A stretch of 64,000 nucleotides of DNA. Origin: Salinispora fenicalii. Lineage in GTDB: Bacteria; Actinomycetota; Actinomycetes; Mycobacteriales; Micromonosporaceae. The notes under the pieces are model-generated. The model worked only from the letters and a program-made list of their open reading frames with translations, was not told where the DNA came from and did no database searches. Both the position numbers and the translations under genes were made by a program. Shown one piece after another: positions 1 through 64,000 of the stretch. The stretch spans positions 1 to 64,000 of the forward strand of contig NZ_KI911472.1 of the NCBI RefSeq assembly GCF_000514815.1. The letters run 5' to 3'. Position 1 is the first letter of the stretch. Each line of letters opens with the position of its first letter.

Positions 1-532
1 CAGACCGGAGCACCCCCACGTGCGTGGGGAGGACGCCCAGGTCGTATCCGAACCGCCCGTGTACAGCGGAGCACCCCCACGTGCGTGGGGAGGACGTGGG
101 CAGCGGTGTCGGGGTTGCCAATAGCGACAGAGACTTTCGGAGCACCCCCACGTGCGTGGGGAGGACGGGATCTCCTTACGCGGCCTGGCCAGGTGCACCG
201 GAGCACCCCCACGTGCGTGGGGAGGACGTGCCGTCGTCAAATGTGCGGTCTCTGGTGACCGGAGCACCCCCACGTGCGTGGGGAGGACTACCGCCCTTAC
301 CGCCGTACTGATCCTCACCACGGAGCACCCCCACGTGCGTGGGGAGGACATGAGCCCGTCGGTGAAGCGGCCGACGCGCCGCGGAGCACCCCCACGTGCG
401 TGGGGAGGACGTGCTCGCGGAGCCCAAACCCGAGGCCCGATTCGGAGCACCCCCACGTGCGTGGGGAGGACGGATCTGGCCGGGGTTTCTCCGGCGATGT
501 GAACGGAGCACCCCCACGTGCGTGGGGAGGAC
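1..532 (-). CRISPR. CRISPR array 1, type I-E, left end outside window
   Basis: Nine copies of a 28-nt repeat start at 7, 68, 139, 200, 261, 322, 383, 444 and 505. On the plus strand the repeat begins GGAGCACCCCCACG and ends TGCGTGGGGAGGAC; its centre is a palindrome, as expected for a Cas6e substrate. Eight complete spacers lie in the window: seven of 33 nt and one of 43 nt (96-138). Actinobacterial I-E crRNAs carry the GTCCTCCCC...GTGCTCC sense, so the array is read leftward with its leader at the right end next to cas3. The array continues beyond base 1. All ORFs called across it are repeat artefacts. Confidence 0.98.
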
Positions 533-640
533 ACTTTGTGACCTGCGCGTTTATCAGCCGTGGAAGCGGTTTTGCGTCGATCGAGTTGTGGTGTCGTATG
601 GCTGTGGTTGCATGCTGATGCCCTTGCCGAGCGGGTACGA
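533..640 (-). promoter_or_regulatory. Leader of CRISPR array 1
   Basis: The 27 nt next to the leader-side repeat (533-559, read on the minus strand) match 22 of 27 positions with the sequence just before the first repeat of array 2 (9943-9969). Shared core pieces are GGCTG, TAAA, GCAGGTCA and AAGT. A conserved block at this place in both arrays is what a leader looks like; it would carry the site for spacer insertion and perhaps the array promoter. The divergent cas3 gene starts just to the right. Confidence 0.7.
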
Positions 641-3445
641 ATGGAGGGGGTCGGATTGGGGGTCGACCATGACGGGGTCGATGCTGGGATTTGGGGCAAG
701 TCTAGCCATCTCCTGAGACCGTATCCGTTGCTCTGGCATTTGATTGATACCGCGGCCGTTGCTGGTGCGTTGTGGGATCGCTATCTGGCCCCGAACCAAC
801 GGAGGGTCATCACGGAGGAGCTGGCCACCGACGACAGTCACGCTAAATCGTTGATCATGTTTTGGGCGGGATTACACGATGTCGGCAAGGCAACCCCAGG
901 GTTTCAGAAGAAGGACGGGAGCGCGTTCGATGCGCTGCGGAGTGCTGGTTCGTATGAGGATGTTGTAGGCGATGGCTCGTTGAGGCACGACACCGCTGGT
1001 CAGTTGGCCATGCCGGGTCTTCTTGCTCCTTTGGGGTATCCGCGGTTGGTCAGGCGGGTCAGTGACCGCTTGGCCTACCGCGTCGCTCAGATCGTCGGCG
1101 GCCATCACGGGCGGTTCCAGCAAACCAGTGGTCCCCATGGTGGCCGGTTGCAGCTGGGCGAGGGCGGCTGGTCGAAGCAGCGCGCCGCCCTGGTGCGGGT
1201 GGTGCACGAGGCCGTGGGTTCACCCGAGCGGCCGCCGGCGATAGGTGCCGCGGCCAGTGTGCTGGTCACGGGGGTCGTGATCCTCGCGGACTGGCTGGCC
1301 AGCCAGGAGCACTTCTTGCGTCAGCAGTCTTCACGAGTGCCGCAGTACACGGGCGCCGAAGCTGTGTCGACTCATCTCGCGGTCTTATCCGCGCCCGCTG
1401 CCGCCCTGCTCGACGACGCCGGCTTAGGGTCACCGTCGTATCGGGCGTTGGGTTTCGAGGATCTGTTCCCGCACCGTCCGAACGCCCTTCAGCGGTCGAT
1501 CATTGAGGAGTTGCTGCCGGTGGTCGACAGTCCGGGTCTGTTGGTCGTGACGGCGGCTACGGGGGACGGGAAGACTGAAGCCGCTTTGGTGGCTGCCAAA
1601 AGGTTGGCCGAGGTATGCGGGGCGCACGGGTTTTTCTTCGCTTTGCCGACGATGGCGACCTCCGACGAGATGTATCGCCGGGTACGAGCGTTTGCCGCCC
1701 GGCTTGCCGCCGGTCCGGCGCCGGTCACGCTGCTGCACAGCATGTCGTGGTTGAACGCTGAGTACGAGGCTCGGGCGGTTGTCGACCCTGGTGGTGCGGC
1801 TGAGGTGGTGTCCGATGAACCCAGTGGTGATGTGGTGGCACCGGAGTGGCTGCGCGGCCCCAAGCGGGGGCTGCTGGCGCCCATGGCGGTGGGTACGGTG
1901 GACCAGGCGTTGCTTGCCGTGCTGACCACCAAGCACAACGCGCTGCGTCTGCTCGCTCTCTCGGGCAAGGTGTTCGTCGTTGACGAGGCGCATGCGTACG
2001 ACGACTTCACGACCTCCCTGCTGTGTGGCCTGTTGAACTGGTTGGGGGCCTACGGATGCCCGGTCGTCCTGCTGTCGGCGACGTTGCCCTCGTCGCAGGC
2101 GGCGACTCTTGTAGGGGCGTACGAAGAGGGTGCTGGCGTCGGGCCGACCAACACGCCTGTGCCCTATCCGGGTTGGACGTTCGTGCCGGCGATCCAGGGG
2201 CGTGACACGGTTTCGATCTCACCAACGATGCGGGAGGCCCTGGTCTCGGGTAGGACCGTGGAGTTCACGCTCGACGTACGCCCTGTTCGTCACCTCGTCG
2301 GGTCGGAGAGCGACCCAGCGGATCGTAGGGCCGTGGTGCGGCAGGTGCTGGCGCCGGTGGTCGAGCAGGGTGGGTGCGCTGCCGTGGTCTGCAACACGGT
2401 CAACGACGCCCAGCAGACCTACCGCGTCGTTCGTGACTGGGCGTCCGGGGGAGTGGATGTGGTGCTGCTGCACTCCCGTTTCCCGGCTCGGCGCCGGGAG
2501 GAGATTACGACGCAGATCATCGGTCGGCTGGGGAAGGACGGCAATCGTCCTAGATCGATGATCGTAGTTGCTACTCAGGTGCTAGAGCAGTCACTTGACC
2601 TGGACTTCGACCTGTTGGTGACGGATCTGGCGCCGATGGCGCAGCTGTTGCAGCGTGCCGGCCGGTGTCATCGACACCGCAGGACGAGGCCGCCTTGGGC
2701 TGCGCAACCGCGGGTGGTGGTTCTCGACCCGCGGGGCCCGGACGGTATCGAGCATGTCAGGCCAGCTGCTTGGGGAGACGTGTACGCGCGGTACCTGCTG
2801 CGGGCTACGCACCTTCGGCTGGCGGCGACCGACAGGATCGCCGTTCCGCACGCGGTGCAGAACCAAGTGGAAGCGGTGTATTCGCCACAGTCAGTCGACC
2901 ACGATCCCGTGCTAAGCGCCGAATACGACGAGTACCGCGCCGAGGCGATGGCCCTACGTGGGATGGCTGAACTCGGTGTCATTCCTGATCCCGCTCAGGT
3001 GGCCGACCTGGCAGCGCTGAGTCTTACCGAAACGCCGGAGTGGCGTGCATCAACCCGCCTGGGAGCTGAGTCGGAGCGGGTGCTCTGCTGCTACCTCGAC
3101 GCTGGCGGCAGGCAGTGGCTCGACCCCGAGCGGCGCACCCTGCTACCGCAGCGCGGGGCGAGACCCGACGGCCGCTTCTCTAGCCAAGAGGTACGGATGA
3201 TCCTCCAGGAGACGATCCCGCTCCGAACCGACATCCTCACGGGATATGACCCACCCACCACCTTGCCAGCATCCTGGAGCAACAACGCCTGGCTGAAGCG
3301 TCTCCGGCCGCTGTGGCTCCCGATCCTCCCCGACGGGCCCGGGTCGGCCGCTTGGGCTCGTCGATCAGTGCACCTTGACCCCGAACTCGGGCTGGTAGTT
3401 CTCTCCTCTTCGGAAGGACGGCAGCCTGGTGTGGTGAGTGAGTGA
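641..3445 (+). CDS. cas3: CRISPR-associated helicase/nuclease Cas3, type I-E
   Basis: Cas3 is recruited by Cascade bound to target DNA, then unwinds and degrades it. From the ATG at 641 it has 934 residues, the usual length for an HD-helicase fusion. The N-terminus carries IWGKS and the HD nuclease motif HDVGK (HD near residue 79), then GGHHGR. The SF2 helicase part has ATGDGKT near residue 304, DEAH near 447, and motifs QSLDLDFD and RAGRCHRH. A GTG at 560 would extend the frame by 27 residues, but that extension starts at the edge of the array leader and is not Cas3-like, so 641 is preferred; an intermediate TTG or GTG is possible. The stop overlaps the GTG of a 70-codon ORF. Confidence 0.95.
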   Translation: MEGVGLGVDHDGVDAGIWGKSSHLLRPYPLLWHLIDTAAVAGALWDRYLAPNQRRVITEELATDDSHAKSLIMFWAGLHDVGKATPGFQKKDGSAFDALRSAGSYEDVVGDGSLRHDTAGQLAMPGLLAPLGYPRLVRRVSDRLAYRVAQIVGGHHGRFQQTSGPHGGRLQLGEGGWSKQRAALVRVVHEAVGSPERPPAIGAAASVLVTGVVILADWLASQEHFLRQQSSRVPQYTGAEAVSTHLAVLSAPAAALLDDAGLGSPSYRALGFEDLFPHRPNALQRSIIEELLPVVDSPGLLVVTAATGDGKTEAALVAAKRLAEVCGAHGFFFALPTMATSDEMYRRVRAFAARLAAGPAPVTLLHSMSWLNAEYEARAVVDPGGAAEVVSDEPSGDVVAPEWLRGPKRGLLAPMAVGTVDQALLAVLTTKHNALRLLALSGKVFVVDEAHAYDDFTTSLLCGLLNWLGAYGCPVVLLSATLPSSQAATLVGAYEEGAGVGPTNTPVPYPGWTFVPAIQGRDTVSISPTMREALVSGRTVEFTLDVRPVRHLVGSESDPADRRAVVRQVLAPVVEQGGCAAVVCNTVNDAQQTYRVVRDWASGGVDVVLLHSRFPARRREEITTQIIGRLGKDGNRPRSMIVVATQVLEQSLDLDFDLLVTDLAPMAQLLQRAGRCHRHRRTRPPWAAQPRVVVLDPRGPDGIEHVRPAAWGDVYARYLLRATHLRLAATDRIAVPHAVQNQVEAVYSPQSVDHDPVLSAEYDEYRAEAMALRGMAELGVIPDPAQVADLAALSLTETPEWRASTRLGAESERVLCCYLDAGGRQWLDPERRTLLPQRGARPDGRFSSQEVRMILQETIPLRTDILTGYDPPTTLPASWSNNAWLKRLRPLWLPILPDGPGSAAWARRSVHLDPELGLVVLSSSEGRQPGVVSE

Positions 3446-3654
3446 GCAAAGCGCAACGAACGATGGACGTAGTTAGTGTGGCTTGTATCGCAATCATCAG
3501 CGCCTGCTTACGTTCAGGCCAGCTCGAGAGCTGTGGGGTCTCCACCGGGTTGGATGCGGCGGCTTGCGAGACGGCGATCTTGGGCTTGCCCGAGCCCTTC
3601 CCGCTGTACCTAGATTCGGCCAAAACCTTTTGGAGGAATTATGGAACGGTGTGA
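3442..3654 (+). CDS. 70-aa ORF coupled to cas3 stop, unknown
   Basis: The GTG start overlaps the cas3 stop in a GTGA arrangement, the same 4-nt coupling used through the rest of the cas operon. The product would be 70 residues with a short hydrophobic stretch near residues 10-22 (VVSVACIAIISAC) and five cysteines or so. I recognise no family. Its 3' end overlaps, in another frame, the start of the 34-residue peptide gene at 3641. It may be a real cas-linked small protein, or only an open frame that keeps ribosomes moving to the next start. Confidence is low because codon bias is weak and there is no homologue I can name. Confidence 0.35.
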   Translation: MSKAQRTMDVVSVACIAIISACLRSGQLESCGVSTGLDAAACETAILGLPEPFPLYLDSAKTFWRNYGTV

Positions 3655-3745
3655 AGCAGGGCTCGGCATCTCCCTCCGGTTGCCGGCTGCAACGGTGCTG
3701 ACCGTCGTGGTGATTGTGATCCATGTGCTCGTGACGTGGATGTGA
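3641..3745 (+). CDS. 34-aa single-span hydrophobic peptide in cas locus
   Basis: A 35-codon frame starts at ATG 3641, preceded by TGGAGGAATT, one of the best Shine-Dalgarno sequences in the window. The peptide begins MERCEAG and ends with an uninterrupted hydrophobic segment (TVLTVVVIVIHVLVTW, about residues 18-33), so it should insert once in the membrane. Size and layout resemble small membrane-active toxins of type I toxin-antitoxin systems, but no sequence family is recognised. A perfect hairpin follows 15 bases after its stop, and an orphan CRISPR half repeat lies about 110 bases downstream. A CRISPR-controlled toxin is an inference; an accidental short frame cannot be excluded. Confidence 0.5.
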   Translation: MERCEAGLGISLRLPAATVLTVVVIVIHVLVTWM

Positions 3746-3760
3746 GCCGTACGGAGTGAA

Positions 3761-3799
3761 GTGCGGGTTGCTGGCGGCAGCGCCGCCAGCAACCCGCAC
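3761..3799 (+). terminator. Perfect 18-bp hairpin between cas3 and cse1
   Basis: Bases 3761-3778 and 3782-3799 are exact reverse complements around a 3-nt AGC loop. There is no U-tract, which is usual for actinobacterial terminators. It would end transcription of cas3 and the small ORFs, separating them from cse1 and its partners. It could also be a regulatory stem. Confidence 0.7.
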
Positions 3800-3855
3800 A
3801 CCGCGCCAATATTGAGGAAGTTAATTGCCATGGGTCGTGGATGCGGCCGACGACC

Positions 3856-3869
3856 GGAGCACCCCCACG
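3856..3869 (-). repeat. Orphan half CRISPR repeat upstream of cse1
   Basis: These 14 bases are identical to the first half of the array repeat on the plus strand (GGAGCACCCCCACG), that is, to the 3' half of the repeat in crRNA sense, including the crRNA 5'-handle region. The other half is replaced by a different small palindrome (GGTGAG, GAT, CTCACC at 3869-3883). It is the only such partial copy I found outside the arrays and lies about 105 bases before cse1. Degenerate repeats at this position are the hallmark of CreA/CreR-type guide RNAs, or it may be an array relic. Confidence 0.7.
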
Positions 3870-3973
3870 GTGAGGATCTCACCGACTGTAAGTCATGTAG
3901 ATGACATGCAACTTCGCGTCGACACGTGAGTTTGGCAACGTCAGTGGGCCTTCAAGTGGAAGCGATCACGCTT

Positions 3974-5461
3974 ATGATCAAATCTTTCGACCTGACAGAC
4001 CAGCCGTGGATACCGGTGGTTGCCAAGAGTGAGTTGGAGCTGGTCGGCCTCCGTGAGCTTTTCGTTCGTGCGGCGGAGTTCGATGACCTGGCTGTTCCGG
4101 TGCCGCCGGCGGCGTCCGGGTTGTGGCGAATTCTGTACGCGATCACTGCACGGGTGACGGGCCTGGACATGCTGCGTGGGCCACAGTGGCGGCAGCGGCA
4201 GGAGTGGCTGCTTGACCAGGGCGGGTTTGCCGCAGGCGACGTCGGTGCCTACTTTGCGAAATACTCAGACCGCTTTGACCTGTTCGATGCGCTTCGTCCG
4301 TGGATGCAGGATCCCCGGCTTGCTGTCGAGTGTCCGAAGTCCTCCGGGGTCAACAAGCTGGTGTTCGACCGTCCAGCGGGCAACTCTCAGGTGTGGTTCG
4401 GCCATCACACGGATGCCGACGCGGTGGCTCTGGCTCCGGGGGAGGCGGCGTGGTACCTGATCGCGCAGCTGTATTACGGCGCATCTGGGCGGTGCAGCAG
4501 CCGTGAGGTGGCCGGGCAGAAGTTCGCCAACAGCAACGCCGGCCCGCTGCGGGGGGCCATGTCTTATCACCCGCTCGGGGAGAACCTGTTCGAGTCGCTG
4601 GTCGTGGGGGTGCCCCCACGGGTGTCATCAGGGCAGGACGAGGGGCTTGACCTGTGTCCGTGGGAGCGCGATGAGTTGCCGGATCCGCTCGGTGCGCCAT
4701 GGTCGGTGTCGTGGCCGTGTGGCGCGTTGACGGGCCGTGCGCGGCATGCTGTGCTGCTGGTTCCAGACGCCGCCGGTGAGGCCGTGTCGGATGCCTACGT
4801 CACCTGGGCGTGGCGGCTTCCCGGGGCGGCGTCCCCTGATCCGTACGTGGTGCGTCGGCAGAACAAGGAGGGCGGCTGGTACCAGCTGCCGGCCGACGGC
4901 TCCCGGGCTCTGTGGCGGGACGTTGACGCCCTGCTGGGCGGCAACACCGAGGTCAAGACGCATCGTCCCGACATCATGGCTGTCGCCGCCGACCTCGGTC
5001 TCGACGGACGGGTGCGCGCGTATGGCTTCGATCAAGACGGGCAGGCCAAGGATCGGCAGTGGTTCATCGCACTGACCCCACCAGTTCTTGGTTGGTTGAG
5101 TGAGCGCGACCCGGTGACCGCCGACGGCGTGGCCCTGTTGACCCGGGCGGCGGAGTCGATCGGCCGGCGTGTCGGGGCCGCACTGCGGCAGGCTTGGCGG
5201 GAGTTGGTTAGCGTCAAGGACCGAGAGGGCCCGTGGGCTCATACGGGTGAGGCGTACTACTGGACGCGAGCCGAGGCGGTGTTCTGGGAGCACGTGCGAG
5301 ACGGCCGTTTCGCCGAGGGCGGGCGGGCTTTCGCGCGGTTAGGGCACGAGGCCATCGACCACGCCGCGGATGGCGATGCCAGCTCACCGCGGCTGGTGCG
5401 GGCCACGCAGACAGCGCATCGGCTGTTGACAACTCCGTCGAGGAAGGGATCGGGCGCGTGA
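3974..5461 (+). CDS. cse1: Cascade large subunit Cse1 (Cas8e)
   Basis: Cse1 is the large subunit of type I-E Cascade; it recognises the PAM and recruits Cas3. The product is 495 residues and opens MIKSFDLTDQPWIPV, the characteristic start of the family. An upstream GTG in the same frame (3926) is less likely because the family start and a GGAA-type ribosome site favour ATG 3974. The stop TGA shares its last base with the ATG of cse2. It is the first gene of the Cascade operon, downstream of the hairpin and half-repeat interval, so its promoter should lie in 3800-3970. Confidence 0.95.
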   Translation: MIKSFDLTDQPWIPVVAKSELELVGLRELFVRAAEFDDLAVPVPPAASGLWRILYAITARVTGLDMLRGPQWRQRQEWLLDQGGFAAGDVGAYFAKYSDRFDLFDALRPWMQDPRLAVECPKSSGVNKLVFDRPAGNSQVWFGHHTDADAVALAPGEAAWYLIAQLYYGASGRCSSREVAGQKFANSNAGPLRGAMSYHPLGENLFESLVVGVPPRVSSGQDEGLDLCPWERDELPDPLGAPWSVSWPCGALTGRARHAVLLVPDAAGEAVSDAYVTWAWRLPGAASPDPYVVRRQNKEGGWYQLPADGSRALWRDVDALLGGNTEVKTHRPDIMAVAADLGLDGRVRAYGFDQDGQAKDRQWFIALTPPVLGWLSERDPVTADGVALLTRAAESIGRRVGAALRQAWRELVSVKDREGPWAHTGEAYYWTRAEAVFWEHVRDGRFAEGGRAFARLGHEAIDHAADGDASSPRLVRATQTAHRLLTTPSRKGSGA

Positions 5462-6123
5462 TGTCCACGGAGATTGAAGAACGGCCATCCGACCGGTTCG
5501 CGAGGCGGGTCACCGAGCGGTGCCGCCGTGATCGTGGTCAGCGTGCGGCGCTGCGTCGAGGCCTACGTCGTCCTCCCGAGCAGGCGCACACCATGCATGC
5601 CGTTGTCGCCCCATTGCTGTCGGCGTCGGTGACGCAGGAACACGAGTATGCCCACTACGCCGTAGCGGCGATGATCGCCGCGTCGGTTCGTGACAGGCCA
5701 AACGTCGAATCCAGCGACGTCGAGCCAGCGAACGTCACTGACGCCGAGCAGGTAGCCGCAGCGGACGCCGACATCACGCCGGACTACCGCCCCAATCTGG
5801 GGCAGTCGTTGGCCTGGGCGGTGTGCCGGCCGGGCCTTGGCCGTCGGGCGATGAACCGAGCTACCGCGGAGAAGCGACTGCATCTGCTGGTCCGGCAGGG
5901 CTACCCCGGCGTCTACCAACACCTAGCCGGGGTGGTGCGGCATCTCGCCATGGTCGAGGTCCAGGTGAACTGGGGGCAACTCCTTGACGACCTCTGTCAG
6001 TGGCGGTACCGCCGTGACCAGGTCGCCAAGCGATGGCTCCAGTCCTACTACCGCACCCTGCACGAAGCCGACCGCCGCGCCGAGCAGCAGAAATACAACC
6101 CGAGCCTGGAGGAGCCCGCATGA
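5461..6123 (+). CDS. cse2: Cascade small subunit Cse2 (Cas11)
   Basis: Cse2 forms the small-subunit dimer along the belly of Cascade and steadies the R-loop. The product is 220 residues, Arg-rich and helical, within the usual 160-230 range of the family. The start ATG 5461 overlaps the cse1 stop by one base; a GTG one codon earlier is also possible. The motif-like stretch LGRRAMNRATAEKRLHLLV and the C-terminal helix with YRRDQVAKRW are typical of actinobacterial Cse2. It ends in an ATGA overlap with cas7e, so translation of the operon is coupled. Confidence 0.92.
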   Translation: MSTEIEERPSDRFARRVTERCRRDRGQRAALRRGLRRPPEQAHTMHAVVAPLLSASVTQEHEYAHYAVAAMIAASVRDRPNVESSDVEPANVTDAEQVAAADADITPDYRPNLGQSLAWAVCRPGLGRRAMNRATAEKRLHLLVRQGYPGVYQHLAGVVRHLAMVEVQVNWGQLLDDLCQWRYRRDQVAKRWLQSYYRTLHEADRRAEQQKYNPSLEEPA

Positions 6124-7262
6124 CCGCCCGTTACGTCGACATCCATGTGCTGCAGACCGTCCCATACGCCAATCTCAACCGCGACGATCTGGGCTCACCC
6201 AAGACTGTGCGCTTCGGCTACGCCGATCGCACCCGGGTCTCCAGCCAATCCTGGAAGCGAGCCGTTCGGCGGGAGCTGGAGGAATCGTCAGGTGACAAGG
6301 CCAAGCGCACCCGGCGGCTGCCGCAGGCCATCCAGGCTCGGCTCACCGGGCCCGACTGGGACTCGGAGCTGGCGGCCTTCGCGGCGACGCAGGTCATGGC
6401 CACGCTCGCCACGATCGCGGTCAAGGCCGACGGTTTCAAGGTGGACAAAGCCACCGGTGAGGCGCAGGTGCTGTTCTACCTGCCGGAGCGGGCCTTCGAG
6501 ATGCTCGCTGATGTCTGTATGCAGCAGCGTGATCGGCTCATCGGCCTGCGGTCCGGCGCGCTCAAGCTCAAAAGGGGTGAGGCGCCTTTGCCTGCCGACG
6601 CCGTCCGCGCGGCGATGGAGCACCGCAGCGATGTGATCAACCTGTTCGGGCGGATGCTGGCGGAACTGCCCGGCAGCAACGTCGACGGGGCGGTCCAGGT
6701 TGCCCACGCGTTCACCACCCACGGCACGGACCCGCAGGTCGACTTCTTCACTGCCGTCGATGACCTCAAGCAGGACGCCGACCAGGCCGGCAGCGGGCAC
6801 ATGAACAGCGCCGAGTTCAGCACCGGCACGTTCTACCGGTACGCCAGCGTCAACCTGGAAGACCTTGCCCACAACCTCGGCGACCCGGCCACCGCGGTCG
6901 AGCTGACCAGGGTGTTCCTGTCGGCGTTCATCACCGCCATGCCGCAGGCCAAAAAGAACGCCACCGCACCGTTCACGGTTCCCGAACTGGCCTACATCGC
7001 GGTTCGCACCGACCGACCGGTATCACTGGCCAGCGCCTTCGAAACCCCGGTACGGGCCACATTCGACAGCGGATACGCCGAGCCGTCACGTCGGCAGCTC
7101 GCCGAGTACGCCGGACAGATCTACCGACTAATCGGCGACCAGGGAATGGTCTACCACGGTTGCGCTAGCGTCGACGACAAAGGCCTGGAACAGCTCGGCG
7201 AGACTCGCCAGAGCTTCGACAACCTGATCGCCACCGCCGTCGACAAACTGAGGGCGAAATGA
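6120..7262 (+). CDS. cas7e: Cascade backbone subunit Cas7e (Cse4/CasC)
   Basis: Cas7e forms the six-copy helical backbone that holds the crRNA spacer. The 380-residue product starts MTARYVDIHVLQTVPYAN and contains LNRDDLGSPKT, both standard for Cas7e/Cse4. The longer open frame upstream belongs to cse2 in another phase, so ATG 6120, overlapping the cse2 stop, is the start. The stretch with FFTAVDDL and GSGHMNSAEFSTGTFYRYA matches the conserved core of the family. The stop overlaps the cas5e start (ATGA). Confidence 0.95.
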   Translation: MTARYVDIHVLQTVPYANLNRDDLGSPKTVRFGYADRTRVSSQSWKRAVRRELEESSGDKAKRTRRLPQAIQARLTGPDWDSELAAFAATQVMATLATIAVKADGFKVDKATGEAQVLFYLPERAFEMLADVCMQQRDRLIGLRSGALKLKRGEAPLPADAVRAAMEHRSDVINLFGRMLAELPGSNVDGAVQVAHAFTTHGTDPQVDFFTAVDDLKQDADQAGSGHMNSAEFSTGTFYRYASVNLEDLAHNLGDPATAVELTRVFLSAFITAMPQAKKNATAPFTVPELAYIAVRTDRPVSLASAFETPVRATFDSGYAEPSRRQLAEYAGQIYRLIGDQGMVYHGCASVDDKGLEQLGETRQSFDNLIATAVDKLRAK

Positions 7263-8032
7263 CGGGGCTGCTGCTGCGGTTGGCCGGGCCCATGCAATCG
7301 TGGGGTGACCACAGCACCTTTAGCGTCCGAGACACCGGCACCGTCCCCACCCGATCGGCCATGATCGGCATCATCGCCGCCGCTCAGGGCAGGCACCGCG
7401 GCGAGCCGCTCAGCGACCTCGCCCCGGTGCAGTTCACTGTCCGCGTCGACCGGCCCGGCACGGTCATGTCCGATTTCCACACCGTCGGCGGTGGTGCGCC
7501 GCCGGAACGGACCGTACCGACAGCAGAAGGCAAACGCAGGACGGCGGGTGCCGGCACCATCGTGTCGCGTCGGTTCTACCTGGCAGACGCGGTGTTCACC
7601 GTCGCGGTCACCGGCCCGGACGATCTCGTGGGTCAAATTCACACGGCCCTGAACAACCCGGTCTGGGGTCCGTATCTCGGACGCCGCTCCTGCCCCGTGG
7701 CGCACCCGTTCCTGGTCTCCGGCCCGGTCCCCGACCCCGTCGGCCACCTAGAACACCTGCCGCTCAACCGACGCCGCCCCCCGGGCGATGAGGAGACCGT
7801 CAGGGTGGACTTCGTCACCGGGGCACCCCACGGCGACGGCTCCATCAGCCGGATGACACTCAACGACGTACCCATGGAACCAGTGTCCGGAAGCCCTGAC
7901 CCGCGTCGACGGCGATACCTCACCCGCCAGGTTTACGTCACCACCCGCAGCCTGCCCGCCGATCTGTGCGCCGGCACCGGCCTCAACTACCTGAACGCAC
8001 TGGACGAGCACCTGCGAGGAGTCCGAACGTGA
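7259..8032 (+). CDS. cas5e: Cascade subunit Cas5e (CasD)
   Basis: Cas5e caps the Cascade backbone and grips the 5' handle of the crRNA. The 257-residue product begins with LLLRLAGPMQSWGDHSTF, the signature of the RAMP-fold Cas5e N-terminus, followed by the glycine-rich DFHTVGGG region. The start ATG overlaps the cas7e stop. Its own stop overlaps the GTG of cas6e. Length and order fit the standard I-E operon. Confidence 0.95.
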   Translation: MTGLLLRLAGPMQSWGDHSTFSVRDTGTVPTRSAMIGIIAAAQGRHRGEPLSDLAPVQFTVRVDRPGTVMSDFHTVGGGAPPERTVPTAEGKRRTAGAGTIVSRRFYLADAVFTVAVTGPDDLVGQIHTALNNPVWGPYLGRRSCPVAHPFLVSGPVPDPVGHLEHLPLNRRRPPGDEETVRVDFVTGAPHGDGSISRMTLNDVPMEPVSGSPDPRRRRYLTRQVYVTTRSLPADLCAGTGLNYLNALDEHLRGVRT

Positions 8033-8649
8033 TCGCCTGGCTGACCCGGATCGCACTTGACCTCCGCCATTCGGCGGCACGACGGGACCTACGCGACACG
8101 ACCGCCCTGCACCGTCGCGTGATGTCGCTGGTGCCGGACGGTCTGGGCGAACAGCCACGACACCACGCGGGCGTGCTCTTCCGGCTCGACCACACCACCA
8201 CTGGCCCGATGCTCCTGGTCCAGACCACCCTGCCACCTGACCCGAATCGGCTGCCCGACGGCTACGCCACCGTCGACACCCGCGACATCAGCCCGCTACT
8301 GAAGGCCCTGACCAACGGAATGGCGATGCACTACCGGATCGCTGCCAACGCATCCAAACGAGCGTGGAAGGGCAACAGCGCCGGCAAGGTCATCGCCTTG
8401 TCTGGCCAGCAGGCCGAGCAGTGGTGGCAGCGCAAGGCCGAGGCCACCGGACTCGATCTGCGTCACCTGCGCGCCCAGCCACAACCGGCCGCTCGCGGAC
8501 GCGCCATCCCCGTACGTCACGCCATCACCCTGTTCGAAGGACAAGCGGTGATCACCGACGCGGACCAGGTCCGCGCAGCGGTGCTGGCCGGCATCGGCCG
8601 CGGACGCTCGTTCGGCTGCGGTCTACTCAGCCTCGCACCGATGCGATGA
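8029..8649 (+). CDS. cas6e: CRISPR RNA endonuclease Cas6e (CasE)
   Basis: Cas6e cuts the repeat stem-loop in pre-crRNA and stays bound to the 3' handle. The product has 206 residues from GTG 8029, which overlaps the cas5e stop; the in-frame ATG at 7966 lies inside cas5e and is not family-like. The N-terminus WLTRIALDLRHSAARRDL and the early His in TALHRRVM agree with Cas6e, where such a His acts in cleavage. The C-terminal glycine-rich loop GIGRGRSFGCGLLSLAP is the RAMP signature. Confidence 0.94.
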   Translation: MIAWLTRIALDLRHSAARRDLRDTTALHRRVMSLVPDGLGEQPRHHAGVLFRLDHTTTGPMLLVQTTLPPDPNRLPDGYATVDTRDISPLLKALTNGMAMHYRIAANASKRAWKGNSAGKVIALSGQQAEQWWQRKAEATGLDLRHLRAQPQPAARGRAIPVRHAITLFEGQAVITDADQVRAAVLAGIGRGRSFGCGLLSLAPMR

Positions 8650-9608
8650 GCACCAGCGCCCAGCGGCGACTCGCCGCACCGACCCTGGCCATGCTGCCCC
8701 GCGTGGCGGACTCGCTTAGCTTCCTCTACGCCGACATCGTTCGGATCGTCCAAGACGACACCGGAGTCCTCGCCCAGGTAGATACCCCGAAAGGAGCCGA
8801 ACGCGTCTATCTGCCCACAGCCGCGCTCAGCTGCCTTCTCCTCGGACCCGGCACCTCGATCACCCACCACGCCCTGTCCACCCTCGCCCGCCACGGCACT
8901 ACCGTCGTCTGCGTCGGCTCCGGCGTCGTCCGCTGTTACGCCGGCATCACCCCCACCTCTCTGACCACCAACTGGCTGGAAAAGCAGGCCCGCTGCTGGG
9001 CCGACGACAACACCCGACTGCACGTAGCGATACGCATGTACGAGCAACGCTTCGGCGAAGCCGTCCCCGAAGGCACCACGCTGGCCCAGCTCCGCGGTAT
9101 GGAAGGCCAGCGTATGAAAACGCTCTACCGCCTGTTGGCTCAGAAGTATCGAACCGGCAAATTCCGCCGCAACTACGACCCCAACAAGTGGGACACCCAG
9201 GACCCGGTCAACCTTGCGCTATCAGCGGCCAGCGCCTGCCTATATGGAGTGGTCCACGCCGTCATCCTCGCTTTGGGCTGCTCACCGGCGCTCGGCTTCG
9301 TACACAACGGCACCCAACACGCCTTCGTCTACGACATCGCCGACCTCTACAAGGCCAAGGTCACCGTGCCGCTCGCCTTCTCCATGAGTACCTCCGCCCA
9401 ACCCGAACGCGACGTACGCCGCAAGCTGCGCGACGGGTTCCGTCTGCTCAAGCTGATGCCGACGATCGTTACCGACATCCAACATCTACTCGACCCCGAC
9501 AGCACGCTTAAACAGCGGCAACCTGCCGCCGAAATCACCTCACTCTGGGATCCAGAGATGGGAGCCATGCCGTCCGGAGTTAACTACAGCTCAGACCCTT
9601 GGGACTAG
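8646..9608 (+). CDS. cas1: Integrase Cas1, type I-E
   Basis: Cas1 with Cas2 inserts new spacers at the leader end of the array. The 320-residue product starts at ATG 8646 in an ATGA overlap with cas6e; the longer frame upstream is cas6e in another phase. Visible metal-site candidates are a Glu in LRGMEGQRMK, His in GTQHAFVYD and Asp in DIADLYK, the same order as E141, H208 and D221 of the E. coli protein. It is followed after one base by cas2. Confidence 0.95.
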   Translation: MSTSAQRRLAAPTLAMLPRVADSLSFLYADIVRIVQDDTGVLAQVDTPKGAERVYLPTAALSCLLLGPGTSITHHALSTLARHGTTVVCVGSGVVRCYAGITPTSLTTNWLEKQARCWADDNTRLHVAIRMYEQRFGEAVPEGTTLAQLRGMEGQRMKTLYRLLAQKYRTGKFRRNYDPNKWDTQDPVNLALSAASACLYGVVHAVILALGCSPALGFVHNGTQHAFVYDIADLYKAKVTVPLAFSMSTSAQPERDVRRKLRDGFRLLKLMPTIVTDIQHLLDPDSTLKQRQPAAEITSLWDPEMGAMPSGVNYSSDPWD

Positions 9609-9609
9609 C

Positions 9610-9951
9610 ATGGCTTCCCTTATCGTCCTGGCAACCACCGCCGTACCCGATCACTTAAGAGGCGCACTCAGCCGCTGGATGATCGAAGTAACACCCGGCA
9701 TGTTCGTCGGAACGCTCTCAGCCAAGGTCCGCGACGAGCTATGGAACGCAGCAAGCAGCGTCGTCGGCGACGGCGCCGCCGTCCTTATCCACCCAGACGA
9801 CAACGAGCAAGGCTTCTCTCTACGGACCGCAGGAGCACGCAGACGCCGCCCGGTCGACTTCGACGGCCTCACCCTAGTAGCCATGAGCCCCAATGAACAC
9901 CACGACGACGCTTCCACCCCAGCAGAAACCGTCTGGCCGGAAGGCTGGTAA
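9610..9951 (+). CDS. cas2: Cas2, type I-E (CasB-type ferredoxin fold)
   Basis: Cas2 is the structural dimer of the spacer-integration complex. The product is 113 residues and begins MASLIVLATTAVPDHLRG with SRWMIEVTPGMFVG, matching the I-E subfamily. The start follows the cas1 stop by one base. The last codons and stop (9943-9951) are part of the conserved sequence that abuts CRISPR array 2, so only 18 bases separate the gene from the first repeat. Coding end and leader therefore overlap. Confidence 0.94.
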   Translation: MASLIVLATTAVPDHLRGALSRWMIEVTPGMFVGTLSAKVRDELWNAASSVVGDGAAVLIHPDDNEQGFSLRTAGARRRRPVDFDGLTLVAMSPNEHHDDASTPAETVWPEGW

Positions 9952-9969
9952 AACCGCAGGTCAGTAAGT
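9943..9969 (+). promoter_or_regulatory. Leader-proximal block of CRISPR array 2
   Basis: These 27 nt match 22 of 27 positions of the block next to array 1 (559-533, minus strand). It overlaps the end of cas2, so either array 2 depends on transcription from the cas operon or its promoter lies inside cas2. Conservation at both arrays marks it as the likely spacer-insertion leader. Confidence 0.65.
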
Positions 9970-11642
9970 GTCCTCCCCACGCACGTGGGGGTGCTCCGGC
10001 ACACACCTGGCATGTGGTGTGGCAATTTGAGTCCTCCCCACGCACGTGGGGGTGCTCCGGCCGAGGGCACGATGGTTGACTTGGAAGACGGGTCCTCCCC
10101 ACGCACGTGGGGGTGCTCCGTTGCCTCGCCAGAGGTTTCGGCCGCTCTCGCCGTCCTCCCCACGCACGTGGGGGTGCTCCGTCGATCGGATCATCGTCGC
10201 AGGACACAGGTCAGTCCTCCCCACGCACGTGGGGGTGCTCCGTTGTGGTCCTACGCCCTGGTGGTCTTGCTGGCGTCCTCCCCACGCACGTGGGGGTGCT
10301 CCGAAGTCGCCCATGGCTGGTTGCCGGATGTCATCGTCCTCCCCACGCACGTGGGGGTGCTCCGGTAGAGAACCCCCGAGTTAATAGCTCCGCGTGGTCC
10401 TCCCCACGCACGTGGGGGTGCTCCGACGGCGATCAGCTCCTGGGCGTCGGCGAGGGCGTCCTCCCCACGCACGTGGGGGTGCTCCACCAACCCAACACGG
10501 CCGGACGGACCCGCTGAGGTCCTCCCCACGCACGTGGGGGTGCTCCGACGGCGATCAGCTCCTGGGCGTCGGCGAGGGCGTCCTCCCCACGCACGTGGGG
10601 GTGCTCCACCAACCCAACACGGCCGGACGGACCCGCTGAGGTCCTCCCCACGCACGTGGGGGTGCTCCGTCATCGACCACGGACAACATGCCGTTGAGCG
10701 GGTCCTCCCCACGCACGTGGGGGTGCTCCGCGACCCTGCGGTACGGGGTGGCGGTGACCGCCGTCCTCCCCACGCACGTGGGGGTGCTCCGTACCCGGTG
10801 AGGGCTTGGTGCTGGGTGGTGGCGTCCTCCCCACGCACGTGGGGGTGCTCCGATTGCGTGTTCGAACGTCACGATCAGTCGTCAGTCCTCCCCACGCACG
10901 TGGGGGTGCTCCGTGACCTCTTCCATGCCCAAGGGACAGTCGCACGTCCTCCCCACGCACGTGGGGGTGCTCCGTGACTGATCTGGATGGCCTTGATGGG
11001 CCGACTGTCCTCCCCACGCACGTGGGGGTGCTCCGTACGCCGACGAGTTCGCTTTCAACACCCTGCAGTCCTCCCCACGCACGTGGGGGTGCTCCGTCCG
11101 ACCGCACCCAGGAGGCCGCCCGGGTCGTGTCCTCCCCACGCACGTGGGGGTGCTCCGACGCTGGTATCCCACTCTGCGGCCAGTTCCCGGTCCTCCCCAC
11201 GCACGTGGGGGTGCTCCACAACGCGCCGCCGCCGCAACGCCCCGACGTACGTCCTCCCCACGCACGTGGGGGTGCTCCGCCACGGGCCAGCAACTCCTAG
11301 CGGTCCTCGCGGTCCTCCCCACGCACGTGGGGGTGCTCCCAAGTGGATGCGCCGGGTCGAACGTGTGCTCAGGTCCTCCCCACGCACGTGGGGGTGCTCC
11401 GATGCTGATGGGAGTGTCTGACGAACGCGCCTAGTCCTCCCCACGCACGTGGGGGTGCTCCGGCGATCGAGACCTTCCGGACCGGCCGCCCGGGTCCTCC
11501 CCACGCACGTGGGGGTGCTCCGGTCTCGATAGAGCGCCGGTCCTCCGCCGATAGGTCCTCCCCACGCACGTGGGGGTGCTCCGCCCGACACGGTGACCAG
11601 CGGTATGTCCGCATGTCCTCCCCGCGCACGTGGGGGTGCTCC
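9970..11642 (+). CRISPR. CRISPR array 2, type I-E, 28 repeats
   Basis: Twenty-eight repeats of 28 nt (GTCCTCCCCACGCA then CGTGGGGGTGCTCC) run from 9970 to 11642 with 27 spacers of mostly 33 nt, two of 32 nt near the far end. The last repeat (11615) has one change, A to G in the left stem, which fits a trailer end and a leader on the left next to cas2. The repeat is the exact reverse complement of that in array 1, so both arrays share one Cas6e/Cascade. Two adjacent spacer-repeat units are present twice (10397-10518 and 10519-10640). Confidence 0.99.
10397..10640 (+). repeat. Tandem duplication of two spacer-repeat units
   Basis: The 122-bp block 10397-10518 is repeated exactly at 10519-10640, so the spacers at 10425 and 10547 are identical, as are those at 10486 and 10608. 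This shows recombination between repeats inside the array rather than new acquisition. Confidence 0.97.
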
Positions 11643-11734
11643 GCAACATTCAGATTCGGCGAAGCCGAACTCCTTTATCCACGTGGCGTCCGGGGTAGCG
11701 CTGCTACGGCCGGAGAAGAACAGGTGTTCGCGGC

Positions 11735-12693
11735 GATGCTCGATGGCTGGCAACCCAGCAGACGGCGCGGAACCTGTCGTCGGCCATGATCACGGCGCGG
11801 TTGAGGGTGATCTGGGCGTTCGCCGAGCACGTCAGCAGCGACAGCGACCAGTCCGAGGCGGTCAAGGTCGTCACCCGCTATCACAAGACGCTGATCTGGG
11901 AGCAGACCAGGCACATGCTGCGGCTTCGCAGCGCACTGCGGGAGTACTTCCCAGCCGCGTTGGCCGCGTTCGCTGACCTGACCGCGTCGGAGGCGCTGGA
12001 GTTGCTGGCCAGGGCACCTTAGCCGGCTTCGGCCGCCCGGCTGCCCTTGACGAGGATTCTCGCTGCGGTTAAGCGGGCACGGCGCCACCACGCCGCGGTC
12101 AAGGCCGAGGCGATCCGAGACGCGCTACGGGCCGACCACCTGGGCCAGCCGCCTGTGGTGACGACCGCGTATGCTGCCATGGTCCGTGCTCAGGTCGCCT
12201 TCCTGACCACCCTCAACACCGAGATCAAGGCTATGCAAGAGCAGGTGAGGACCCATTTAGGGCGGCACCCGGACGCTGCATCTACGTCAGCCAGCCCGGG
12301 CTGAGCGCTGTGCTCGGCGCCCGGGTGCTCGCCGAGTTCGGAGACGACAAGACCCGTTACGCCAGCGTCAAGGTCCGCAAGAGCTACGCCGGCACCAGCC
12401 CGATCACGCGGCAGTCCGGCAAGAGGAAGGTCGTGCTGGCCCGCCACGTGCACAACAACCGGCTCGTCGACGCAGTTGGCCTGCAAGCGCTCACGGCCAT
12501 ACGTGCCTCCCCCGGTGCCCGCCGCTACTACGACCAACTCCGCGCCCGCGGCGTCGGCCACCGCGCCGCGCTGCGCCAGCTCGGTAACCGACTCGTCGGC
12601 GTGCTCCACGGCTGCTTGAAAACCAAGACCACCTACGACGAAGAGACCGCCTGTCCCAACCTCACAGAACGCCTCGAATACGCCGCAGCTTGA
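11735..12693 (+). pseudogene. Decayed IS110-family transposase
   Basis: Three successive reading frames encode consecutive parts of an IS110/IS116/IS902-type DEDD transposase. Recognisable pieces are EAVKVVTRYHKTLIWEQTR and LRLRSALREYFPAAL (11786-12022), RILAAVKRARRHH (12047 on) and the C-terminal part with GLSAVLGARVLAEFGDD and SGKRKVVLARH (12290-12693). Frame changes fall near 12022 and 12280, and the N-terminal catalytic region is missing. The relic abuts the trailer end of CRISPR array 2 on one side and a broken tRNA on the other. It cannot encode a working enzyme. Confidence 0.85.
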
Positions 12694-12714
12694 TACCAAT
12701 TCACACGGGATGTC

Positions 12715-12757
12715 TGCGCTGTGTGTGAGCGCCGCTCTACCGCTGAGCTACACGGGC
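12715..12757 (-). pseudogene. tRNA 5' fragment, Val(CAC)-like
   Basis: The minus strand from 12757 shows a tRNA 5' end (GCCCGTG, TAGCTCAGCGGTAGAGC) and an anticodon arm with CAC at the anticodon place. The T arm has lost its GGTTCGAATCC core and the 3' acceptor strand is missing where the IS110 relic begins. It is the outermost member of the tRNA array, probably broken by the transposon. Confidence 0.6.
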
Positions 12758-12762
12758 GTGGC

Positions 12763-12835
12763 TCCGGTGGCTGGATTCGAACCAGCGCATGGGCGGATTA
12801 ACAGTCCGCTGCCCTATCGACTGGGCGACACCGGA
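12763..12835 (-). tRNA. tRNA-Asn(GTT)
   Basis: A 73-nt cloverleaf: acceptor TCCGGTG with CACCGGA, anticodon stem GCGGA/TCCGC closing loop CTGTTAA, and a TTCGAAT T loop. Confidence 0.9.
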
Positions 12836-12840
12836 ATGGT

Positions 12841-12910
12841 CGCGTGTGCGGAACTCGAACACGCTTCATCGCCGTGAAAGGACGAGGGCCTACCCATAGC
12901 CGAACGCGCG
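12841..12910 (-). tRNA. tRNA-Glu(TTC), slightly degenerate
   Basis: Loop CTTTCAC gives anticodon TTC in a stem TCGTC/GGCGA with one G-T pair. The acceptor stem has one mismatch (C-A at pair 5) and the whole is 70 nt, so it may be functional but is eroded compared with its neighbours. Confidence 0.7.
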
Positions 12911-12915
12911 TGTGT

Positions 12916-12986
12916 GCCCCGAGCTGGTGTCGAACCAGCGACCTTCCGCGTGTCGAACGGACGCTCTCCCGCTGAGCTATCGGGGC
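12916..12986 (-). tRNA. tRNA-Val(GAC)
   Basis: Acceptor GCCCCGA/TCGGGGC is perfect; D arm GCTCAGCGGGAGAGC; T arm GCTGG/CCAGC. The anticodon loop TCGACAC has GAC in place but C instead of the near-universal U at position 33. Confidence 0.8.
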
Positions 12987-12989
12987 GGG

Positions 12990-13065
12990 AGCGGGGGCGG
13001 GATTCGAACCACGCGATCTCCGGCTTATGAGGCCGGCGAGGACGACCGAACTCCTCTACCCCGCG
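12990..13065 (-). tRNA. tRNA-Met(CAT), initiator-like
   Basis: The 5' end CGCGGGG and 3' CCCCGCT recall initiator tRNA with an unpaired first base. Anticodon stem CCGGC/GCCGG closes loop CTCATAA. The T stem pairs poorly, so function is uncertain. Confidence 0.7.
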
Positions 13066-13068
13066 AGT

Positions 13069-13139
13069 GCCGCCGGGAGGAATCGAACCTCCGCAATCCG
13101 GATTAAAAGTCCGGAGCCCGGCCATCAGGCGCCGGCGGC
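13069..13139 (-). tRNA. tRNA-Lys(TTT)
   Basis: Perfect acceptor GCCGCCG/CGGCGGC, loop CTTTTAA with anticodon TTT in a TCCGGA/TCCGGA stem, and T arm GGAGG/CCTCC. Confidence 0.9.
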
Positions 13140-13149
13140 ATCGTGCTGC

Positions 13150-13221
13150 GCCCCGCGCTGGACTCGAACCAGCGACACCCGCTTTAGAAGAGCGGTGCTC
13201 TATCCGCTGAGCTAGCGGGGC
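13150..13221 (-). tRNA. tRNA-Arg(TCT)
   Basis: Perfect acceptor GCCCCGC/GCGGGGC; anticodon stem CCGCT/AGCGG with loop CTTCTAA; canonical D and T arms. Confidence 0.92.
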
Positions 13222-13228
13222 AGATGGT

Positions 13229-13300
13229 ACGCCGCCCGGGACTCGAACCCGGAGCCTGCTGAGTAAGAGTCAGTAGCTCTACCGATTGAGCTAACGGCGC
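13229..13300 (-). tRNA. tRNA-Lys(CTT)
   Basis: Acceptor GCGCCGT with GCGGCGT includes terminal G-T pairs; loop CTCTTAC carries anticodon CTT; T arm CCGGG/CCCGG. The anticodon stem has one A-C mismatch at its base. Confidence 0.82.
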
Positions 13301-13305
13301 GCGGC

Positions 13306-13390
13306 GGTGAGGGAGGGAGTCGAACCCCCAAGGCCTTTCGACCCAGACCGTTTTCGAGACGTCGCCCGGCACCTATCGGGTGGCCTCACC
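13306..13390 (-). tRNA. tRNA-Ser(CGA)
   Basis: A class II tRNA of 85 nt with the long variable arm expected for serine. Acceptor GGTGAGG/CCTCACC is perfect and loop CTCGAAA holds anticodon CGA. Confidence 0.9.
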
Positions 13391-13392
13391 GT

Positions 13393-13465
13393 CGGGCTGG
13401 CCGGATTCGAACCGGCGACCTCTCGCTCCCAAAGCGAGCGCGCTACCAAGCTGCGCTACAGCCCG
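13393..13465 (-). tRNA. tRNA-Pro(TGG), first copy
   Basis: Acceptor CGGGCTG/CAGCCCG, D arm with GCGCAGCTTGGTAGCGC, anticodon stem CTCGC/GCGAG around TTTGGGA, and T arm GCCGG/CCGGC. Confidence 0.92.
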
Positions 13466-13470
13466 TTGGT

Positions 13471-13544
13471 CGGGATGACCGGTTTCCCACCGATGCTCTC
13501 CCGCCCCGAGGATGTGGCAGCCTACCAAGCTGCGCCGCATCCTG
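13471..13544 (-). pseudogene. Degenerate tRNA, Pro(GGG)-like
   Basis: Six of seven acceptor pairs (CAGGATG/CATCCCG) and a proline-type D arm GGCGCAGCTTGGTAG remain, but the anticodon stem holds an A-A clash, position 33 is C, and the T loop reads TGGGAAA instead of TTCGAAT. GGG stands at the anticodon place. Probably a decayed copy of the proline tRNA next to it. Confidence 0.55.
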
Positions 13545-13550
13545 ATTTGT

Positions 13551-13623
13551 ACCCCCGGCGCGATTCGAACGCGCGGCCTCTGGATTCGTAATCCAGCGCC
13601 CTATCCATCTGGGCCACGGGGGT
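13551..13623 (-). tRNA. tRNA-Arg(ACG)
   Basis: Acceptor ACCCCCG/CGGGGGT, anticodon stem CTGGA/TCCAG with loop TTACGAA, T arm GCGCG/CGCGC. The A34 would be edited to inosine by TadA in the host. Confidence 0.92.
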
Positions 13624-13628
13624 GTGGT

Positions 13629-13702
13629 GTCGTCGGGTGGGTTCGAACCACCGCATCTCCGAGTTATCAGCTCGGTGCCTTCACCTTCTTGGCCACGACG
13701 AC
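13629..13702 (-). tRNA. tRNA-Ile(GAT)
   Basis: Perfect acceptor GTCGTCG/CGACGAC, loop CTGATAA in stem CCGAG/CTCGG, and a canonical T arm GGTGG/CCACC. Confidence 0.92.
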
Positions 13703-13747
13703 AGTGTGGACAGACGGGTCCCTTACCCGTGCGTGAGCGGCCCGGTG

Positions 13748-13819
13748 CCTGCCTGCACCGGCTCGGTGCCGCCTTTCTCGGTGTGACGGGCCGGCGCTGT
13801 AGCCCCTGAGTCACGGCGC
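13748..13819 (-). pseudogene. Divergent tRNA-like, Asp(GTC)-like
   Basis: A 72-nt region with a tRNA 5' half (GCGCCGT, GACTCAGGGGCTACAGC) and GTC at the anticodon place in loop CCGTCAC. The anticodon stem has two mismatches, the T loop is CACCGAG, and the acceptor strands pair poorly. Probably not aminoacylated. Confidence 0.45.
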
Positions 13820-13823
13820 ACGT

Positions 13824-13891
13824 GGATCGACGGGGAGTCGAACCCCGCATGCGAGGCTTGCAAGGCGACGCTGTGCACCGGCATTCGACCC
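13824..13891 (-). tRNA. tRNA-Ala(TGC)-like, short D arm
   Basis: Acceptor GGGTCGA/TCGATCC pairs fully with one wobble and the T arm CGGGG/CCCCG is perfect. Loop CTTGCAA has anticodon TGC, but the anticodon stem has two mismatches and the D arm is shortened to GCCGGTGCACAGC (68 nt total). Confidence 0.6.
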
Positions 13892-13942
13892 GTATCGCGG
13901 CCCTCCGCAGGCCCGCCCGCGCACAAGGGTGCCCGGCAGGGT

Positions 13943-14024
13943 GCGCTCGGGGGGAGTCGAACCCCCATGCCTGTTCGGCACCGGCGTCTGAGGCCGGCGT
14001 GTATCCCCGTTCCACCACGAGCGC
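13943..14024 (-). tRNA. tRNA-Leu(CAG)
   Basis: Class II cloverleaf of 82 nt with a long variable arm. Acceptor GCGCTCG/CGAGCGC, stem CCGGC/GCCGG around CTCAGAC, T arm GGGGG/CCCCC. Confidence 0.92.
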
Positions 14025-14029
14025 GTGGT

Positions 14030-14102
14030 GCCGACGCGGGGTCTCGAACCCCGGGACCTCTCTGTTATGAGCGAAGCGCTCTACCACCTGAGCTACGTCG
14101 GC
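14030..14102 (-). tRNA. tRNA-Met(CAT), elongator-like, encodes CCA
   Basis: Perfect acceptor GCCGACG/CGTCGGC followed by ACCAC, so CCA follows the discriminator base in the DNA; the other members checked lack this. Loop CTCATAA; one mismatch in the anticodon stem. Confidence 0.85.
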
Positions 14103-14110
14103 AGGCCAGA

Positions 14111-14183
14111 GCCGGTGGCGGGAATCGAACCCGCGTCCGCCGCATTACAAGTGCGGTGCTCAACCACCGTGAGCTACACCGGC
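14111..14183 (-). tRNA. tRNA-Thr(TGT)
   Basis: Acceptor GCCGGTG/CACCGGC, anticodon stem CCGCA/TGCGG around CTTGTAA, T arm GCGGG/CCCGC. Confidence 0.92.
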
Positions 14184-14231
14184 ACACCAAGCGTCGACCG
14201 CGGGCGGGACGCGGCCGGCGATTCGGTGAGT

Positions 14232-14305
14232 GCCCTCGACACGATTCGAACGTGCACTGCGCGGCACCTCATGCCGCTGCCTCCTACCAGTTGGGCTACG
14301 AGGGC
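14232..14305 (-). tRNA. tRNA with anticodon GAG (Leu codon), class I shape
   Basis: Acceptor GCCCTCG/CGAGGGC is perfect and the stem GCGGC/GCCGC closes loop ATGAGGT, putting GAG at 34-36. A leucine tRNA should have a long variable arm, yet this one has only five bases (GCAGT). Its identity is therefore unclear. Confidence 0.7.
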
Positions 14306-14310
14306 GTCGC

Positions 14311-14381
14311 TGCGGGCGGAGGACTCGAACCTCCTCTTTCCGGTCCAGAGCCGGACGTGCTGCCCGTTGCACCAGCCCGCA
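14311..14381 (-). tRNA. tRNA-Gln(CTG)
   Basis: Acceptor TGCGGGC/GCCCGCA, anticodon stem TCCGG/CCGGA with loop CTCTGGA, T arm GGAGG/CCTCC. Confidence 0.9.
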
Positions 14382-14414
14382 TCGCGCCGGCGGGGTGATG
14401 GCCCGCCGGCTGGG

Positions 14415-14858
14415 TCACCGTTGCGTCATCGACGACCAGGACGGCGTGCGCGGGGTGGTCCGCAGCCGCATGCCGGCCTCGGCCGGTGTCCGGTCGCCTT
14501 TCGCCTGGTTGCAGGCGGCGCAAGCGGCGACGGTGTTGGTCCAGGTGTTCCTACCGCCCCGGGATCGGGGCAGGACGTGGTCAACGGTGGCGGCTGGGCC
14601 GGCGCAGTAGCCACACCGACGGTCATCGCGGTGCAGCACCCCCGACCGGGACCAAGCAGGCCCGGTGGTGTAACGCCAGCGGGTGACCACGTACCGGACG
14701 AGGCGCACGACCCTCGGCATGGGAAACACGCCGATCAGCCGGTCGGGCACCGCTTCGTGGACCTCGGCGACCCGCCGGCACAGCATGCGGATCGCGTGGG
14801 CGACCGTGACCCGGTGCAGGGGCCCAAGGTCGGCGTTGATGACAAGGACCGCGTTCAC
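14415..14858 (-). CDS. HNH endonuclease inside the tRNA array
   Basis: A 147-residue protein from GTG 14858 with AGGAGGGG as ribosome site. The N-terminus (NAVLVINADLGPLHRV) is shared by many actinobacterial and phage HNH proteins. The HNH region reads CGYC, then DHVLPRSRGG, then N-x-AACAACNQAKGDRTP: four cysteines in two CxxC pairs for zinc and the catalytic His in DHV. Such enzymes nick or cut DNA and often act in homing or phage packaging. It lies between tRNA-Gln(CTG) and the CAA tRNA in the same direction as the tRNAs, so it may be cotranscribed. Whether it moves the array or only rides with it is not shown. Confidence 0.85.
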   Translation of the reverse strand: MNAVLVINADLGPLHRVTVAHAIRMLCRRVAEVHEAVPDRLIGVFPMPRVVRLVRYVVTRWRYTTGPAWSRSGVLHRDDRRCGYCAGPAATVDHVLPRSRGGRNTWTNTVAACAACNQAKGDRTPAEAGMRLRTTPRTPSWSSMTQR

Positions 14859-14897
14859 CTGGGCCCCTCCTTTCCTCCTGTGTGCGTGTGGTGCCGT

Positions 14898-14969
14898 GCC
14901 CCGTGAGGGATTCGAACCCCCACGTCACCCGCCTTGAACGGGTTGCCTCTGCCGTTGGGCTACCGGGGC
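14898..14969 (-). tRNA. tRNA with anticodon CAA (Leu codon), class I shape
   Basis: Anticodon stem ACCCG/CGGGT closes loop TTCAAGG. The D arm TAGCCCAACGGCAGAGGC resembles that of the GAG tRNA at 14232, and again the variable loop is short. Acceptor has one G-A clash at pair 7. Confidence 0.7.
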
Positions 14970-14975
14970 GTGGGC

Positions 14976-15051
14976 TCCGGGAGCAGGAATCGAACCTGCG
15001 TCTGTACCGGGATCCAACGTCCCGTCGCCCCTGCCAGCAGAGCACCCCGGA
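14976..15051 (-). tRNA. tRNA-Gln(TTG)
   Basis: Acceptor TCCGGGG/TCCCGGA and T arm GCAGG/CCTGC pair well. Loop CGTTGGA gives TTG, with G in place of U33. Confidence 0.75.
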
Positions 15052-15057
15052 TCGAAA

Positions 15058-15129
15058 GCGGCCGGCGGGCATCGAACCCGCTGCTCCGGTTTGGAAGACC
15101 GGCGTGTCCGCCGAGTTCACCACGACCGC
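15058..15129 (-). tRNA. tRNA-Gly(TCC)
   Basis: Acceptor GCGGTCG/CGGCCGC with one wobble, stem CCGGT/ACCGG around CTTCCAA, T arm GCGGG/CCCGC. Confidence 0.9.
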
Positions 15130-15147
15130 ATGGCATGTGATGTGCGT

Positions 15148-15220
15148 GGGCCGTACGGGGTTCGAACCCGTAACCTCCTGGCTGAGAACCAGGTGAGCTG
15201 CCAGCTTGCTCCAACGGCCC
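15148..15220 (-). tRNA. tRNA-Glu(CTC)
   Basis: Perfect acceptor GGGCCGT/ACGGCCC, stem CCTGG/CCAGG around TTCTCAG. Confidence 0.88.
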
Positions 15221-15268
15221 GCGATCTGCGACGACGGACGCGGGCGACGCGCGCGAACCGGTCGACGT

Positions 15269-15340
15269 GCCCGCCCCCGGGGTCGAACCGGGAACCTCTC
15301 GGGCTTCAACCGAGCGCTCTACCGTCTGAGCTTGGCGGGC
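15269..15340 (-). tRNA. tRNA-Phe(GAA)
   Basis: Perfect acceptor GCCCGCC/GGCGGGC, stem CTCGG/CCGAG around TTGAAGC, T arm CCCGG/CCGGG. Confidence 0.9.
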
Positions 15341-15346
15341 GTGCGT

Positions 15347-15408
15347 GGAGCAGGCGGGATGCGAACCCGTGGCCTTCGGCGTGCTCCTCCGTGCTGGGCT
15401 ACAGCCCC
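15347..15408 (-). pseudogene. tRNA lacking most of its anticodon arm
   Basis: Acceptor (six of seven pairs, GGGGCTG/CTGCTCC), D arm and T arm (CGGG, TTCGCAT, CCCG) are present, but the region is only 62 nt: the anticodon arm is reduced to GCC-GAA-GGC. It cannot decode and is either a deletion relic or a tRNA-like decoy. Confidence 0.6.
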
Positions 15409-15413
15409 ATGGT

Positions 15414-15485
15414 CCGGGACCGGGGTGTCGAACCCCGTGTCTCTCGCTCCCAAAGCGAGCGGGTTAGCCGTCTCCCTCGTCCCGG
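15414..15485 (-). tRNA. tRNA-Pro(TGG), second copy
   Basis: Acceptor CCGGGAC/GTCCCGG, stem CTCGC/GCGAG around TTTGGGA identical to the copy at 13393, but a different D arm (AGGGAGACGGCTAACCC), so the two were acquired separately. Confidence 0.82.
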
Positions 15486-15493
15486 AGGTGTTT

Positions 15494-15529
15494 CCCCGGC
15501 CGGGCCCGTATTTGAGGCACCGGCCGGGG
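15494..15529 (-). other. 10-bp inverted repeat between Trp and Pro tRNAs
   Basis: CCCCGGCCGG at 15494-15503 is complementary to CCGGCCGGGG at 15520-15529 with a 16-nt loop. It may be a processing or attenuation stem between the first tRNA (Trp) and the rest of the array. Confidence 0.5.
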
Positions 15530-15600
15530 TCATACTTATGCCATCCACTGTGGAATTGAGAATAGACGGGTGTCTCCGATGGTGGCCGGAAACGGTAAGC

Positions 15601-15672
15601 AGGGGCGGCAGGATTCGAACCTGCAACCATCGGTTTTGGAGGCCGATGCTCTCGCCGTTGAGCTACACCCCT
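15601..15672 (-). tRNA. tRNA-Trp(CCA), first in the array
   Basis: Acceptor AGGGGTG/CGCCCCT with one wobble, stem ATCGGC/ACCGAT around CTCCAAA, T arm GCAGG/CCTGC. It is the most upstream tRNA in the direction of transcription. Confidence 0.92.
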
Positions 15673-16258
15673 ACGCACTGGTCGGGATAGACAGAAATGC
15701 CGCCCGGTCCCTGGCGGGTGGGCGGCTTCGCAGCTTCGCTGCTGCTATTCGCGCCCAGGCTGCCAGTAGTTTCGCTCGTTGCCACATAGGTCGTGGGCCC
15801 GCCCGATCGAGGGCAGCACGACACCGCCGCGCGGCGCGACCCGCGTGGATTCGGTGGGCATGTACTGCAACACGGGAAGCTCCTCGAGGTGTGGTGTGGA
15901 CCGCTTGACCTTGCACATCGAAGGTAAATGCACCGTGGGGTGGATGCAAGAGATATTCCGCAGACGCGATCGTGATGTGATGCCTACCCCAACGGCAGTC
16001 ACCCCGGCAAGCCCTGAAACCCTTACAAACTGTCGTGTCGCCGTCCCCTCAGGACAGCGATTCCAGGCGACCCTACCCAGGTGATGCCGCTGGCATCCCC
16101 AACGCACACCAACGCACGTCATCCCGATGGACGTGCCCGGCTTCCCGGACTCCTTCCCTGACGGTGCGTGCCTCAGGAGCCGTTCGGCGCTGGCCCGCGC
16201 TGGCGCACGCACCAGGGCGTGCAGGTGAACGCACACGCCCACCGCTACCCTGCTCGAC
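15673..16258. other. Gene-poor stretch upstream of tRNA array
   Basis: No frame here has a ribosome site, family motif or convincing codon bias. The array promoter should lie in its left part on the minus strand, but I see no clear -10/-35 pair. A 180-codon minus frame (15745-16287) is Arg/His-rich noise. Confidence 0.5.
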
Positions 16259-16804
16259 ATGAACGTCGAGCAGCGCCTCCTGCGCATCCGTGTCTGGCTG
16301 TGGATCGTAGTGGTGGGGCTGTTCCTCAGTGGGGTGACCGCGTTCCCACTCGAGATCGAAGTTCGCTGGCTGCTGAGGGTCGTCGACCCGCTGGCCGACC
16401 ACCTGCCGGCACTAGTCGACTGGATTGAGCGGGTGCACCTCGGGCTGGTCGAGACCGGAGAGCGCTACCCGTTCATGCGGTACGGGACCGACTGGCTGGC
16501 GTTCGCTCACCTGGTGCTCGCGGTCGCGTTCTGGGGGCCGCTACGTGACCCCGTACGCAACGTCTGGGTGGTCCAGCTCGGCATGATCGCCTGTTTCGGA
16601 ATCGTGCCGTTGGCGTTGATCTGCGGACCCCTCCGAGAGATCCCGTGGTTCTGGACGGTCGTGGATCTCTCCTTCGCTATCGGAGCGTTCCCACCGCTAT
16701 GGTTCGCCTACCGACACATCCGGGCGATCGAGGTACTGCAAGCTAGGCCGGCTGACCAGGCTCACCCGTCGGCGCCGGAGCCTCACATGTCATCGGGCGC
16801 GTAG
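16259..16804 (+). CDS. Small integral membrane protein, unknown
   Basis: A 181-residue protein from ATG 16259 with four likely membrane spans (around residues 10-28, 75-95, 100-125 and 130-150; pieces VWLWIVVVGLFLSGV, FAHLVLAVAFWG, VQLGMIACFGIVPLALICG and TVVDLSFAIGAFPPLWF). Similar four-span proteins of unknown role are common in actinobacteria, but I cannot name a family. The C-terminal 20 residues are polar and cytoplasmic-looking. It stands alone, with no operon partner. Confidence 0.75.
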   Translation: MNVEQRLLRIRVWLWIVVVGLFLSGVTAFPLEIEVRWLLRVVDPLADHLPALVDWIERVHLGLVETGERYPFMRYGTDWLAFAHLVLAVAFWGPLRDPVRNVWVVQLGMIACFGIVPLALICGPLREIPWFWTVVDLSFAIGAFPPLWFAYRHIRAIEVLQARPADQAHPSAPEPHMSSGA

Positions 16805-16898
16805 CGGGCCGCAGCTGCCCCAGCGGTGGTGTGGTTGGCGTGTGGGCGCCGTGCAACGGGAAACCACTACAACCTGCCCGCTGCCGTAAAGTGCCCGC

Positions 16899-17420
16899 AT
16901 GGAACTCCCCGGCCTCGGAACAGTAACTGAAGACCTCGACGGGTGGTACCGCAGCGAGCCCATCACCGTGCCAGCCCTGGGTGACCGCGTTCTCTACGTG
17001 ACGGTCAACGGCTACGACGACGATCCGGCTAAGGAAGACTTCCACGCAGCCATCACCGCGTTCCTCAGCATCGACGACTCTGCCCTGAAGGCCGCCGCAC
17101 CAGCACTCTTCGACTACTACCAGGACATCGCGTCCGAGTTTGCCGACGACGACATGCCCGTGACGATCTTCAGTCCTGACCAAGTCTGGACGCACATCCA
17201 CCCCGTCGAAATCGTCGTGGAGCGAGACAGCTTCCGCGATCAGCACGTCTACGTCTCGATGGAATGCGAATGCGACTGGGAGCCCGAGCACGGACTTCAA
17301 ATCGTTCTGCGAGACGGCCGAGCAGTGACCAAGGTCGGCCCATGCGACGGCCACCTCACCAACGCAGCCGCCTTCAACCGCGACGACCTCGAAGGCGTCG
17401 TCTACCACCGGCTGAGGTAG
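16899..17420 (+). CDS. Acidic DUF6985-like protein
   Basis: A 173-residue, strongly acidic protein from ATG 16899. The N-terminus (GTVTEDLDGWYRSEPI), the pattern AAITAFLSIDD, DYYQDI and the end (DECEW-like CECDWEPEHGLQIVLRDG) resemble the DUF6985 family, proteins of unknown biochemical role. No signal peptide or membrane span. It is a single gene between a membrane protein and convergent Tad remnants. The family call comes from remembered sequence features and is moderate. Confidence 0.65.
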   Translation: MELPGLGTVTEDLDGWYRSEPITVPALGDRVLYVTVNGYDDDPAKEDFHAAITAFLSIDDSALKAAAPALFDYYQDIASEFADDDMPVTIFSPDQVWTHIHPVEIVVERDSFRDQHVYVSMECECDWEPEHGLQIVLRDGRAVTKVGPCDGHLTNAAAFNRDDLEGVVYHRLR

Positions 17421-17529
17421 CGCAACCGACTGTAGCCATCCGGCACTCGCCATCGTCGAGTGATAGACAGTTATCGCTTTACCAGCAGTGCGTGAACCCA
17501 CGGACTCGGATCGCCGCATAGCTGCATAC

Positions 17530-18721
17530 CTCCCTTCAGTTCCGGCATGACCGCACTTCGGAATTCGTGAACTCGCGGGACGTTTTGAAGGCCGCCGAGC
17601 ACGGCGGCGAGAGCGGGATAGCCGAGAAAGATCAAGAAACCGCCGAACAAGGCCACGATGGGCAGGATCATCCGTTCGGTGGCGGCGTTGGCGGCTCCTT
17701 CGGCGTCGGTGAACTGGCGCTCTCGCATCGCTATCGCGCGGGAGCGCAGCGAGGAGCGAACCCGTGCGCCTTCGGTGCCGGCCATGCCGACGGTCGCGGC
17801 GAGTTGCTGCAATTCGGCTACGGCGAGGCGTTGACCGAGGACGGCGAGGATGTCCCACGGCGGTACCCGGGCTAGCCGGGCCTCGGTCAGCGCGTACCGC
17901 AGCTCGGCGTAGGCGGCGCGAAGCCGATGACGATGAGCCACAGCCACAGCCACAGCCACAGCCACAGGCCAGTGCCGGCGCCGAACAGCAGGATCTTGGT
18001 CGTCGCGGCACCACCGCCTCAGTCCCAGCCGAATCTGCGACGCCCTGCAAAATCCGACTCGTGTCCCGGTCACACATGAGGTGCGCGAGCCATACGAACG
18101 CGAACCCGAAACATCCGCCGGCCAGCAGGAGGACAAGCTGCCCTGCGGCGGTGTCGAACGGTGCCGGTAGCCCCGGTTGATCAGGGTGAGGATGCCAACC
18201 ATGGCGAGGGTGACGCCGACGATGACCCGGGCCGAGGTGCGGTTGCGGCCGGCGGCGATACGCTGCCGGGACGCGACTTTGGCGCGGGCGGAGGCGGCCA
18301 GCTCGCCGAGGACATCGCCGAGTTGCCCGGCGCTGCCGCGTGCGGCCATAAGTAGGCCGGCGACCACGAGGTCGGCGGTCGGGTCGGCCAGCTCGGCGGC
18401 GAAGGCCCGTAGAGCGGCGGGGAGTCGCCACCCGTGTTGCAGGCGGGTGGCCAAGCGGTTCACCTCGTCGCGGATCGGCTCCGGGGACTCGATGGCGCTG
18501 GTGGTGATGGCCTGTTCCAGTCCGGCCGCGCCGGACAGGCTGTCGCGCAGCGCCTCGGTCCAGGTCGCGATGGCCTCGATTCGGGCGACCCGGCGGGCGT
18601 GGTCACGGTTCGGGCCGATGACCGCCGGCAGGACCCACACCCCGACGGCGGACAGGGCCGCCGCGACCGGCCAGCGGGTCAATACCGCCACGACCACGGC
18701 AACGGCCAGACACACAGTCAC
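17530..18721 (-). pseudogene. Broken TadB/TadC (type II secretion F) gene
   Basis: The 5' part encodes an N-terminal TadB-like membrane protein (LRDSLSGAAGLEQAI, LTLINRGY). At about 18170 the frame breaks: the continuation APFDTAAGQLVLLLAGGCFGF is found in another frame. Further left the original frame resumes with a TadC-like C-terminus (AELRYALTEARLARVPPWD, MILPIVALFGGFLIFLGYPAL). A run of GCCACA hexamers at about 17938-17968 lies at the join and may have promoted slippage or deletion. So a fusion or deletion of two pilus platform genes has left a non-functional frame. The GTG start overlaps the TadA stop. Confidence 0.75.
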
Positions 18722-19530
18722 CCGCCTCCGGTCAACCCGTCCACGCCCAGGCGGGGGTCGAAACCGGCCCCGGCGAGGGTGGACAGCAGCCCGGTCGACG
18801 GCGGCGCCGCCGGGACCGCCCGCCCGTCGCGGTCGGGCCGGAACACCTCATTCGAGGCAACGGACAAGCCGTCGGCGTCCACAACCTCCCGCACGGACGT
18901 GACGACTCGTCGGCCGGTGTCGGTGAGTCCGAGGTGCACCACCAGGTGCACGGACTCCGCCACCAGCAGGTTTGTAGTGGCCGGATCGAGGCGTTTCGGT
19001 GACTGTGCCGCATACAGGGCGAGCTTGCGGAACACCCCGGCCGACGACGAAGCGTGGATGGTGCCCAGTGAGCCGTCGTTGCCCTGGCTCATGGCGTTGA
19101 GCATCGGGATCACCTCGTGACCCCGGACCTCCCCGACGATCACCCGGTCCGGCGACATCCGCAAACCGGAGCGGAACAACATGGACATGTCGATGGCGCC
19201 TTCGCCTTCGACGTTGGCCTCCCGTGACTGCAACGGCACCACATCCGGATGCAGTGTCTTGTCTGCGTCCAGGGCCAGCTCGTAGGTGTCCTCGATCGTC
19301 ACGATCCGCTCGTCCGGTTCGATCACCGATGCAAACGCCCGCAGGAGGGTGGTCTTACCCGCACCGGTACGCCCCGCCACAAGGGTGTTGAGCCGCACCC
19401 TGACGGCGGCGGCGAAGCACTCCCGCAGCACCGGATTGACAGTGCTGAGCTGCTCCAGATTAGCCAGGGTCACCTTGATGTACCCGTCACGGCGCTCACC
19501 TAACGACCGGCCCACCAACGGATGACTCAT
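18718..19530 (-). CDS. TadA/CpaF-type secretion ATPase, N-terminally short
   Basis: ATPase that powers Tad/Flp pilus assembly or type IV-like secretion. Visible motifs are Walker A GRTGAGKTT (about residue 53), the Asp box VTIEDTYEL, Walker B VIVGEVRGHE and the His box GTIHA. The product is 270 residues, while intact family members have about 400-500 with an N-terminal domain before the ATPase core; here that domain is missing. Genes on both sides are damaged, so this one is probably no longer useful. It is in an operon with the TadZ-like gene upstream (adjacent) and the TadB remnant downstream (GTGA overlap). Confidence 0.85.
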   Translation of the reverse strand: MSHPLVGRSLGERRDGYIKVTLANLEQLSTVNPVLRECFAAAVRVRLNTLVAGRTGAGKTTLLRAFASVIEPDERIVTIEDTYELALDADKTLHPDVVPLQSREANVEGEGAIDMSMLFRSGLRMSPDRVIVGEVRGHEVIPMLNAMSQGNDGSLGTIHASSSAGVFRKLALYAAQSPKRLDPATTNLLVAESVHLVVHLGLTDTGRRVVTSVREVVDADGLSVASNEVFRPDRDGRAVPAAPPSTGLLSTLAGAGFDPRLGVDGLTGGG

Positions 19531-20336
19531 CAGGAAGCCTCCCGACGGGCATCGGCGGCCTCGGGGCCGGCGACCTGCAGTAGGGCGAGGTCATCAAGAA
19601 GGTCGGTGTACGCGCGCATCAGTGGCAGCCGCCGCCACCGCCGTCCCGCGACCATCTCCCCGCCCAGCACCGCCGCTGCCTTACCGTCAACCGGCAGCGG
19701 CCCCAGCACCCCAATCGAATCCGAAGCGGCGGCCAACTCTTCGGCAATGTGGGTGGTCAGCACACTGGCCACCTCAGCGACCGGGTAACTGGCTGCGAGC
19801 AACAGGGCTAGCTGGCCGGCGTTGACGTCAACCAATTCAGCCAGGTATTCGCGTAGGTGGGCCACCTCGTCCGTGCGCGCTCTCGCCATGACGAGCACCA
19901 CGTCGGCCAGAGGCAGCAGCGGCCAGACCGGGGAACCAGGCGCGAGCCGGCCACAGTCGGCGACCACGAGCCGATCCGACGTGGTCAGTACCGATGCGCC
20001 TATACCGGTCAGCTCCGGCAGGGCGGCGCGAGTCTGTGTCCCACCCGCCGGGGCCACCACCACCGGCACGGCCGCATCTCCGACACCGAGGGCCTGCTGG
20101 CCGGCGGCCAGCGCGCCCTGCGCATCGGTCGCGCCCCGGGCGGCAGCGGCCAGATCCACCAGACTCGGCGTCGCGGCGAGGTCGAGGCGGTACATCAGAT
20201 CCCCGCCCGCCGGGTCACACTCCACCACCACTGGGCGTACGCGTGAAGGGGCCACGGCGGCCAACCCGAGCGCCGTCGTGGTGGCGCCGGAACGACCCTT
20301 CACATAGGTCACTGCCACCAGCGGCATGTCAGGCAC
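19530..20336 (-). CDS. TadZ/CpaE-like ParA-family ATPase
   Basis: A 268-residue protein of the ParA/MinD group. The N-terminus VAVTYVKGRSGATTTALGLA is the deviant Walker A of this family, with VVECDPAGGDL following. Such proteins place Tad pilus machinery in the cell. The start may be the second Met (MPLVAVTYV, 20327). It lies between the SAF-domain remnant and TadA in the standard actinobacterial order. Confidence 0.8.
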   Translation of the reverse strand: MPDMPLVAVTYVKGRSGATTTALGLAAVAPSRVRPVVVECDPAGGDLMYRLDLAATPSLVDLAAAARGATDAQGALAAGQQALGVGDAAVPVVVAPAGGTQTRAALPELTGIGASVLTTSDRLVVADCGRLAPGSPVWPLLPLADVVLVMARARTDEVAHLREYLAELVDVNAGQLALLLAASYPVAEVASVLTTHIAEELAAASDSIGVLGPLPVDGKAAAVLGGEMVAGRRWRRLPLMRAYTDLLDDLALLQVAGPEAADARREAS

Positions 20337-20770
20337 CTCCCGCAGCGGTTTGCATCAGCATCACCCCGCCCGTCGAGGCCACTGCCAACGTCGGTCCGTC
20401 AGCCTCGTCCAGCAGCACCGTCACCACCGTGGAGCCCTGCCCGTCCCCGGCGAGGTCTACCCCGAGCACCACCGCTGCCAGCCGAACCGGCGGGGTGCCC
20501 GCCGCGCTGGATGCGGGCACCGGCTGATCGTCGGGACCGGTTGGTGAGATGTACACCGCCACCCGCACCCCAGAAGCCAAGCCCTGCGGGTACTGACCCG
20601 GCTTCAACGCCAGCGACGCGGCGACCTTACCCGGCGGCGGGATGGCCGCCTCACCCACCAGAGAAGGCGTGAGCAGCGTTCCCGGCACCAACGGCACGAC
20701 CGCCGTCCGACCCCACCACCGCCTTGGCCTGTCCGGCGGGAATCAACGCCACCTTCGGGTCCAGCTCCAG
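20329..20770 (-). pseudogene. SAF-domain (CpaB-like) gene remnant
   Basis: The readable C-terminal frame (VPLVPGTLLTPSLVGEA, LKPGQYPQGLASGVRVAVYI) is typical of actinobacterial SAF/CpaB-like proteins that sit ahead of TadZ. Upstream of about 20700 the matching text (DPKVALIPAGQAKAVVG) is in another frame, and the N-terminal half is absent: the sequence runs into the interrupted tRNA at 20859. This marks a recombination boundary. Confidence 0.65.
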
Positions 20771-20858
20771 GGGAAGGGCACACCTGCTCCACCGCGTCCA
20801 AAGTGCTGTCGAAACCCGGTGGCCAAGTCCGTGTGGCCGGTGTAATCATCGACATCTG

Positions 20859-20985
20859 GGGTCGCTAGCTCAACTGGCAGAGCATTCGACTGAGTAGCGC
20901 GTCCACTCTCCGCCTGTGCGGTCATGGAGGCGCTTCCTTCTCCTTGCTGGATCGAAGGGTTCGGGGTTCGAGTCCCCGGCGACCC
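20859..20985 (+). pseudogene. tRNA-Lys body with an insertion in the anticodon loop
   Basis: The 5' half (GGGTCGC, TAGCTCAACTGGCAGAGC, TTCGACT) and 3' half (ATCGAAGGG, then T arm GGGG/TTCGAGT/CCCC and GCGACCC with A) fit a normal tRNA-Lys(CTT) cloverleaf. About 54 extra bases (roughly 20893-20948) replace the anticodon, including a CCGC-CTGT-GCGG hairpin. It is on the plus strand, opposite to the main tRNA array. Too short for a known bacterial group I intron. An attachment-site rearrangement beside the recombinase is the simplest reading. Confidence 0.65.
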
Positions 20986-22505
20986 ACAACCCGCACCATT
21001 GTGCGAAACGACGGGCCGGTCGATGTCTCGACCGGCCCGTCGTCGTCTTGATCGAGTTGTTCGAGAGGGATCTTGTAGACCGGGGTGAGTGTGCTGCCCT
21101 GGATCTTGATCTCGGCGACGTGGGTTTCGATGACCGCTTTGCGCTGGCCTGGGGTTCCGTGGCTCAAGACGTGGGCGAGTTCCCGGCGCAGGCGGTCGAT
21201 CGCCTTGGGGCTGGGCAGCGCTGGCAGGTCGTGACAGAGCTGGTGGAGTTCATCCTGCCGGGCCCGGAGCTGGTCGAGTTTGCGGGTCAGGTCTTGGACG
21301 CGGTGGCCGCAGGTGCGTTCGTCGAGGGTGCCGTTCTCGAATGCGGTGAGGTAGCGGTCGATGGCCGCTTCGGCGGTGCTGATCTGTCCGGCGATCGCGT
21401 CGAGTTCGGCTTGGTGCCGGTCGGTGCCGTCGGCGCGTAGTGTCCGCTCGGCCGCGACTGCTTCGATGATCAGGTCCGGTTTGCGGAAGAAGTCGATCAG
21501 CCCTTCGGCGACCGTGCCGTCGAGCAGGTCGGCGTCGATGCGGGCGGCGTCGCAGCCGGTGGGTCCGTAGCGGGCTCGGGTGAAGCAGGTGTAGTAGCGG
21601 TAGCGGCGCAGCTTGCCGGTGGCCGAGGTGCCGACGTACTTGCAGCCGCACTTGGGGCAGGTGATCCGGCCGGTCAGGTCGTAGTCGGAGTTGGCGGCGG
21701 CGCGTTGGGAGTGAGCCTCGCCGCGGGCCTCCAGGATCGCTTGGCATTGGTGGAACAGGTCTTGGTCGACCAGGGGCGGGTGGGCGTGCTCGGCGGTGAC
21801 GTCGCGGAAGCCGACCTCGCCGAGGTAGAGCCGGTTGCCCAGCATCCGGCCGATGGTGTGCCCGGACCATGGCTTGCCCGCGCGGGTGCGTGTGCCGTGC
21901 TCGTTGAGCTTTGCGGCGATGGCGCGGGTGCCGAGCCGGGTTCCGGCGTAGAGGTCGAAGATCTCCTTCACGATGTGCTGCTCGTCTGGGTGTGGGACGA
22001 GGCGGTGCGTGGTCGGGTCGACGAGGTAGCCGTAGGGGCGGGGTCCGTGGGTCCATTCGCCCTTGGCGGCTTTGCGTTCCATGCCGTTGATGACGCGGTC
22101 GATGATGACTTCGCGTTCGAACTCGGCGAACGCGCCGAGCATCTGTACGAACAGGCGTCCGGCGGGGCTGGAGGTGTCGAACGGTTCGGTGGCTGAGCGG
22201 AAGTGCACGCCGGCGGCGTCGAGGTCGTCCATGAGGGTGGCCAGGTCGCGGATGCGGCGGGAGAACCGGTCGAGCCGGTAGACCAGCAGCAGGTCGAAAC
22301 GTCCGGCGCGGGCTGCGGTCAGCGCCTTTGCCAGGCCGGGCCGGTCGAGGGTGGCGCCGGAGGCGTCGTCGGTGAACCGGGCAGTGATCTGCCAGCCGGG
22401 CTGGGAGTCGACGTAGGCGGTCAGTTTCTGGGTTTGGGCCTCGATGGTGTAGGGCTGGTGCTCGTCGTCCGTGGATCGGCGGGTGTAGATCGCCACCCGG
22501 AGCAT
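20922..22505 (-). CDS. Large serine recombinase
   Basis: A 527-residue site-specific recombinase from ATG 22505. The resolvase domain starts LRVAIYTRRSTDDE (nucleophile Ser near residue 11) with LLVYRLDRFSRR and EREVIIDRV. Then comes a recombinase domain (GPRPYGY, GNRLYLGEV), a zinc ribbon CPKCGCKYVGT and a coiled-coil C-terminus (DAIAGQISTAEAAID). A longer frame (to 22757) lacks family-like sequence. The last 30 or so codons run antisense through a perfect hairpin (21008-21043) and the T arm of the interrupted tRNA-Lys, so the original 3' end was probably changed on integration. Confidence 0.92.
   Translation of the reverse strand: MLRVAIYTRRSTDDEHQPYTIEAQTQKLTAYVDSQPGWQITARFTDDASGATLDRPGLAKALTAARAGRFDLLLVYRLDRFSRRIRDLATLMDDLDAAGVHFRSATEPFDTSSPAGRLFVQMLGAFAEFEREVIIDRVINGMERKAAKGEWTHGPRPYGYLVDPTTHRLVPHPDEQHIVKEIFDLYAGTRLGTRAIAAKLNEHGTRTRAGKPWSGHTIGRMLGNRLYLGEVGFRDVTAEHAHPPLVDQDLFHQCQAILEARGEAHSQRAAANSDYDLTGRITCPKCGCKYVGTSATGKLRRYRYYTCFTRARYGPTGCDAARIDADLLDGTVAEGLIDFFRKPDLIIEAVAAERTLRADGTDRHQAELDAIAGQISTAEAAIDRYLTAFENGTLDERTCGHRVQDLTRKLDQLRARQDELHQLCHDLPALPSPKAIDRLRRELAHVLSHGTPGQRKAVIETHVAEIKIQGSTLTPVYKIPLEQLDQDDDGPVETSTGPSFRTMVRVVGRRGLEPRTLRSSKEKEAPP
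21008..21043 (-). terminator. Perfect 16-bp hairpin at recombinase 3' end
   Basis: ACGACGGGCCGGTCGA and its exact reverse complement flank a TGTC loop. It lies inside the last codons of the recombinase frame and would terminate transcription from either side. Confidence 0.65.
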
Positions 22506-22924
22506 GGTTTCCGGTGTGATCGCCTCCCGCCTGCGGGGTGTCGGCTTCGTTGTGCTGCCATAGCGGCTCCTTGAAGTGCTGGGGTGGTGTTGCGGCCGAA
22601 CCAGGTTCGGCCGCAACGAAGGGGCCATGTTTCGTCGTCGTCTTGTTCGGGTGGGTGGGCGGTCCACCAAGAGGCGATCAGCGCCGCCCATGCCTGGACT
22701 GCCTTGCGGTACTCGTCGGCGGTCATCGGCACGGTCTCGGGCGGCCCGATCGTCCACTGCTGGCTGGTCGTCTTGCTCGGGCCGGTGGTCTTGCGCGGAC
22801 CGGTCCGCCTAGCGGCGGTGGACGCCTCGCGGCGGCCGTGCCGGTCCCGGACCGGACGCCTGGCGGTCCGGCCCGGCTCGGCCTCGTGGTCGTCAGCCTG
22901 TCCGGCTGGGCGTGCTGGTGGCAT
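22421..22924 (-). CDS. Small mobile-element protein, unknown
   Basis: The plausible part of this 167-codon frame is the middle (VPMTADEYRKAVQAWAALI, then ASWWTAHPPE), which resembles short proteins encoded just upstream of recombinases in actinobacterial integrative elements. The N-terminus is Arg/Pro-rich and the end overlaps the recombinase start by 85 bases, so start and stop are uncertain; a frameshift near 22560 is possible. No function is known to me. Confidence 0.45.
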   Translation of the reverse strand: MPPARPAGQADDHEAEPGRTARRPVRDRHGRREASTAARRTGPRKTTGPSKTTSQQWTIGPPETVPMTADEYRKAVQAWAALIASWWTAHPPEQDDDETWPLRCGRTWFGRNTTPALQGAAMAAQRSRHPAGGRRSHRKPCSGWRSTPADPRTTSTSPTPSRPKPRN

Positions 22925-23019
22925 AGGCCTCCTCGGGGTGGGCGCTCGTGGTGAGCACGGTGGGCGTCCATGGGGACTCCTTCCGGTTGATGTCGCTGTT
23001 CGTGGTGGTTGGCGGCGGG

Positions 23020-23250
23020 TCGGTCCCGCTGCCGGTCCCGGTCCCGCTCGCTGTCATGGTTCCGGTCCCTTTGTCGGTCCGAGTCCCGCTTCGGGCCCGG
23101 GTCCCGCTCGGTCCCGTTTTGGGTCCCGCTTGCGGTCCCGCTCGGTCGGGAGCGGTCCCGCTTCGCGTCTCGTTCGTTGGGCTATTCGGGCTGGTAGTGC
23201 TGCTGCGGGCGGTCCCGTTCGCCGTCCCCTGGTCGGTCCCGGTCCCGTTG
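23020..23250. repeat. Iterated GGTCCCG motifs
   Basis: About fourteen GTCCCG or GGTCCC copies occur with irregular 6-20-base spacing, interspersed with GCT, CTCG or GGGC. The track lies in the 3' half of the small protein gene and past its end. Such density is not seen elsewhere in the window. Confidence 0.6.
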
Positions 23251-23605
23251 CGTGGCCGCAGGGACCGTGGCCTGCCCCGGTCCGGATTGGTTGACCGGCT
23301 GTCGTCCGGTGTTGATCAGGCTGATTCCCGCTCCATCCAGGACGGGCCTCCGCGCCGGGCTTCAGCCACGGGGTGCCGACACGGCGTAGCCCGATCAGCT
23401 CGGGTCGGGTGACGCCGGGCCTGCGCCGAGGCAGCATCCCGCTGCTGCGCAGGGTTCGCTCCGCATCGGTCCGGCTGGGGCACGGCCCCTCGACCTGGCA
23501 GGTCCGGCACAGGCCGCTGCCGCTGAGCGTGGCGTGTTCGTTGACGGCGTCCAGCGCCTCGGCTGCCCTGGCCAACGCCGTGCTCGCCAGGTACGTCGTG
23601 CCCAT
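23054..23605 (-). CDS. Cys-motif small protein with repetitive tail
   Basis: From ATG 23605 the product has 183 residues. The N-terminal 80 (LASTALARAAEALDAVNEH, then CRTCQVEGPC and LPRRRPGVTRPELIGLRRV) resembles a conserved small protein of actinobacterial integrative elements, possibly zinc-binding. The rest is Arg/Pro/Gly-rich and is read from a DNA stretch of iterated GGTCCCG, so the true protein may end earlier by design or have gained a tail. No known activity. Confidence 0.55.
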   Translation of the reverse strand: MGTTYLASTALARAAEALDAVNEHATLSGSGLCRTCQVEGPCPSRTDAERTLRSSGMLPRRRPGVTRPELIGLRRVGTPWLKPGAEARPGWSGNQPDQHRTTAGQPIRTGAGHGPCGHATGPGPTRGRRTGPPAAALPARIAQRTRREAGPLPTERDRKRDPKRDRAGPGPEAGLGPTKGPEP

Positions 23606-24031
23606 CACCGCGCTCCGATCAGCAGCACCGGCGACGCGGTGGGTGGCGTGGGCGCGCAGGGTGCGGTCTGCGCGCCCACGCCACGGCACGCTCCGGCCGG
23701 TTGCGACGTGCTCGCGAAGGCGGCTCGCGGAGCCGGTCGCACGGAGCGTGCGGTCGAGGACGAGCCGGTGCCCGGCCACTTCTCGGCGCGGGGAAACGCC
23801 TCACGCGATGGCACACTGGCTACCACGGATCACCGTCCTCAAGGTCGTTGCTGGAGGGCGGGCTCACCGGCCACTGGGAGAAGCCGTTCGGCATGGTGAG
23901 CCCGCCCGGCGCTCACCACCGCAGCCTGTCGGCGAGTACAGCAGCAAGGCCAGCCGTCGCCCCGGCGGCGTGTCCGTCGGGGTCGACAACCACGATCGGC
24001 CCTTGTGGCTGGCCAGGTCAGTGACTGGTTG
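23606..24031. other. Stretch without a convincing gene
   Basis: Several short frames cross it, none with a ribosome site plus family-like sequence. It separates the Cys-motif protein from the XRE regulator and is GC-rich, possibly the remains of another small mobile-element gene. Confidence 0.4.
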
Positions 24032-25312
24032 TCAACCCTGCGTCGGGTAGCCAGCGGCAGGGGCCGGCCGGGCAACGCCCGCCACAGCGCCGCAGGTCGT
24101 TGACCGGCTCAGCGCGGCCGACGCGGCTTCGACCACGGTGTGACAGTGCCCTTGGGCGACCCGGGCGGCTCGCTGGAGCTGGTGGGGCAGCCGGTGCCGT
24201 TCGCCGCCGCCGATGGCGTCGTGCAGCGTGGACTCGCCTGTGGTGACGTCTCCGGCGGCGAGCAGCACCTCGGCAATGGTGATCTGCTCGATGATGCGCC
24301 ATTGCGGCGATGTCGGCAGGGTGGGAGCCGGGGAGGCACTGAGCAGGGCGATCGCTTGCGGGGCGCGGCCGGTGGTGATGAGCCCGCGGAGGTGGACTTC
24401 TCGGAGGGCTGTGGCGCTGACGAGCGGATCGTCGGAGGCTGGGCGGTCCTGGCTGCGGTGCAGTTCGGTGAGCGTGGCGTCGAACGTCGCGGGGTCCTGG
24501 GCGGCGCGTGCGAGTTGGACGAGCGCCGGTGGCCGTTGGTCGGCACTGACGATGGCGATGGCGTGGGCGAGTCGGACCAGGGCTGCGTTGACCCTGCCTG
24601 CCTTGCGGAGTTCGTTGCCGTGTACGCGCAGGGTGTAGGCGTGCAAGTCGGTGTCGTCGAGGTGTTCGGCGACGCGCAGTGCCCTGCCGGTCCACCGTAC
24701 GGCGAACGCCAGCCGTTCCTCTGGCAGCACGTAACCGAGGGAGATACCGAGTTCGGCGCGTGCGCGGGCGAGCAGGAGCAGCATGTCCTTGTCGATGATG
24801 CCGTCGGCGGCGCGGGCTTCGAGGCGGGCGACCAGCGGCCACAGCTCGTTGACGGCGGCGGCACCGTGGCCGGCGTGGCGGGCGATCGTGGCAAGGCGCA
24901 GGGTCGAGTATCCAAACTGCAGCATGGTGACGTGGTCGACGGCCTCGGTGTCGGTGACGCCGACCCGGTGCAGTGGGATACCGAGGTGCTGGGCGATGCG
25001 CCTCCGGTTGACGATGTCGACGACGTCCCGCCGCCCGGTTTCGATCATGGAGATGTAGGAGGGGTCGTAGCCGAGCTTTTCGGCCAGGGCGAGCTGGCTC
25101 GTCCCGGTGGCCTGCCGCCAGGTGCGGATCATTACGCCCAGGTCGCCGGTGGCGAGCGCTGCCGCTGCGTGCGGGCTCGTCCACAGCCACAGCGCGGACG
25201 TCGAGGCAGAACGGGCAGGCTCGCGCGGGCTGCCGGTGACCGCGGCGCAGGCCGGGCACAGCGGCACGCCATCAGGTTCGTCGACGGAGGTGGCGCAGGC
25301 CCGGCAGCGCAT
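24032..25312 (-). CDS. XRE-family regulator with N-terminal zinc ribbon
   Basis: A 426-residue regulator from ATG 25312; the in-frame extension to 25639 lies in the Nudix gene and is not protein-like. It begins with CRAC...CPAC (possible zinc ribbon), then an HTH_3 domain (about residues 60-120) with TSQLALAEKLGYDPSYISMI and ETGRRDVVD. The long remainder is helical and TPR-like, typical of actinobacterial XRE proteins that sense a small ligand or peptide. It ends the operon with the Nudix gene just upstream, and probably regulates it and the divergent dioxygenase gene. Confidence 0.82.
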   Translation of the reverse strand: MRCRACATSVDEPDGVPLCPACAAVTGSPREPARSASTSALWLWTSPHAAAALATGDLGVMIRTWRQATGTSQLALAEKLGYDPSYISMIETGRRDVVDIVNRRRIAQHLGIPLHRVGVTDTEAVDHVTMLQFGYSTLRLATIARHAGHGAAAVNELWPLVARLEARAADGIIDKDMLLLLARARAELGISLGYVLPEERLAFAVRWTGRALRVAEHLDDTDLHAYTLRVHGNELRKAGRVNAALVRLAHAIAIVSADQRPPALVQLARAAQDPATFDATLTELHRSQDRPASDDPLVSATALREVHLRGLITTGRAPQAIALLSASPAPTLPTSPQWRIIEQITIAEVLLAAGDVTTGESTLHDAIGGGERHRLPHQLQRAARVAQGHCHTVVEAASAALSRSTTCGAVAGVARPAPAAGYPTQG

Positions 25313-25314
25313 GC

Positions 25315-25728
25315 CTATCCGCTTACCGGTGTTTCGAGCCGGGTGAACCAGTCGTGGATCGAGCGCCGGTACCCGTCGGGCATGGGTAGGGCCGCGATCT
25401 CGTCGGCGGCGAACAGGCGGGCTTCCTTGTGCTCGGAGCTCACCGTGATCGGCGAGTCGTCGTCGACGAAGCAGCCGTAGGTCACGATCAGCACGTCGAT
25501 GCCGTCGCGGATGTGGTACTGCCAGGAGTCGAGGATCGGGCCGACCCGCACCGTCCAACCGGTCTCCTCGCTGATCTCCCGGCCGACGCAGGCGGCCGGG
25601 TCCTCGCCGAGTTCGAGCTTGCCGCCGGGGAGTTCCCATTCCTCGCGCTCGTTGCGCAGCAGCAGGACCCGGCCGTCGCGGACGCAGACGCCCTTGATGG
25701 ACACCGGGAAGGCGTGAGGCCGGTACAT
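25315..25728 (-). CDS. Nudix hydrolase
   Basis: A 137-residue hydrolase of nucleoside-diphosphate-linked substrates. The Nudix box is complete: GKLELGEDPAACVGREI then SEETGW fits GX5EX7REUXEEXGU. The start ATG 25728 (MYRPHAFPVSIKG) is family-like; upstream codons are not. Two bases separate its stop from the XRE start, so the pair is cotranscribed. The substrate cannot be told from sequence. Confidence 0.88.
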   Translation of the reverse strand: MYRPHAFPVSIKGVCVRDGRVLLLRNEREEWELPGGKLELGEDPAACVGREISEETGWTVRVGPILDSWQYHIRDGIDVLIVTYGCFVDDDSPITVSSEHKEARLFAADEIAALPMPDGYRRSIHDWFTRLETPVSG

Positions 25729-25830
25729 GTTCGCGTCCTTCCGCAGTCGGCTGTCAGCGGACCGTAACACGGCGACGACGTGACAGGCGTCGCCGCAGGC
25801 GGCGGGCACCTTGACAATCCGTCACTTGAT

Positions 25831-25865
25831 TGACCAGCACCTCGGGCTGACGGTGGTGTTGGTCA
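25831..25865. promoter_or_regulatory. Inverted repeat in divergent Nudix/dioxygenase interval
   Basis: TGACCAGCAC (25831-25840) and GTGTTGGTCA (25856-25865) are complementary at 9 of 10 positions, 15 bases apart, between the divergent Nudix and dioxygenase starts. A dimeric regulator such as the XRE protein could bind here; this is inference. Confidence 0.4.
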
Positions 25866-25880
25866 GACAGGGGGCTCACC

Positions 25881-26636
25881 ATGATCTATCACGTTCGTGT
25901 CGATCCGCACGACAGTCAAGCCGGGACCCGGCTTGCGGCTGCGCTGAGAGGCGTCGGCCTGGCCACTTTCGAGGGCGTCACCGACCGGGCATCGCTGTTG
26001 CGCCTGGCAGGACAGGTGATGCGCATCTGGCACCACCGCGACAGTGATCCGGACGGCGTCACCGCCATCCACGATCGTGGCGAGTTGGCTCGCCGACCTG
26101 GATTGGCCGGCTTCGGCCGCGATGAGCTGACCGTGCACACCGAGTCCTCGGCCGAGGACCAGCCTCCCGGGCTCATGCTGCTGTTCTGCGCTCGCGGTGC
26201 CGCCGCCGGGGGCGAGTGCCGACTGGTCGACGGCGCCCGGCTGCACCACGAGCTGGCGGTGCGCGACCCCGAGTTGCTCGCCGCGCTGCGGACACCGCGC
26301 AGCGTGCTCTTCGGCGGTGCCGCAGGTCACCTCGGTGCCGTCTTCGCCGAGCATGAGGGCACCACCGTCGTCCGGTTCCGGCTCGACGACCTGGCCAGGT
26401 TCTCACCGCAAATCACCCGGAAGCTGGCCACGCTGCAGACGGCCTTGCGCGACCTGGAGACACCGGCGCCGCTCAAGCCCGGCCACGGCTACCTGCTGAG
26501 CAACACCCGCTGGCTGCACGGCCGAGCCGCCTTCACCGGCGAACGTCTCATGTACCGACTGCTGGGCAACCCGCTGCCCACGGTCGACATCCCCGCGGGC
26601 TTCGCGACCTCGCTGGCCGAGCCCGCCACCGTCTGA
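25881..26636 (+). CDS. TauD/TfdA-like Fe(II)/2-oxoglutarate dioxygenase
   Basis: A 251-residue protein of the TauD/CsiD-like oxygenase fold. The proximal iron motif appears as VHTESS (H-x-D/E) near residue 77 with PPGLMLLFC after it, and the distal His as NTRWLHGR near residue 212, with an Arg nearby for 2-oxoglutarate. Such enzymes hydroxylate or desaturate small molecules. It is followed by the NMP-kinase-like gene on the same strand and divergent from Nudix-XRE, so a small modifying pathway is likely. The substrate is unknown. Confidence 0.75.
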   Translation: MIYHVRVDPHDSQAGTRLAAALRGVGLATFEGVTDRASLLRLAGQVMRIWHHRDSDPDGVTAIHDRGELARRPGLAGFGRDELTVHTESSAEDQPPGLMLLFCARGAAAGGECRLVDGARLHHELAVRDPELLAALRTPRSVLFGGAAGHLGAVFAEHEGTTVVRFRLDDLARFSPQITRKLATLQTALRDLETPAPLKPGHGYLLSNTRWLHGRAAFTGERLMYRLLGNPLPTVDIPAGFATSLAEPATV

Positions 26637-26701
26637 CCACCACACCCCCCGGTGGCCGTCGCCGGCCCCAACCCCAGCACGCCTGACGGAGGTGCTTCGC
26701 C

Positions 26702-27406
26702 GTGCCCGGATTCCTCGCGCTGACCGGACCGCCCGCCGTGGGCAAGACCACCCTGTCAGCCCAGCTCGCCGCCGTCCACGGCGCGCAGGTGTTCCGGCTG
26801 CGCGAGTTCGCCCAAGGCTTCCGGCACCGCCCCGACGCCGACCCGGCCCTGTTCGCCACCGAGGACCCGCTCGGCTGGTTTTCAGACCAGACCGTCCGCG
26901 TGCTGCTGGACGTCGCGTTGCTCGGCCGGGAGCCGACCGGCGTGACGGTGCTGGAGAACCTGCCAGGCACGGTCAATCAGCTGCGCACCATCAGCGAGAT
27001 CGGCCGTCGGCTCGGGCTACCGGTCATGGTGATCGAGCTGACCGCGCCGGATACCATCGTGATCGGACGATCACTCGCACACCGAGTCTGCCCGGCCTGC
27101 GAACCCGATCTCGACGCCGACCCCCACCGGCCCGCCGGCGCTGCTGCCGCCGACTTCGAGAACTGTGTTACCTGTGGCAACCGGCTTCTCCGTCGTCGCT
27201 GCGACGGAACAGCGCTGTACGAGCTGAAGTTGCGCCGCTTCCGGTCCCGCATCCCCGGCATCCGGCGCGAAGCCGCCACCCTCGACCTGCCCTACCAGGC
27301 CGTCATCGCCAGCGCCAGCCCGGACGACTGCCTGCGACGAGTGGTGGCCGCGCTCCGCACACCCAGATCCTCCCGTGCCTGCCCGCCGACGTCTCACCCG
27401 CCCTGA
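26702..27406 (+). CDS. P-loop nucleotide kinase-like protein with Cys pairs
   Basis: A 234-residue protein from GTG 26702. The N-terminus LALTGPPAVGKTTLSAQLA is a Walker A loop of the adenylate-kinase type. A lid-like region holds CPAC (about residue 129) and CVTCG (about 155), four cysteines that could bind zinc as in adenylate kinases with a zinc lid, followed by RCDGTALYELKLRRFR. It is probably a nucleoside-monophosphate-kinase relative adapted to another substrate. It lies 65 bases after the dioxygenase gene and likely shares its transcript. Confidence 0.72.
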   Translation: MPGFLALTGPPAVGKTTLSAQLAAVHGAQVFRLREFAQGFRHRPDADPALFATEDPLGWFSDQTVRVLLDVALLGREPTGVTVLENLPGTVNQLRTISEIGRRLGLPVMVIELTAPDTIVIGRSLAHRVCPACEPDLDADPHRPAGAAAADFENCVTCGNRLLRRRCDGTALYELKLRRFRSRIPGIRREAATLDLPYQAVIASASPDDCLRRVVAALRTPRSSRACPPTSHPP

Positions 27407-27486
27407 ACGGAGCGACCCCGTGACGATCGTGACCCTACCGACCCCGACGCTGCGCCCCGAGGACCGCGACGGCTACGGAGGCGTAT

Positions 27487-27582
27487 ATGAACGACCTCGG
27501 CGCGAAGGGGAACCTCGAACTGGAAGCGGAGGTCAAGGTCGTTCTCGATGGGACGGTGACCACCGCGGATATCGATGACTGA
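27487..27582 (+). CDS. 31-aa acidic peptide ORF, unknown
   Basis: ATG 27487 follows GGAGGCGTAT, a strong ribosome site, and opens a 32-codon frame. The peptide begins MNDLGAKGNLELEAEVKVV and ends TTADIDD; it is acidic, without Cys. It could be a small structural or precursor peptide of the preceding dioxygenase/kinase genes, or chance. An overlapping GTG frame from 27421 is the alternative use of this segment. Confidence 0.35.
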   Translation: MNDLGAKGNLELEAEVKVVLDGTVTTADIDD

Positions 27583-27981
27583 GCCTCAAAGTCCGATCTT
27601 GCAGGGCGGACGTGATGTACGATCCAACCCACAATCGAGGAGAAGCCTTGCTGTACCGGGTGGATATCCGTCCGTCGGCCTTGCCGATCGCGACTTCGCC
27701 CAAAGCCGCGAGTGACTCGCAGCCCCTTAGCGAACATCATGATCGGTTTAGCTCACATGCCGCAATCCGACCGCTACGTAGCGTAGTTTTCCCAGTTGTG
27801 TCCGTTGCTGATAGCGCCAACTCGCCAGACCTAGACGTCAGGCATGTCGTGACCTGGCCAAACTGGCCGGCAGCGGGTTGCCGACCACGGTGATGATCGT
27901 TTTCGCATTCTGCATCGTCAGGCCCACTGTGCCGCGGCTGCGGGTTGGCAGTTGTTGGAGTCCGCCGGGAGGAGGAGGCAC
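27583..27981. other. Intergenic stretch before SCO0854-like gene
   Basis: Less GC-rich than its surroundings and free of convincing genes; the promoter of the gene at 27982 should be here. A 93-codon frame (27612-27893) lacks a ribosome site. Confidence 0.4.
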
Positions 27982-30141
27982 GTGCTGGAAAAGTTGATCA
28001 TTCAGAGGGCGCTGCGCGTGCCGGCGAGCACCGGCGTGGCCGGTGATGGCACGTCCGTGGCCCGGCAGTTGGACGCGGCGCTGCTCGATGTCGGGTTCTC
28101 GGCGTCGCGGGCTCTGCTGGGCCATATCGGTGGCCTGGCGCCCGAGCCGGCGATGGATCTCGCCGCGACCGTGGTGTCGGCGGTGCGGGAGTTGGTCGGT
28201 GATCACGTTCGGCACAACGCGTACTTCATCAGCTTCCCGGACGATGTGCCGGACACCGTGGAGTTCTGGATCGACCGGCTGCGGGCGGCCGTTCTCATCG
28301 GTGGGGGCGCGGCGACCGACGCGCAGCTGCGTGCGGCTGTCGCCTCGGGTGGGGTGAACCTGCTCGACCTGCCGGCGTACGGGACCTACCAGCACACCTA
28401 CGCCGAGCTGCTAGCGGCGCACGATGAGCTGATCACCGCGGCCGGTGACCGGGTGACGGTGCTACAGCTCGGTGATGTCGTCGAGGTGGAGGCGCAGCGG
28501 CTGTATCTGGCCCTGGCCGGCAGCGCGACGCCGCTGGGTGAGGCGGACCTGACCGTCCTTGGTGAGCTGGCGGTCGCCTGCATGGATGGCGCGCAGCCGG
28601 CGGAGGTGCCGGTGCGGGAGAACCGTGCCGTGCTCAACGGGGTCCGGCTGGTGCTTGGCCGGCCGCTGGTCGGTATGGACACCACGACGGATGTGCTGCG
28701 GCTTGCCTGTCAGGCTTCCGGCGGGGACACCTCACTGGTGACGGCTACGCGGTTCCGGTCGTTCCGGCGCCCGGAGCGGCGGGTGCTGCTCGCTGCGCTG
28801 GACGCTGTCGTCGGGGCGAGCCCGGGCAAGCTCGGTGACGTCGCCCGGTATGCCGAGCGGTGGAAGCGACTCGGGGAGCGGCTGCACCCGCACGAGTACG
28901 GCCAGTGGCCGCACGCCCGGGAGGTGTTCGCGGTAGCGCGTGGCGAGCGCCGGGTGCCGAACCTGGCGGGTCGGGCCGAGGCGGCCGTCCGTGCCGGCGC
29001 TGTCGGTCAGGCCGCGTCGTTGCTGTCGGCCGCTCCGGGCATGCTCCTGCGATCCGCCGACCGGCTGCTGCGGCTGGCATCGGCGGCCGAGCGCAGCGCC
29101 GTCCTCGACGCGGTCACCGGCGCGTTCGGTGCGGCGTCGGGCCGGGTGCTGCTGTCGCTGCGGGAGCACGTCGACAACCGGCTGACACCCGCGTCGGCCC
29201 GGATGTACGCGAGCCGCTCGCGCAACGCGTGGGTCGGCCTGGATGCCCGCCCGCCGCTGCCCGCCGAACTGGTGGCCGAGCTGTCGGGCCTGCTCGACGC
29301 CGAGATCAGCGCCCGACTGCCGGATCCGCAGCGGCGGCTGCTGGTGGATCCGGAGGTGCTCGACGTCGCCCTGCCGCTGTCGGGCAAGGCGACCGAGAGT
29401 GGTTTCGCGGTGCTGCCGCGAGGCTCGCGCGCACCGGTCACCGGTGAGCTGCTGCGCTTCTTCACGTATTGGCGGCAGGCGAGTCGCCGCACCGACTACG
29501 ACCTGTCGGTGCTGCTGCTGGACGGCGAATTCCACCCGGCGGGGCAGGTGTCCTGGACGAACTACCGCCACGACGGGGTGGTGCACTCCGGGGACGTCAC
29601 CGACGCGACGAACGGCGCGACCGAGTTCATCGACGTGCCCTTGGCGGATCTCGGGCATTACGTGGTTCCGCAGGTCTACATCTATGCGGGTGAGTCGTTC
29701 GACGAGGCTGCCGAGTCGATGTTCGGCTACCAGACCCGGGAGCGGGACCAGCGAGGTGCCCCGTTCGACGCCCGGACCGTGCGGGCGCGTTCGCAGATGC
29801 GCGGGCAGGGCCGGGTCGCGCTGCCGATGGTGTTCGCCAGGACCGAGCACGGTTGGCAGGCCGTGTGGCTGCACCTGTACCTGCGGGGGCGGCCGTCGTT
29901 CAACCGGGTGGAGGACAACACGTTCACCACGACGGATCGGGTGCGGGCGCTGATGGAGCGGCGGTACCTTACCGCGTCCTACCTTGTCGACCGGTGGCGC
30001 GCGCGGGCTGAGGTGACGACGTGGGACGGACAGCTGCCGGACGAGCCCGTCACGTTCATCGGCATTGACGCGCCGGAGGGCTTGCCCGACGGGTCCGAGG
30101 CATACACGTTGGATAGGCTGAGTGAGTTGATCCCTGAGTAA
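27982..30141 (+). CDS. MXAN_6230/SCO0854 family protein
   Basis: A 719-residue protein resembling the family named after MXAN_6230 and SCO0854, large proteins linked to TerD-like stress modules. Recognised pieces are LHPHEYGQWPHAREVFAVA, SGRVLLSLREHV, DVALPLSGKATESGFAVLP, GELLRFFTYW and RTDYDLSVLLLDGEF, the last resembling the TerD fold, then VPQVYIYAGESF. GTG 27982 is chosen because GGAGGAGG stands just before it; an upstream TTG/CTG start is less supported. Family members in Streptomyces often end in a RING-like domain; I see no Cys-rich end here. Biochemical role unknown. It is followed at once by a structured-RNA candidate. Confidence 0.8.
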   Translation: MLEKLIIQRALRVPASTGVAGDGTSVARQLDAALLDVGFSASRALLGHIGGLAPEPAMDLAATVVSAVRELVGDHVRHNAYFISFPDDVPDTVEFWIDRLRAAVLIGGGAATDAQLRAAVASGGVNLLDLPAYGTYQHTYAELLAAHDELITAAGDRVTVLQLGDVVEVEAQRLYLALAGSATPLGEADLTVLGELAVACMDGAQPAEVPVRENRAVLNGVRLVLGRPLVGMDTTTDVLRLACQASGGDTSLVTATRFRSFRRPERRVLLAALDAVVGASPGKLGDVARYAERWKRLGERLHPHEYGQWPHAREVFAVARGERRVPNLAGRAEAAVRAGAVGQAASLLSAAPGMLLRSADRLLRLASAAERSAVLDAVTGAFGAASGRVLLSLREHVDNRLTPASARMYASRSRNAWVGLDARPPLPAELVAELSGLLDAEISARLPDPQRRLLVDPEVLDVALPLSGKATESGFAVLPRGSRAPVTGELLRFFTYWRQASRRTDYDLSVLLLDGEFHPAGQVSWTNYRHDGVVHSGDVTDATNGATEFIDVPLADLGHYVVPQVYIYAGESFDEAAESMFGYQTRERDQRGAPFDARTVRARSQMRGQGRVALPMVFARTEHGWQAVWLHLYLRGRPSFNRVEDNTFTTTDRVRALMERRYLTASYLVDRWRARAEVTTWDGQLPDEPVTFIGIDAPEGLPDGSEAYTLDRLSELIPE

Positions 30142-30144
30142 GCG

Positions 30145-30251
30145 GCGAGAGCCGAGGCCATGCGGGCGCTTCCTTCTCATCCGTTCGATTCGGTGCCTCC
30201 GCCAAAGCGGGGGATCTGGTAATCAGTGCCCGCGCTCTCTTCGGCTCTCGC
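30145..30251 (+). ncRNA. Candidate structured RNA
   Basis: Nested complementary segments: GCGAGAGCCGA (30145-30155) with TCGGCTCTCGC (30241-30251), 11 perfect pairs; GCGGGCGC (30162-30169) with GTGCCCGC (30226-30233), 8 pairs with one wobble; and an inner hairpin CCTCCGC-CAAA-GCGGGGG (30196-30213), 7 pairs with one wobble. The internal loops are 6 by 7 nt. It starts 3 bases after the stop of the preceding gene. More elaborate than a simple terminator; function unknown. Confidence 0.5.
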
Positions 30252-30367
30252 TAACTTGAGTTTCAGCCTCCGTGGGTCCTCTGGGGACCCTGGCTGGTCA
30301 CGGAAACAGTCCTTGGTCGATGATCTTCTTGTCGAGGGAAGAGCATCAATAACCAGCGGCTGTTCTG

Positions 30368-30790
30368 GTGATCAGTGTGCATGATCGTGCTGCGGCTGAG
30401 GCCGTCGGGGACCTGGGCAGGTTCCGGCGAGAGTTCTACGACTGCTTGACCGCGCGGGCTGACGCGTGGTTCGACCTGGCAGACGCCGTGTTGTGCGCTG
30501 ATGGGCCGGTCCGGTCGTTGGTGGAGTTGTCGCTGATTGGTGAGCACCGCCGCGGTCACGGGGCGTTGTACGACGCCTCGCTTGCCGGCGGCTGGACATC
30601 GACCGGCTGCGCACCGCCCTGGCCGGGCGCCGCTGCCTCGGGCGGCCAACGGGCGTCTCGTGCTGGGTGTGGACATCACCTGCTGGTTGCGGCCGGACGC
30701 GCATACCTCACCGCAGCGGATCCTGTGTCACACCTATGGGCGTGGCAAGGACCAGACGATCATGGTCCCGGGCTGGCCGTACTCGATGGT
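30368..30790 (+). pseudogene. Frameshifted NF041680-like transposase remnant
   Basis: The first frame gives LGRFRREFYDCLTARADAWF and LVELSLIGEHRRGHGALYDA; after two frame changes the text continues with PLPRAANGRLVLGVDITCW and PQRILCHTYGRGKDQ, the catalytic N-terminal half of actinobacterial NF041680-type DDE transposases. The 3' half is missing and the frame joins unrelated sequence near 30785. Confidence 0.7.
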
Positions 30791-30974
30791 CGTGTACTGG
30801 CTGGACGCCTACGGCGGCATGGGAAGCATGAGCGATCTGTCGATCAACTGGAGCGGGTCGCTGCCGCCGGATCGAGAGCGCGCCGTCTACGAGAAAATCG
30901 AGGAACTCCGAGGGCTGTGTTACCGCCTGGCGGCGCGGCTCAAGGCCGACATCCAGGAATACCGGCAGCATTGA
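30787..30974 (+). CDS. C-terminal 62 codons of an unknown helical protein
   Basis: In-frame after the transposase relic comes VYWLDAYGGMGSMSDLSI, then PPDRERAVYEKIEELRGLC and RLKADIQEY, a charged helical segment ending at 30974. An ATG at 30787 could start it, without a good ribosome site. Probably a gene fragment left by the transposon junction. Confidence 0.35.
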
Positions 30975-31009
30975 CCATTCGAGCGTGCCCGATCCAGCGG
31001 TCAACACCG

Positions 31010-31240
31010 GCAAACGGGGAAGTACCGGCGGGTCGCTGTCGGCCTGGGTGAAGGCGAGGTTGTCAGTGTCCCAGATGACGTTGATCCGGATGATTCGGCG
31101 GATGCCCGACCCGCCGCCGGGTATGTGACGGTGCGGGGCGATTGGGACGACGACCTCGGGGTCGCGTGGGCCTACCCCCTCGAACCACTACGGTGGCTAC
31201 CGTGGGACTCCTCAGCCACGCGGCTGGCTGCGGGGTGACC
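31010..31240 (+). pseudogene. Headless reading frame, unknown
   Basis: About 75 codons with normal GC3 bias (KYRRVAVGLGEGEVVSVP, VTVRGDWDDDLGVAWAYPL, PLRWLPWDSS) end at a TGA in a large palindrome. There is no credible start, so it is read as the tail of a lost gene. Confidence 0.35.
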
Positions 31241-31282
31241 ACCGTCTGATGACGGGTCGGAAGCGGACGGTGGTCACCCCGC
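31230..31282. terminator. 17-bp inverted repeat, convergent terminator
   Basis: GCGGGGTGACCACCGTC (31230-31246) and its exact complement (31266-31282) flank a 19-nt loop. It lies between plus-strand remnants and the minus-strand gene at 31335 and can stop both. Transposon-end origin is an alternative. Confidence 0.6.
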
Positions 31283-31334
31283 GTCTGATCAGTGCCCGCC
31301 TGGCGCGACGTGCCGCTGGATATCGACGATGGTG

Positions 31335-31556
31335 TTACTTCGCGCCGGTAAGGGCGACCAGGGCGTTCGCGGTCCGGAAGTACGGGTTGCGGCCGAGGTC
31401 GCCGACGGTGGTGATGTTGAAGGCTTCCTTGAGCAGCTTGGCGTCGCCGTCGCTGACTCCGGAGAGGGCGGACACCGGGGCGTCGACGATCTCGGTGAGG
31501 GTCTTGTCCTGGTAGGCCTTGTCAACCAGCTTGCCGAGGTCGGCGGTGACGGGCAT
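31335..31556 (-). CDS. Conserved 73-aa actinobacterial protein, HhH-like
   Basis: ATG 31556 opens a 73-residue protein (MPVTADLGKLVDKAYQDK, LTEIVDAPVSALSGVSDGDA, KLLKEAFNITTVGDLG). Short proteins of this pattern are common in Streptomyces and relatives, and the LSGVS...AFNITTVGDL stretch resembles a helix-hairpin-helix of the DUF4332 kind. No activity is established that I know of. The upstream frame to 31982 is not protein-like. A GGAG site (GGCAAAGGAG) precedes the start. Confidence 0.75.
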   Translation of the reverse strand: MPVTADLGKLVDKAYQDKTLTEIVDAPVSALSGVSDGDAKLLKEAFNITTVGDLGRNPYFRTANALVALTGAK

Positions 31557-32170
31557 GCGCACTCCTTTGCCACTCCGTCCGGAGGCTCCGGCCGGATACG
31601 GATGAACCTGCCAAATTAGAACACGGCTACTTCCTCTGATTCCACTGTGGATCTCCGACGAGTTGAGCGCTTTCCTCGCCGGAGTGAGGTGAGGACCTCG
31701 TTGCTGGCGGTACCGCCAGGTAGTCGCCGGCTCGTCGCGTTCCACCGGCACGGGTGCCGTAGGTGGACCGCCCGGAGCCGCACAAGGTGACGATGGCACC
31801 TCGGTCCTAGATGGATGAGTTGAGCGTAATGGCTGTCCATGACCGCCGTCGTGGGCTCGGCGAACCAGATCCGAGCGGCACCGAACACACACGTTACCCC
31901 TCGGGGATTCGCAGATTGGGTCACCTACGCTCACGCAACCTCCACAGGAGGCCCTGTCGCATCCAGTCGACAACCTCCACACTGGATGCTAGCGCGACGG
32001 ACAGCGACCGACACAACTCATTCATCACTAGATGTGTTCGTCTGGTTGCCGACAGTCTTTGCGGTGTGATCGTGTCCATCGCGGTTACCGCGTCATGCAG
32101 GGGGTTGGGTCATGCGTCCTGCTAGCCGATCTTGCGGGTGATCAGTTCCACCAATAAGAGGAGGTCTGAT
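31557..32170. other. Gene-poor stretch beside transposon remnant
   Basis: Short frames on both strands lack ribosome sites and family signals. It probably holds transposon or deletion debris between the HhH-like gene and the IS5 fragment. Confidence 0.4.
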
Positions 32171-32600
32171 TCACATATTTTGTGTGTGTTGGGGTTGTAG
32201 GGGTTCTCGGCAGGTTGGGGTGGTTTCGGTGGTGAGGCGTTTGGCGAGGTTGTCGATCATAGCGATGGTGATCATGCTGGCGGAGTTGTCGGGTCGGGCT
32301 TCGTGGTCGCGGACGAGTCGGCGGTGGTGCATGAGCCAGCCGATGATGCGTTCGACGACCCATCGCCGTTTGACCATGTTGAAGCCTTGGCCTGTGGGGG
32401 GGTCCCTGGTGACGATTTCGACGTCGACGCCAGGGTGGGCGCCGTGTTCGGCGACGTGGTTTGTGAGGCCGGCGTCGACCCAGGTTTTGGTGAGGGTGGG
32501 GTGGGTGGTGGTGGCTTGGTCGAGCAGGTTGATGCCGATGGTGCTGGTGCTGGTGCTGGCGGCGGTGACGGTGACGGCGAGAAGGGGCCGAGGGTGTCGG
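32171..32600 (-). pseudogene. IS5-family transposase C-terminal fragment
   Basis: The minus frame shows PLLAVTVTAAST, LLDQATTTHPTLTKTWVDA and the IS5/IS427 C-terminal signature VKRRWVVERIIGWLMHHRRL with DNSASMITIAMI. The N-terminal DDE part is absent, replaced by unrelated sequence, so the element is dead. Confidence 0.8.
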
Positions 32601-32640
32601 TGATGTGACGTGCCCGGTGAAGAACGACCGCACCTGCTGC

Positions 32641-33127
32641 TCGTCCGCGACCTCGCTGTCGTGTCAGTTGTCAGTAAAGGCCCTGGTCGTTGCGCGGACA
32701 GCCTGCGGGCACATGAAACTTGTTTCCGGCGTTCCTGGTTGCGCTGAGCTAAACCCTGGGTGACCCTATGGGTGCGACGTTCATGTACTTCGATGTTTCG
32801 CTCGCGAGGAGCTGAAAGGCGGCGCAATGAGCCAGACCCCGCGGACGCTTCAGCCAGCACTGTCCGAGCGCCACTTCTTCGGAGCTGAACTGCGTCGGCC
32901 GCGCGAACGCCCGAACCTCTCGCGGGTGCGGCTGAGCGTCATGATCCGGTTCGGTGCGGACCTAGTGTGTCGCGTGGAAGCGGTCGACCGGTTCCCCTCC
33001 TGTGAGTTCGCCGAGGCCTGCGACAAGGCGTTGGCGACCGGGCGCCCCGATGCGTCTGCTACCCCTGCTCGAATATCAACACCTGACGGACGGACATTCG
33101 CATCTTCGCCAAGGAGGGGTTGACCCC
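32641..33127. other. Interval upstream of persulfide operon
   Basis: Holds a 98-codon plus frame at 32827 (MSQTPRTLQPALSERHF) with a modest AAAGGCGG site but no recognisable family; it may be a small gene or the leader of the MBL operon. The promoter of the operon should lie here. Confidence 0.35.
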
Positions 33128-34486
33128 GTGGTGGACGTGGCAGTGGTGCAGACCAGCGAGCTCGGTGACCGCAGCTACATCGCCCACGACGGGCACGTCG
33201 CGATCGTGGTTGATCCGCAGCGTGACCTGGACCGCTTGCAGGCGGTTCTCAACGAGCGCGGGCTGCGCTGCGCGATGGTGCTGGAGACGCACATCCACAA
33301 CGACTACGTCTCCGGCGGCCTGCAACTGGCGCATCAGCACAACGCGCCGTACGCGGTCAACGCCGCCGACGAGGTGGCGTTCGAGCGGCACGGCGTCGCT
33401 GATGGTGACGAACTGTCGGTGGGAGGCATGCGAGTGCGGGTGGTTGCGACCCCGGGACACACCGATACTCACCTGGCCTTCGTGATTAGCGGTGGCCCCG
33501 GGCCGGCGGCAGTGTTCACCGGCGGCTGCCTGCTCTACGGCAGCGTGGGGCGCACCGACCTGGTCGACCCGACCCGCACGGAGGAACTGACCCGGGCCCA
33601 GTACCGCTCGGCACATCGCCTCGTCGACCTGCTCGACGACGACGCCCGGATCTTTCCGACCCACGGATTCGGCAGCTTCTGCTCCGCCGGATCCAGGTCC
33701 GGCGGCGAGGACAGCACCGTCGGGCAGGAGAAAACCCGCAACGACGCGTTCACCGCGACGAACGAGGACACATTCGTGGCGCGGCTGGTCGCCGGTCTCA
33801 CCGCCTACCCGGCCTACTACGCGTACATGGGTACCCGTAACCGTGCTGGCGCCGGACCTGTCGACCTGTCCGCACCGCAGCAGGTCAGTCCGACCGAACT
33901 GCGGGAACGGATCAGCGCCGGGGAGTGGGTGGTCGATCTGCGCGACCGTACCGCGTACGCCGCCGTGCACCTCGTCGGTACCATCAGTATCGCCCTGAGC
34001 CAGCAGTTCGCCACGTACCTCGGCTGGCTCATTCCCTGGGGCATGCCGCTCACCCTGATCGGTGAGACCCCGCAGCAGATCACCGACGCGCAACGCCAAC
34101 TCGTGCGCATCGGCATCGACCGGCCGGACGGCGCTGCCACGGGCAAGCTGCGCGACCTGGCCGACGGCGTGGCCACCCGCGGCTACCGGCGGATCACCTT
34201 CGCTGGACTCGCCGCAGCCCGGCAGGCCGGGGAGGCCCTGACCCTGCTGGACGTGCGGCGCGCCGACGAACGCGCCCTTGGCGCGATTCCCGGCTCGGTG
34301 CACATCCCGCTGCACTGCCTGCTGGATCGGCTCGGTGACGTTCCACCCGGCCCGCTTGCGGTGCACTGCGCCAGCGGGTTCCGGGCCGGCATCGCCGCCA
34401 GCCTGCTCGACCGCGCCGGCCACGACGTCGTCCACATCGACGACGAGTACGCCGTCGCTGTCACCTCCGGTCAGACCACCGGCTGA
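33128..34486 (+). CDS. MBL-fold persulfide dioxygenase-rhodanese fusion
   Basis: A 452-residue protein. The N-terminal half (1-240) is a metallo-beta-lactamase fold of the ETHE1/persulfide dioxygenase type: ETHIHNDYVSG gives the HxHxD site, then ATPGHTDTHLAF and FPTHGFGSFC. The C-terminal half has two rhodanese domains; the second has the active-site loop VHCASGFRAG with its Cys, the first lacks one. It should oxidise or transfer persulfide sulfur. GTG 33128 is chosen because AGGAGGGG lies 9 bases before it. The sulfide:quinone oxidoreductase gene follows, forming a sulfide detoxification pair. Confidence 0.88.
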   Translation: MVDVAVVQTSELGDRSYIAHDGHVAIVVDPQRDLDRLQAVLNERGLRCAMVLETHIHNDYVSGGLQLAHQHNAPYAVNAADEVAFERHGVADGDELSVGGMRVRVVATPGHTDTHLAFVISGGPGPAAVFTGGCLLYGSVGRTDLVDPTRTEELTRAQYRSAHRLVDLLDDDARIFPTHGFGSFCSAGSRSGGEDSTVGQEKTRNDAFTATNEDTFVARLVAGLTAYPAYYAYMGTRNRAGAGPVDLSAPQQVSPTELRERISAGEWVVDLRDRTAYAAVHLVGTISIALSQQFATYLGWLIPWGMPLTLIGETPQQITDAQRQLVRIGIDRPDGAATGKLRDLADGVATRGYRRITFAGLAAARQAGEALTLLDVRRADERALGAIPGSVHIPLHCLLDRLGDVPPGPLAVHCASGFRAGIAASLLDRAGHDVVHIDDEYAVAVTSGQTTG

Positions 34487-34556
34487 ACAACCTGACCGAC
34501 CCATGCCGCCGAGGGAGCGTCACCCCGCCGACGGCCTCACCCACGGAGGCACCGTC

Positions 34557-35762
34557 ATGACCGCACCGGCCGTTCACCATCGCATCCTCATCATCGGCGG
34601 CGGCAGCGCCGGCATCGATGTCGCCGCCCGGCTCCGCCGGGCGAGAGTCCCCGACATTGGCCTCATCGATCCCGCAGAAACCCACTACTACCAGCCGCTG
34701 TGGACCTTGGTCGGTGGCGGATGCGCCAAGGCTAAGGAGAGCGCCCGCCCGCAGGCGTCGGTCATGCCGAAGGGTATCGCCTGGATCAAGGACGCCGCGC
34801 ACACCATCGACCCGGACCAGCAGACGGTCACCACCGCCGGTGGGATCCGGGTCCGCTACGACCATCTCGTCGTGTGCCCCGGCATCCAACTCGACTGGGA
34901 CAAGATCCCCGGCATGGCGGCGGCCATGGACACTCCGATGGTATCCAGCAACTACACGTACGCCACGGCGCCGAAGACGTGGGAACTGATCCGAAACCTG
35001 CGCTCCGGGACCGCGGTGTTTACCATGCCCGTCGGGCCGATCAAATGCGCCGGCGCCCCACAGAAGATCGCTTACCTGGCCGCGGACCACTGGCGTCGAC
35101 AAGGCGTTCTCAAGGACATCCGGGTCGTGCTCGTGCTGCCCACCCCAACCATGTTCGGCGTCCAGGTCTTCGCCGATGAACTCGAACGCGTCGCCGCCCG
35201 GTACGGCATCGAGGTCCACAAAAACAGTGAGCTCGTCGAAGTCGACGCCGACAGTCGCCAGGCGGTGATCGCCGATCACAACAACCGCAGTGGACAATCC
35301 ATCGGCTACGACCTCATGCATGTTGTACCACCGCAGTCAGCCCCCGACTGGCTCAAGCAGACCGCCCTGGCAGACCCCGAAAGCCCGGCCGGCTACGCCC
35401 ACGTCGATCGGAACACCCTGCAGCACACCCGATATCCGAACGTGTTCGCCCTCGGCGACGCCGGGTCCACTCCGAATTCCAAGACCGGTGCCGCGATCCG
35501 CAAACAGGCACCGGTGGTGGCCCGCAATCTCATCGCCACGATTAGGGGCGAGCCGCTGCCGGCGGCATATGACGGGTACGCATCCTGCCCGCTGACCACG
35601 GCCCGCAACAAGATGCTGCTCGCCGAGTTCGACTACACCATGCATCCCGCACCCAGCATTCCGTTCCTCGACACCACCCACGAACGCACCGACATGTGGT
35701 ATCTCAAGCGCTACGGACTGCCGGCCCTCTACTGGAATCTCATGCTTCGCGGCCGTGCCTGA
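34557..35762 (+). CDS. sqr: Sulfide:quinone oxidoreductase
   Basis: A 401-residue FAD protein that oxidises sulfide to persulfide/polysulfide and passes electrons to quinone. It starts RILIIGGGSAGIDVAARL (FAD-binding GxGxxG) from ATG 34557 with GGAGG before it; the longer frame upstream belongs to the MBL gene in another phase. Features of the SQR group are TLVGGGCAKAKESARP, GPIKCAGAPQKIAYLA (a catalytic Cys), FALGDAGSTPNSKTGAA and the final WNLMLRGR. The neighbouring persulfide dioxygenase-rhodanese would remove its product. Confidence 0.9.
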   Translation: MTAPAVHHRILIIGGGSAGIDVAARLRRARVPDIGLIDPAETHYYQPLWTLVGGGCAKAKESARPQASVMPKGIAWIKDAAHTIDPDQQTVTTAGGIRVRYDHLVVCPGIQLDWDKIPGMAAAMDTPMVSSNYTYATAPKTWELIRNLRSGTAVFTMPVGPIKCAGAPQKIAYLAADHWRRQGVLKDIRVVLVLPTPTMFGVQVFADELERVAARYGIEVHKNSELVEVDADSRQAVIADHNNRSGQSIGYDLMHVVPPQSAPDWLKQTALADPESPAGYAHVDRNTLQHTRYPNVFALGDAGSTPNSKTGAAIRKQAPVVARNLIATIRGEPLPAAYDGYASCPLTTARNKMLLAEFDYTMHPAPSIPFLDTTHERTDMWYLKRYGLPALYWNLMLRGRA

Positions 35763-35787
35763 GGCCCACGCGTGGGCGGCTACCCAC

Positions 35788-35823
35788 GGCGGCAGGCCCG
35801 CGGTGGTGCGTGGGCCTGCCGCC
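35788..35823. terminator. Convergent terminator after sqr
   Basis: GGCGGCAGGCCC and GGGCCTGCCGCC pair over 12 bases with a 12-nt loop between the sqr stop and the mutase stop on the other strand, serving both. Confidence 0.85.
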
Positions 35824-35825
35824 GA

Positions 35826-37103
35826 TCAGCGTACGGCCGCCGCGGTCGAGTCGAAGCGATCCGCCACGTAGTTCAGCATGCTGGTCAGCTCCTGTGCGCC
35901 GACCGCGTGCCCGGCCGGACGTGGCCCGTCGATCGGCAGGGAGCCGACATGTGCCCACTCCAGCCGTCCGTCGGGGGCGACCCGGCTCCTGGTCCGGCCC
36001 TGAGTGTCCGGGTGCAGGCAGTACGGTACGTCCAGCAGGCCGCGCCGGAAGGCGATGTGCAGGGCGGTGCCCAGGTCTGGGTCGAGTGACCGGACCGCGT
36101 CGATCATCGTGCGGGCCTCCTCGTACAGCCCGGACTCTGACGGCGTCCAAGGGGGGCGGCCGGCGGCCCGCATCTGCTGGGAACATCGGACCTCGCGCTC
36201 GGCCCGTTCCACTGCCGCGACGTTGTCGGCGACGTCCGGGATTCGGACCGACTCCATGACTGTCTTGACGATGAGCCGCTCGGCACCACCGAAGACGGCG
36301 ATCCGGGCGCTTTCATCGAGCAAGTTGGAGGAGCCGGCCCGGGTCCGGGGAAAAACGCCCATGTACGTGTACAGGACGACGTGGACGTCAAGGCCCGGCA
36401 GTAGCTCGTCGATCAGGCGCCGGAGGGCGGCCAGGGCCTCCAGGTCCTGTTCGGGCTGGGTCTGCTGGGCGTAGCTCAGTGAGATGCTCGGCACCCCATG
36501 CTGGGCGAAGAACAGGCCTTCCAGCACGGCGATGGCCACCAGCAGCGATGGCGGGCACATCTGCCCCAGCATGCAGCCACCGAAGCTCTCCAGGTGGGCC
36601 GGTCGTTCCGGCGTGGACATCTCGGCCAGCCGGTCGCAGGCAGCCGACCACTCGCTGATCGCGGACCGCAATGGGGTGCGGCCGTACGGTAGGCAGTAGG
36701 AGACCGGCCCGCCCTCGGTGGCGTCCAGCCCGATCCGCGCCATGGCTTCGATGATGTGCCCAGGCCGCGCTGAGCCGTGCCGGACCTGGATCGGGAATCC
36801 GGGCCCGTACACTTCGGACAGCATGGACCTGGTGGTGTCGTCGGGATGGGTACACAGCGGGTAGCCGTTGAGGCGGGTCCGGGTCCGCACGGCGGTACGG
36901 GCGCTGTGTAGGTCGCCAACGCGGGTGTAGCTGTCGAGGGTGATCGTGCCAACGGTGGTCGCCCGGGCGTCCCGGACCGCGACCAGTCCCGCCCGCATCG
37001 CTGATGGCTCGGCGAAGCCCATCCGGGGCTGGACGACCACCAGACCGTCCCGCCGAGTGTTGTTGATCGCACCGGCGAAGCCTGTCCCCGGTGGTGCTGT
37101 CAT
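35826..37103 (-). CDS. Glutamate (methylaspartate) mutase epsilon-subunit-like
   Basis: The 425-residue protein resembles the large subunit of adenosylcobalamin-dependent glutamate mutase, which converts glutamate to (2S,3S)-3-methylaspartate. Recognisable parts are FAGAINNTRRDGLVVVQPR, TRVGDLHSA, GPVSYCLPYGRTPLRSAI, ESFGGCMLGQMCPPSLLVA and SLSYAQQTQPEQDLEAL. The start overlaps the small-subunit stop (ATGA). Biosynthetic copies of this pair supply methylaspartate in NRPS pathways such as friulimicin. The last gene of the NRPS operon, it ends at a strong convergent terminator. Confidence 0.85.
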   Translation of the reverse strand: MTAPPGTGFAGAINNTRRDGLVVVQPRMGFAEPSAMRAGLVAVRDARATTVGTITLDSYTRVGDLHSARTAVRTRTRLNGYPLCTHPDDTTRSMLSEVYGPGFPIQVRHGSARPGHIIEAMARIGLDATEGGPVSYCLPYGRTPLRSAISEWSAACDRLAEMSTPERPAHLESFGGCMLGQMCPPSLLVAIAVLEGLFFAQHGVPSISLSYAQQTQPEQDLEALAALRRLIDELLPGLDVHVVLYTYMGVFPRTRAGSSNLLDESARIAVFGGAERLIVKTVMESVRIPDVADNVAAVERAEREVRCSQQMRAAGRPPWTPSESGLYEEARTMIDAVRSLDPDLGTALHIAFRRGLLDVPYCLHPDTQGRTRSRVAPDGRLEWAHVGSLPIDGPRPAGHAVGAQELTSMLNYVADRFDSTAAAVR

Positions 37104-37591
37104 CGCGCGCCTTCCAGCTCGCGGCCGGCGGCGGCAGCGGGAGTGGCAGCGGCGGCGGTAGCGGCGGCGGCAGGGGCGGCGGCACGGATCTCGGCGAGCA
37201 GCCGCATCAGCTTCGGCAGGTCGTCCTTCTCGAGGACGGCGGTCACCCCGGCGGCCTCCAGCGCGGGCGTGTGGTCGGCGTTCGGGTCCCCGGCGGTGCC
37301 GAGCAGCCCGCCAACGATGATCGGCATCGCGTCGTGCCGGGGGTCGTAGCGCACCGCCGCGGCCGCCCGGGCCGCGTCGGTGTGGCCGTGCCCGTTGACC
37401 GAGCTGATCACCAGTGTGTCGGGTCGCAGCCGGACGCAGGTCTCGGTCAGCAGGCCGTCCGGGACGCACGGCCCGAGGTTGGTGACGTCGTGGCCGGCCT
37501 CCTCCAGGGCGAGTTGCAGGTACATGAGGTTCCAGGTGTGGGCGTCGGACGACGTGCCGGTCACCAGCACGTGCAGGCGGCGCAGGGTCAT
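37100..37591 (-). CDS. Glutamate mutase cobalamin-binding subunit-like
   Basis: A 163-residue B12-binding subunit partner of the preceding protein. The motif region reads GTSSDAHTWNLMYLQLAL, where DAH supplies the lower cobalt ligand His (D-x-H), with VISSVNGHGH and VGGLLGT after it. The G of the classic DxHxxG is N here, a deviation worth noting. An Ala-rich tail of about 25 residues follows. The start overlaps the stop of the A-T gene by 4 nt, so the mutase is translated with the NRPS genes. Confidence 0.87.
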   Translation of the reverse strand: MTLRRLHVLVTGTSSDAHTWNLMYLQLALEEAGHDVTNLGPCVPDGLLTETCVRLRPDTLVISSVNGHGHTDAARAAAAVRYDPRHDAMPIIVGGLLGTAGDPNADHTPALEAAGVTAVLEKDDLPKLMRLLAEIRAAAPAAAATAAAATPAAAAGRELEGAR

Positions 37592-39414
37592 GACGGACGC
37601 CCGCCGATCAGGGCCGCCAACTCGGCCGGAGTACGGTGCTCAAAGACGTCCACATAGGTCAGCTCGGCATCGAACCGCCGGTACACCTTTGAGATCAGCC
37701 GGGTGGCCTTCAGGGAGTCGCCGCCCGCGTCGAAGAAGTCGTCGTTCACGCCGCACGGGGCGCCCAGGACGGCGGAGCACAGGTCGGCCAGCTCAGCGGC
37801 GACAGGGTCAACCTCGGGCGTGGCGGGCGCGGTGTCATTGCTGGAGATCATGCTGAGGTTCACCTTTCCGTTCGGGAGCAGCGGGAGCCGGTCGGCGATG
37901 CGCAGGGTCGCGGGTACGAGGTAGCTGGGCAGCCGCCCGGCGAGCCAGGTGCGGATCGCGGCGGCGTCGGGGGCGGTACCGAGGTCGAGCGGGACCACCC
38001 AGGCGGTGAGACCGCTCGGGCCGTCCGGGCCGTCAACCGGCGCCACGGCCGCGACGTGCAGCTGCGGGTGGGCGTACAGGGCACGTTCCACCTCCTCGGG
38101 TTCGACGCGCAGTCCCCGGATCTTGATCTGCCGGTCGCGGCGGCCCAGGTAGTCGAGCCCGCCGTCCGGCCGTTCGGCGACCAGGTCGCCGGTGCGGTAG
38201 TAGCGGCCGGTGCCGTCCGGGCCGGGACCGAACCGGGCGGCGGTCTCCTCCGGCTTGCCGGCGTAGCCGAGGCTGAGCGACGGCCCACCGACGAGTAGTT
38301 CGGCGGTGCCGTCCTGGTCCGGCAGGAGTATCTGTCGCACGTGGTCCAGGGGCGTGCCGATCGGCACCCGGTCGCCGGGCCCGATCCGCCGGCCGAACCC
38401 GCCGCCCAGCTCGGCGGCGTGGGTGACGAGCACCGTCTCGGTCTGCCCGTACGTGTTGAGCAGCCGGATCCGGTCGGGGGCGCGCTTGGCCCAGGTCCGT
38501 ACCTGGGGCGCCCGGACCTCCTCCCCGCCGATGATCACCAGCCGGAGGTCGCCGAGCAGCGCCGCCGTCGCCTCCGGGGTCTCGTCGGCCTCATCGAGGA
38601 AGGCCACCAGCTCGTACCAGAAGGCCGTGGGCAGGTCGATGACGGTGATCTGGTGGCGCCGGGCCGCGCTCAGCAGGGCGGGCACGGATCCGCTGGTCGC
38701 GGCCGGGTCGATGACGAGGGTGGCTCCGGACAGGAACGCCGACCAGATCTCCTCGCCGCTGGTGTCCCAGCTCAGTGAGGCGAAGCTCAGCACCCGGTCG
38801 CCCGGGCCGGTGCCGCAGAGCCTGATCAGCGAGGTGGCCGCCGTGTACAGGGCGCCCTGTGACACCTGGACGCCCTTGGGGTCGCCGGTGGAACCGGAGG
38901 TGTGGATGACGTACACCGGGTCGTCGGGATCCGTGACGTTGTCGCCCAGGCTTTCGCCGGACCGCAGAGCTGGATCGATGTGCAGGAATCCCACCGAAAG
39001 GCTGCGCGGGAAGCCCATCAGGGCATCGCACCGCCCGATTACCGTCCGGACACCGCTGCCCGCGATCATCCGTTCGAGACGGGGAGCGGGCTGAGCCGCG
39101 TCGAGCGGCGTGTAGGCCGCGCCGATCCGGCCGAGCGCCAGCAGGCAGAGCAGGCTCTGCCGGGTGCGTTCGGCGGCGACGCCGACCACATCGCCGCGGC
39201 CGATCCCGTAGCGGCGCAGGGACGCGGCGAGCATCCCGGCCTGCGACCACAGGTCGTGGTAGGTCAAGGTTCCGTCCGGGTCGACGAGGGCGGGGGCGCC
39301 GGGCCACAGCGCCGCCGAGCGGCGCAGCGCCGCGACGACGGTGCCGGGGCTCGGTCCAGGGGCGGTCACTGGCTCGGCGGCGGCCGGGCCGGTGCGGGAG
39401 TAGGTCGTTGTCAT
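37588..39414 (-). CDS. Free-standing NRPS A-T didomain
   Basis: A 608-residue adenylation domain (about 25-520) with a carrier domain (about 535-605). A motifs: YVIHTSGSTGDPKG (A3), NTYGQTETV (A5), YYRTGDLV (A7), GRRDRQIKIRG (A8), LPNGKVN (A10); the carrier has DDFFDAGGDSLKATRL with the Ser for phosphopantetheine. By eye against GrsA numbering the code is D-T-E-D-I-G-T-L-V, with acidic residues at 239 and 278, which suggests a basic substrate (Lys, beta-Lys or similar). No C domain: it must load its residue in trans. Confidence 0.9.
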   Translation of the reverse strand: MTTTYSRTGPAAAEPVTAPGPSPGTVVAALRRSAALWPGAPALVDPDGTLTYHDLWSQAGMLAASLRRYGIGRGDVVGVAAERTRQSLLCLLALGRIGAAYTPLDAAQPAPRLERMIAGSGVRTVIGRCDALMGFPRSLSVGFLHIDPALRSGESLGDNVTDPDDPVYVIHTSGSTGDPKGVQVSQGALYTAATSLIRLCGTGPGDRVLSFASLSWDTSGEEIWSAFLSGATLVIDPAATSGSVPALLSAARRHQITVIDLPTAFWYELVAFLDEADETPEATAALLGDLRLVIIGGEEVRAPQVRTWAKRAPDRIRLLNTYGQTETVLVTHAAELGGGFGRRIGPGDRVPIGTPLDHVRQILLPDQDGTAELLVGGPSLSLGYAGKPEETAARFGPGPDGTGRYYRTGDLVAERPDGGLDYLGRRDRQIKIRGLRVEPEEVERALYAHPQLHVAAVAPVDGPDGPSGLTAWVVPLDLGTAPDAAAIRTWLAGRLPSYLVPATLRIADRLPLLPNGKVNLSMISSNDTAPATPEVDPVAAELADLCSAVLGAPCGVNDDFFDAGGDSLKATRLISKVYRRFDAELTYVDVFEHRTPAELAALIGGRPS

Positions 39415-39446
39415 GGCGTGTCCTTGTGGTCGGAGGTGGCGGGGGA

Positions 39447-39653
39447 TCAGTTCGCGGCGGCCTGCTGGCGCTGCCGGAGGCTCAGCGGCCGCATATCGGT
39501 CCAGAGGGTCTCGATCTGGTCCAGGCAGGTCTGCTTGGGACCGCGGGTCCCCTCCTCCCGCCAGCCTTGTGGGGCCGGGCGGCTGGCCGGCCAGATCGAG
39601 TACTGCTCCTCGTCATTGAGTACGACCTTGAACTGTTCGTCGGTATCGGACAC
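39447..39653 (-). CDS. MbtH-like protein
   Basis: A 68-residue chaperone-like partner needed by many A domains. The signature residues are present: [16 protein letters not shown], and DMRPLSLR near the end. GTG 39653 is taken as start (VSDTDEQF), with AAAGG upstream; the frame continues open but overlaps the large NRPS gene. It lies between the two groups of NRPS genes and probably serves several of the five A domains. Confidence 0.92.
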
Positions 39654-39693
39654 GACTTCGCCTTTCTCGGAGGTGACGCGAAAACGGTGGGTG

Positions 39694-42600
39694 TCAGTGC
39701 GTGCGAACGTCGTCCGTCGTGCGCAGTGCTTCCACGCAGGCGCTGACGACGGTGGGACAGCGGTCGGTGGTGAGCATGGTGGCGTGGATTCCCGGCAGGT
39801 GGATGGTCCGCGGCGCCGCGGCCCGGCCCAGCAGCTTCTGCCACCCGGCCGCGTACGAGCCGTAGGCGGTGTGCGAGGTACCGGAGGGGCGTTCGGGCGT
39901 GGCGTCGGTGCATTCGGCCGAGACCACGAACTGGGTCCGCACTTTCGACTCGTCCGGCAGGGGGAGCGGGCGGTACTCGGCGAAGGCCGCCAGCATTTGG
40001 CCGCAGGCGCGCATCGGCAGGGCGTCACCGAGGCTGATCTCGCCGGCCGAGTAGCCCGCGTCTTCCAGCAGCCGGGTCAGTTCGGCCCGCAGCCGGTCGC
40101 CTTCCGGATCGCCGGCGGGCAGCCGGAGGATCCGCTCCGCGAGGTCCGCGCCGCGCAGATAGCTATCCCGGGCCGGCCGGTGCAGGTCGATGGTCCGGGC
40201 CACCTCGGGCAGGGTGGGCTCGAGCAGGATCAGTTGGACCGGCTCGCCGAGCCGGTCCAACTGCCGCGCCATCTCGAAGGCGATGGTGCCGCCGAGGGAC
40301 CAGCCGACCACGACGTACGGGCCCTCGGGTTGCACCAGTCGCAGGTCGGCCAGATACCCGGCGGCCATGTCCTCGATGGTCTCTGCGGGTGCCTCCCGCC
40401 CGTCCATGCCGAGCGGCTGGAACGCGTGCACCGGGTGCCCCGCGGGGAGGGCGCGTGCCAAGGGCAGGTACCAGGCGACGCCGCCGCCGCTCGGATGCAC
40501 GCAGAACACCGGACGCCCGTCGCCCTCGCCACGCAGGGTCACCACCGTCCGCGTCGTGCCGGTGTGCCCGGCGCCGAAGACGGTGTCCAGAACCGGGGCG
40601 TACGCATCGTCGCGGCTGCGCGCGATCGCGCGCATGGCTTGCCCACGGACGGTCGGTTGCTCGAAGACGTCCTTGGGGGAGATCTCCACCCCGGCCCGGC
40701 GGCAGGCGCCGGAGAGCTGGATGACGGAGATCGACGTACCGCCAAGGTCGAAGAAGTTGTCCTCGATCCCGATCCGGTCGGTGCCCAGGACCGTGGACCA
40801 CAACTCGGCCAGCAGCTGCTCGCCGGGGGTGCGTGGGGCCTGGTACCGGTCCTCGAGCTCCGGTCGTCCGGACGTCGGGCCGGGCAGCGCCCGGTGGTTG
40901 ACCTTGCCGTGCGGCGTGAGGGGGAAGGCGTCGAGCGCTACCCACTGGTTCGGCACCATGAACTCCGGCAGTTGCTCCGCGCAGAACCGGCGCAGCGCCG
41001 ACACGGTGACCGGCGGGTGGTCCTCAGCCGGGATGAACCAGCCGACCAGCTGCTGGTCGCGGACCAGCACCACCGCTTGTTCCACCCCGGGGTGCTCGGC
41101 CATGCGGGCCTCGATCTCACCCAGCTCGATCCGGTAGCCGCGCAGCTTGACCTGGTCGTCGACCCGTCCGACGAAGTCGAGGAGTCCATCGCCACGCCAC
41201 CGCACCAGGTCCCCGGTGCGGTACATCCGCGCGCCCGGCTCACCGGCCGGATCGGGCAGGAACTTTTCGGCGGTGAGGGCGGGCCGGCCGAGGTAGCCGC
41301 GGGCGATGCCGTCGCCGCCGATGAAGAGCTCCCCGACGGCCCCGACCGGAACCGCCTCGAGCCACGCGTCGAGAACCTGGAGCCGGGTCTCGCCGAGCGG
41401 GCGGCCGAGCGGCAGTGGGCTGTCCACAGCCAGCTCCCCGGCTTCGCGCACCGGGTGCACCACGCGCCCGATCACCGTCTCGGTCGGCCCGTAGTGATTG
41501 ATGACCTCGGCGTCCGGGCGCAGCTCCAGTAGCTGCTTCACCAGGGCCGGGTCCAGCGTCTCGCCGCCGACGACCCAGCCGCGCGCCGCCGGTGGGAGCT
41601 CCTGGCCGGTCCAGTGTCCGACCAGGTGGCGCAGGTGCGACGGGGTGAGCCGGATGTAGTCGTACGCCAGGGGCCCGGACAGTTCCTCGGCCAGATCGGC
41701 CAGGGTCGCGTCGGCTGGCATCAGGGTGACGCCGCGACCGGACACCAACGGCTCGAAGAGGGCCGACATGGTCAGGTCGAAGCCGACCGACGAGTGCGCC
41801 AGGGTGCCGCGCCGTCCGGCGGTCGGATAGCTCGCGGCCGCCCAGGAGAGGTAGCGCACGATCCCGATGTGCTCCACCGCGACGCCTTTCGGCTGCCCGG
41901 TCGACCCGGATGTGAAAATCGAGTAGGCCAGGCCGCGGGGGTCGACGGTCACCTCGGGGCGTTGGTCCGGCATCGCGGTGAGCCGGTCGGCCACCCGGTC
42001 CAGCGCCACCACGGGCACGTCGCCGAAGACCTCGGCCCCCGGTAGGCACCCGCCTTGCCCGGTGCGGGTCAGGACCAGCGCGGGTGTAACCGTGTCGGCG
42101 ATTCGGGTCAGCCGGGCCATCGGGTAGCCCGGGTCCACCGGGATGAAGTAGCCCCCTGCCTTGAGGACGGCGAGCATTGCGACCACGAGTTCCGGGCTCC
42201 GGTCCAGCAGGAGCAGCACCGGTGTCTCCGGGCCGACCGGCGGTGCCCCCAGCGCCCCGGTGTGCAGGGCGTGGGCGAGGCGGTTCGCCTGGGCGTCGAG
42301 GCCGGCGAAGGTGAGGCTTCTGTCGCCGGTGCGCAGCGCGGTCCACCCCGGGGTCCGGTCGGCCTGCGCCTCGACGAGTTGGTGCACCGTACGGTCGTCG
42401 CCGACGTGCTGCTCGGAACGCCCCCACCGGGACGTGCGTACCGTGTCGCTCTCGGACGTGATAGCCAGGCGGGTGACCGCGAGCTCCGGGGTACGGACGG
42501 CTGCGGCGAGCAGATTCGTCAGCGATGTCACGAGCCGTTCGGCGGTGCCGGGCAGATAGAGGTCGTCGGCGTACTCGAGGACGCCCTCCAGCGTCGAGCC

Positions 42601-45600
42601 GCCGTCCACCACAGTCAGGACGAGGTCGAACTTGCAGGTCGTGACCGGTACGGGTACGGGTTCGAGGTCCACGTCGCCGGCGCTCCGGCCGGCCGGCTCC
42701 TGGCTGCTGAAGCTGTACATGATCCGGAACAGCGGCCCGTTGCCGGCGCCGCGGTCGGCAACCAGATGCTCGAACGGGAGCTCCTGGTGGGCCAGGGCGT
42801 CCGCGGTCCGGGCGTGGGTGCGGCGCAGCAGTTCGTGGAACGTCGGTGCGCCGGACAGGTCACCCCGCAGGACCACTGTGTTGACCAGGCAGCCGACCAG
42901 GTTGTCCAGCCGCGGGTTACCGCGCCCGGACACGGTGCTGCCGATCACGACGTCGGCGCCGCCGGTGATCCGGTACAGCAGGGTCTGCAGTGCCGAGAGC
43001 ACCACGGTGGACACCGTGGTGCCGCACCGACGGGCCAGCTCGCGGATGCCCTGGATCTGCCGCGGTGCCAGCGCGAACTCCACCGCACCGCCACCGCCGC
43101 CGGGCGTGGCCGGGCGTGGGAGGTCGCCGGCCACCTCGGTGGCGACGGCGCCGGTCAGCTCGGTGCGCCAGAAGTCCAGCTCCGCCGCGTACCGCCCGCG
43201 CTGCGCCGACTGGCGCTGCCAGACCGCGTAGTCCGCCTGCGCAAGGGCCGGCTCGTCGAGCTCGGGTTCACGGTGCCCGGTGTCGGCCGCGTACAGCTCG
43301 GTGAGGTCGCGCTGGATCAGGTCCATCGACCAGGCGTCAACCGCCACGTGGTGGGCGGTCAGCAGCAGGACGTGCTCCCGCTCATCGAGGCGCCACAGCA
43401 CGGCGCGCAGCGGGTGCTCGGTCGCGAGGGTGAAACCGAGGGCGGCTTCGGCCAGCAGGAGCTGCGCGAGGTCCGTGCCCGGTGCGGCATCGCGTTCGGT
43501 GAGTGCCGCACCGCCTCCGGCGGGGTCCGCGACCTGGACCGGCATCCCGTCCGGGCCGGGGTGGATCCGGGTGCGCAGCATCTCGTGTCGGTCGACCACC
43601 CGGTTCAGCGTTCGGCGCAGCGCCCCGCGGTCCAGCGGGCCGATCAGCCGCAGCGCCAGCGGCACGTTGTAGACGCTGTCGCCGGCGCTCACCTGATCCG
43701 CCAGCCAGATCGACTCCTGCATCGGCGACAGGGGCAGCGGCTCATCCCGGGGCACCGGGGCCAGGTGGACGGCGTCGTCACCGGTGGACGTCTCGGCGGC
43801 GAGTTCCGCGGCGACGGCGGCGACGGTCGGGGCCGCCAGCAGCCGCCGCAGGGAGAAGCCGGCGCCGAACTCGTCGCGGATCCGGGCGAGGAGCCGGAAG
43901 GCGAGCAGCGAGTGGCCGCCGAGTTCGAAGAAGTTGTCGCTGACCGCGACCTCCGGCAGGCCGAGCACCTCGGCGAAAGCGGTGCAGAGGAAGCGTTCCC
44001 GGTCGTCCCGCGGCGGGCGGGCGGTGCTGCGTGTGCCGTAGTCCGGCGCGGGCAGCGCGGCGCGGTCGAGCTTGCCGTTCGGTGTCGTGGGGAAGTCCGG
44101 CACTGGCACGATCACCGCCGGGATCATGTAGTCGGGCAGCGTCCGGGAGAGCTCTGTGCGCAGCGCGTCGGGGGCGACCGGGCCGTCCGGGATCACGTAC
44201 GCCACCAGTCGCAGGTCACCGGGCCGGTCCTCGCGGACGACCGCTGCGGCCCGGCGCACCGGACCGGCGTTGATCAGCGTCGTCTCGATCTCTCCGAGCT
44301 CGATCCGGAATCCGCGGAGCTTGACCTGGTGGTCGGTGCGGCCCAGGTACTCCAGGTCGCCTGCGGCGGACCAGCGGACCAGGTCGCCGGTGCGGTACAT
44401 CCGGGTGCCGGGCGGGCCGAACGGGTCGGGCAGGAACTTCTCGGCCGTCAGACCGGGCCGGTTCCAGTACCCGCGGGCCAGCCCTTCTCCGGCGATGTGG
44501 AGTTCACCGAGGACCCCGATCGGGGCGGGGTGCAGGTTCGCGTCGAGGACGTACACCTGGGTGTTGTCGATGGGCACGCCGATGGACCCGCGCCGGATGC
44601 TGTCCTCGCTGGTCGGGCCGCTGGTAGACCAGATGGTGGTCTCCGTCGGTCCGTACATGTTGGTGACCTCGGCGCCGGCGTCGCCTAGCCGGCGGGCCAG
44701 CTCGGCGGGGAGCGCCTCGCCGCCGACCAGGACCCGAATTCCGGCCAGCGCCGGTCCGGAGAGCTCCGGGACGAGGGCCTGCCACAGGGTCGGTGTGGCC
44801 TGCGCCAGGGTAACCCGGTGGCGGCCGGCGAGGTCGATCAGTGCCGCCGGGTTGCGGGCGGTGTCCGCGTCGGCGAGCACCACACCGGCGCCGGAGCGCA
44901 GCGGCAGGTACAGCTCCAGGCCGGCGATGTCGAACGAGACGGTGGTGGTGGCCAGGACCCGGTCCTCGGCGGTGAGGGGGAACCGTTCAGCCATGGCCGC
45001 CAGGAAATTGTCGAGCGCGGCCCGGGTGATCACCACGCCCTTTGGCCGGCCGGTCGATCCCGATGTGTAGATCACGTACGCGCTGTGTCCGGCGGGGACG
45101 GCGGGCGGCTCCGTGGCGGGATAGCCGCCGGTGTCGGTCTCCTCGAGGACCACGAGCCCGGTGATGTCGTCCGGGCCGAGCCGATCGGCCGTGGCAGCGT
45201 CGGTTACCACCAGCACCGGGCGGGCGTCGGACAGCAGGTAGGCGATCCGCTCGACCGGGAAGTCCGGGTCGATGGGCAGGTACGCGGCCCCGGCTTTGAT
45301 GACGGCGAGCAGGGTGACGAGCAGATCGGCGGAGCGCGGGAGCAGCACGGCCACGAACGTCTCGGCACCCGCGCCCCGTTCCATCAGGAGCCGGGCCAGC
45401 CGGTTCGCCCGCTCGTCGAGCTCGCGGTAGCTGAGTGTCGTGTCCCCCTCGATCACGGCGACCGCGCCGGGTGTGCGGCGGCACCACTGCTGGAAGCGTT
45501 CGCGCAACGATGCGGCGGGCAGTGGCCGGGCGGTGTCGTTCCACCTGCATAGGACGGTGTGCAGCTCGTCGGTGTCCAGCAGGTCCACCTCGGATACCAG

Positions 45601-46983
45601 CCGGTCGGGCGCGCCGGTCAGCCCGGCGAGCAGGCTGAGGAACTGGCCGGCCAGCTGTTCCGCGGCCGCCGGGGTGAACAGGTCCGCGGCGGCCACCAGG
45701 GTGACGGCGAGGCGATCGCCGTCGTCCAGGACGCTCAGGTCAAGGTCGCATTTGGCGAGGGCCACGTCGACCGGCTGCTCGGTGCCCGCCGCCTCGCCGA
45801 ACGTCAGCGCCACGGCGGTCGATTCGGTCCCGGCCATCGCCTGCACCAGCAGCTGACTGCCCGCGATGCGGTCCCGGCGCAACTCGCGGACGAGCCGGTC
45901 GAACGGGATCTGCGGGTGGGCGAAGTCGTTGCGCGAGCCGGCGACCGTACGGCTGAGCACCTCGTCGAAGCTGGGCCGGCCGGTCAGGTCCAGCCGGACC
46001 GGCACCATCCCGGCGAAGAGGCCGACCACCGATTCGAGGTCGGTGCGCCCGCGACCGGCGACCGGTACGCCGACCGCGAAGTCGTCCTGGCCGGTGAGCC
46101 GGTGCAGGAACGTGCCGTACGCGGCGAGCAGCACGGTGAACGGTGTGGTGTCGTGGGCTGCGGCCAACCGGCGGACGGCCGCCTCGGTGGCGGCGGGCAG
46201 CTCCCGCCGGACGCTGTGCGCACGCCAGTCCCGGTCTGCCGGGCGCTGCCGGTCGCCGGGAATCTCCAGGTCGGGCAGCCCGGCGAGCCGCTGCCGCCAG
46301 TACCGGAGCTGGTCGTCCAGTTCACCGGCGGCGAGTCGCCCGTGCTGCCACGCGGCGACGTCACGGAAAGCCGGTGCCGCCACGCCCGCCGGGAGTTCGC
46401 CTGCGTAGGCCCGGGCCAGGTCGGCGAGGAGCAGGCCGCACGACCAGCCGTCCAGAACGATGTGGTGGACGGTGACGAGCAGGACGTGCTGCTTGGCGCC
46501 GATCCGGTGGAGACAGGCCCGCAGCAGCGGCCCGCGTTCCAGGTCGAAGGGCTGTTCGGCGGCGGTACGCAGCGCCTGTGGCAGGTCGGCCTCGGTGACG
46601 TCGATGACCGGCAGCGCGACCGGTGCCGCGGGAGCGGTCTGCTGGACTGGTTCGCCGTCCGGCCCGAGCCGGAACACGGTGCGCAGCGCCTCGTGCCGGG
46701 CCGTCACCGCGTCCAGCGCCGCGCGCAGCGCGTCCACGTCGAGTGGGCCGGTCAGCCGGACGGCGAGCGGCACGCTGTACAGCGGCGTCCCCGGCCGCAG
46801 TTGTTCGGAGAACCAGATGCCGGCCTGTCCCGGCGCCAGCGGCACGGGTCCCGGCGGCTGGACCGGTAGGCCGCCGCCGTGCGCCGGGCCCTGGCGCAGA
46901 CGGGCGCCCGCGCGAGCGATCCGGGCCCGGACCGCCTCCAGGCGCGGGTCCGTCTCGGCACGAGGCAGCTCTTCGATGGTCAT
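39694..46983 (-). CDS. Terminal NRPS, C-A-T-C-A-T-TE
   Basis: 2429 residues, two full modules and a thioesterase. C1 about 45-460 (HHIVLDGWS), A1 about 490-1000 ([14 protein letters not shown]), T1 about 1030-1095 ([14 protein letters not shown]), C2 about 1105-1530 ([10 protein letters not shown], with A in place of G), A2 about 1570-2060 ([14 protein letters not shown]), T2 about 2080-2150 ([14 protein letters not shown]), TE about 2170-2420 (GWSLGG, late His in GIHATML). Codes read by eye: A1 D-I-L-Q-L-G-M-I-W, close to glycine; A2 D-L-S-R-V-G-H-I-G, close to aspartate. The start overlaps the upstream NRPS stop. The TE should release the peptide as acid or ring. Confidence 0.95.
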
Positions 46984-49900
46984 GCTGTGCCTTCCTGCGT
47001 GTCGGAGACGAGGGCGGTCAGGACGGATTCGGCGACGGCGGCCACCGTCCGGGTGGCGTACAGCTCGGTCAGGGAGAACTCGATGTCGAAGCTCTCGCGG
47101 AGGCGGGCGACGAGCTGGGTCGCGCGCAGGGAGTGCCCGCCCAGGTGGAAGAAGTCGTCGAACACCCCCGGCGGGTCCGTCTGCAGGACCGTGGCGAACA
47201 GGTCCGCGATGAGCTGCTCCAGGTCATTGCGGGGTTCCGTGCGGCCGGTACCGCGCAGGCCGTTTCGCCACGGATCGGGCAGGGCCTGCCGGTCCACCTT
47301 TCCTGCCGTGGTCAGCGGCAGCCGGTCGAGTTCGACGAAGTGGGCCGGGACCATGTACGACGGGAGCGTCGCGGAGCAGAAGCGGCTCAGGGCGGCGGTG
47401 TCCAGGCGGTGCCCGGCCTCCGGCACCACGTAGCCGACCAGGACGCGTTCCGCGCCGGTCTCGGGTGTGAGGTGGTCGACGACGGCCGCCGTCTCCACAC
47501 CGGGCGCCACCGCGAGCCGGGCCGCTACCTCACCCGGTTCCACCCGGTGGCCGCGGATCTGCACCTGGTCGTCGGCCCGACCCAGGAAGTCGAGGCGCCC
47601 ATCGGCCCGGGCCCGAACCAGATCGCCGCTGCGGTACATGCGTGCGCCGGGGACCACCGGGTCAGGCAGGAACCGCTCGGCGGTCAGCGCGGGCCGCCCG
47701 AGATACCCGCGGCTGAGGCAACCGCCGATGTACAGCTCGCCGGTCGTGCCGGGTGGCACCGGCCGCAGGGCGTCGTCGAGCACGTGCACCCGCGCGCCGT
47801 ACCGGGGTCCGCCGATACCGACGACCTCCGCCTGCGCCTCCGCCAGGGTGACGTCGACGGCGGTGGCGGTGATGGTCGCCTCGGTCGGGCCGTACGTGTT
47901 CACCAGCCGGCACCGCGGCGCCCACGCGAGCCAGCGTCGGGCGACGTCACCGGATACGGCCTCACCGCCGAGAACGAGCAGCCGGAGCAGGTCCGGCGGC
48001 GGCGCGTCGCCGAGGCGGTTGACGACGGCGGACCAGTAGGCGGGCGGTAGTTCCGCGACGGTCACCGCCGTGCGTCGCAGCAGCTCCGGGAACTCCTCCG
48101 GCTGCCACAGCTCGTCCGGTCGCAGCACCACCGTGGCGCCCACCGTCAGTCCGGGCAGCAGCTGTTCGAGCGAGGCGTCGAACGAGTGGCTGGCGAACTG
48201 CAGGACGCGGTCGGAGGCGGTGAGCTCGTACGCCGCGGCCATCGCCCGGCAGTGCCGCGTCAGCATGCCGTGCAGCCCGATGACGGCCTTGGGACGACCG
48301 GACGTTCCCGAGGTGTAGATGAGGTACGCCGGCTGCTGGACGTCCACCGTGGGCAGCGGGGCCGTGCCGGCGTCCGGGCCGGTGACCGGGACCGGGACGA
48401 CGCCGTCCGGCAGGGGCAGGCCGCCGTCCACGACGGCGAACCTGGTCCCGGAGTCGAGCAGGAATGTGCATTTGCGTTCGGCCGGCAGGACCGGGTCGAC
48501 CGGCAGGAAGGTGCCGCCGGCGCGGAGCACCGCCAGCAGGGCGACCACCGAGTCGACGCCGCGCGGCAGGTGCACGGCTACCGGCTGCTCCGGCCGCACG
48601 CCGAGGGCGACCAGTCGCCGGGCCAGGCTTCCGGCCCGCTCGGTCAGTTCCGCGTAGGTGAGTCGATCCGCGCCGCAGACCACGGCTGTGGCCGAGGGGG
48701 TGCGCGCCGCCTGCTCGGTGATCAGGACATGGATCGGGCGGTCCGGTTCGTCCGCGGGTGTCTGCGCGTCCCACGGGACAATCTCGGGACCGCCGTCCAG
48801 TTCGCTCACCCGCACGTCCGGGTTGGCGGCCGTCTGTTCCAGCACGGCCAGGAAACGGGCGGCCAGCTGCTCGGCCGCCGCGGTGGTGAACAGGTCGGTG
48901 GCGTACTCGATCGTCGCGCTCAACCCGCCGTCCGCGTCCAGTTCCAGGTCAACGGTCAGGTCGGCTGAGGCGCTGAGCCGGGGGAGCGCGGCATCGCGGA
49001 CAGTCAGGCCGGCGACGGCTATCGGCGTCCGGTCCACGTGCCGCACGTCAAACAGCACGGTGAAGGGACTCTCGGCCGGCAGGTCGCCCCGGCGGCGCAG
49101 CTCGGCCAGCAGTCCCTCCACCGAGCAGCCGGGGACCGCCCGGCCCGGCGCCGACCGGACCCGGCCCCGGGAGTACCGGTGGGTGTCCAGGTCGCCGGTG
49201 CGGACGGTCTCGATCAGGGACAGCATTGTCGGGTCTGCGGACAGGTCGACCGGGCGCGGGACGGTGTCGACGAAGAAGCCCGCGACGGTCTCGCCGTCCG
49301 CGTGCAGGCGGTCGGCCAGCGGCGTGCCGACACACGTGCGGGGGGTTCCGGTCCAGCGGGACAGCAGCGCGTGGAAGCAGGCCAGGAGAACCGCGTTCGG
49401 GGTGGTGCGCGAGCTCGCCGCCAATCGGCGCAGCGCCGCTGTGGTGCCGTCCGGGACGGTGACGGTGAGCGTGGCGCCGCGCCCGGTCCGCGCCGCCGCT
49501 CCGGGGGAGTCAACTGGCAGCTGCGGTGCGACGGCTCCGGCGAGCCGGCGGCGCCACCAGTCGAGCCGCTCCGCGGCCGGCTCGGCCTCCTCGGCCACCC
49601 GGGCCAGCGTGAAGTCGCGGAATGACACTGGTTCGGGCAGGGCCGGGCTGTCTCCGCCGGCGGCCTCCCGGTACAGGTGCAGCAACTCGTCGCGCAGGAC
49701 GTCGAGCGACTGGCCGTCGGCGGCGACGTGTGCGACGGACAGCAGCAGCACATGCCGGTCGTCTCCGGTGCGGACCAGCAGGACCCGGGTCAGTGGCCCG
49801 GCGGCGAGGTCGAACGGGCGGGCGAGCTCGTCCGCCAGCCGGTCCGTCAGTGCGGCGGCCGGCTCGCCCGCGCTTCGGACGTCGGCGTACCGGGGGATGA

Positions 49901-51524
49901 TCGCGGCCGGGCGGCTCGATGTCCAGTGCGGACGGCCGTCCGCGCCGGCGACGATGCGGGCGCGCAGGGCCTCGTGCCGGGAGACCAGCCCGGTCAACGC
50001 CTCGGTCAGGGCGGCCCGGTCCAGCGGGCCGTCCAGCGAGAGGGCCAGGGGACACGCGTGCTCGGCGGAGTCCGGCCGCAGCTGGTGCGCCGTCCACATC
50101 CGCTGCTGACCGGCGGTCAGGGCGAAGTCCACCGGCATCGAGCGCCGGGACGGGACCAGGCCGAGCGGTGCCAGCAGCCGCGGGGCACCAGTGGGCGCGA
50201 CGGCGAAGACGTCCACCCCGGCGTCGGCGTCGGCGGCCACCGCCGTCAGCCCGCGCGTCAGCGTCTCGCTCAGGGCCTCGATACCGGCCGGATCGAACAG
50301 TCCGGAGTCATACTCCAAGAACGCGGTCATCGCGCCGGCCTCGTCGGCGACGTCAAGCAGCAGGTCGAACTTGGCGGTCGCCCGGGGCACCGTGACCGGC
50401 TCGACCGAGATTCCCGGCAGGTCCAGTGTCTCGCCCACGGCGTTCTGGTAGTTGAAGCCGACCTGGAACAGGGCGGTCCCGGCCGGGGTCCGCTGCGGGC
50501 GCACCCGGCGGACCACCTGGTCGAAGGGGATGTCCTGGTGGGCGTAGTTGTGCAGTGCGGTCCGGCGGGTGTCGGCCAGCAGGGCGGTGAACGAGCTGCC
50601 GGGCACGACGCGGACCCGCTGCACCACCGTGTTCACCAGGTAGCCGACGACGTCCTCACTACCGGGAACCGACCGGGTGGCGACCGGTGAGGTCACTGCC
50701 ACGTCCGGGCTGCCGCTCCAGTCGCTCAGGGTGGCCTGCAGCGCCGCGAGCAGCACCATGTACACCGACGAGCGGGACGTCCGGGCCAGCGCACGGACGC
50801 CGTCCGCCGTACTGGCCGGGATGACGAAGTGGATGGCGGCGCCCGCGCCGCGGTGATGCCGGTGGCGGGGCCGGTCGGTGGGCACGGCCAGGTGCCGCAG
50901 CCCGGCGAGCCCGTCCGCCCAGTACCGCAGGTGCTTCTCGGCGTCGAGCCCGGCCAGGCGCTCGTTCTCCTGCCGGACCAGGTCTGGATAGTCCAGCTCC
51001 GGTCCCGTCCAGGCTGCCCCCTCCTGATACGCCGCGCCGAGGTTACGCAGCAGGATGCCGGTGGACCAGTCGTCGAAGACGATGTGGTGGACGTTGAACA
51101 CCAGGACCGTGTCGTCGGGACCGAGGCGCAGCAGCCGGGCCCGCGCGAGGGGTCCGTTCGCCAGGTCCAGCGGCTGCCAGCCGAACCCCGCGGCGGCGGT
51201 CCGGGCCGCCTCGACGGTGCCGCCGGTCAGGTCGACGACATCGAGGTCGAACGGGGCGTGCGGGGCGATCTCGTGCCACGGTTCGCCGTTCTCGTCGACC
51301 GTGAACCGGGCGCGCAACGCGGCGTGTTGCCGGGCCAGTGTGTCCAGGGCGGTCCGCAGCCGCTGCTCGTCGAGCGGGCCCCGCAGGCGAACCGCCACCG
51401 GCACGTTGTAGGCGGGGGCCGCATCCTCGAAGGTCTCGGCGAACCAGATGCGCTGCTGCCCGGCGGTCAGCGGCAGGCGGGCGGCCTGCTCGGTCTGCGG
51501 CGGCGTGACGTTCTGCATGGTCAT
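46980..51524 (-). CDS. NRPS with tandem condensation domains, C-C-A-T
   Basis: 1514 residues from ATG 51524, which overlaps the stop of the 66-aa gene; the frame further upstream is not protein-like. Two C domains stand side by side: C1 about 14-440 (HHIVFDDWS; D where G is usual) and C2 about 470-900 (AHVAADGQS; first His replaced by Ala, second kept). Then A about 930-1420 (YLIYTSGTSGRPKAV, GRADDQVQIRG) and T about 1430-1505 (FFHLGGHSLRATQL). A code by eye D-A-E-E-V-G-T-I-T, acid-lined and so perhaps for a basic residue. The first C lacks its own A-T, which the free A-T didomains could supply. Confidence 0.94.
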   Translation of the reverse strand: MTMQNVTPPQTEQAARLPLTAGQQRIWFAETFEDAAPAYNVPVAVRLRGPLDEQRLRTALDTLARQHAALRARFTVDENGEPWHEIAPHAPFDLDVVDLTGGTVEAARTAAAGFGWQPLDLANGPLARARLLRLGPDDTVLVFNVHHIVFDDWSTGILLRNLGAAYQEGAAWTGPELDYPDLVRQENERLAGLDAEKHLRYWADGLAGLRHLAVPTDRPRHRHHRGAGAAIHFVIPASTADGVRALARTSRSSVYMVLLAALQATLSDWSGSPDVAVTSPVATRSVPGSEDVVGYLVNTVVQRVRVVPGSSFTALLADTRRTALHNYAHQDIPFDQVVRRVRPQRTPAGTALFQVGFNYQNAVGETLDLPGISVEPVTVPRATAKFDLLLDVADEAGAMTAFLEYDSGLFDPAGIEALSETLTRGLTAVAADADAGVDVFAVAPTGAPRLLAPLGLVPSRRSMPVDFALTAGQQRMWTAHQLRPDSAEHACPLALSLDGPLDRAALTEALTGLVSRHEALRARIVAGADGRPHWTSSRPAAIIPRYADVRSAGEPAAALTDRLADELARPFDLAAGPLTRVLLVRTGDDRHVLLLSVAHVAADGQSLDVLRDELLHLYREAAGGDSPALPEPVSFRDFTLARVAEEAEPAAERLDWWRRRLAGAVAPQLPVDSPGAAARTGRGATLTVTVPDGTTAALRRLAASSRTTPNAVLLACFHALLSRWTGTPRTCVGTPLADRLHADGETVAGFFVDTVPRPVDLSADPTMLSLIETVRTGDLDTHRYSRGRVRSAPGRAVPGCSVEGLLAELRRRGDLPAESPFTVLFDVRHVDRTPIAVAGLTVRDAALPRLSASADLTVDLELDADGGLSATIEYATDLFTTAAAEQLAARFLAVLEQTAANPDVRVSELDGGPEIVPWDAQTPADEPDRPIHVLITEQAARTPSATAVVCGADRLTYAELTERAGSLARRLVALGVRPEQPVAVHLPRGVDSVVALLAVLRAGGTFLPVDPVLPAERKCTFLLDSGTRFAVVDGGLPLPDGVVPVPVTGPDAGTAPLPTVDVQQPAYLIYTSGTSGRPKAVIGLHGMLTRHCRAMAAAYELTASDRVLQFASHSFDASLEQLLPGLTVGATVVLRPDELWQPEEFPELLRRTAVTVAELPPAYWSAVVNRLGDAPPPDLLRLLVLGGEAVSGDVARRWLAWAPRCRLVNTYGPTEATITATAVDVTLAEAQAEVVGIGGPRYGARVHVLDDALRPVPPGTTGELYIGGCLSRGYLGRPALTAERFLPDPVVPGARMYRSGDLVRARADGRLDFLGRADDQVQIRGHRVEPGEVAARLAVAPGVETAAVVDHLTPETGAERVLVGYVVPEAGHRLDTAALSRFCSATLPSYMVPAHFVELDRLPLTTAGKVDRQALPDPWRNGLRGTGRTEPRNDLEQLIADLFATVLQTDPPGVFDDFFHLGGHSLRATQLVARLRESFDIEFSLTELYATRTVAAVAESVLTALVSDTQEGTA

Positions 51525-51721
51525 CGGCGCACCTGTTCGGCAGGCGCGTGCCCGCGCCGCCACTGTCGATAGCTGATGCCGGTCTTCGCCACCTGCGGGG
51601 TGCGGTGCCAGTCCGGCTCGGTGAGCTCGCGGCTGCGGTACACGTACGGCTGGTCGGGCAGAGCCGGTGCGGTGGGTGCCGCCTGCCGCAGCGCGGCGGC
51701 GTCGAGGGCGGTCTCGGTCAC
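51521..51721 (-). CDS. 66-aa protein coupled to the C-C-A-T NRPS
   Basis: GTG 51721 follows GAGGAGG at good spacing and the stop overlaps the NRPS start (ATGA), so it is a real translated gene. The middle, PYVYRSRELTEPDWHRTP, recalls the N-terminal segment of actinobacterial lysine 2,3-aminomutases (YxYRRRELxEPDW), but the radical-SAM body is absent. I do not know a family of free proteins of this kind. It could be a docking or regulatory peptide, or the surviving head of an aminomutase gene. Confidence 0.7.
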   Translation of the reverse strand: MTETALDAAALRQAAPTAPALPDQPYVYRSRELTEPDWHRTPQVAKTGISYRQWRRGHAPAEQVRR

Positions 51722-51756
51722 GTCGTCCTCCTCGTGCGGGAAACGGGCGTGGAAGG

Positions 51757-53628
51757 TCAGCGGGCAGGGTCCTCGACCGCGGCGGCGAGACCGGCGACCG
51801 TGGGCTGTTCGAGCAGGTCGAAGTAGGTGAGCCGGACGCCGTGCCCCCGCTGGATCGCGTGCAGGGCGCGCGCGGCGAGCAACGAGTGCCCGCCCAGTTC
51901 GAAAAAGTCGTCGTCGGCACCGATCGGGTCGACCTTCAGCAGCTCGGACCAGATCTCGGCGATGCTGGTCTCCAGGTCTCCCTGCGGTGCCCGGAAGGCG
52001 GCGGTGCAGTTCCGGCCCGCCATGACGGGTCCGTGCAGCGCGGACCGGTCGACCTTCCCGGTCGGCCCCAGCGGCAGCTCGTCCAGGGCGGTGACCGTGT
52101 GCGGGAACTGGTAGGCCGGCAGCGTGTCGCGGAGCCGGTCCTGCACGTGCGCGACGAGGGCCGGTCCGGCAGGTGCGTCCGGGGCGGTGACCACGAAGGC
52201 CTGCAGCCGCGTGGTGCCGTCGTCGTCGGCCTGCGCGACGACCGCTGCCTTGCTGATCTCCGGCAGCCGGGTCAGGGCGGCTTCGACCGCGCCCGGCTCC
52301 ACCCGGAACCCCTGGATCTTGACCTGCTGGTCGGCACGGCCGAGGAACGTGAGGGTGCCGTCCGGTTCCCAGCGGGCCAGGTCGCCGGTGCGGTACATGC
52401 GGACCGTGGTCGCGTCCGGTCCGGGCAGGTTCAGAAACCTCTCGGCGGTCGCGTCCGGGCGGCCCAGGTAGCCGCTGGCCAGGCCGTCGCCGAAGGCGTA
52501 CAACTCGCCGTCCTCGCCCACCGGGACCGGCTGGTACCCGGCGTCCAGGAGCGCCACGCCGGTCCCGCTGACCGGCCGCCCGATGGGGACCGGCCCGTCA
52601 ATGGCGGCCGGGCCATGCACGGTCCAGCAGGTGGTGAAGGTGGTGTTCTCAGTCGGACCGTAGCCGTTGGTGAAGGTGAGGTGCGGGTGCGCCGCGAGTA
52701 GGCGACCGACGAAGTCGGGCGACAGGACGTCCCCACCGGCGAGCAGGTGCCGTAGGCCGCCGAGGGCATCGAGCCGGGTGTCGACCATATGGTGGAAGAA
52801 GCCGGCCGTCAGCCACAGCACGCTGACCTGCTCGTCCGCCAGGACCTCGGCGATAGTGCCAGGGGTGGCTCGGCCGGCCGGGTGGATCGCCAGCCGGCCC
52901 CCGAGGGTCAGCGGGGTCCAGATCTCCAGCGTGGACGCGTCGAAGGCGACCGGCGCGAGTTGTAGGAAAACGTCGTCCGCGGTGAACGACGCCCAGTCCG
53001 GCTGCTGCACCAGACGGGCGATCGCGCGGTGCGGGACGCACACGCCCTTCGGCTCGCCGGTCGACCCCGAGGTGTAGCTGACGTACGCCCGGCTTTCCGG
53101 GGTGACCGCGGTGGCGGGCACCGGGTCGGTGACCGGCTCGGCGAGGAGCCGGTCCAGGTCGGCTACGGGTGCACCGCACGCGCCGGCGGTGCCGGGCAGG
53201 GACGGGTCGGCCAGCAGCAGCACCGGGTCCGCGTCCGCGACGAGGGTGGCGAGGGCGGCCGGTGGGGCGTCGTGGTCGAGGACGAGGTACGCGCCGCCTG
53301 TCTTGAGGATGGCCAGCAGCGCGACGATCAGCCGCGGGGACCGTTCGGCCAGCACCGCGACCACCTGATCCGGTCCGGCTCCGCGCTTGACCAGGTGCGT
53401 GGCGAGCGCGGTCGCGACGGCGTCCAGTTCGGCGTACGTCAGCCGGTCCGCGCCGCTGGACACAGCCACCGCGTCCGGGGTGCGGCGGGCCGCCTCCGCG
53501 ACGAGATCGTGGATGCACCGGGCGGGTGCCGGTGAGGGGTGCCCGCTCCACGAGCGGATCGGTTCGGGCCAGGGGCTCGGGTCGGCGCTGCGCGGCTCAG
53601 CCGGACGAGCCGGCGACGTGACGGTCAT
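51757..53628 (-). CDS. Free-standing NRPS A-T didomain, probable starter
   Basis: 623 residues from ATG 53628: A domain about 40-535 and carrier about 545-615 ([15 protein letters not shown]). A motifs are YVSYTSGSTGEPKGV, NGYGPTENT, MYRTGDLARW and GRADQQVKIQG. The code read by eye is D-A-L-W-L-G-G-T-F, similar to aliphatic (Val/Ile-type) pockets. It lies upstream of the tandem-C NRPS and has no C domain, as expected for a starter. The start overlaps the LLM gene stop. Confidence 0.92.
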   Translation of the reverse strand: MTVTSPARPAEPRSADPSPWPEPIRSWSGHPSPAPARCIHDLVAEAARRTPDAVAVSSGADRLTYAELDAVATALATHLVKRGAGPDQVVAVLAERSPRLIVALLAILKTGGAYLVLDHDAPPAALATLVADADPVLLLADPSLPGTAGACGAPVADLDRLLAEPVTDPVPATAVTPESRAYVSYTSGSTGEPKGVCVPHRAIARLVQQPDWASFTADDVFLQLAPVAFDASTLEIWTPLTLGGRLAIHPAGRATPGTIAEVLADEQVSVLWLTAGFFHHMVDTRLDALGGLRHLLAGGDVLSPDFVGRLLAAHPHLTFTNGYGPTENTTFTTCWTVHGPAAIDGPVPIGRPVSGTGVALLDAGYQPVPVGEDGELYAFGDGLASGYLGRPDATAERFLNLPGPDATTVRMYRTGDLARWEPDGTLTFLGRADQQVKIQGFRVEPGAVEAALTRLPEISKAAVVAQADDDGTTRLQAFVVTAPDAPAGPALVAHVQDRLRDTLPAYQFPHTVTALDELPLGPTGKVDRSALHGPVMAGRNCTAAFRAPQGDLETSIAEIWSELLKVDPIGADDDFFELGGHSLLAARALHAIQRGHGVRLTYFDLLEQPTVAGLAAAVEDPAR

Positions 53629-54536
53629 ACTGCTCTCCGATCGTTGTCGGGCGGGCCGGCGTCGAGCCAGCCGGTCAGTTCCTTGGGGGATCGGCGCCAG
53701 GGGTCGAACGCCTCGATGCGCCAGGTCGCCCCGGCGGCGGCCAGCAGACCGGTCCGGTCGGCGGCCTGCCCGGTGCCGGGCCGGCTGCTGTCCAGGGCGA
53801 CCACCTCGTACGGGCGGTCCGGGGACTGCTCGGGTGCCAGGTCGGCCAGGCGGGTCAGCATGGCCGTCAGCTCCGCCGGTTCCGGGCCGCGCAGGTGCCC
53901 GTGGTCGTCGCGGACCATGGGGGCGACCCCGTCGAACCGGGCGGCTCGGCGCAGCGCTCCGGTCCGCTGGGCGGGCCAGGTGGCGGCACTCCAGATGGTG
54001 ACGGCCGGGTGGCCGTGCCGGTCGGTGCTGCGGGGCGTCGGCAGGAAGGTGGCCCGGTCGACCCGGTAGTGCTCGCCGGTGTGGCTGAACTCGGTCCCGC
54101 GCCACAGGCCGGACAGCACTCGCAGCGCCTCGTCGAGTTTCGCGGCCCGGATCTGCAGCCCGGCGGGTTCGCCGAACGCCCCGAAGTCGAGGTCCGGTTC
54201 GGCGCCCAGTCCCGCCCCGAGCACCAGCCGTCCGGCGGACAGGTGGTCGAGTGTCGTCGCCTCCCGGGCCACCTTCCATGGCCGGCGCCGGGCCAGGGGG
54301 GTCATCAACGGGCCACTGCGTAGCCGGGTGGTGCGGGCAAGGATCGCGGTGACGACGGTCCACGCGTCGGCCATCGGGAGGCGCAGTTCGCGGGCGAACA
54401 TCAGGTGGTCCCAGAGGAACACCCCGTCCCAGCCGGACTCCTCCGCGCGGACCGCGACGTCGACCAGCCGCGCCGGGTCGGCGTAGTAGCCGGCGTTCGG
54501 GAGCAGGAGCCCGTGCCGGACGCCCGGAGCGCTCAC
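53625..54536 (-). CDS. LLM-class flavin-dependent oxidoreductase
   Basis: A 303-residue luciferase-like TIM-barrel enzyme using FMN/F420. It starts RHGLLLPNAGYYADPARLV with GVFLWDHLMF, and has TTLDHLSAGRLVLGAG, all usual in the family. In NRPS clusters such enzymes hydroxylate or oxidise amino acid or peptide substrates. Overlaps both neighbours by 4 nt, so it belongs to the cluster. GTG start at 54536. Confidence 0.88.
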   Translation of the reverse strand: MSAPGVRHGLLLPNAGYYADPARLVDVAVRAEESGWDGVFLWDHLMFARELRLPMADAWTVVTAILARTTRLRSGPLMTPLARRRPWKVAREATTLDHLSAGRLVLGAGLGAEPDLDFGAFGEPAGLQIRAAKLDEALRVLSGLWRGTEFSHTGEHYRVDRATFLPTPRSTDRHGHPAVTIWSAATWPAQRTGALRRAARFDGVAPMVRDDHGHLRGPEPAELTAMLTRLADLAPEQSPDRPYEVVALDSSRPGTGQAADRTGLLAAAGATWRIEAFDPWRRSPKELTGWLDAGPPDNDRRAV

Positions 54537-55882
54537 CGCGGTACCTGTTCGCCGGATCCGGCGGGGCGGGGGATCCGTCGGACGAGAGCGTTCGCTGAGC
54601 GGACGGCGCCTTCGAGGTGGCCGAAGAAGTACGGCGAATGCTCTGCGCCCACCCGGTGCAGGGGACCGTCCGGATCGCCGGGGGATCGGGCGTCGAGCCA
54701 GGCCCCGGGATGTGGCACCGCCGCGTAGCAGCCCTGGACCCAGGGCTGCCGCTGCCAGTCCTGCGCGGTGACGTGCACGGGTGCCAGGGCCGGGGGGCCG
54801 AACCAGTCCGCCAGCCGGGCCGTGAGCCCTGCCCAGGTGATCCGGCCGGCGCGGTAGGCCCGGGCTTCCGCCCCGGTCAAGAATCCGACCAGGACACCGA
54901 GGCCGTCGCGCCCGTTGGAGTCGTCGACCAGGAAGCGCAGCGGTGCCCGGTCCGCGGTGACCCAGCCGCTAAGCCCGCTGTCGCGCCAGAACGGCGTCCG
55001 GTAGATCAGGTGGATCTTCACCACCGAGCCGCCGGTGGATGCCGGCACCGGCGACACGGCCGCGCCCGGGATCGTCACTTCGACGGCTTGTTCCTGTGCC
55101 GGGCCGATCGCTAGGACGACCCGGTCGCAGTCGGCGACGAAGCCGTCGGCCTCCACTCGGATCCCGCCGGTGGTGGCGCAGATGCGGCGGACCGGGCGAC
55201 CGGTCCGCACCGGGCGGTCCAGCCGGGTGGCGAGCTGTTCGCTGAGTCCGGCGGCTCCACCGGCCAGGCGGAACTCCTGGGCGCCGCCGGCGAAGGCGGT
55301 GAGGAAGTCGAGACCGCCGCCGGATTTGACGTAGAAGAGGAAGTGCAGCAGGGACACCTCGTCCGGCTCCGAGGCCAGCATCTCCCGCACGATCTGTTCG
55401 ATCAGCAACGTGGTTGCGGAGGTCATCCGCTCGCTGCTCAGCCACTCGTGCACGGTGATCCGGTCCTGCTGCGCCGCGTCCGGTGACGAGCCGGGCGCGT
55501 GGAGGTCGACGGCCTCGGTCAGCTCGTCGATGCGGTCCAGGGCGAGGCCAAGGGCCAGAGCGTTGAAGGGCGCGTCGGCGTCGTCGTCCCGGTACCGGCG
55601 ACCGGACAGGTCGAACAGTGCGGCGCCGGGGGCGACAGTACGCTGCAGCGGTACGCCCAGCCGGTCGGCCAGCTGCCGGATCTCGGTGTGCCGGTTCCCG
55701 ATGTACGCACCACCGCAGTCCAGTTCGAGTCCGAGCGGCGCCGCCTCCGTGCGGGTGCGTCCGCCCAGCCGGTCGGATGCCTCCAGGACCTCGACGTCGT
55801 GCCCGTCCGCGGCGAGAGCCTCCGCGGCGCAGAGACCGGACAGACCTGCCCCGACGACGACGACGCCGGTCCGGATTCGCAT
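54533..55882 (-). CDS. Flavin monoamine oxidase family protein
   Basis: 449 residues. FAD motif TGVVVVGAGLSGLCAAEAL at the N-terminus, then EASDRLGGRTRTE, and the C-terminal GAEHSPYFFGHLEGAVRSA typical of amine oxidases, though the usual WAGTET-like text is changed. It may oxidise an amine or amino acid residue of the peptide or of a precursor. ATG 55882 is chosen; the frame upstream is not family-like. Five bases separate it from the Rieske gene. Confidence 0.87.
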   Translation of the reverse strand: MRIRTGVVVVGAGLSGLCAAEALAADGHDVEVLEASDRLGGRTRTEAAPLGLELDCGGAYIGNRHTEIRQLADRLGVPLQRTVAPGAALFDLSGRRYRDDDADAPFNALALGLALDRIDELTEAVDLHAPGSSPDAAQQDRITVHEWLSSERMTSATTLLIEQIVREMLASEPDEVSLLHFLFYVKSGGGLDFLTAFAGGAQEFRLAGGAAGLSEQLATRLDRPVRTGRPVRRICATTGGIRVEADGFVADCDRVVLAIGPAQEQAVEVTIPGAAVSPVPASTGGSVVKIHLIYRTPFWRDSGLSGWVTADRAPLRFLVDDSNGRDGLGVLVGFLTGAEARAYRAGRITWAGLTARLADWFGPPALAPVHVTAQDWQRQPWVQGCYAAVPHPGAWLDARSPGDPDGPLHRVGAEHSPYFFGHLEGAVRSANALVRRIPRPAGSGEQVPR

Positions 55883-55887
55883 ACCGG

Positions 55888-57081
55888 TCACCGCTCGGTC
55901 CACAGCGGTTGGAGTCGGCTGTCGTTGCGGTACGCGTCGGCCAATGCCCGTAGGAAGGTGTGCAGCTCCTCCTCGTGCGAGGCGAGCGGGCCGGCGATGT
56001 ACCGCGGATCGGAGACGCCCCGTTGGGTGGACGAGCAGGCGTCCCAGTCCTGCTGATTGGTGGTCTTCCAGAAATCGATCGCATAGTCCGGCGTGAACCC
56101 AGTGCTGGTCAGTAGTTCTTCCGGGAAGAACCATTCGCAGATTACCCGGGTGCGATCCGGAGCGACCGGGTCGAGGCGATGGGTGACCACGTAATCGTGC
56201 ATCGCGGTGACGAAGAGACCGGGTAGCACCGCGTAGTAGCAGACCTGTCGCGCACGGTTCTCGTCGAGTTCAGGAAATGTCCACTCCGGGCCCTTTCCAT
56301 CGAGGGACATGCTCGCCGCGGAATTCTTGAGATCAAGGGAACCGCCGAGCCACATCCCGGTGCTGGCGAATCCTTCGCCGTTAACGGTCCGCTGGACCTT
56401 GCTGAGTTCGGGGTGCGTACTAGGGCAGTGGTAGCACTCCAGGTAGTTCTCGACGAGGAGTTTCCAGTTGGCGTGGACGTCGTAGACCTCGGTGCCGACC
56501 TGTTTTAGGGTGCCGAGATGGTAGGGCGCGAGGATGTCGGTGAGATTGCCGAGGGATTCGCCGAAGTCGTTCGCATCCCCGGAGTGGTTGACGAACAGCC
56601 ACCCGTTCCATTCGGTGGATCGAACCGGGAGTAGGTCCATGCCCTGCGGGTGCCGCTCGGCGGCGTCCTCGAACCGCGGTGCCCGGCGCAGTTCGCCATC
56701 CAGGCCGTAGACCCAGGCGTGGTAGGCGCACCAGACCTGGGCGCGTCGAATCGTGCAGGCGGGGGCGACCAGCTCGTGCCCACGGTGGCGGCAGGCGTTG
56801 ACGAAGACGTTCACCCCGTCGCCGGTGCCGGTGATCAGGATGTTGCGCCCGGCCGACATGACGGCGGCCTGGGTGCCCTTCTCGGCGAACTCGGCGACCC
56901 GGCCGACCGGCAGCCAGCCCTGCCCGAAGAGTCGCTCCAGCTCCCAGGCGAACAGGTCTTCCGACGTGTAGGCGAGGCCAGGAAAAGCGTGTGCGTCCTG
57001 CGTTTCGGTTATTATCCGATCGATCGTATCGGACCCAATGGAATTGGATGATGCCCCATTTTCGGGCAGCGTCGATCGCAT
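55888..57081 (-). CDS. Rieske non-heme iron oxygenase, alpha subunit type
   Basis: 397 residues. Rieske cluster: CRHRGHEL and CAYHAWVYG (C-x-H...C-x2-H); mononuclear iron: NWKLLVENYLECYHCPSTH, with the two His after NYLE. It should hydroxylate or otherwise oxidise a substrate with electrons from reductase partners not encoded here. The ATG at 57081 has AAAGGTG at 6 bases, better than the GTG at 57090. First gene of the biosynthetic operon, so the main promoter is just upstream in the AT-rich stretch. Confidence 0.92.
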   Translation of the reverse strand: MRSTLPENGASSNSIGSDTIDRIITETQDAHAFPGLAYTSEDLFAWELERLFGQGWLPVGRVAEFAEKGTQAAVMSAGRNILITGTGDGVNVFVNACRHRGHELVAPACTIRRAQVWCAYHAWVYGLDGELRRAPRFEDAAERHPQGMDLLPVRSTEWNGWLFVNHSGDANDFGESLGNLTDILAPYHLGTLKQVGTEVYDVHANWKLLVENYLECYHCPSTHPELSKVQRTVNGEGFASTGMWLGGSLDLKNSAASMSLDGKGPEWTFPELDENRARQVCYYAVLPGLFVTAMHDYVVTHRLDPVAPDRTRVICEWFFPEELLTSTGFTPDYAIDFWKTTNQQDWDACSSTQRGVSDPRYIAGPLASHEEELHTFLRALADAYRNDSRLQPLWTER

Positions 57082-57090
57082 GTAGTTCAC

Positions 57091-57596
57091 CTTTATCGGA
57101 ACGGGTCGACGGTCAGGGGAATGGCGCAGCGTTAAGCGCGCCGGGTCGGCCGGTCGCGCTCAACTACACGAAATATTAATCATCAAATGAGTGATTATGG
57201 GGAAACGTATTAATCGGGGTAGGGGGCAGATCTGCCGAGTTCGTAAAGTTCGGCCCGCCGCCAGTGCATTGTGATTCCCTCCCCTGGTGCGTGGCCGTGA
57301 AGTTGGGATGATTATTTACCACTGTGAGTCCGCCTTAAAGGACATGTAATTATCTTCATAATTCCTTATTAAGTCTTGACTGCAGGGCTCTGGCAAGGTA
57401 AAGATATGGCGATTGGGGGCGGGCGCTCCGGATTGTGATGATAGATAGACGGATTCGAATATTCGGTGATCACCCAGGTTTCGATGGGTCCTCGCGGACC
57501 GGTCGGCAGCGGGGCCGGGCAGCGCGTGCACAGCGTGGACGGGAATGCCCTGCGTGGCGGTGGGCCCGCTTCCAGCCGCTGCTGCGGCCCACGTAC
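57091..57596. promoter_or_regulatory. AT-rich promoter region of the NRPS operon
   Basis: About 57165-57400 is far richer in A/T than the rest of the window (for example ATATTAATCATCAAATGAG and TAATTATCTTCATAATTCC). No gene is supported. It likely carries the operon promoter and sites for a regulator; the nearby ArsR gene is one candidate. Confidence 0.5.
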
Positions 57597-58817
57597 CTAC
57601 CGTGCCGAAGCCCTGGCCTTGACCATAGGAAGTCCACTATGGGCAACTTGGGCCTGTCCCCGGCCACGGAACAGTAGTGCCGCGAGCGCGGGAAGGGTGG
57701 CGGCGACGGCGATCGTCGCCCACGGCCCAGTGTTGGTGACCAGCACTCCGCCCGCGGCGTAGGCCAGGGATCCGGCCACCCCGTTCGCGGACGCCAGCCA
57801 AGCGAACGCGGTCAGCCGATGCCCGTCCGTGAGGTTCTCACTCAGATCGGCCAGCAGTGCCGCTGCCGCCGGGGTGATGAACACGCCGGCGAGAAACGCC
57901 AGTGGGTACAGGGCCGGAGCGGACCGGGCGGCGAGCAGGAGGGCGAATCCGGCGGCGCTGCCGATCAACAGCAACCGCACCTGTCGGCGCGCCGGCGCTC
58001 GCCACGACCGCGACCCGTACCACAATCCGCCCACGACACTGCCCGCCGCCCACGTCGCTAGCACTGCCCCGCTGGCAGCCGACGAGTTGAATTCGACCGC
58101 GACCGCGATCAGAGCGACCTCCACGAGCCCGATCGCGGCCATCTGGACCGCCGCGACGCCCAGCCACGGGGCCAGCCGGATCAGCGTCCGGCGGTCCATA
58201 GCCTGCGCCGGCGCGTCCGGCGACGGGACGCGACGCTGCTGGATCAGCAGAGTGGTGGCACCGGCAACCGGGAGCAACGCGGTCCCGGCCAGGGCAGCCG
58301 TCGGGCTGCTTAGGGCCACGACCAGCCCGACGAGGGCGGGCCCCAGTACGAACAACACCTCGGTGCCCACGGTATCCAGGCTGTATGCGGCAATGCGATC
58401 CCGCGGGTCGTCGATGGTGGCCGCGATCGTGGCTCGCAGCGTTGCGCTCAGCGGAGGGATCGCCGCTCCGGCCAGCACGACACCGGCCCAGAAGTTCCAC
58501 GACTGCCATGGCAGGACGATGACGAATAGGCCGGCGCTGGTCAGGATCCCGGCGATCAGCAGGACGACGTTGCCGTAGCGCTCGGCCAGCCGGGCGATCA
58601 GCGGCCCGCTCAGGCTCGCGCAGAGACCGTAGGTGGCGGCGGCCGCGCCCGCAATGGCGAACCCACCGTGCCGCTGGTTGGCCAGCAGGAGGATGAGCAG
58701 CGGCGCCATTGTCTGGGTCAGGCGTGCGACGAGCGCGCCGATCAGGGCGGCCAGGATCTGCCGGTTCGCGACCACGGCGGCGTAGCGGCGCAGGCCCGTC
58801 GTCTCGGTCCCGCTCAA
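57597..58817 (-). CDS. MFS transporter
   Basis: 406 residues with about twelve membrane spans (for example LIGALVARLTQTMAPLLILL, VVLLIAGILTSAGLFVIVL, AALAGTALLPVAGATTLLI). The loop ARLAERYGNVVLL after span 2 fits the MFS motif. Probably exports the NRPS product or gives self-protection. The start overlaps the ArsR gene stop, so the two are coexpressed. Confidence 0.88.
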   Translation of the reverse strand: MSGTETTGLRRYAAVVANRQILAALIGALVARLTQTMAPLLILLLANQRHGGFAIAGAAAATYGLCASLSGPLIARLAERYGNVVLLIAGILTSAGLFVIVLPWQSWNFWAGVVLAGAAIPPLSATLRATIAATIDDPRDRIAAYSLDTVGTEVLFVLGPALVGLVVALSSPTAALAGTALLPVAGATTLLIQQRRVPSPDAPAQAMDRRTLIRLAPWLGVAAVQMAAIGLVEVALIAVAVEFNSSAASGAVLATWAAGSVVGGLWYGSRSWRAPARRQVRLLLIGSAAGFALLLAARSAPALYPLAFLAGVFITPAAAALLADLSENLTDGHRLTAFAWLASANGVAGSLAYAAGGVLVTNTGPWATIAVAATLPALAALLFRGRGQAQVAHSGLPMVKARASAR

Positions 58818-59401
58818 TCGGCGGTCTCCGCCCCGGGGGCGGTCTGGGGGAAGCCGCGCACGGCCAGCCGGACCGGGCTGCGTCCGTCGCGGCGGGTCCG
58901 GCCCGCCTTCTCGACGTGGCTGCGGGTGACCTCCTCGACCGCCTCACCCCAGGCTTTGAGTTCGGCGGGTGTCATGAGAACGGCTCGGGTGTGCACGGTG
59001 GTGCTCGATGCCCAGTCGCCGATCTCTGCCTGCGGTGACGCCAGGAAGCTCAGGAAGAGGCTGAGATCGTGTCGGGCCGAGGCGCCGATCGCGTCCGTGC
59101 GGGCGCTGTCGGATCCCGCACCGCCGGTCTCGCCCGGCGGGGGGATCTGTACCTCGTCGAAGCAGCGTCGCCAGGGTCGCTGCCGGGTGTCTTCGGCGAG
59201 CGGATGGCCCTGCTCCACCAGGCCCTGGCGGGCGAGTACGTGCAAGTGGTAGGAGCAGGACTTGGGCGAGAGCCGGAGCTGCACCGCGCATTCCGAGGCG
59301 GTCAACTGGTCGTGGACACGGAGCAGATCCAGGATTCGGAGCCGTGTGGGATGAGCCAGCGCGCGCAGCCCTTCGACATCCGCGAGAGATGTGGAAGACA
59401 T
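58814..59401 (-). CDS. ArsR-family transcriptional regulator
   Basis: 195 residues. A winged helix at about 8-80: LRALAHPTRLRILDLLRVHD, QLTASECAVQLRLSPKSCSY and HLHVLARQGLVEQG. The C-terminal 110 residues have no metal-type Cys/His cluster, as in actinobacterial ArsR-type regulators that control adjacent MFS genes. It likely represses its own operon with the transporter. Confidence 0.88.
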   Translation of the reverse strand: MSSTSLADVEGLRALAHPTRLRILDLLRVHDQLTASECAVQLRLSPKSCSYHLHVLARQGLVEQGHPLAEDTRQRPWRRCFDEVQIPPPGETGGAGSDSARTDAIGASARHDLSLFLSFLASPQAEIGDWASSTTVHTRAVLMTPAELKAWGEAVEEVTRSHVEKAGRTRRDGRSPVRLAVRGFPQTAPGAETAD

Positions 59402-59963
59402 GTTCCGAATCTAACCGTGGCGTCGGATCCCCGCAAGGCGAGACGGCTCATCGGGCAGCGCGTTCGAACCTGCGCACCCGCCGGGCGCAGCGCCGCGAGC
59501 CAGCGTCGGGCCGACCGCCGTTCGTCCCCGACGGCATTGGTGAAAGCACAGCTGACTGGGGTGCGGGTCGCAGCCGTTACACGGAGGCCACGCTTCTGGC
59601 CTCTGCCACGGCGGACGACGCCGACGAATGCGGCTTGGCCGGCACGGGCTGGCGCTGCGCAGCAGTCGCGGACGGTGTGGCGAACCCGCTGCTGCCGCAG
59701 TGGCGGGCTCGGCCGGACTCGTCGCGCCGGGTGGCGCGGGCCCTGGGATTCCGTCAGCTTGGCGTTCAGCTGAGCAAACGGATCGAAGCCGGAGCACCAA
59801 TGCCTCGTTGCCAGCAACGCAACGGACCCGGCGGCACACCCACTTAACGTGGAACAGAGCGTGCCCTGATGAGGTGCTCAGGGTCCGTACGGGTGACACC
59901 TGAGCGATTCGGTCCGGGGAACACCTGATTGATCTTGGTAATGCGCATGGGCAGGGTGAACTC
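59402..59963 (+). other. Eroded interval with a possible GNAT fragment
   Basis: The plus frame ending at 59847 has text such as LLPQWRARPDSSRRVARALGF then RQLGVQLSKRI, like the last helix and strand of a GNAT acetyltransferase; no start or acetyl-CoA loop is seen. The rest holds no gene. A run of GGAACACCTGAT and GGTGACACCTGAG lies before the next gene. Confidence 0.3.
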
Positions 59964-61061
59964 ATGTCATCGCAACCGCCGTTGAAACGCTCGACCCGCC
60001 CTCAACTGTCGCGCCGCGCCGTGTTGACCGGTAGTTGTCTTGGTCTGCTCACCGCCGCCGGCGCCACGCTCTGGGGTGATCCGCCCTCAGCGGCCACGGT
60101 CAGCGATCCTGCGGTGGGCGCCATCGCCGAGGACCGGCTGTTACGGCCGTGGGGACGGTTACCTGCCACGGCGCGCATCGGTACCGGCATCACGGTGGGG
60201 CCTACCGGGGAGGTAGCTCTGCTGCATCGGGCGGGCACCGCGTTTGCCCACGACGCGGTCATCGACACGGACACGGTCGTCGTGCTGAACCCGCGCGACG
60301 GCACGGTGCGCCGGACTTGGGGAGCGGGACGGTTTCGTTCTCCTCACTCGATCACCGCCGACAGTGCGGGACGGTATTGGGTCACCGACGTCAGTACCAA
60401 CAAGGTCACCACGTTCGACGCGGTGGGACGGCAGGTCGGTGAGCTGGGCCACGACTATCCCACCGGGCTGGAAGCCTGCCTGCGAGTACGTAACGTCATT
60501 AGCAACCTGCCGTGCACCCTCGACGAGTACATCTTCGCCCGTCCCACCGACGTGGCCGTGTCGGCCGACGGGTCCATCGTCGTCACCGATGGCTACCGCA
60601 ACTCTCGAGTGGCCCGGTTCGACACGCACCGCGTGCTGACCAGCGAGTGGGGTGAACTCGGTGACCGGCCCGCACAATTCAACATTCCGCATGGCGTGGC
60701 CCTGGACAGCAATGGAGCTGTGTACGTCGCCGACCGGCGCAACGCACGAGTACAGGTCTTCAATGCCGACGGGTCGGTGCGGCACGTGTGGCACAGCAGC
60801 GCCCTGGGCCGTCCTTACGACGTGGCGATCGGTCCAGACGACGCGGTCTACGTCCTCGACGGCGGAGATCTCCTGGATGAGAAGAACGGTGAGCAGCGCG
60901 GCTACGTTTGCCGGCTGTCGACCACCGGGCAGGTTACCCACCGGTGGGCGCTAGCTGATCAGCGCGCCAACCCCCACCAACTCGCCATCGGTGTCCGGGG
61001 GGAGATTTACGTGGCCGCTCTTGCCGGTGCCCCCCTGTGGCGATGGGCTCCCAGTGAATAG
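59964..61061 (+). CDS. Exported NHL/PAL-like beta-propeller protein
   Basis: 365 residues. The N-terminus has a twin-arginine signal (LSRRAVLTGSCLGLLTAAGA, residues about 15-35), so it is exported folded. The body is a six-blade-type propeller resembling peptidyl-alpha-hydroxyglycine amidating lyase: FRSPHSITADSAGRYWVTD, PTDVAVSADGSIVVTDGY, RNSRVARFD, IPHGVALDSNGAVYVADR, RNARVQVF and PHQLAIG. His residues at PHS, PHG and PHQ could hold the metal as in PAL. Substrate unknown; stands alone. Confidence 0.82.
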   Translation: MSSQPPLKRSTRPQLSRRAVLTGSCLGLLTAAGATLWGDPPSAATVSDPAVGAIAEDRLLRPWGRLPATARIGTGITVGPTGEVALLHRAGTAFAHDAVIDTDTVVVLNPRDGTVRRTWGAGRFRSPHSITADSAGRYWVTDVSTNKVTTFDAVGRQVGELGHDYPTGLEACLRVRNVISNLPCTLDEYIFARPTDVAVSADGSIVVTDGYRNSRVARFDTHRVLTSEWGELGDRPAQFNIPHGVALDSNGAVYVADRRNARVQVFNADGSVRHVWHSSALGRPYDVAIGPDDAVYVLDGGDLLDEKNGEQRGYVCRLSTTGQVTHRWALADQRANPHQLAIGVRGEIYVAALAGAPLWRWAPSE

Positions 61062-61092
61062 TCTCGCGACGGCAGTAGGGGTTAACGGAGTC

Positions 61093-61111
61093 GGCGGGCG
61101 AGACTCCCGCC
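61093..61111. terminator. Short hairpin between PAL-like and ABC genes
   Basis: GGCGGG and CCCGCC with a 7-nt loop, placed between two convergent stops. Confidence 0.5.
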
Positions 61112-61149
61112 GCCTACCCGGCGTGCCTCGGCGCAGGTCGGCCATGCGG

Positions 61150-61850
61150 CTACCCGATCCGGGTGGCCGCGGTGTCGTCGACGATCCGGCCGTCGGTCAG
61201 GTGGATGATGCGGTCGCAGGCGTCAGCGAGCCGGAGTTCGTGGGTCGCCAACAGCATGGTGGGGGCTCCTTGCTCGGTTCTGAGCTGGATGAGGAGGTCC
61301 AGGATGGTTTCGCCCGTGCGCGAGTCGAGGTTGCCCGTGGGTTCGTCGGCCAGTAGTAGCCGGGGTCGGCCGACCAGGGCTCGGGCGATGGCGACCCGCT
61401 GTTGTTGGGCGCCGGACAGTTCGCCGGGAAGGGCGTTGTGGCGACCGCCCATGCCGACGGCATCGAGCAGTTCACGGGCTCGGGCCACCTTGTCGAACGC
61501 GACCCGGTGAGGAACCAGCGGTGCGAGGACGTTGTCCAGTGCGGTGAGCGCTGGCAGCAGGTGGTAATGCTGGAACACGAAACCCACGCTGAGACGGAAC
61601 GCTTCGAGGCGAGATCGGCGCATCGATGTGATGTCGTCACCGTCGACGAGGATCGTGCCTGAGTCGGCCTGCTCGATGGCACCGAGGAGATGCAGCAGGG
61701 TCGACTTACCCGAGCCGGAGGGGCCGGTGACCGCCGTCATGCTCCCAGGACCACAGGTGATCGAGAGGTCGTCCACCGCCGGGATTCTCGTCGACCCTGC
61801 GGGAAGTGCTTCGAAAGTTCAGAGATCTCGATGGAGGCGCCGTGCGGCAT
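61150..61850 (-). pseudogene. ABC transporter ATPase (MacB/LolD type), apparent frameshift
   Basis: The body has Walker A GPSGSGKST, signature LSGAQQQRVAIARAL, Walker B LLLADEPTGNLD and switch His ATHELR, all intact. The usual N-terminus (ASIEISELSKHFP) is encoded from ATG 61850 with a good GGAG site, but in another frame; the join lies at about 61795-61803 near TTCCCGCAGGG. So either one base is lost (dead gene) or there is a sequencing error. The permease gene expected next to it is not in the window. Confidence 0.75.
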
Positions 61851-62053
61851 CGCTCACTCCTCGGCCAGAAGGGTGGACACGTACCCGCAGCTGCAGGAGG
61901 GCGGGAACGTTGACCACACCGTGTCGCTAGGCGCGGAAGCGACAGCGCTGATCCGTGGCGAGGCATGCCCGGCAGGAAAGCCGCGTCGCTCGGGCTCGAC
62001 ATCGCCCACCGTTCATCGAGACCGAACAGTGCAAGATCGCCGGGCAGGTAGCG

Positions 62054-62803
62054 CTAGTGACGCAGGTCGACGTCCTCCGGTACGTGAAGGCACTCCGCCA
62101 GCAGGGCCACGATGTCGAGCCAGGCCCGTTGCGCGTGCCGCTGGTGGTAGCCGACGCCGGGGAGCACAGTCTGGTCGGCCGCCAACGGTGGGTGGTGGAA
62201 GGCGTGCAGGGCCCCGCCGTAGACAACGAGGCGCCAATCGACGTCCGCGGCCTGCATCTCGGCGGTGAACGCGTCCCGTTGGGCCGGCGACACGATCGGG
62301 TCCTCCGACCCGACCCCGGCCCACACCGGGCAGCGAATGTGCGCCGCCTCGCCCGGCCGGCCTGTGGTCATTGCGTTAATCGTTGCGATCCCGCGCAGAT
62401 TGGCGGCGTCGCGGCCGAGTTCCAGCACGATTGCTCCCCCGATGCCGTAGCCGATGGCGGCGATCCGGTCCGGGTCGGTCCGTGGCTCGGCGTACAGCAC
62501 GTCAAGCGCTGCGTGGCCGATGCCGCGCATCCGATCGGGGTCAGCGAGCAGCGGATTCAGGCGCGCCAGCATCTCCTGGGGGTCGGTGAACCAGCGTCCA
62601 CCGTGAATGTCGAAGGCCAGCGCCACGTACCCCAACTCCGCGAGGGCGTCGGCCCGGCGGCGCTGAAAGTCGTTGAGCCCCGGCCCCTCGGGTCCGACCA
62701 GGACCGCTGGCCGGCGGTCGGCGCCGACGGGCAGGGCGAGGTGCCCGATCATCGTCAGGCCGTCGGCCGGGTACTCGACCGAACTCGTCGTGATGGACGT
62801 CAT
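62054..62803 (-). CDS. Dienelactone hydrolase-like protein without nucleophile
   Basis: 249 residues of alpha/beta-hydrolase fold, DLH type. Visible landmarks: GPEGPGLNDF (Glu of the family), AFDIHGGRW, the nucleophile elbow AAIGYGIGGAIVLELG, acid GSEDPIVSP and His LHAFHHP. The elbow is normally G-x-C/S-x-G; here it is G-Y-G-I-G, so the nucleophile Cys/Ser is missing. It may be inactive or act by another mechanism. ATG 62803. Confidence 0.85.
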   Translation of the reverse strand: MTSITTSSVEYPADGLTMIGHLALPVGADRRPAVLVGPEGPGLNDFQRRRADALAELGYVALAFDIHGGRWFTDPQEMLARLNPLLADPDRMRGIGHAALDVLYAEPRTDPDRIAAIGYGIGGAIVLELGRDAANLRGIATINAMTTGRPGEAAHIRCPVWAGVGSEDPIVSPAQRDAFTAEMQAADVDWRLVVYGGALHAFHHPPLAADQTVLPGVGYHQRHAQRAWLDIVALLAECLHVPEDVDLRH

Positions 62804-63135
62804 GAAGCCGGACTATAGCGATCGTCGAGCCCGGACAGACAGATGTTTCGCCACAGGCAGATCAGCCGACGGCGTCGGCTCTCGCGGTTCATGTCAGCAC
62901 TTCCAGTCAGGGCTGCCCACCGACCTACTCGACGGCTTTCTCGCTCACACCAGACTGATACTCGTCGTTGCCGACGCGGACGTCCCCGGTTCATGGGTGC
63001 ATGAGGATTCCCTCGACGGGCTCGGAGACGTGGTGATCTGGGGACGGGACGAGGAGCAGGTCGCGGCAGAATTTCGGTGGCCGGAGACGACTGACGCCCT
63101 TACCTCCCTTGAGGCACTTCCCGCCGCGTGGGCGG
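62804..63135 (+). other. Interval with a headless C-terminal frame
   Basis: A plus frame ending at 63161 reads HTRLILVVADADVPGSWVHE, GLGDVVIWGRDEEQ and SLEALPAAWAATGARL with good codon bias but no clear start; it looks like the tail of an unknown protein and overlaps the next gene's end on the other strand. Confidence 0.3.
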
Positions 63136-63456
63136 CTACCGGTGCTCGGCTGCCCGCTTGAGAGCCTGGCGCAGCGGAGCGAGCGGAGGCGTACCAGACA
63201 GGCCCGCGTCATCGCGATAGAGCCGACAGGCGAGCCCGGCCGTTCCCGTCGAAGCGGCAAACGGGTCACAGCCGTCTATCAAGATCGTCGGGGAGCCGGC
63301 GAACCCTACCGCCTCCGCCTCAGCCTGGTCGGCCACCACACGGGTGCTGAACTGGACTTCGGGTAGGCCAACGTCGTCTAGGGCCTTACGCAAGATCATC
63401 GCGGCCGGCTCTTCGTTGGGACAATCATCAACTACCAACAGCTGCACATCCACCAC
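63136..63456 (-). CDS. Thioredoxin-like protein, alkylmercury-lyase-associated type
   Basis: 106 residues from GTG 63456 with GGAGGGG before it. The fold is thioredoxin-like: VQLLVVDDCPNEEPA (one Cys, no CxxC), then VGFAGSPTILIDGCDPFA with the cis-Pro loop. Short proteins of this kind in actinobacteria are annotated as thioredoxin family or alkylmercury lyase related; with no CxxC it is probably not a general reductase. Longer upstream frame lacks sense. Confidence 0.7.
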   Translation of the reverse strand: MVDVQLLVVDDCPNEEPAAMILRKALDDVGLPEVQFSTRVVADQAEAEAVGFAGSPTILIDGCDPFAASTGTAGLACRLYRDDAGLSGTPPLAPLRQALKRAAEHR

Positions 63457-63523
63457 CCCATCATCACCCCTCCCGACGTCGAGCTGCCCGACAAGCACTT
63501 GCTTGACTTCTAGGGATGATCGG

Positions 63524-63760
63524 ATGCCTTGCCACGGTCTGGTCCTGGACTGGGGTACCTTCTGGGACATCGTCGGGCGCGCTCGCGTCGAGGCGGGCAG
63601 GGACACCGAACGCGTTGCGCAGGTTCTTCTTCGCCAGCTTCGCGAACTGTCGCCGGGCGAGATCGAAGAGTTCCAGGAACACCTCCTGCGATGGGGACTG
63701 AGCGCCTGTGCTTTGGGGTCGGCCTGCCCAACGCGCGGCGCCGGTACCACGCGTTACTGA
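63524..63760 (+). CDS. DUF4240-like protein, C-terminally altered
   Basis: 78 residues from ATG 63524. LDWGTFWDIVGRARVEAG, VLLRQLRELSPGEIEEFQEH match the start of DUF4240 proteins. Intact members continue with a Trp-rich stretch and about 100 more residues; here the text after RWGL is unrelated, so the gene seems truncated or frameshifted near 63705. Confidence 0.55.
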   Translation: MPCHGLVLDWGTFWDIVGRARVEAGRDTERVAQVLLRQLRELSPGEIEEFQEHLLRWGLSACALGSACPTRGAGTTRY

Positions 63761-63801
63761 ACCCAGGGTGGCAGCACCGTTCGAGTCGGGCCAGGCTCCG
63801 G

Positions 63802-63830
63802 GGAGCCCGCTCATCAAGAGCGGGCTCCCG
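63802..63830. terminator. 11-bp terminator hairpin
   Basis: GGGAGCCCGCT and AGCGGGCTCCC are exact complements around CATCAAG, between the DUF4240 fragment and the converging gene at the window edge. Confidence 0.8.
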
Positions 63831-63924
63831 AAATCAGCACATCCGGATGTTGCTCTTCAACGGCGACTGCACCCCTTCGCGGCGAGGCGACCTCGCACCA
63901 GCAACCGCCCCCTTCTGCAGCCGG

Positions 63925-64000
63925 TCAGGTGGAGATCCGCAGGTAGCCGTTCCGTCCGAACAACACGCCACGGTCCAGGAACCGATTGAAGACTCGGCAC
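63925..64000 (-). CDS. C-terminal end of a gene leaving the window
   Basis: The minus frame gives RVFNRFLDRGVLFGRNGYLR then IST and TGA at 63925. The pattern F-L-x-R-G-V-L-x-x-x-x-G-Y-L-R-I-S resembles the end of fold-type I PLP aminotransferases. Only 25 codons are visible, so this is a weak call. Confidence 0.35.
   Translation of the reverse strand, partial: CRVFNRFLDRGVLFGRNGYLRIST

Follow-up and report, generated by a model that had tools for sequence, protein, structure and literature searches.

The 528-nt interval between cas3 and cse1 in the type I-E CRISPR-Cas locus of Salinispora fenicalii is likely to be an addiction cassette of the CreTA type, in which a small membrane peptide would be kept silent by Cascade. 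The cassette is probably functional in relatives and decaying in the genome analysed here. Read from cas3 to cse1, it would consist of a peptide gene for a putative toxin, a terminator-like palindrome and, on the opposite strand, a mini-CRISPR with the order psiR2-psiS-psiR1. In relatives the mini-CRISPR would give rise to a crRNA-like RNA, probably processed by Cas6e, and Cascade carrying this RNA would bind an AAG-flanked sequence in the region of the peptide's 5´ leader and ribosome site, using nucleotides 1–5 and 7–11 plus partial pairing beyond. The peptide would thereby be silenced, and it would be set free when Cascade is lost or inhibited.

The cas3-cse1 interval of the window

The stretch analysed (64,000 nt, here called the window) starts at a contig end of a 5.23-Mb genome in 39 contigs. 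Its type I-E locus has the order array 1 (minus strand), cas3, the 528-nt gap, cse1, cse2, cas7, cas5, cas6e, cas1, cas2 and array 2. Gene cas3 (560–3445, plus strand; Pfam Cas3_HD, Cas3-like_C_2 and Cas3_C) is given from the listed ORF start at 560, and its true start probably lies somewhat downstream. The cse1 (cas8e) gene (3974–5461, plus) begins with the ATG at 3974 and matches Pfam CRISPR_Cse1, and the frames of cse2, cas7, cas5, cas6e, cas1 and cas2 (5458–9951, plus) are open and have Pfam matches. Nine repeats are visible in array 1 (6–532, minus) at the contig start and 28 in array 2 (9970–11643, plus); both arrays have the repeat GTCCTCCCCACGCACGTGGGGGTGCTCCG. The module is located in the cas3-cse1 gap, beside a cas8-type gene, as is characteristic of CreTA. 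About 1.1 kb beyond array 2 starts a group of 22 tRNA genes predicted by ARAGORN, which covers 2.9 kb (12759–15672, minus), includes many anticodons and resembles a tRNA island. Near it lies an Rfam match to the actinobacterial sRNA Ms_AS-4 (57.6 bits; 12291–12372, minus).

The first-pass annotation had described a gene for a single-span peptide of 34 residues, a perfect palindrome of 39 nt and an orphan half CRISPR repeat in this gap, and all three are present. The peptide gene (3641–3745, plus; MERCEAGLGISLRLPAATVLTVVVIVIHVLVTWM) follows the ribosome site TTGGAGG at 3630–3636; its product is hydrophobic and would act as a CreT-like toxin spanning the membrane once. The palindrome (3761–3799) has two arms of 18 nt that are 100% complementary and are separated by 3 nt, and its stem is retained in relatives with an altered sequence. 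Located between two convergent units, it is probably a transcription terminator, perhaps a bidirectional one. Automated scans of positions 3300–4100 for sigma-70 promoters and T-tail terminators found nothing, and a promoter search upstream of the target in relatives gave weak, inconsistent candidates and no consistent motif.

The half repeat (CGTGGGGGTGCTCCG; 3855–3869, minus) is identical to the last 15 nt, the 3´ half, of the repeat of both arrays. Outside the arrays the sole other match with at most two mismatches in the 64 kb is found at 4603 (two mismatches). The half repeat is part of psiR1, a degenerate repeat (3855–3883, minus) whose hairpin can still be folded and whose 8-nt 5´ handle, GTGCTCCG, is that of the locus's own repeat, as expected for the crRNA-like gene outside the arrays that belongs to a CreTA module. 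It is followed by the 32-nt pseudo-spacer psiS (GTCGTCGGCCGCATCCACGACCCATGGCAATT; 3823–3854, minus) and by the remnant of a second degenerate repeat, psiR2, placed approximately at 3800–3822 (minus). The putative remnant of the CreA target is located at 3613–3626 (minus) and its AAG PAM (CTT on the plus strand) at 3627–3629, just upstream of the ribosome site as in relatives. Neither a second repeat nor a target of the pseudo-spacer had been recognised by eye in the first pass; both are degenerate in the window and visible in relatives.

The cse1 leader contains a dyad, GTCAT-GTAG-ATGAC (3892–3905), that was noticed by eye and is possibly a regulator site of the cas operon. The dyad, in the form TGTCAT...(C)GACA or GTCAT-GTAG-ATGAC, was also seen by eye in L003, L004, L005, L032, L033 and L034, irrespective of the presence of the cassette.

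The cassette in relatives and its probable decay in the window

Cse1 was used to search 160 genomes of the genus, 28 of which had a match. Besides the window genome itself, the close ones were G066 (S. oceanensis, L055; 96% identity), G024 (86%) and G139 (83%), and the rest had 27–34%. Among 354 genomes of the family, 72 had a match, adding G305 (82%), G341 (60%) and G353 (58%). Three relatives have the peptide, the palindrome and the half repeat together, in the same order and in the cas3-cse1 slot: G139 (L005) from the same genus, and G305 (L032) and G353 (L033) from two other genera of the family. An alignment of related type I-E loci had been proposed as a check on the element, and in these three loci both the peptide and the half repeat are conserved. 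Two of the other relatives, G066 and G024, are without the cassette and have the cse1 leader directly behind the cas3 stop, and a third, G341 (L056), has kept mini-array and target and has no recognisable peptide ORF.

The peptides of G139, G305 and G353 have 36–38 aa, compared to 34 aa in the window, and the alignment of the four shows that A-G-L, L-P and the hydrophobic span are conserved. The pN/pS values for the three pairs of window, G139 and G305 were 0.32, 0.40 and 0.41 in the peptide frame; the two remaining frames gave 0.65 to 4.1. This pattern of substitutions points to purifying selection on the protein in the window lineage. Within the genus, the peptide was found in two of the 160 genomes, the window genome and G139, both times at the cas3-cse1 slot. 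A profile search in 397 genomes of the order with E up to 1 gave matches in 188 genomes, nearly all of them short fragments within long frames; only those in the window and G139 were convincing, and G305 and G353 were absent among the matches listed. Among plasmids and phages, no match to the G139 peptide was found with E up to 1.

The comparison with S. oceanensis suggests how the cassette is exchanged. In an identity scan in 200-nt steps from 700 to 8100, the two sequences were 91–100% identical except for 2700–3500 (81–85%) and 3700–4100 (67–70%). The first step of the latter tract contained 152 gapped columns, and the cassette sits between the two tracts of low identity. The cse1 leaders, compared by eye, fall into two forms, one in the window, G139 and G305, which carry the cassette, and the other in S. 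oceanensis and G024, which do not; identities of 0.65–0.73 in the leader step were obtained for every pair and do not on their own separate the two forms. It is probable that the low-identity tract from 2700 to 4100 represents a replacement of about 1.4 kb that exchanged the cassette, and not a simple deletion. A second dip in identity to S. oceanensis (84–85%) was observed at 8100–8500, around cas6e and the start of cas1, and is perhaps another recombination tract.

In relatives, the minus strand carries a psiR1 with an 8-nt handle, a pseudo-spacer of about 32 nt and then a second hairpin, psiR2. Six to seven of the eight handle positions are identical to those of the own repeat. The psiR1 of G139 tracks its own repeat (repeat handle GTGTTCCG, psiR1 handle GTGTTCCA), and the tracking is not close in G305, which has the same repeat as G139 and the psiR1 handle GTGCTCCA, in G353 (repeat handle GTGGTCCG, psiR1 handle GTGCGCCG) and in L056 (repeat handle GTGCGCCG, psiR1 handle GTGCTCCA). 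Nucleotides 1–5 and 7–11 of the pseudo-spacer match an AAG-preceded site at all ten positions in G139 and G353, where the complement of the PAM, CTT, directly precedes the ribosome site of the peptide. The seed match amounts to 9/10 with AAG in L056 (L034, G341) and to 8/10 with AAG in G305. Between G139 (psiS ACTGTCGGTGA, target ACTGTAGGTGA) and G305 (psiS GTCGTCGGCCG, target GTCGTAGGTAG), both sides of the pair differ. With the location, a crRNA-like gene outside the arrays, a psiR2 hairpin and a complete seed match, G139 and G353 show those features of CreTA that can be read from sequence, and a CreTA-like mechanism would fit them.

The window copy looks different. Its psiR2 folds with -3.8 kcal/mol, the weakest value among 27 loci (defined below), the other 26 having -9.5 or lower, and 0.74 of its own region folds equally well; the psiR2 hairpin, a common but not universal feature of CreTA, has been lost here. 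In 20 of the 26 other loci the energy of psiR2 is in the lowest tenth of the own region, and in the remaining six, including G353, it is not unusual for the own GC-rich region. With seven PAMs tried, no ungapped site matching at least 8/10 seed positions of the window pseudo-spacer was found in the gap; the remnant described above, counted ungapped by hand, matches at 7/10 at best, with AAA replacing AAG. The exact AAG-plus-seed site, AAGGTCGTNGGCCG, was not found intact in the own genome. If one target base is missing at the flipped position 6, the target (GTTTT-GGCCG-A-ATC) and psiS (GTCGT-C-GGCCG-C-ATC) agree at 11 of 13 pairing positions, the mismatches being at seed positions 3 and 4. Since only one of 2000 shuffled pseudo-spacers reaches 11 on this gapped target, and the 26 pseudo-spacers from minus-strand loci reach 10 at most, the site looks like a remnant and not like a chance match.

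The window peptide ends 2–4 residues before those of the three relatives, the reading frame being changed at the very end as judged by eye. In the mechanism proposed here, the lost psiR2 hairpin, a target that lacks one base and has two mismatches in the seed, and the shortened peptide would together have put this copy out of use, and the cassette is probably decaying. The simplest story would be that the toxin was weakened and that the target of the antitoxin was lost afterwards. Because it lacks the psiR2 hairpin and the intact seed that G139 and G353 both have, we file the window copy apart from working CreTA members, as a homologous copy that is probably decaying. The idea of a CRISPR-guarding module, put forward in the first-pass annotation, is well supported by the relatives as regards the kind of element, with its peptide, mini-array and AAG-flanked seed, but the state of psiR2 and of the seed gives no support to a working guard in the window genome itself.

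It is rather unlikely that the window copy is nevertheless fully functional, which would require that Cascade tolerates the missing base at the flipped position 6 as well as two seed mismatches and that one repeat is sufficient, as in Haloarcula hispanica. The intact psiR1 handle with its foldable stem, the residual gapped match, the open frames of the peptide and the cas genes and the reported existence of a creA with one repeat (PMC8501985) are consistent with such a function. Each of the ten seed nucleotides is needed in H. hubeiense (PMC8501985), and this argues against it, as do the mismatches at positions 3 and 4, the lost hairpin and the peptide being shorter than in all three relatives.

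Guide and target pairing in actinobacterial cse1 loci

Pairing between guides and targets was analysed in 94 actinobacterial cse1 loci, comprising 79 loci of named genomes from a scan with an alignment of seven Cse1 proteins, the window, and 14 stretches of other genomes. All places matching the handle of the own repeat at 6 or more of 8 positions were taken as guide candidates (12.4 per locus). A seed match of 10/10 with AAG was found in the own upstream region of 16 of the 94 loci, which include the near-duplicates L067/L128 and L096/L132, compared to none in 15 permutations of the regions among loci. At 9/10 or better with AAG, the count was 28 loci (permutation mean 1.1, maximum 3), and at 8/10 or better 41 loci (mean 9.3, maximum 21). 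Single 8/10 matches such as that of G305 would therefore not be safe on their own. An element at 9/10 or better is missing from 66 of the loci, and two further ones, L088 (10/10) and L091 (9/10), were found under another handle rule and are outside these counts. When no PAM rule was applied, AAG was the triplet before a 10/10 seed in 16 cases, CCG came next with two, and each of the others among the best 12 triplets occurred once.

In four of the 28 loci (G325, L059, L108 and L130) guide and target are not both on the minus strand. The 26 minus-strand loci do not include these four and include G283 and L098, which were obtained with a looser handle rule (5/8); L098 was later dropped as an artefact (pair distance -498).

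In the pairing of Cascade with its target, each sixth base is flipped out. For nucleotides 6 and 12 this is also stated in the work on haloarchaeal CreTA (PMC8501985). Twenty-two of the 26 minus-strand loci were used for a test of periodicity, the near-duplicates L128, L078 and L132 (judged by eye) having been dropped and other kinship kept. At positions 13–17, which had not been selected for, 70 of 110 positions match, compared to a null mean of 30.6 and a maximum of 47 in 2000 permutations. Positions 19–23 have 46 of 110 matches (null mean 29.5), the excess coming from positions 20 and 22. Positions 6, 12, 18 and 24, by comparison, match in 5, 5, 6 and 1 of the 22 loci, with null means of 5.0, 5.5, 5.6 and 4.8. 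We interpret this 5+1 periodicity as the pairing pattern of Cascade and are not aware of another simple explanation. The pairing beyond the selected positions provides an independent line of sequence evidence for the reading of these guides by Cascade.

A chance combination of a terminator, a random ORF and a piece of a decayed array could be imagined from the window copy alone, which shows decay. The conservation of the cassette in three genera and the results of the permutation and periodicity tests leave this explanation with a negligible probability.

Known Cascade-guided modules and the layouts of the slot

CreTA modules account for the persistence of costly CRISPR systems and for the way in which these punish anti-CRISPRs. 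The founding work on CreTA reportedly predicted further bacterial modules. In the reports consulted here, worked-out modules come from haloarchaea, Acinetobacter and Citrobacter, and our literature searches gave no report of an actinobacterial CreTA, judging from titles and the beginnings of abstracts. An actinobacterial form that recurs, has translated membrane peptides and follows a clear pairing rule would provide a searchable signature and cultivable hosts. It would also offer, among close relatives, a natural series from intact through decaying to absent cassettes for testing the addiction idea.

The closest precedent, likened by its layout, is the translated I-E CreT of Citrobacter rodentium, where a 96-bp ORF in the cas3-casA gap arrests growth, deletion of the gap rescues a defect of Cascade and the ORF has, according to the authors, no homology to any annotated sequence (PMC12055562). 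Both systems are of type I-E and have gaps of similar size (495 bp in C. rodentium, 528 in the window), a short ORF (96 bp, which must be translated, and 105 bp, respectively), a crRNA-like element on the opposite strand and a PAM-flanked partial target in the upstream region of the toxin (PMC12055562). In C. rodentium, creA lies on the upstream side of the ORF and ATG serves as PAM, whereas the mini-array of the window type lies downstream behind the palindrome, in convergent orientation, and uses AAG (PMC12055562). Toxicity has been demonstrated in C. rodentium, while in the window type the peptide is a putative toxin and the window copy looks decayed (PMC12055562). Host range and the diversity of the membrane peptides also differ from that case.

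Alternatively, the peptide might be an accessory small membrane protein of immunity, for example a phage-sensing or effector partner, that is silenced by Cascade until an anti-CRISPR acts. Ten peptides (33–47 aa) were compared with the Pfam and NCBIfam models and none gave a match above the cut-off; single-span hydrophobic peptides without a family match would suit such a role, and so would the restriction of the peptide to the cas locus in its genus. The resemblance of the layout to that of C. rodentium, whose translated ORF arrests growth (PMC12055562), argues for a toxin, and the occurrence of different peptide sequences in one slot fits toxins better than a dedicated partner. We regard the accessory role as quite improbable and a toxin as the preferred reading.

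The haloarchaeal CreTA modules of H. hispanica and H. hubeiense mostly have two degenerate repeats around the pseudo-spacer, with a one-repeat creA described for H. hispanica, and the seed rule of nucleotides 1–5 and 7–11 was established by mutation in H. hubeiense (PMC8501985). The cassette follows the same seed rule and, as in H. hispanica, is located in a gap upstream of cas8 (PMC8501985). The haloarchaeal CreT is an RNA that sequesters rare tRNAs (PMC8501985); such a toxin was set aside here because the window-type peptide is conserved at the protein level. CrePA resembles the cassette in having a protein toxin that is silenced by Cascade with CreA and freed by anti-CRISPRs, but CreP is typically a KilA-N-domain protein acting on FtsZ (PMC12737573), whereas the peptides here are single-span and small. 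CrePA was rejected on the basis of this size and of the ten peptides having no KilA-N-type or other domain over the cut-off. CreR, a crRNA-like RNA encoded in cas loci including those of type I-E, has a partial match to a promoter, generally comes without a toxin gene and represses cas genes (PMC12737573, PMC13131331).

To compare layouts, 25 minus-strand loci were combined with the window and G305, which were added by hand. The distance between psiS and target is bimodal in these 27 loci, with 94–138 nt in 14 compact and 206–280 nt in 13 wide ones. Between target and pseudo-spacer, ORFs of 20–60 codons with a Kyte-Doolittle mean of at least 1.6 over 17 residues were searched for. Such a hydrophobic mini-ORF was found in 11 of the 13 wide loci, compared to 0–9% of shuffled segments of the same loci, the exceptions under this rule being L081 and G233. 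None was found in the 14 compact loci, which is weak evidence alone since there is little room there (shuffles 0–0.5%). Four of the 11 loci (window, G139, G305 and G353) are one homologous family, and the ORF of another of the 11, L078, looks degenerate. For G353, G315 and L058 the script picked start codons other than the likely ones. By eye, the peptides look unrelated across lineages, which include the window type, Actinomadura sp. DC4, Nocardiopsis, Thermobifida cellulosilytica and others. Perfect palindromes with arms of 8–18 nt are present in 9 of the 13 wide loci and in one compact locus (L104, 8 nt). The compact loci (L067, L128, L061, L102, L101, L104, L073, L106, L082, L074, L095, L132, L096 and L056) look like candidates for CreR-like autoregulation, and the wide layout can be read as such a device into which a toxin gene and a terminator have been inserted. 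Compact loci were seen upstream of cse1 in Streptomyces, Actinomadura, Acrocarpospora and others.

These compact loci bear on the question, left open in the first pass, whether the interval is of the CreTA or the CreR kind. In the window genome, too, the mini-CRISPR might repress the promoter of the downstream cas operon, with the peptide being a leader peptide or a passenger. That about half of the loci are compact and without a hydrophobic ORF is expected for autoregulation of cas genes; CreR has been described for type I-E systems (PMC13131331), the position of the target is upstream of cse1 and transcription from it would run toward cse1, and L056 retains mini-array and target without a recognisable peptide. 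In the window lineage, unlike in CreR (PMC12737573, PMC13131331), target and mini-array are separated by a conserved peptide gene and a palindrome. Further points against autoregulation are that this palindrome is strong and separates the peptide from cse1, that the peptide appears to be under purifying selection and its ribosome site abuts the target, that hydrophobic peptides of differing sequence recur in the wide slot, and that relatives without the cassette retain the cse1 leader. Because of the peptide, the terminator-like palindrome and the position of the target beside the ribosome site, we favour the toxin version for the window lineage and consider pure autoregulation unlikely there; the CreR-like compact layout is found in other actinobacteria.

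For the Actinomycetota in general, we give even chances to the following model. The cas3-cse1 gap of type I-E systems would be one standard slot, occupied either by a Cascade autoregulator alone or by this same autoregulator together with an exchangeable, sequence-diverse single-span membrane toxin and a terminator. Homologous recombination at the tail of cas3 and the leader of cse1 would swap the contents, and a cassette would die by losing its target, its second repeat and the end of its toxin, as in the Salinispora-type genome.

L078 (Nocardiopsis sp. CNR-923), upstream of cse1, is near to the locus L075 as judged by eye, with a degenerate peptide ORF and a seed match of 9/10, and is apparently a second decaying cassette.
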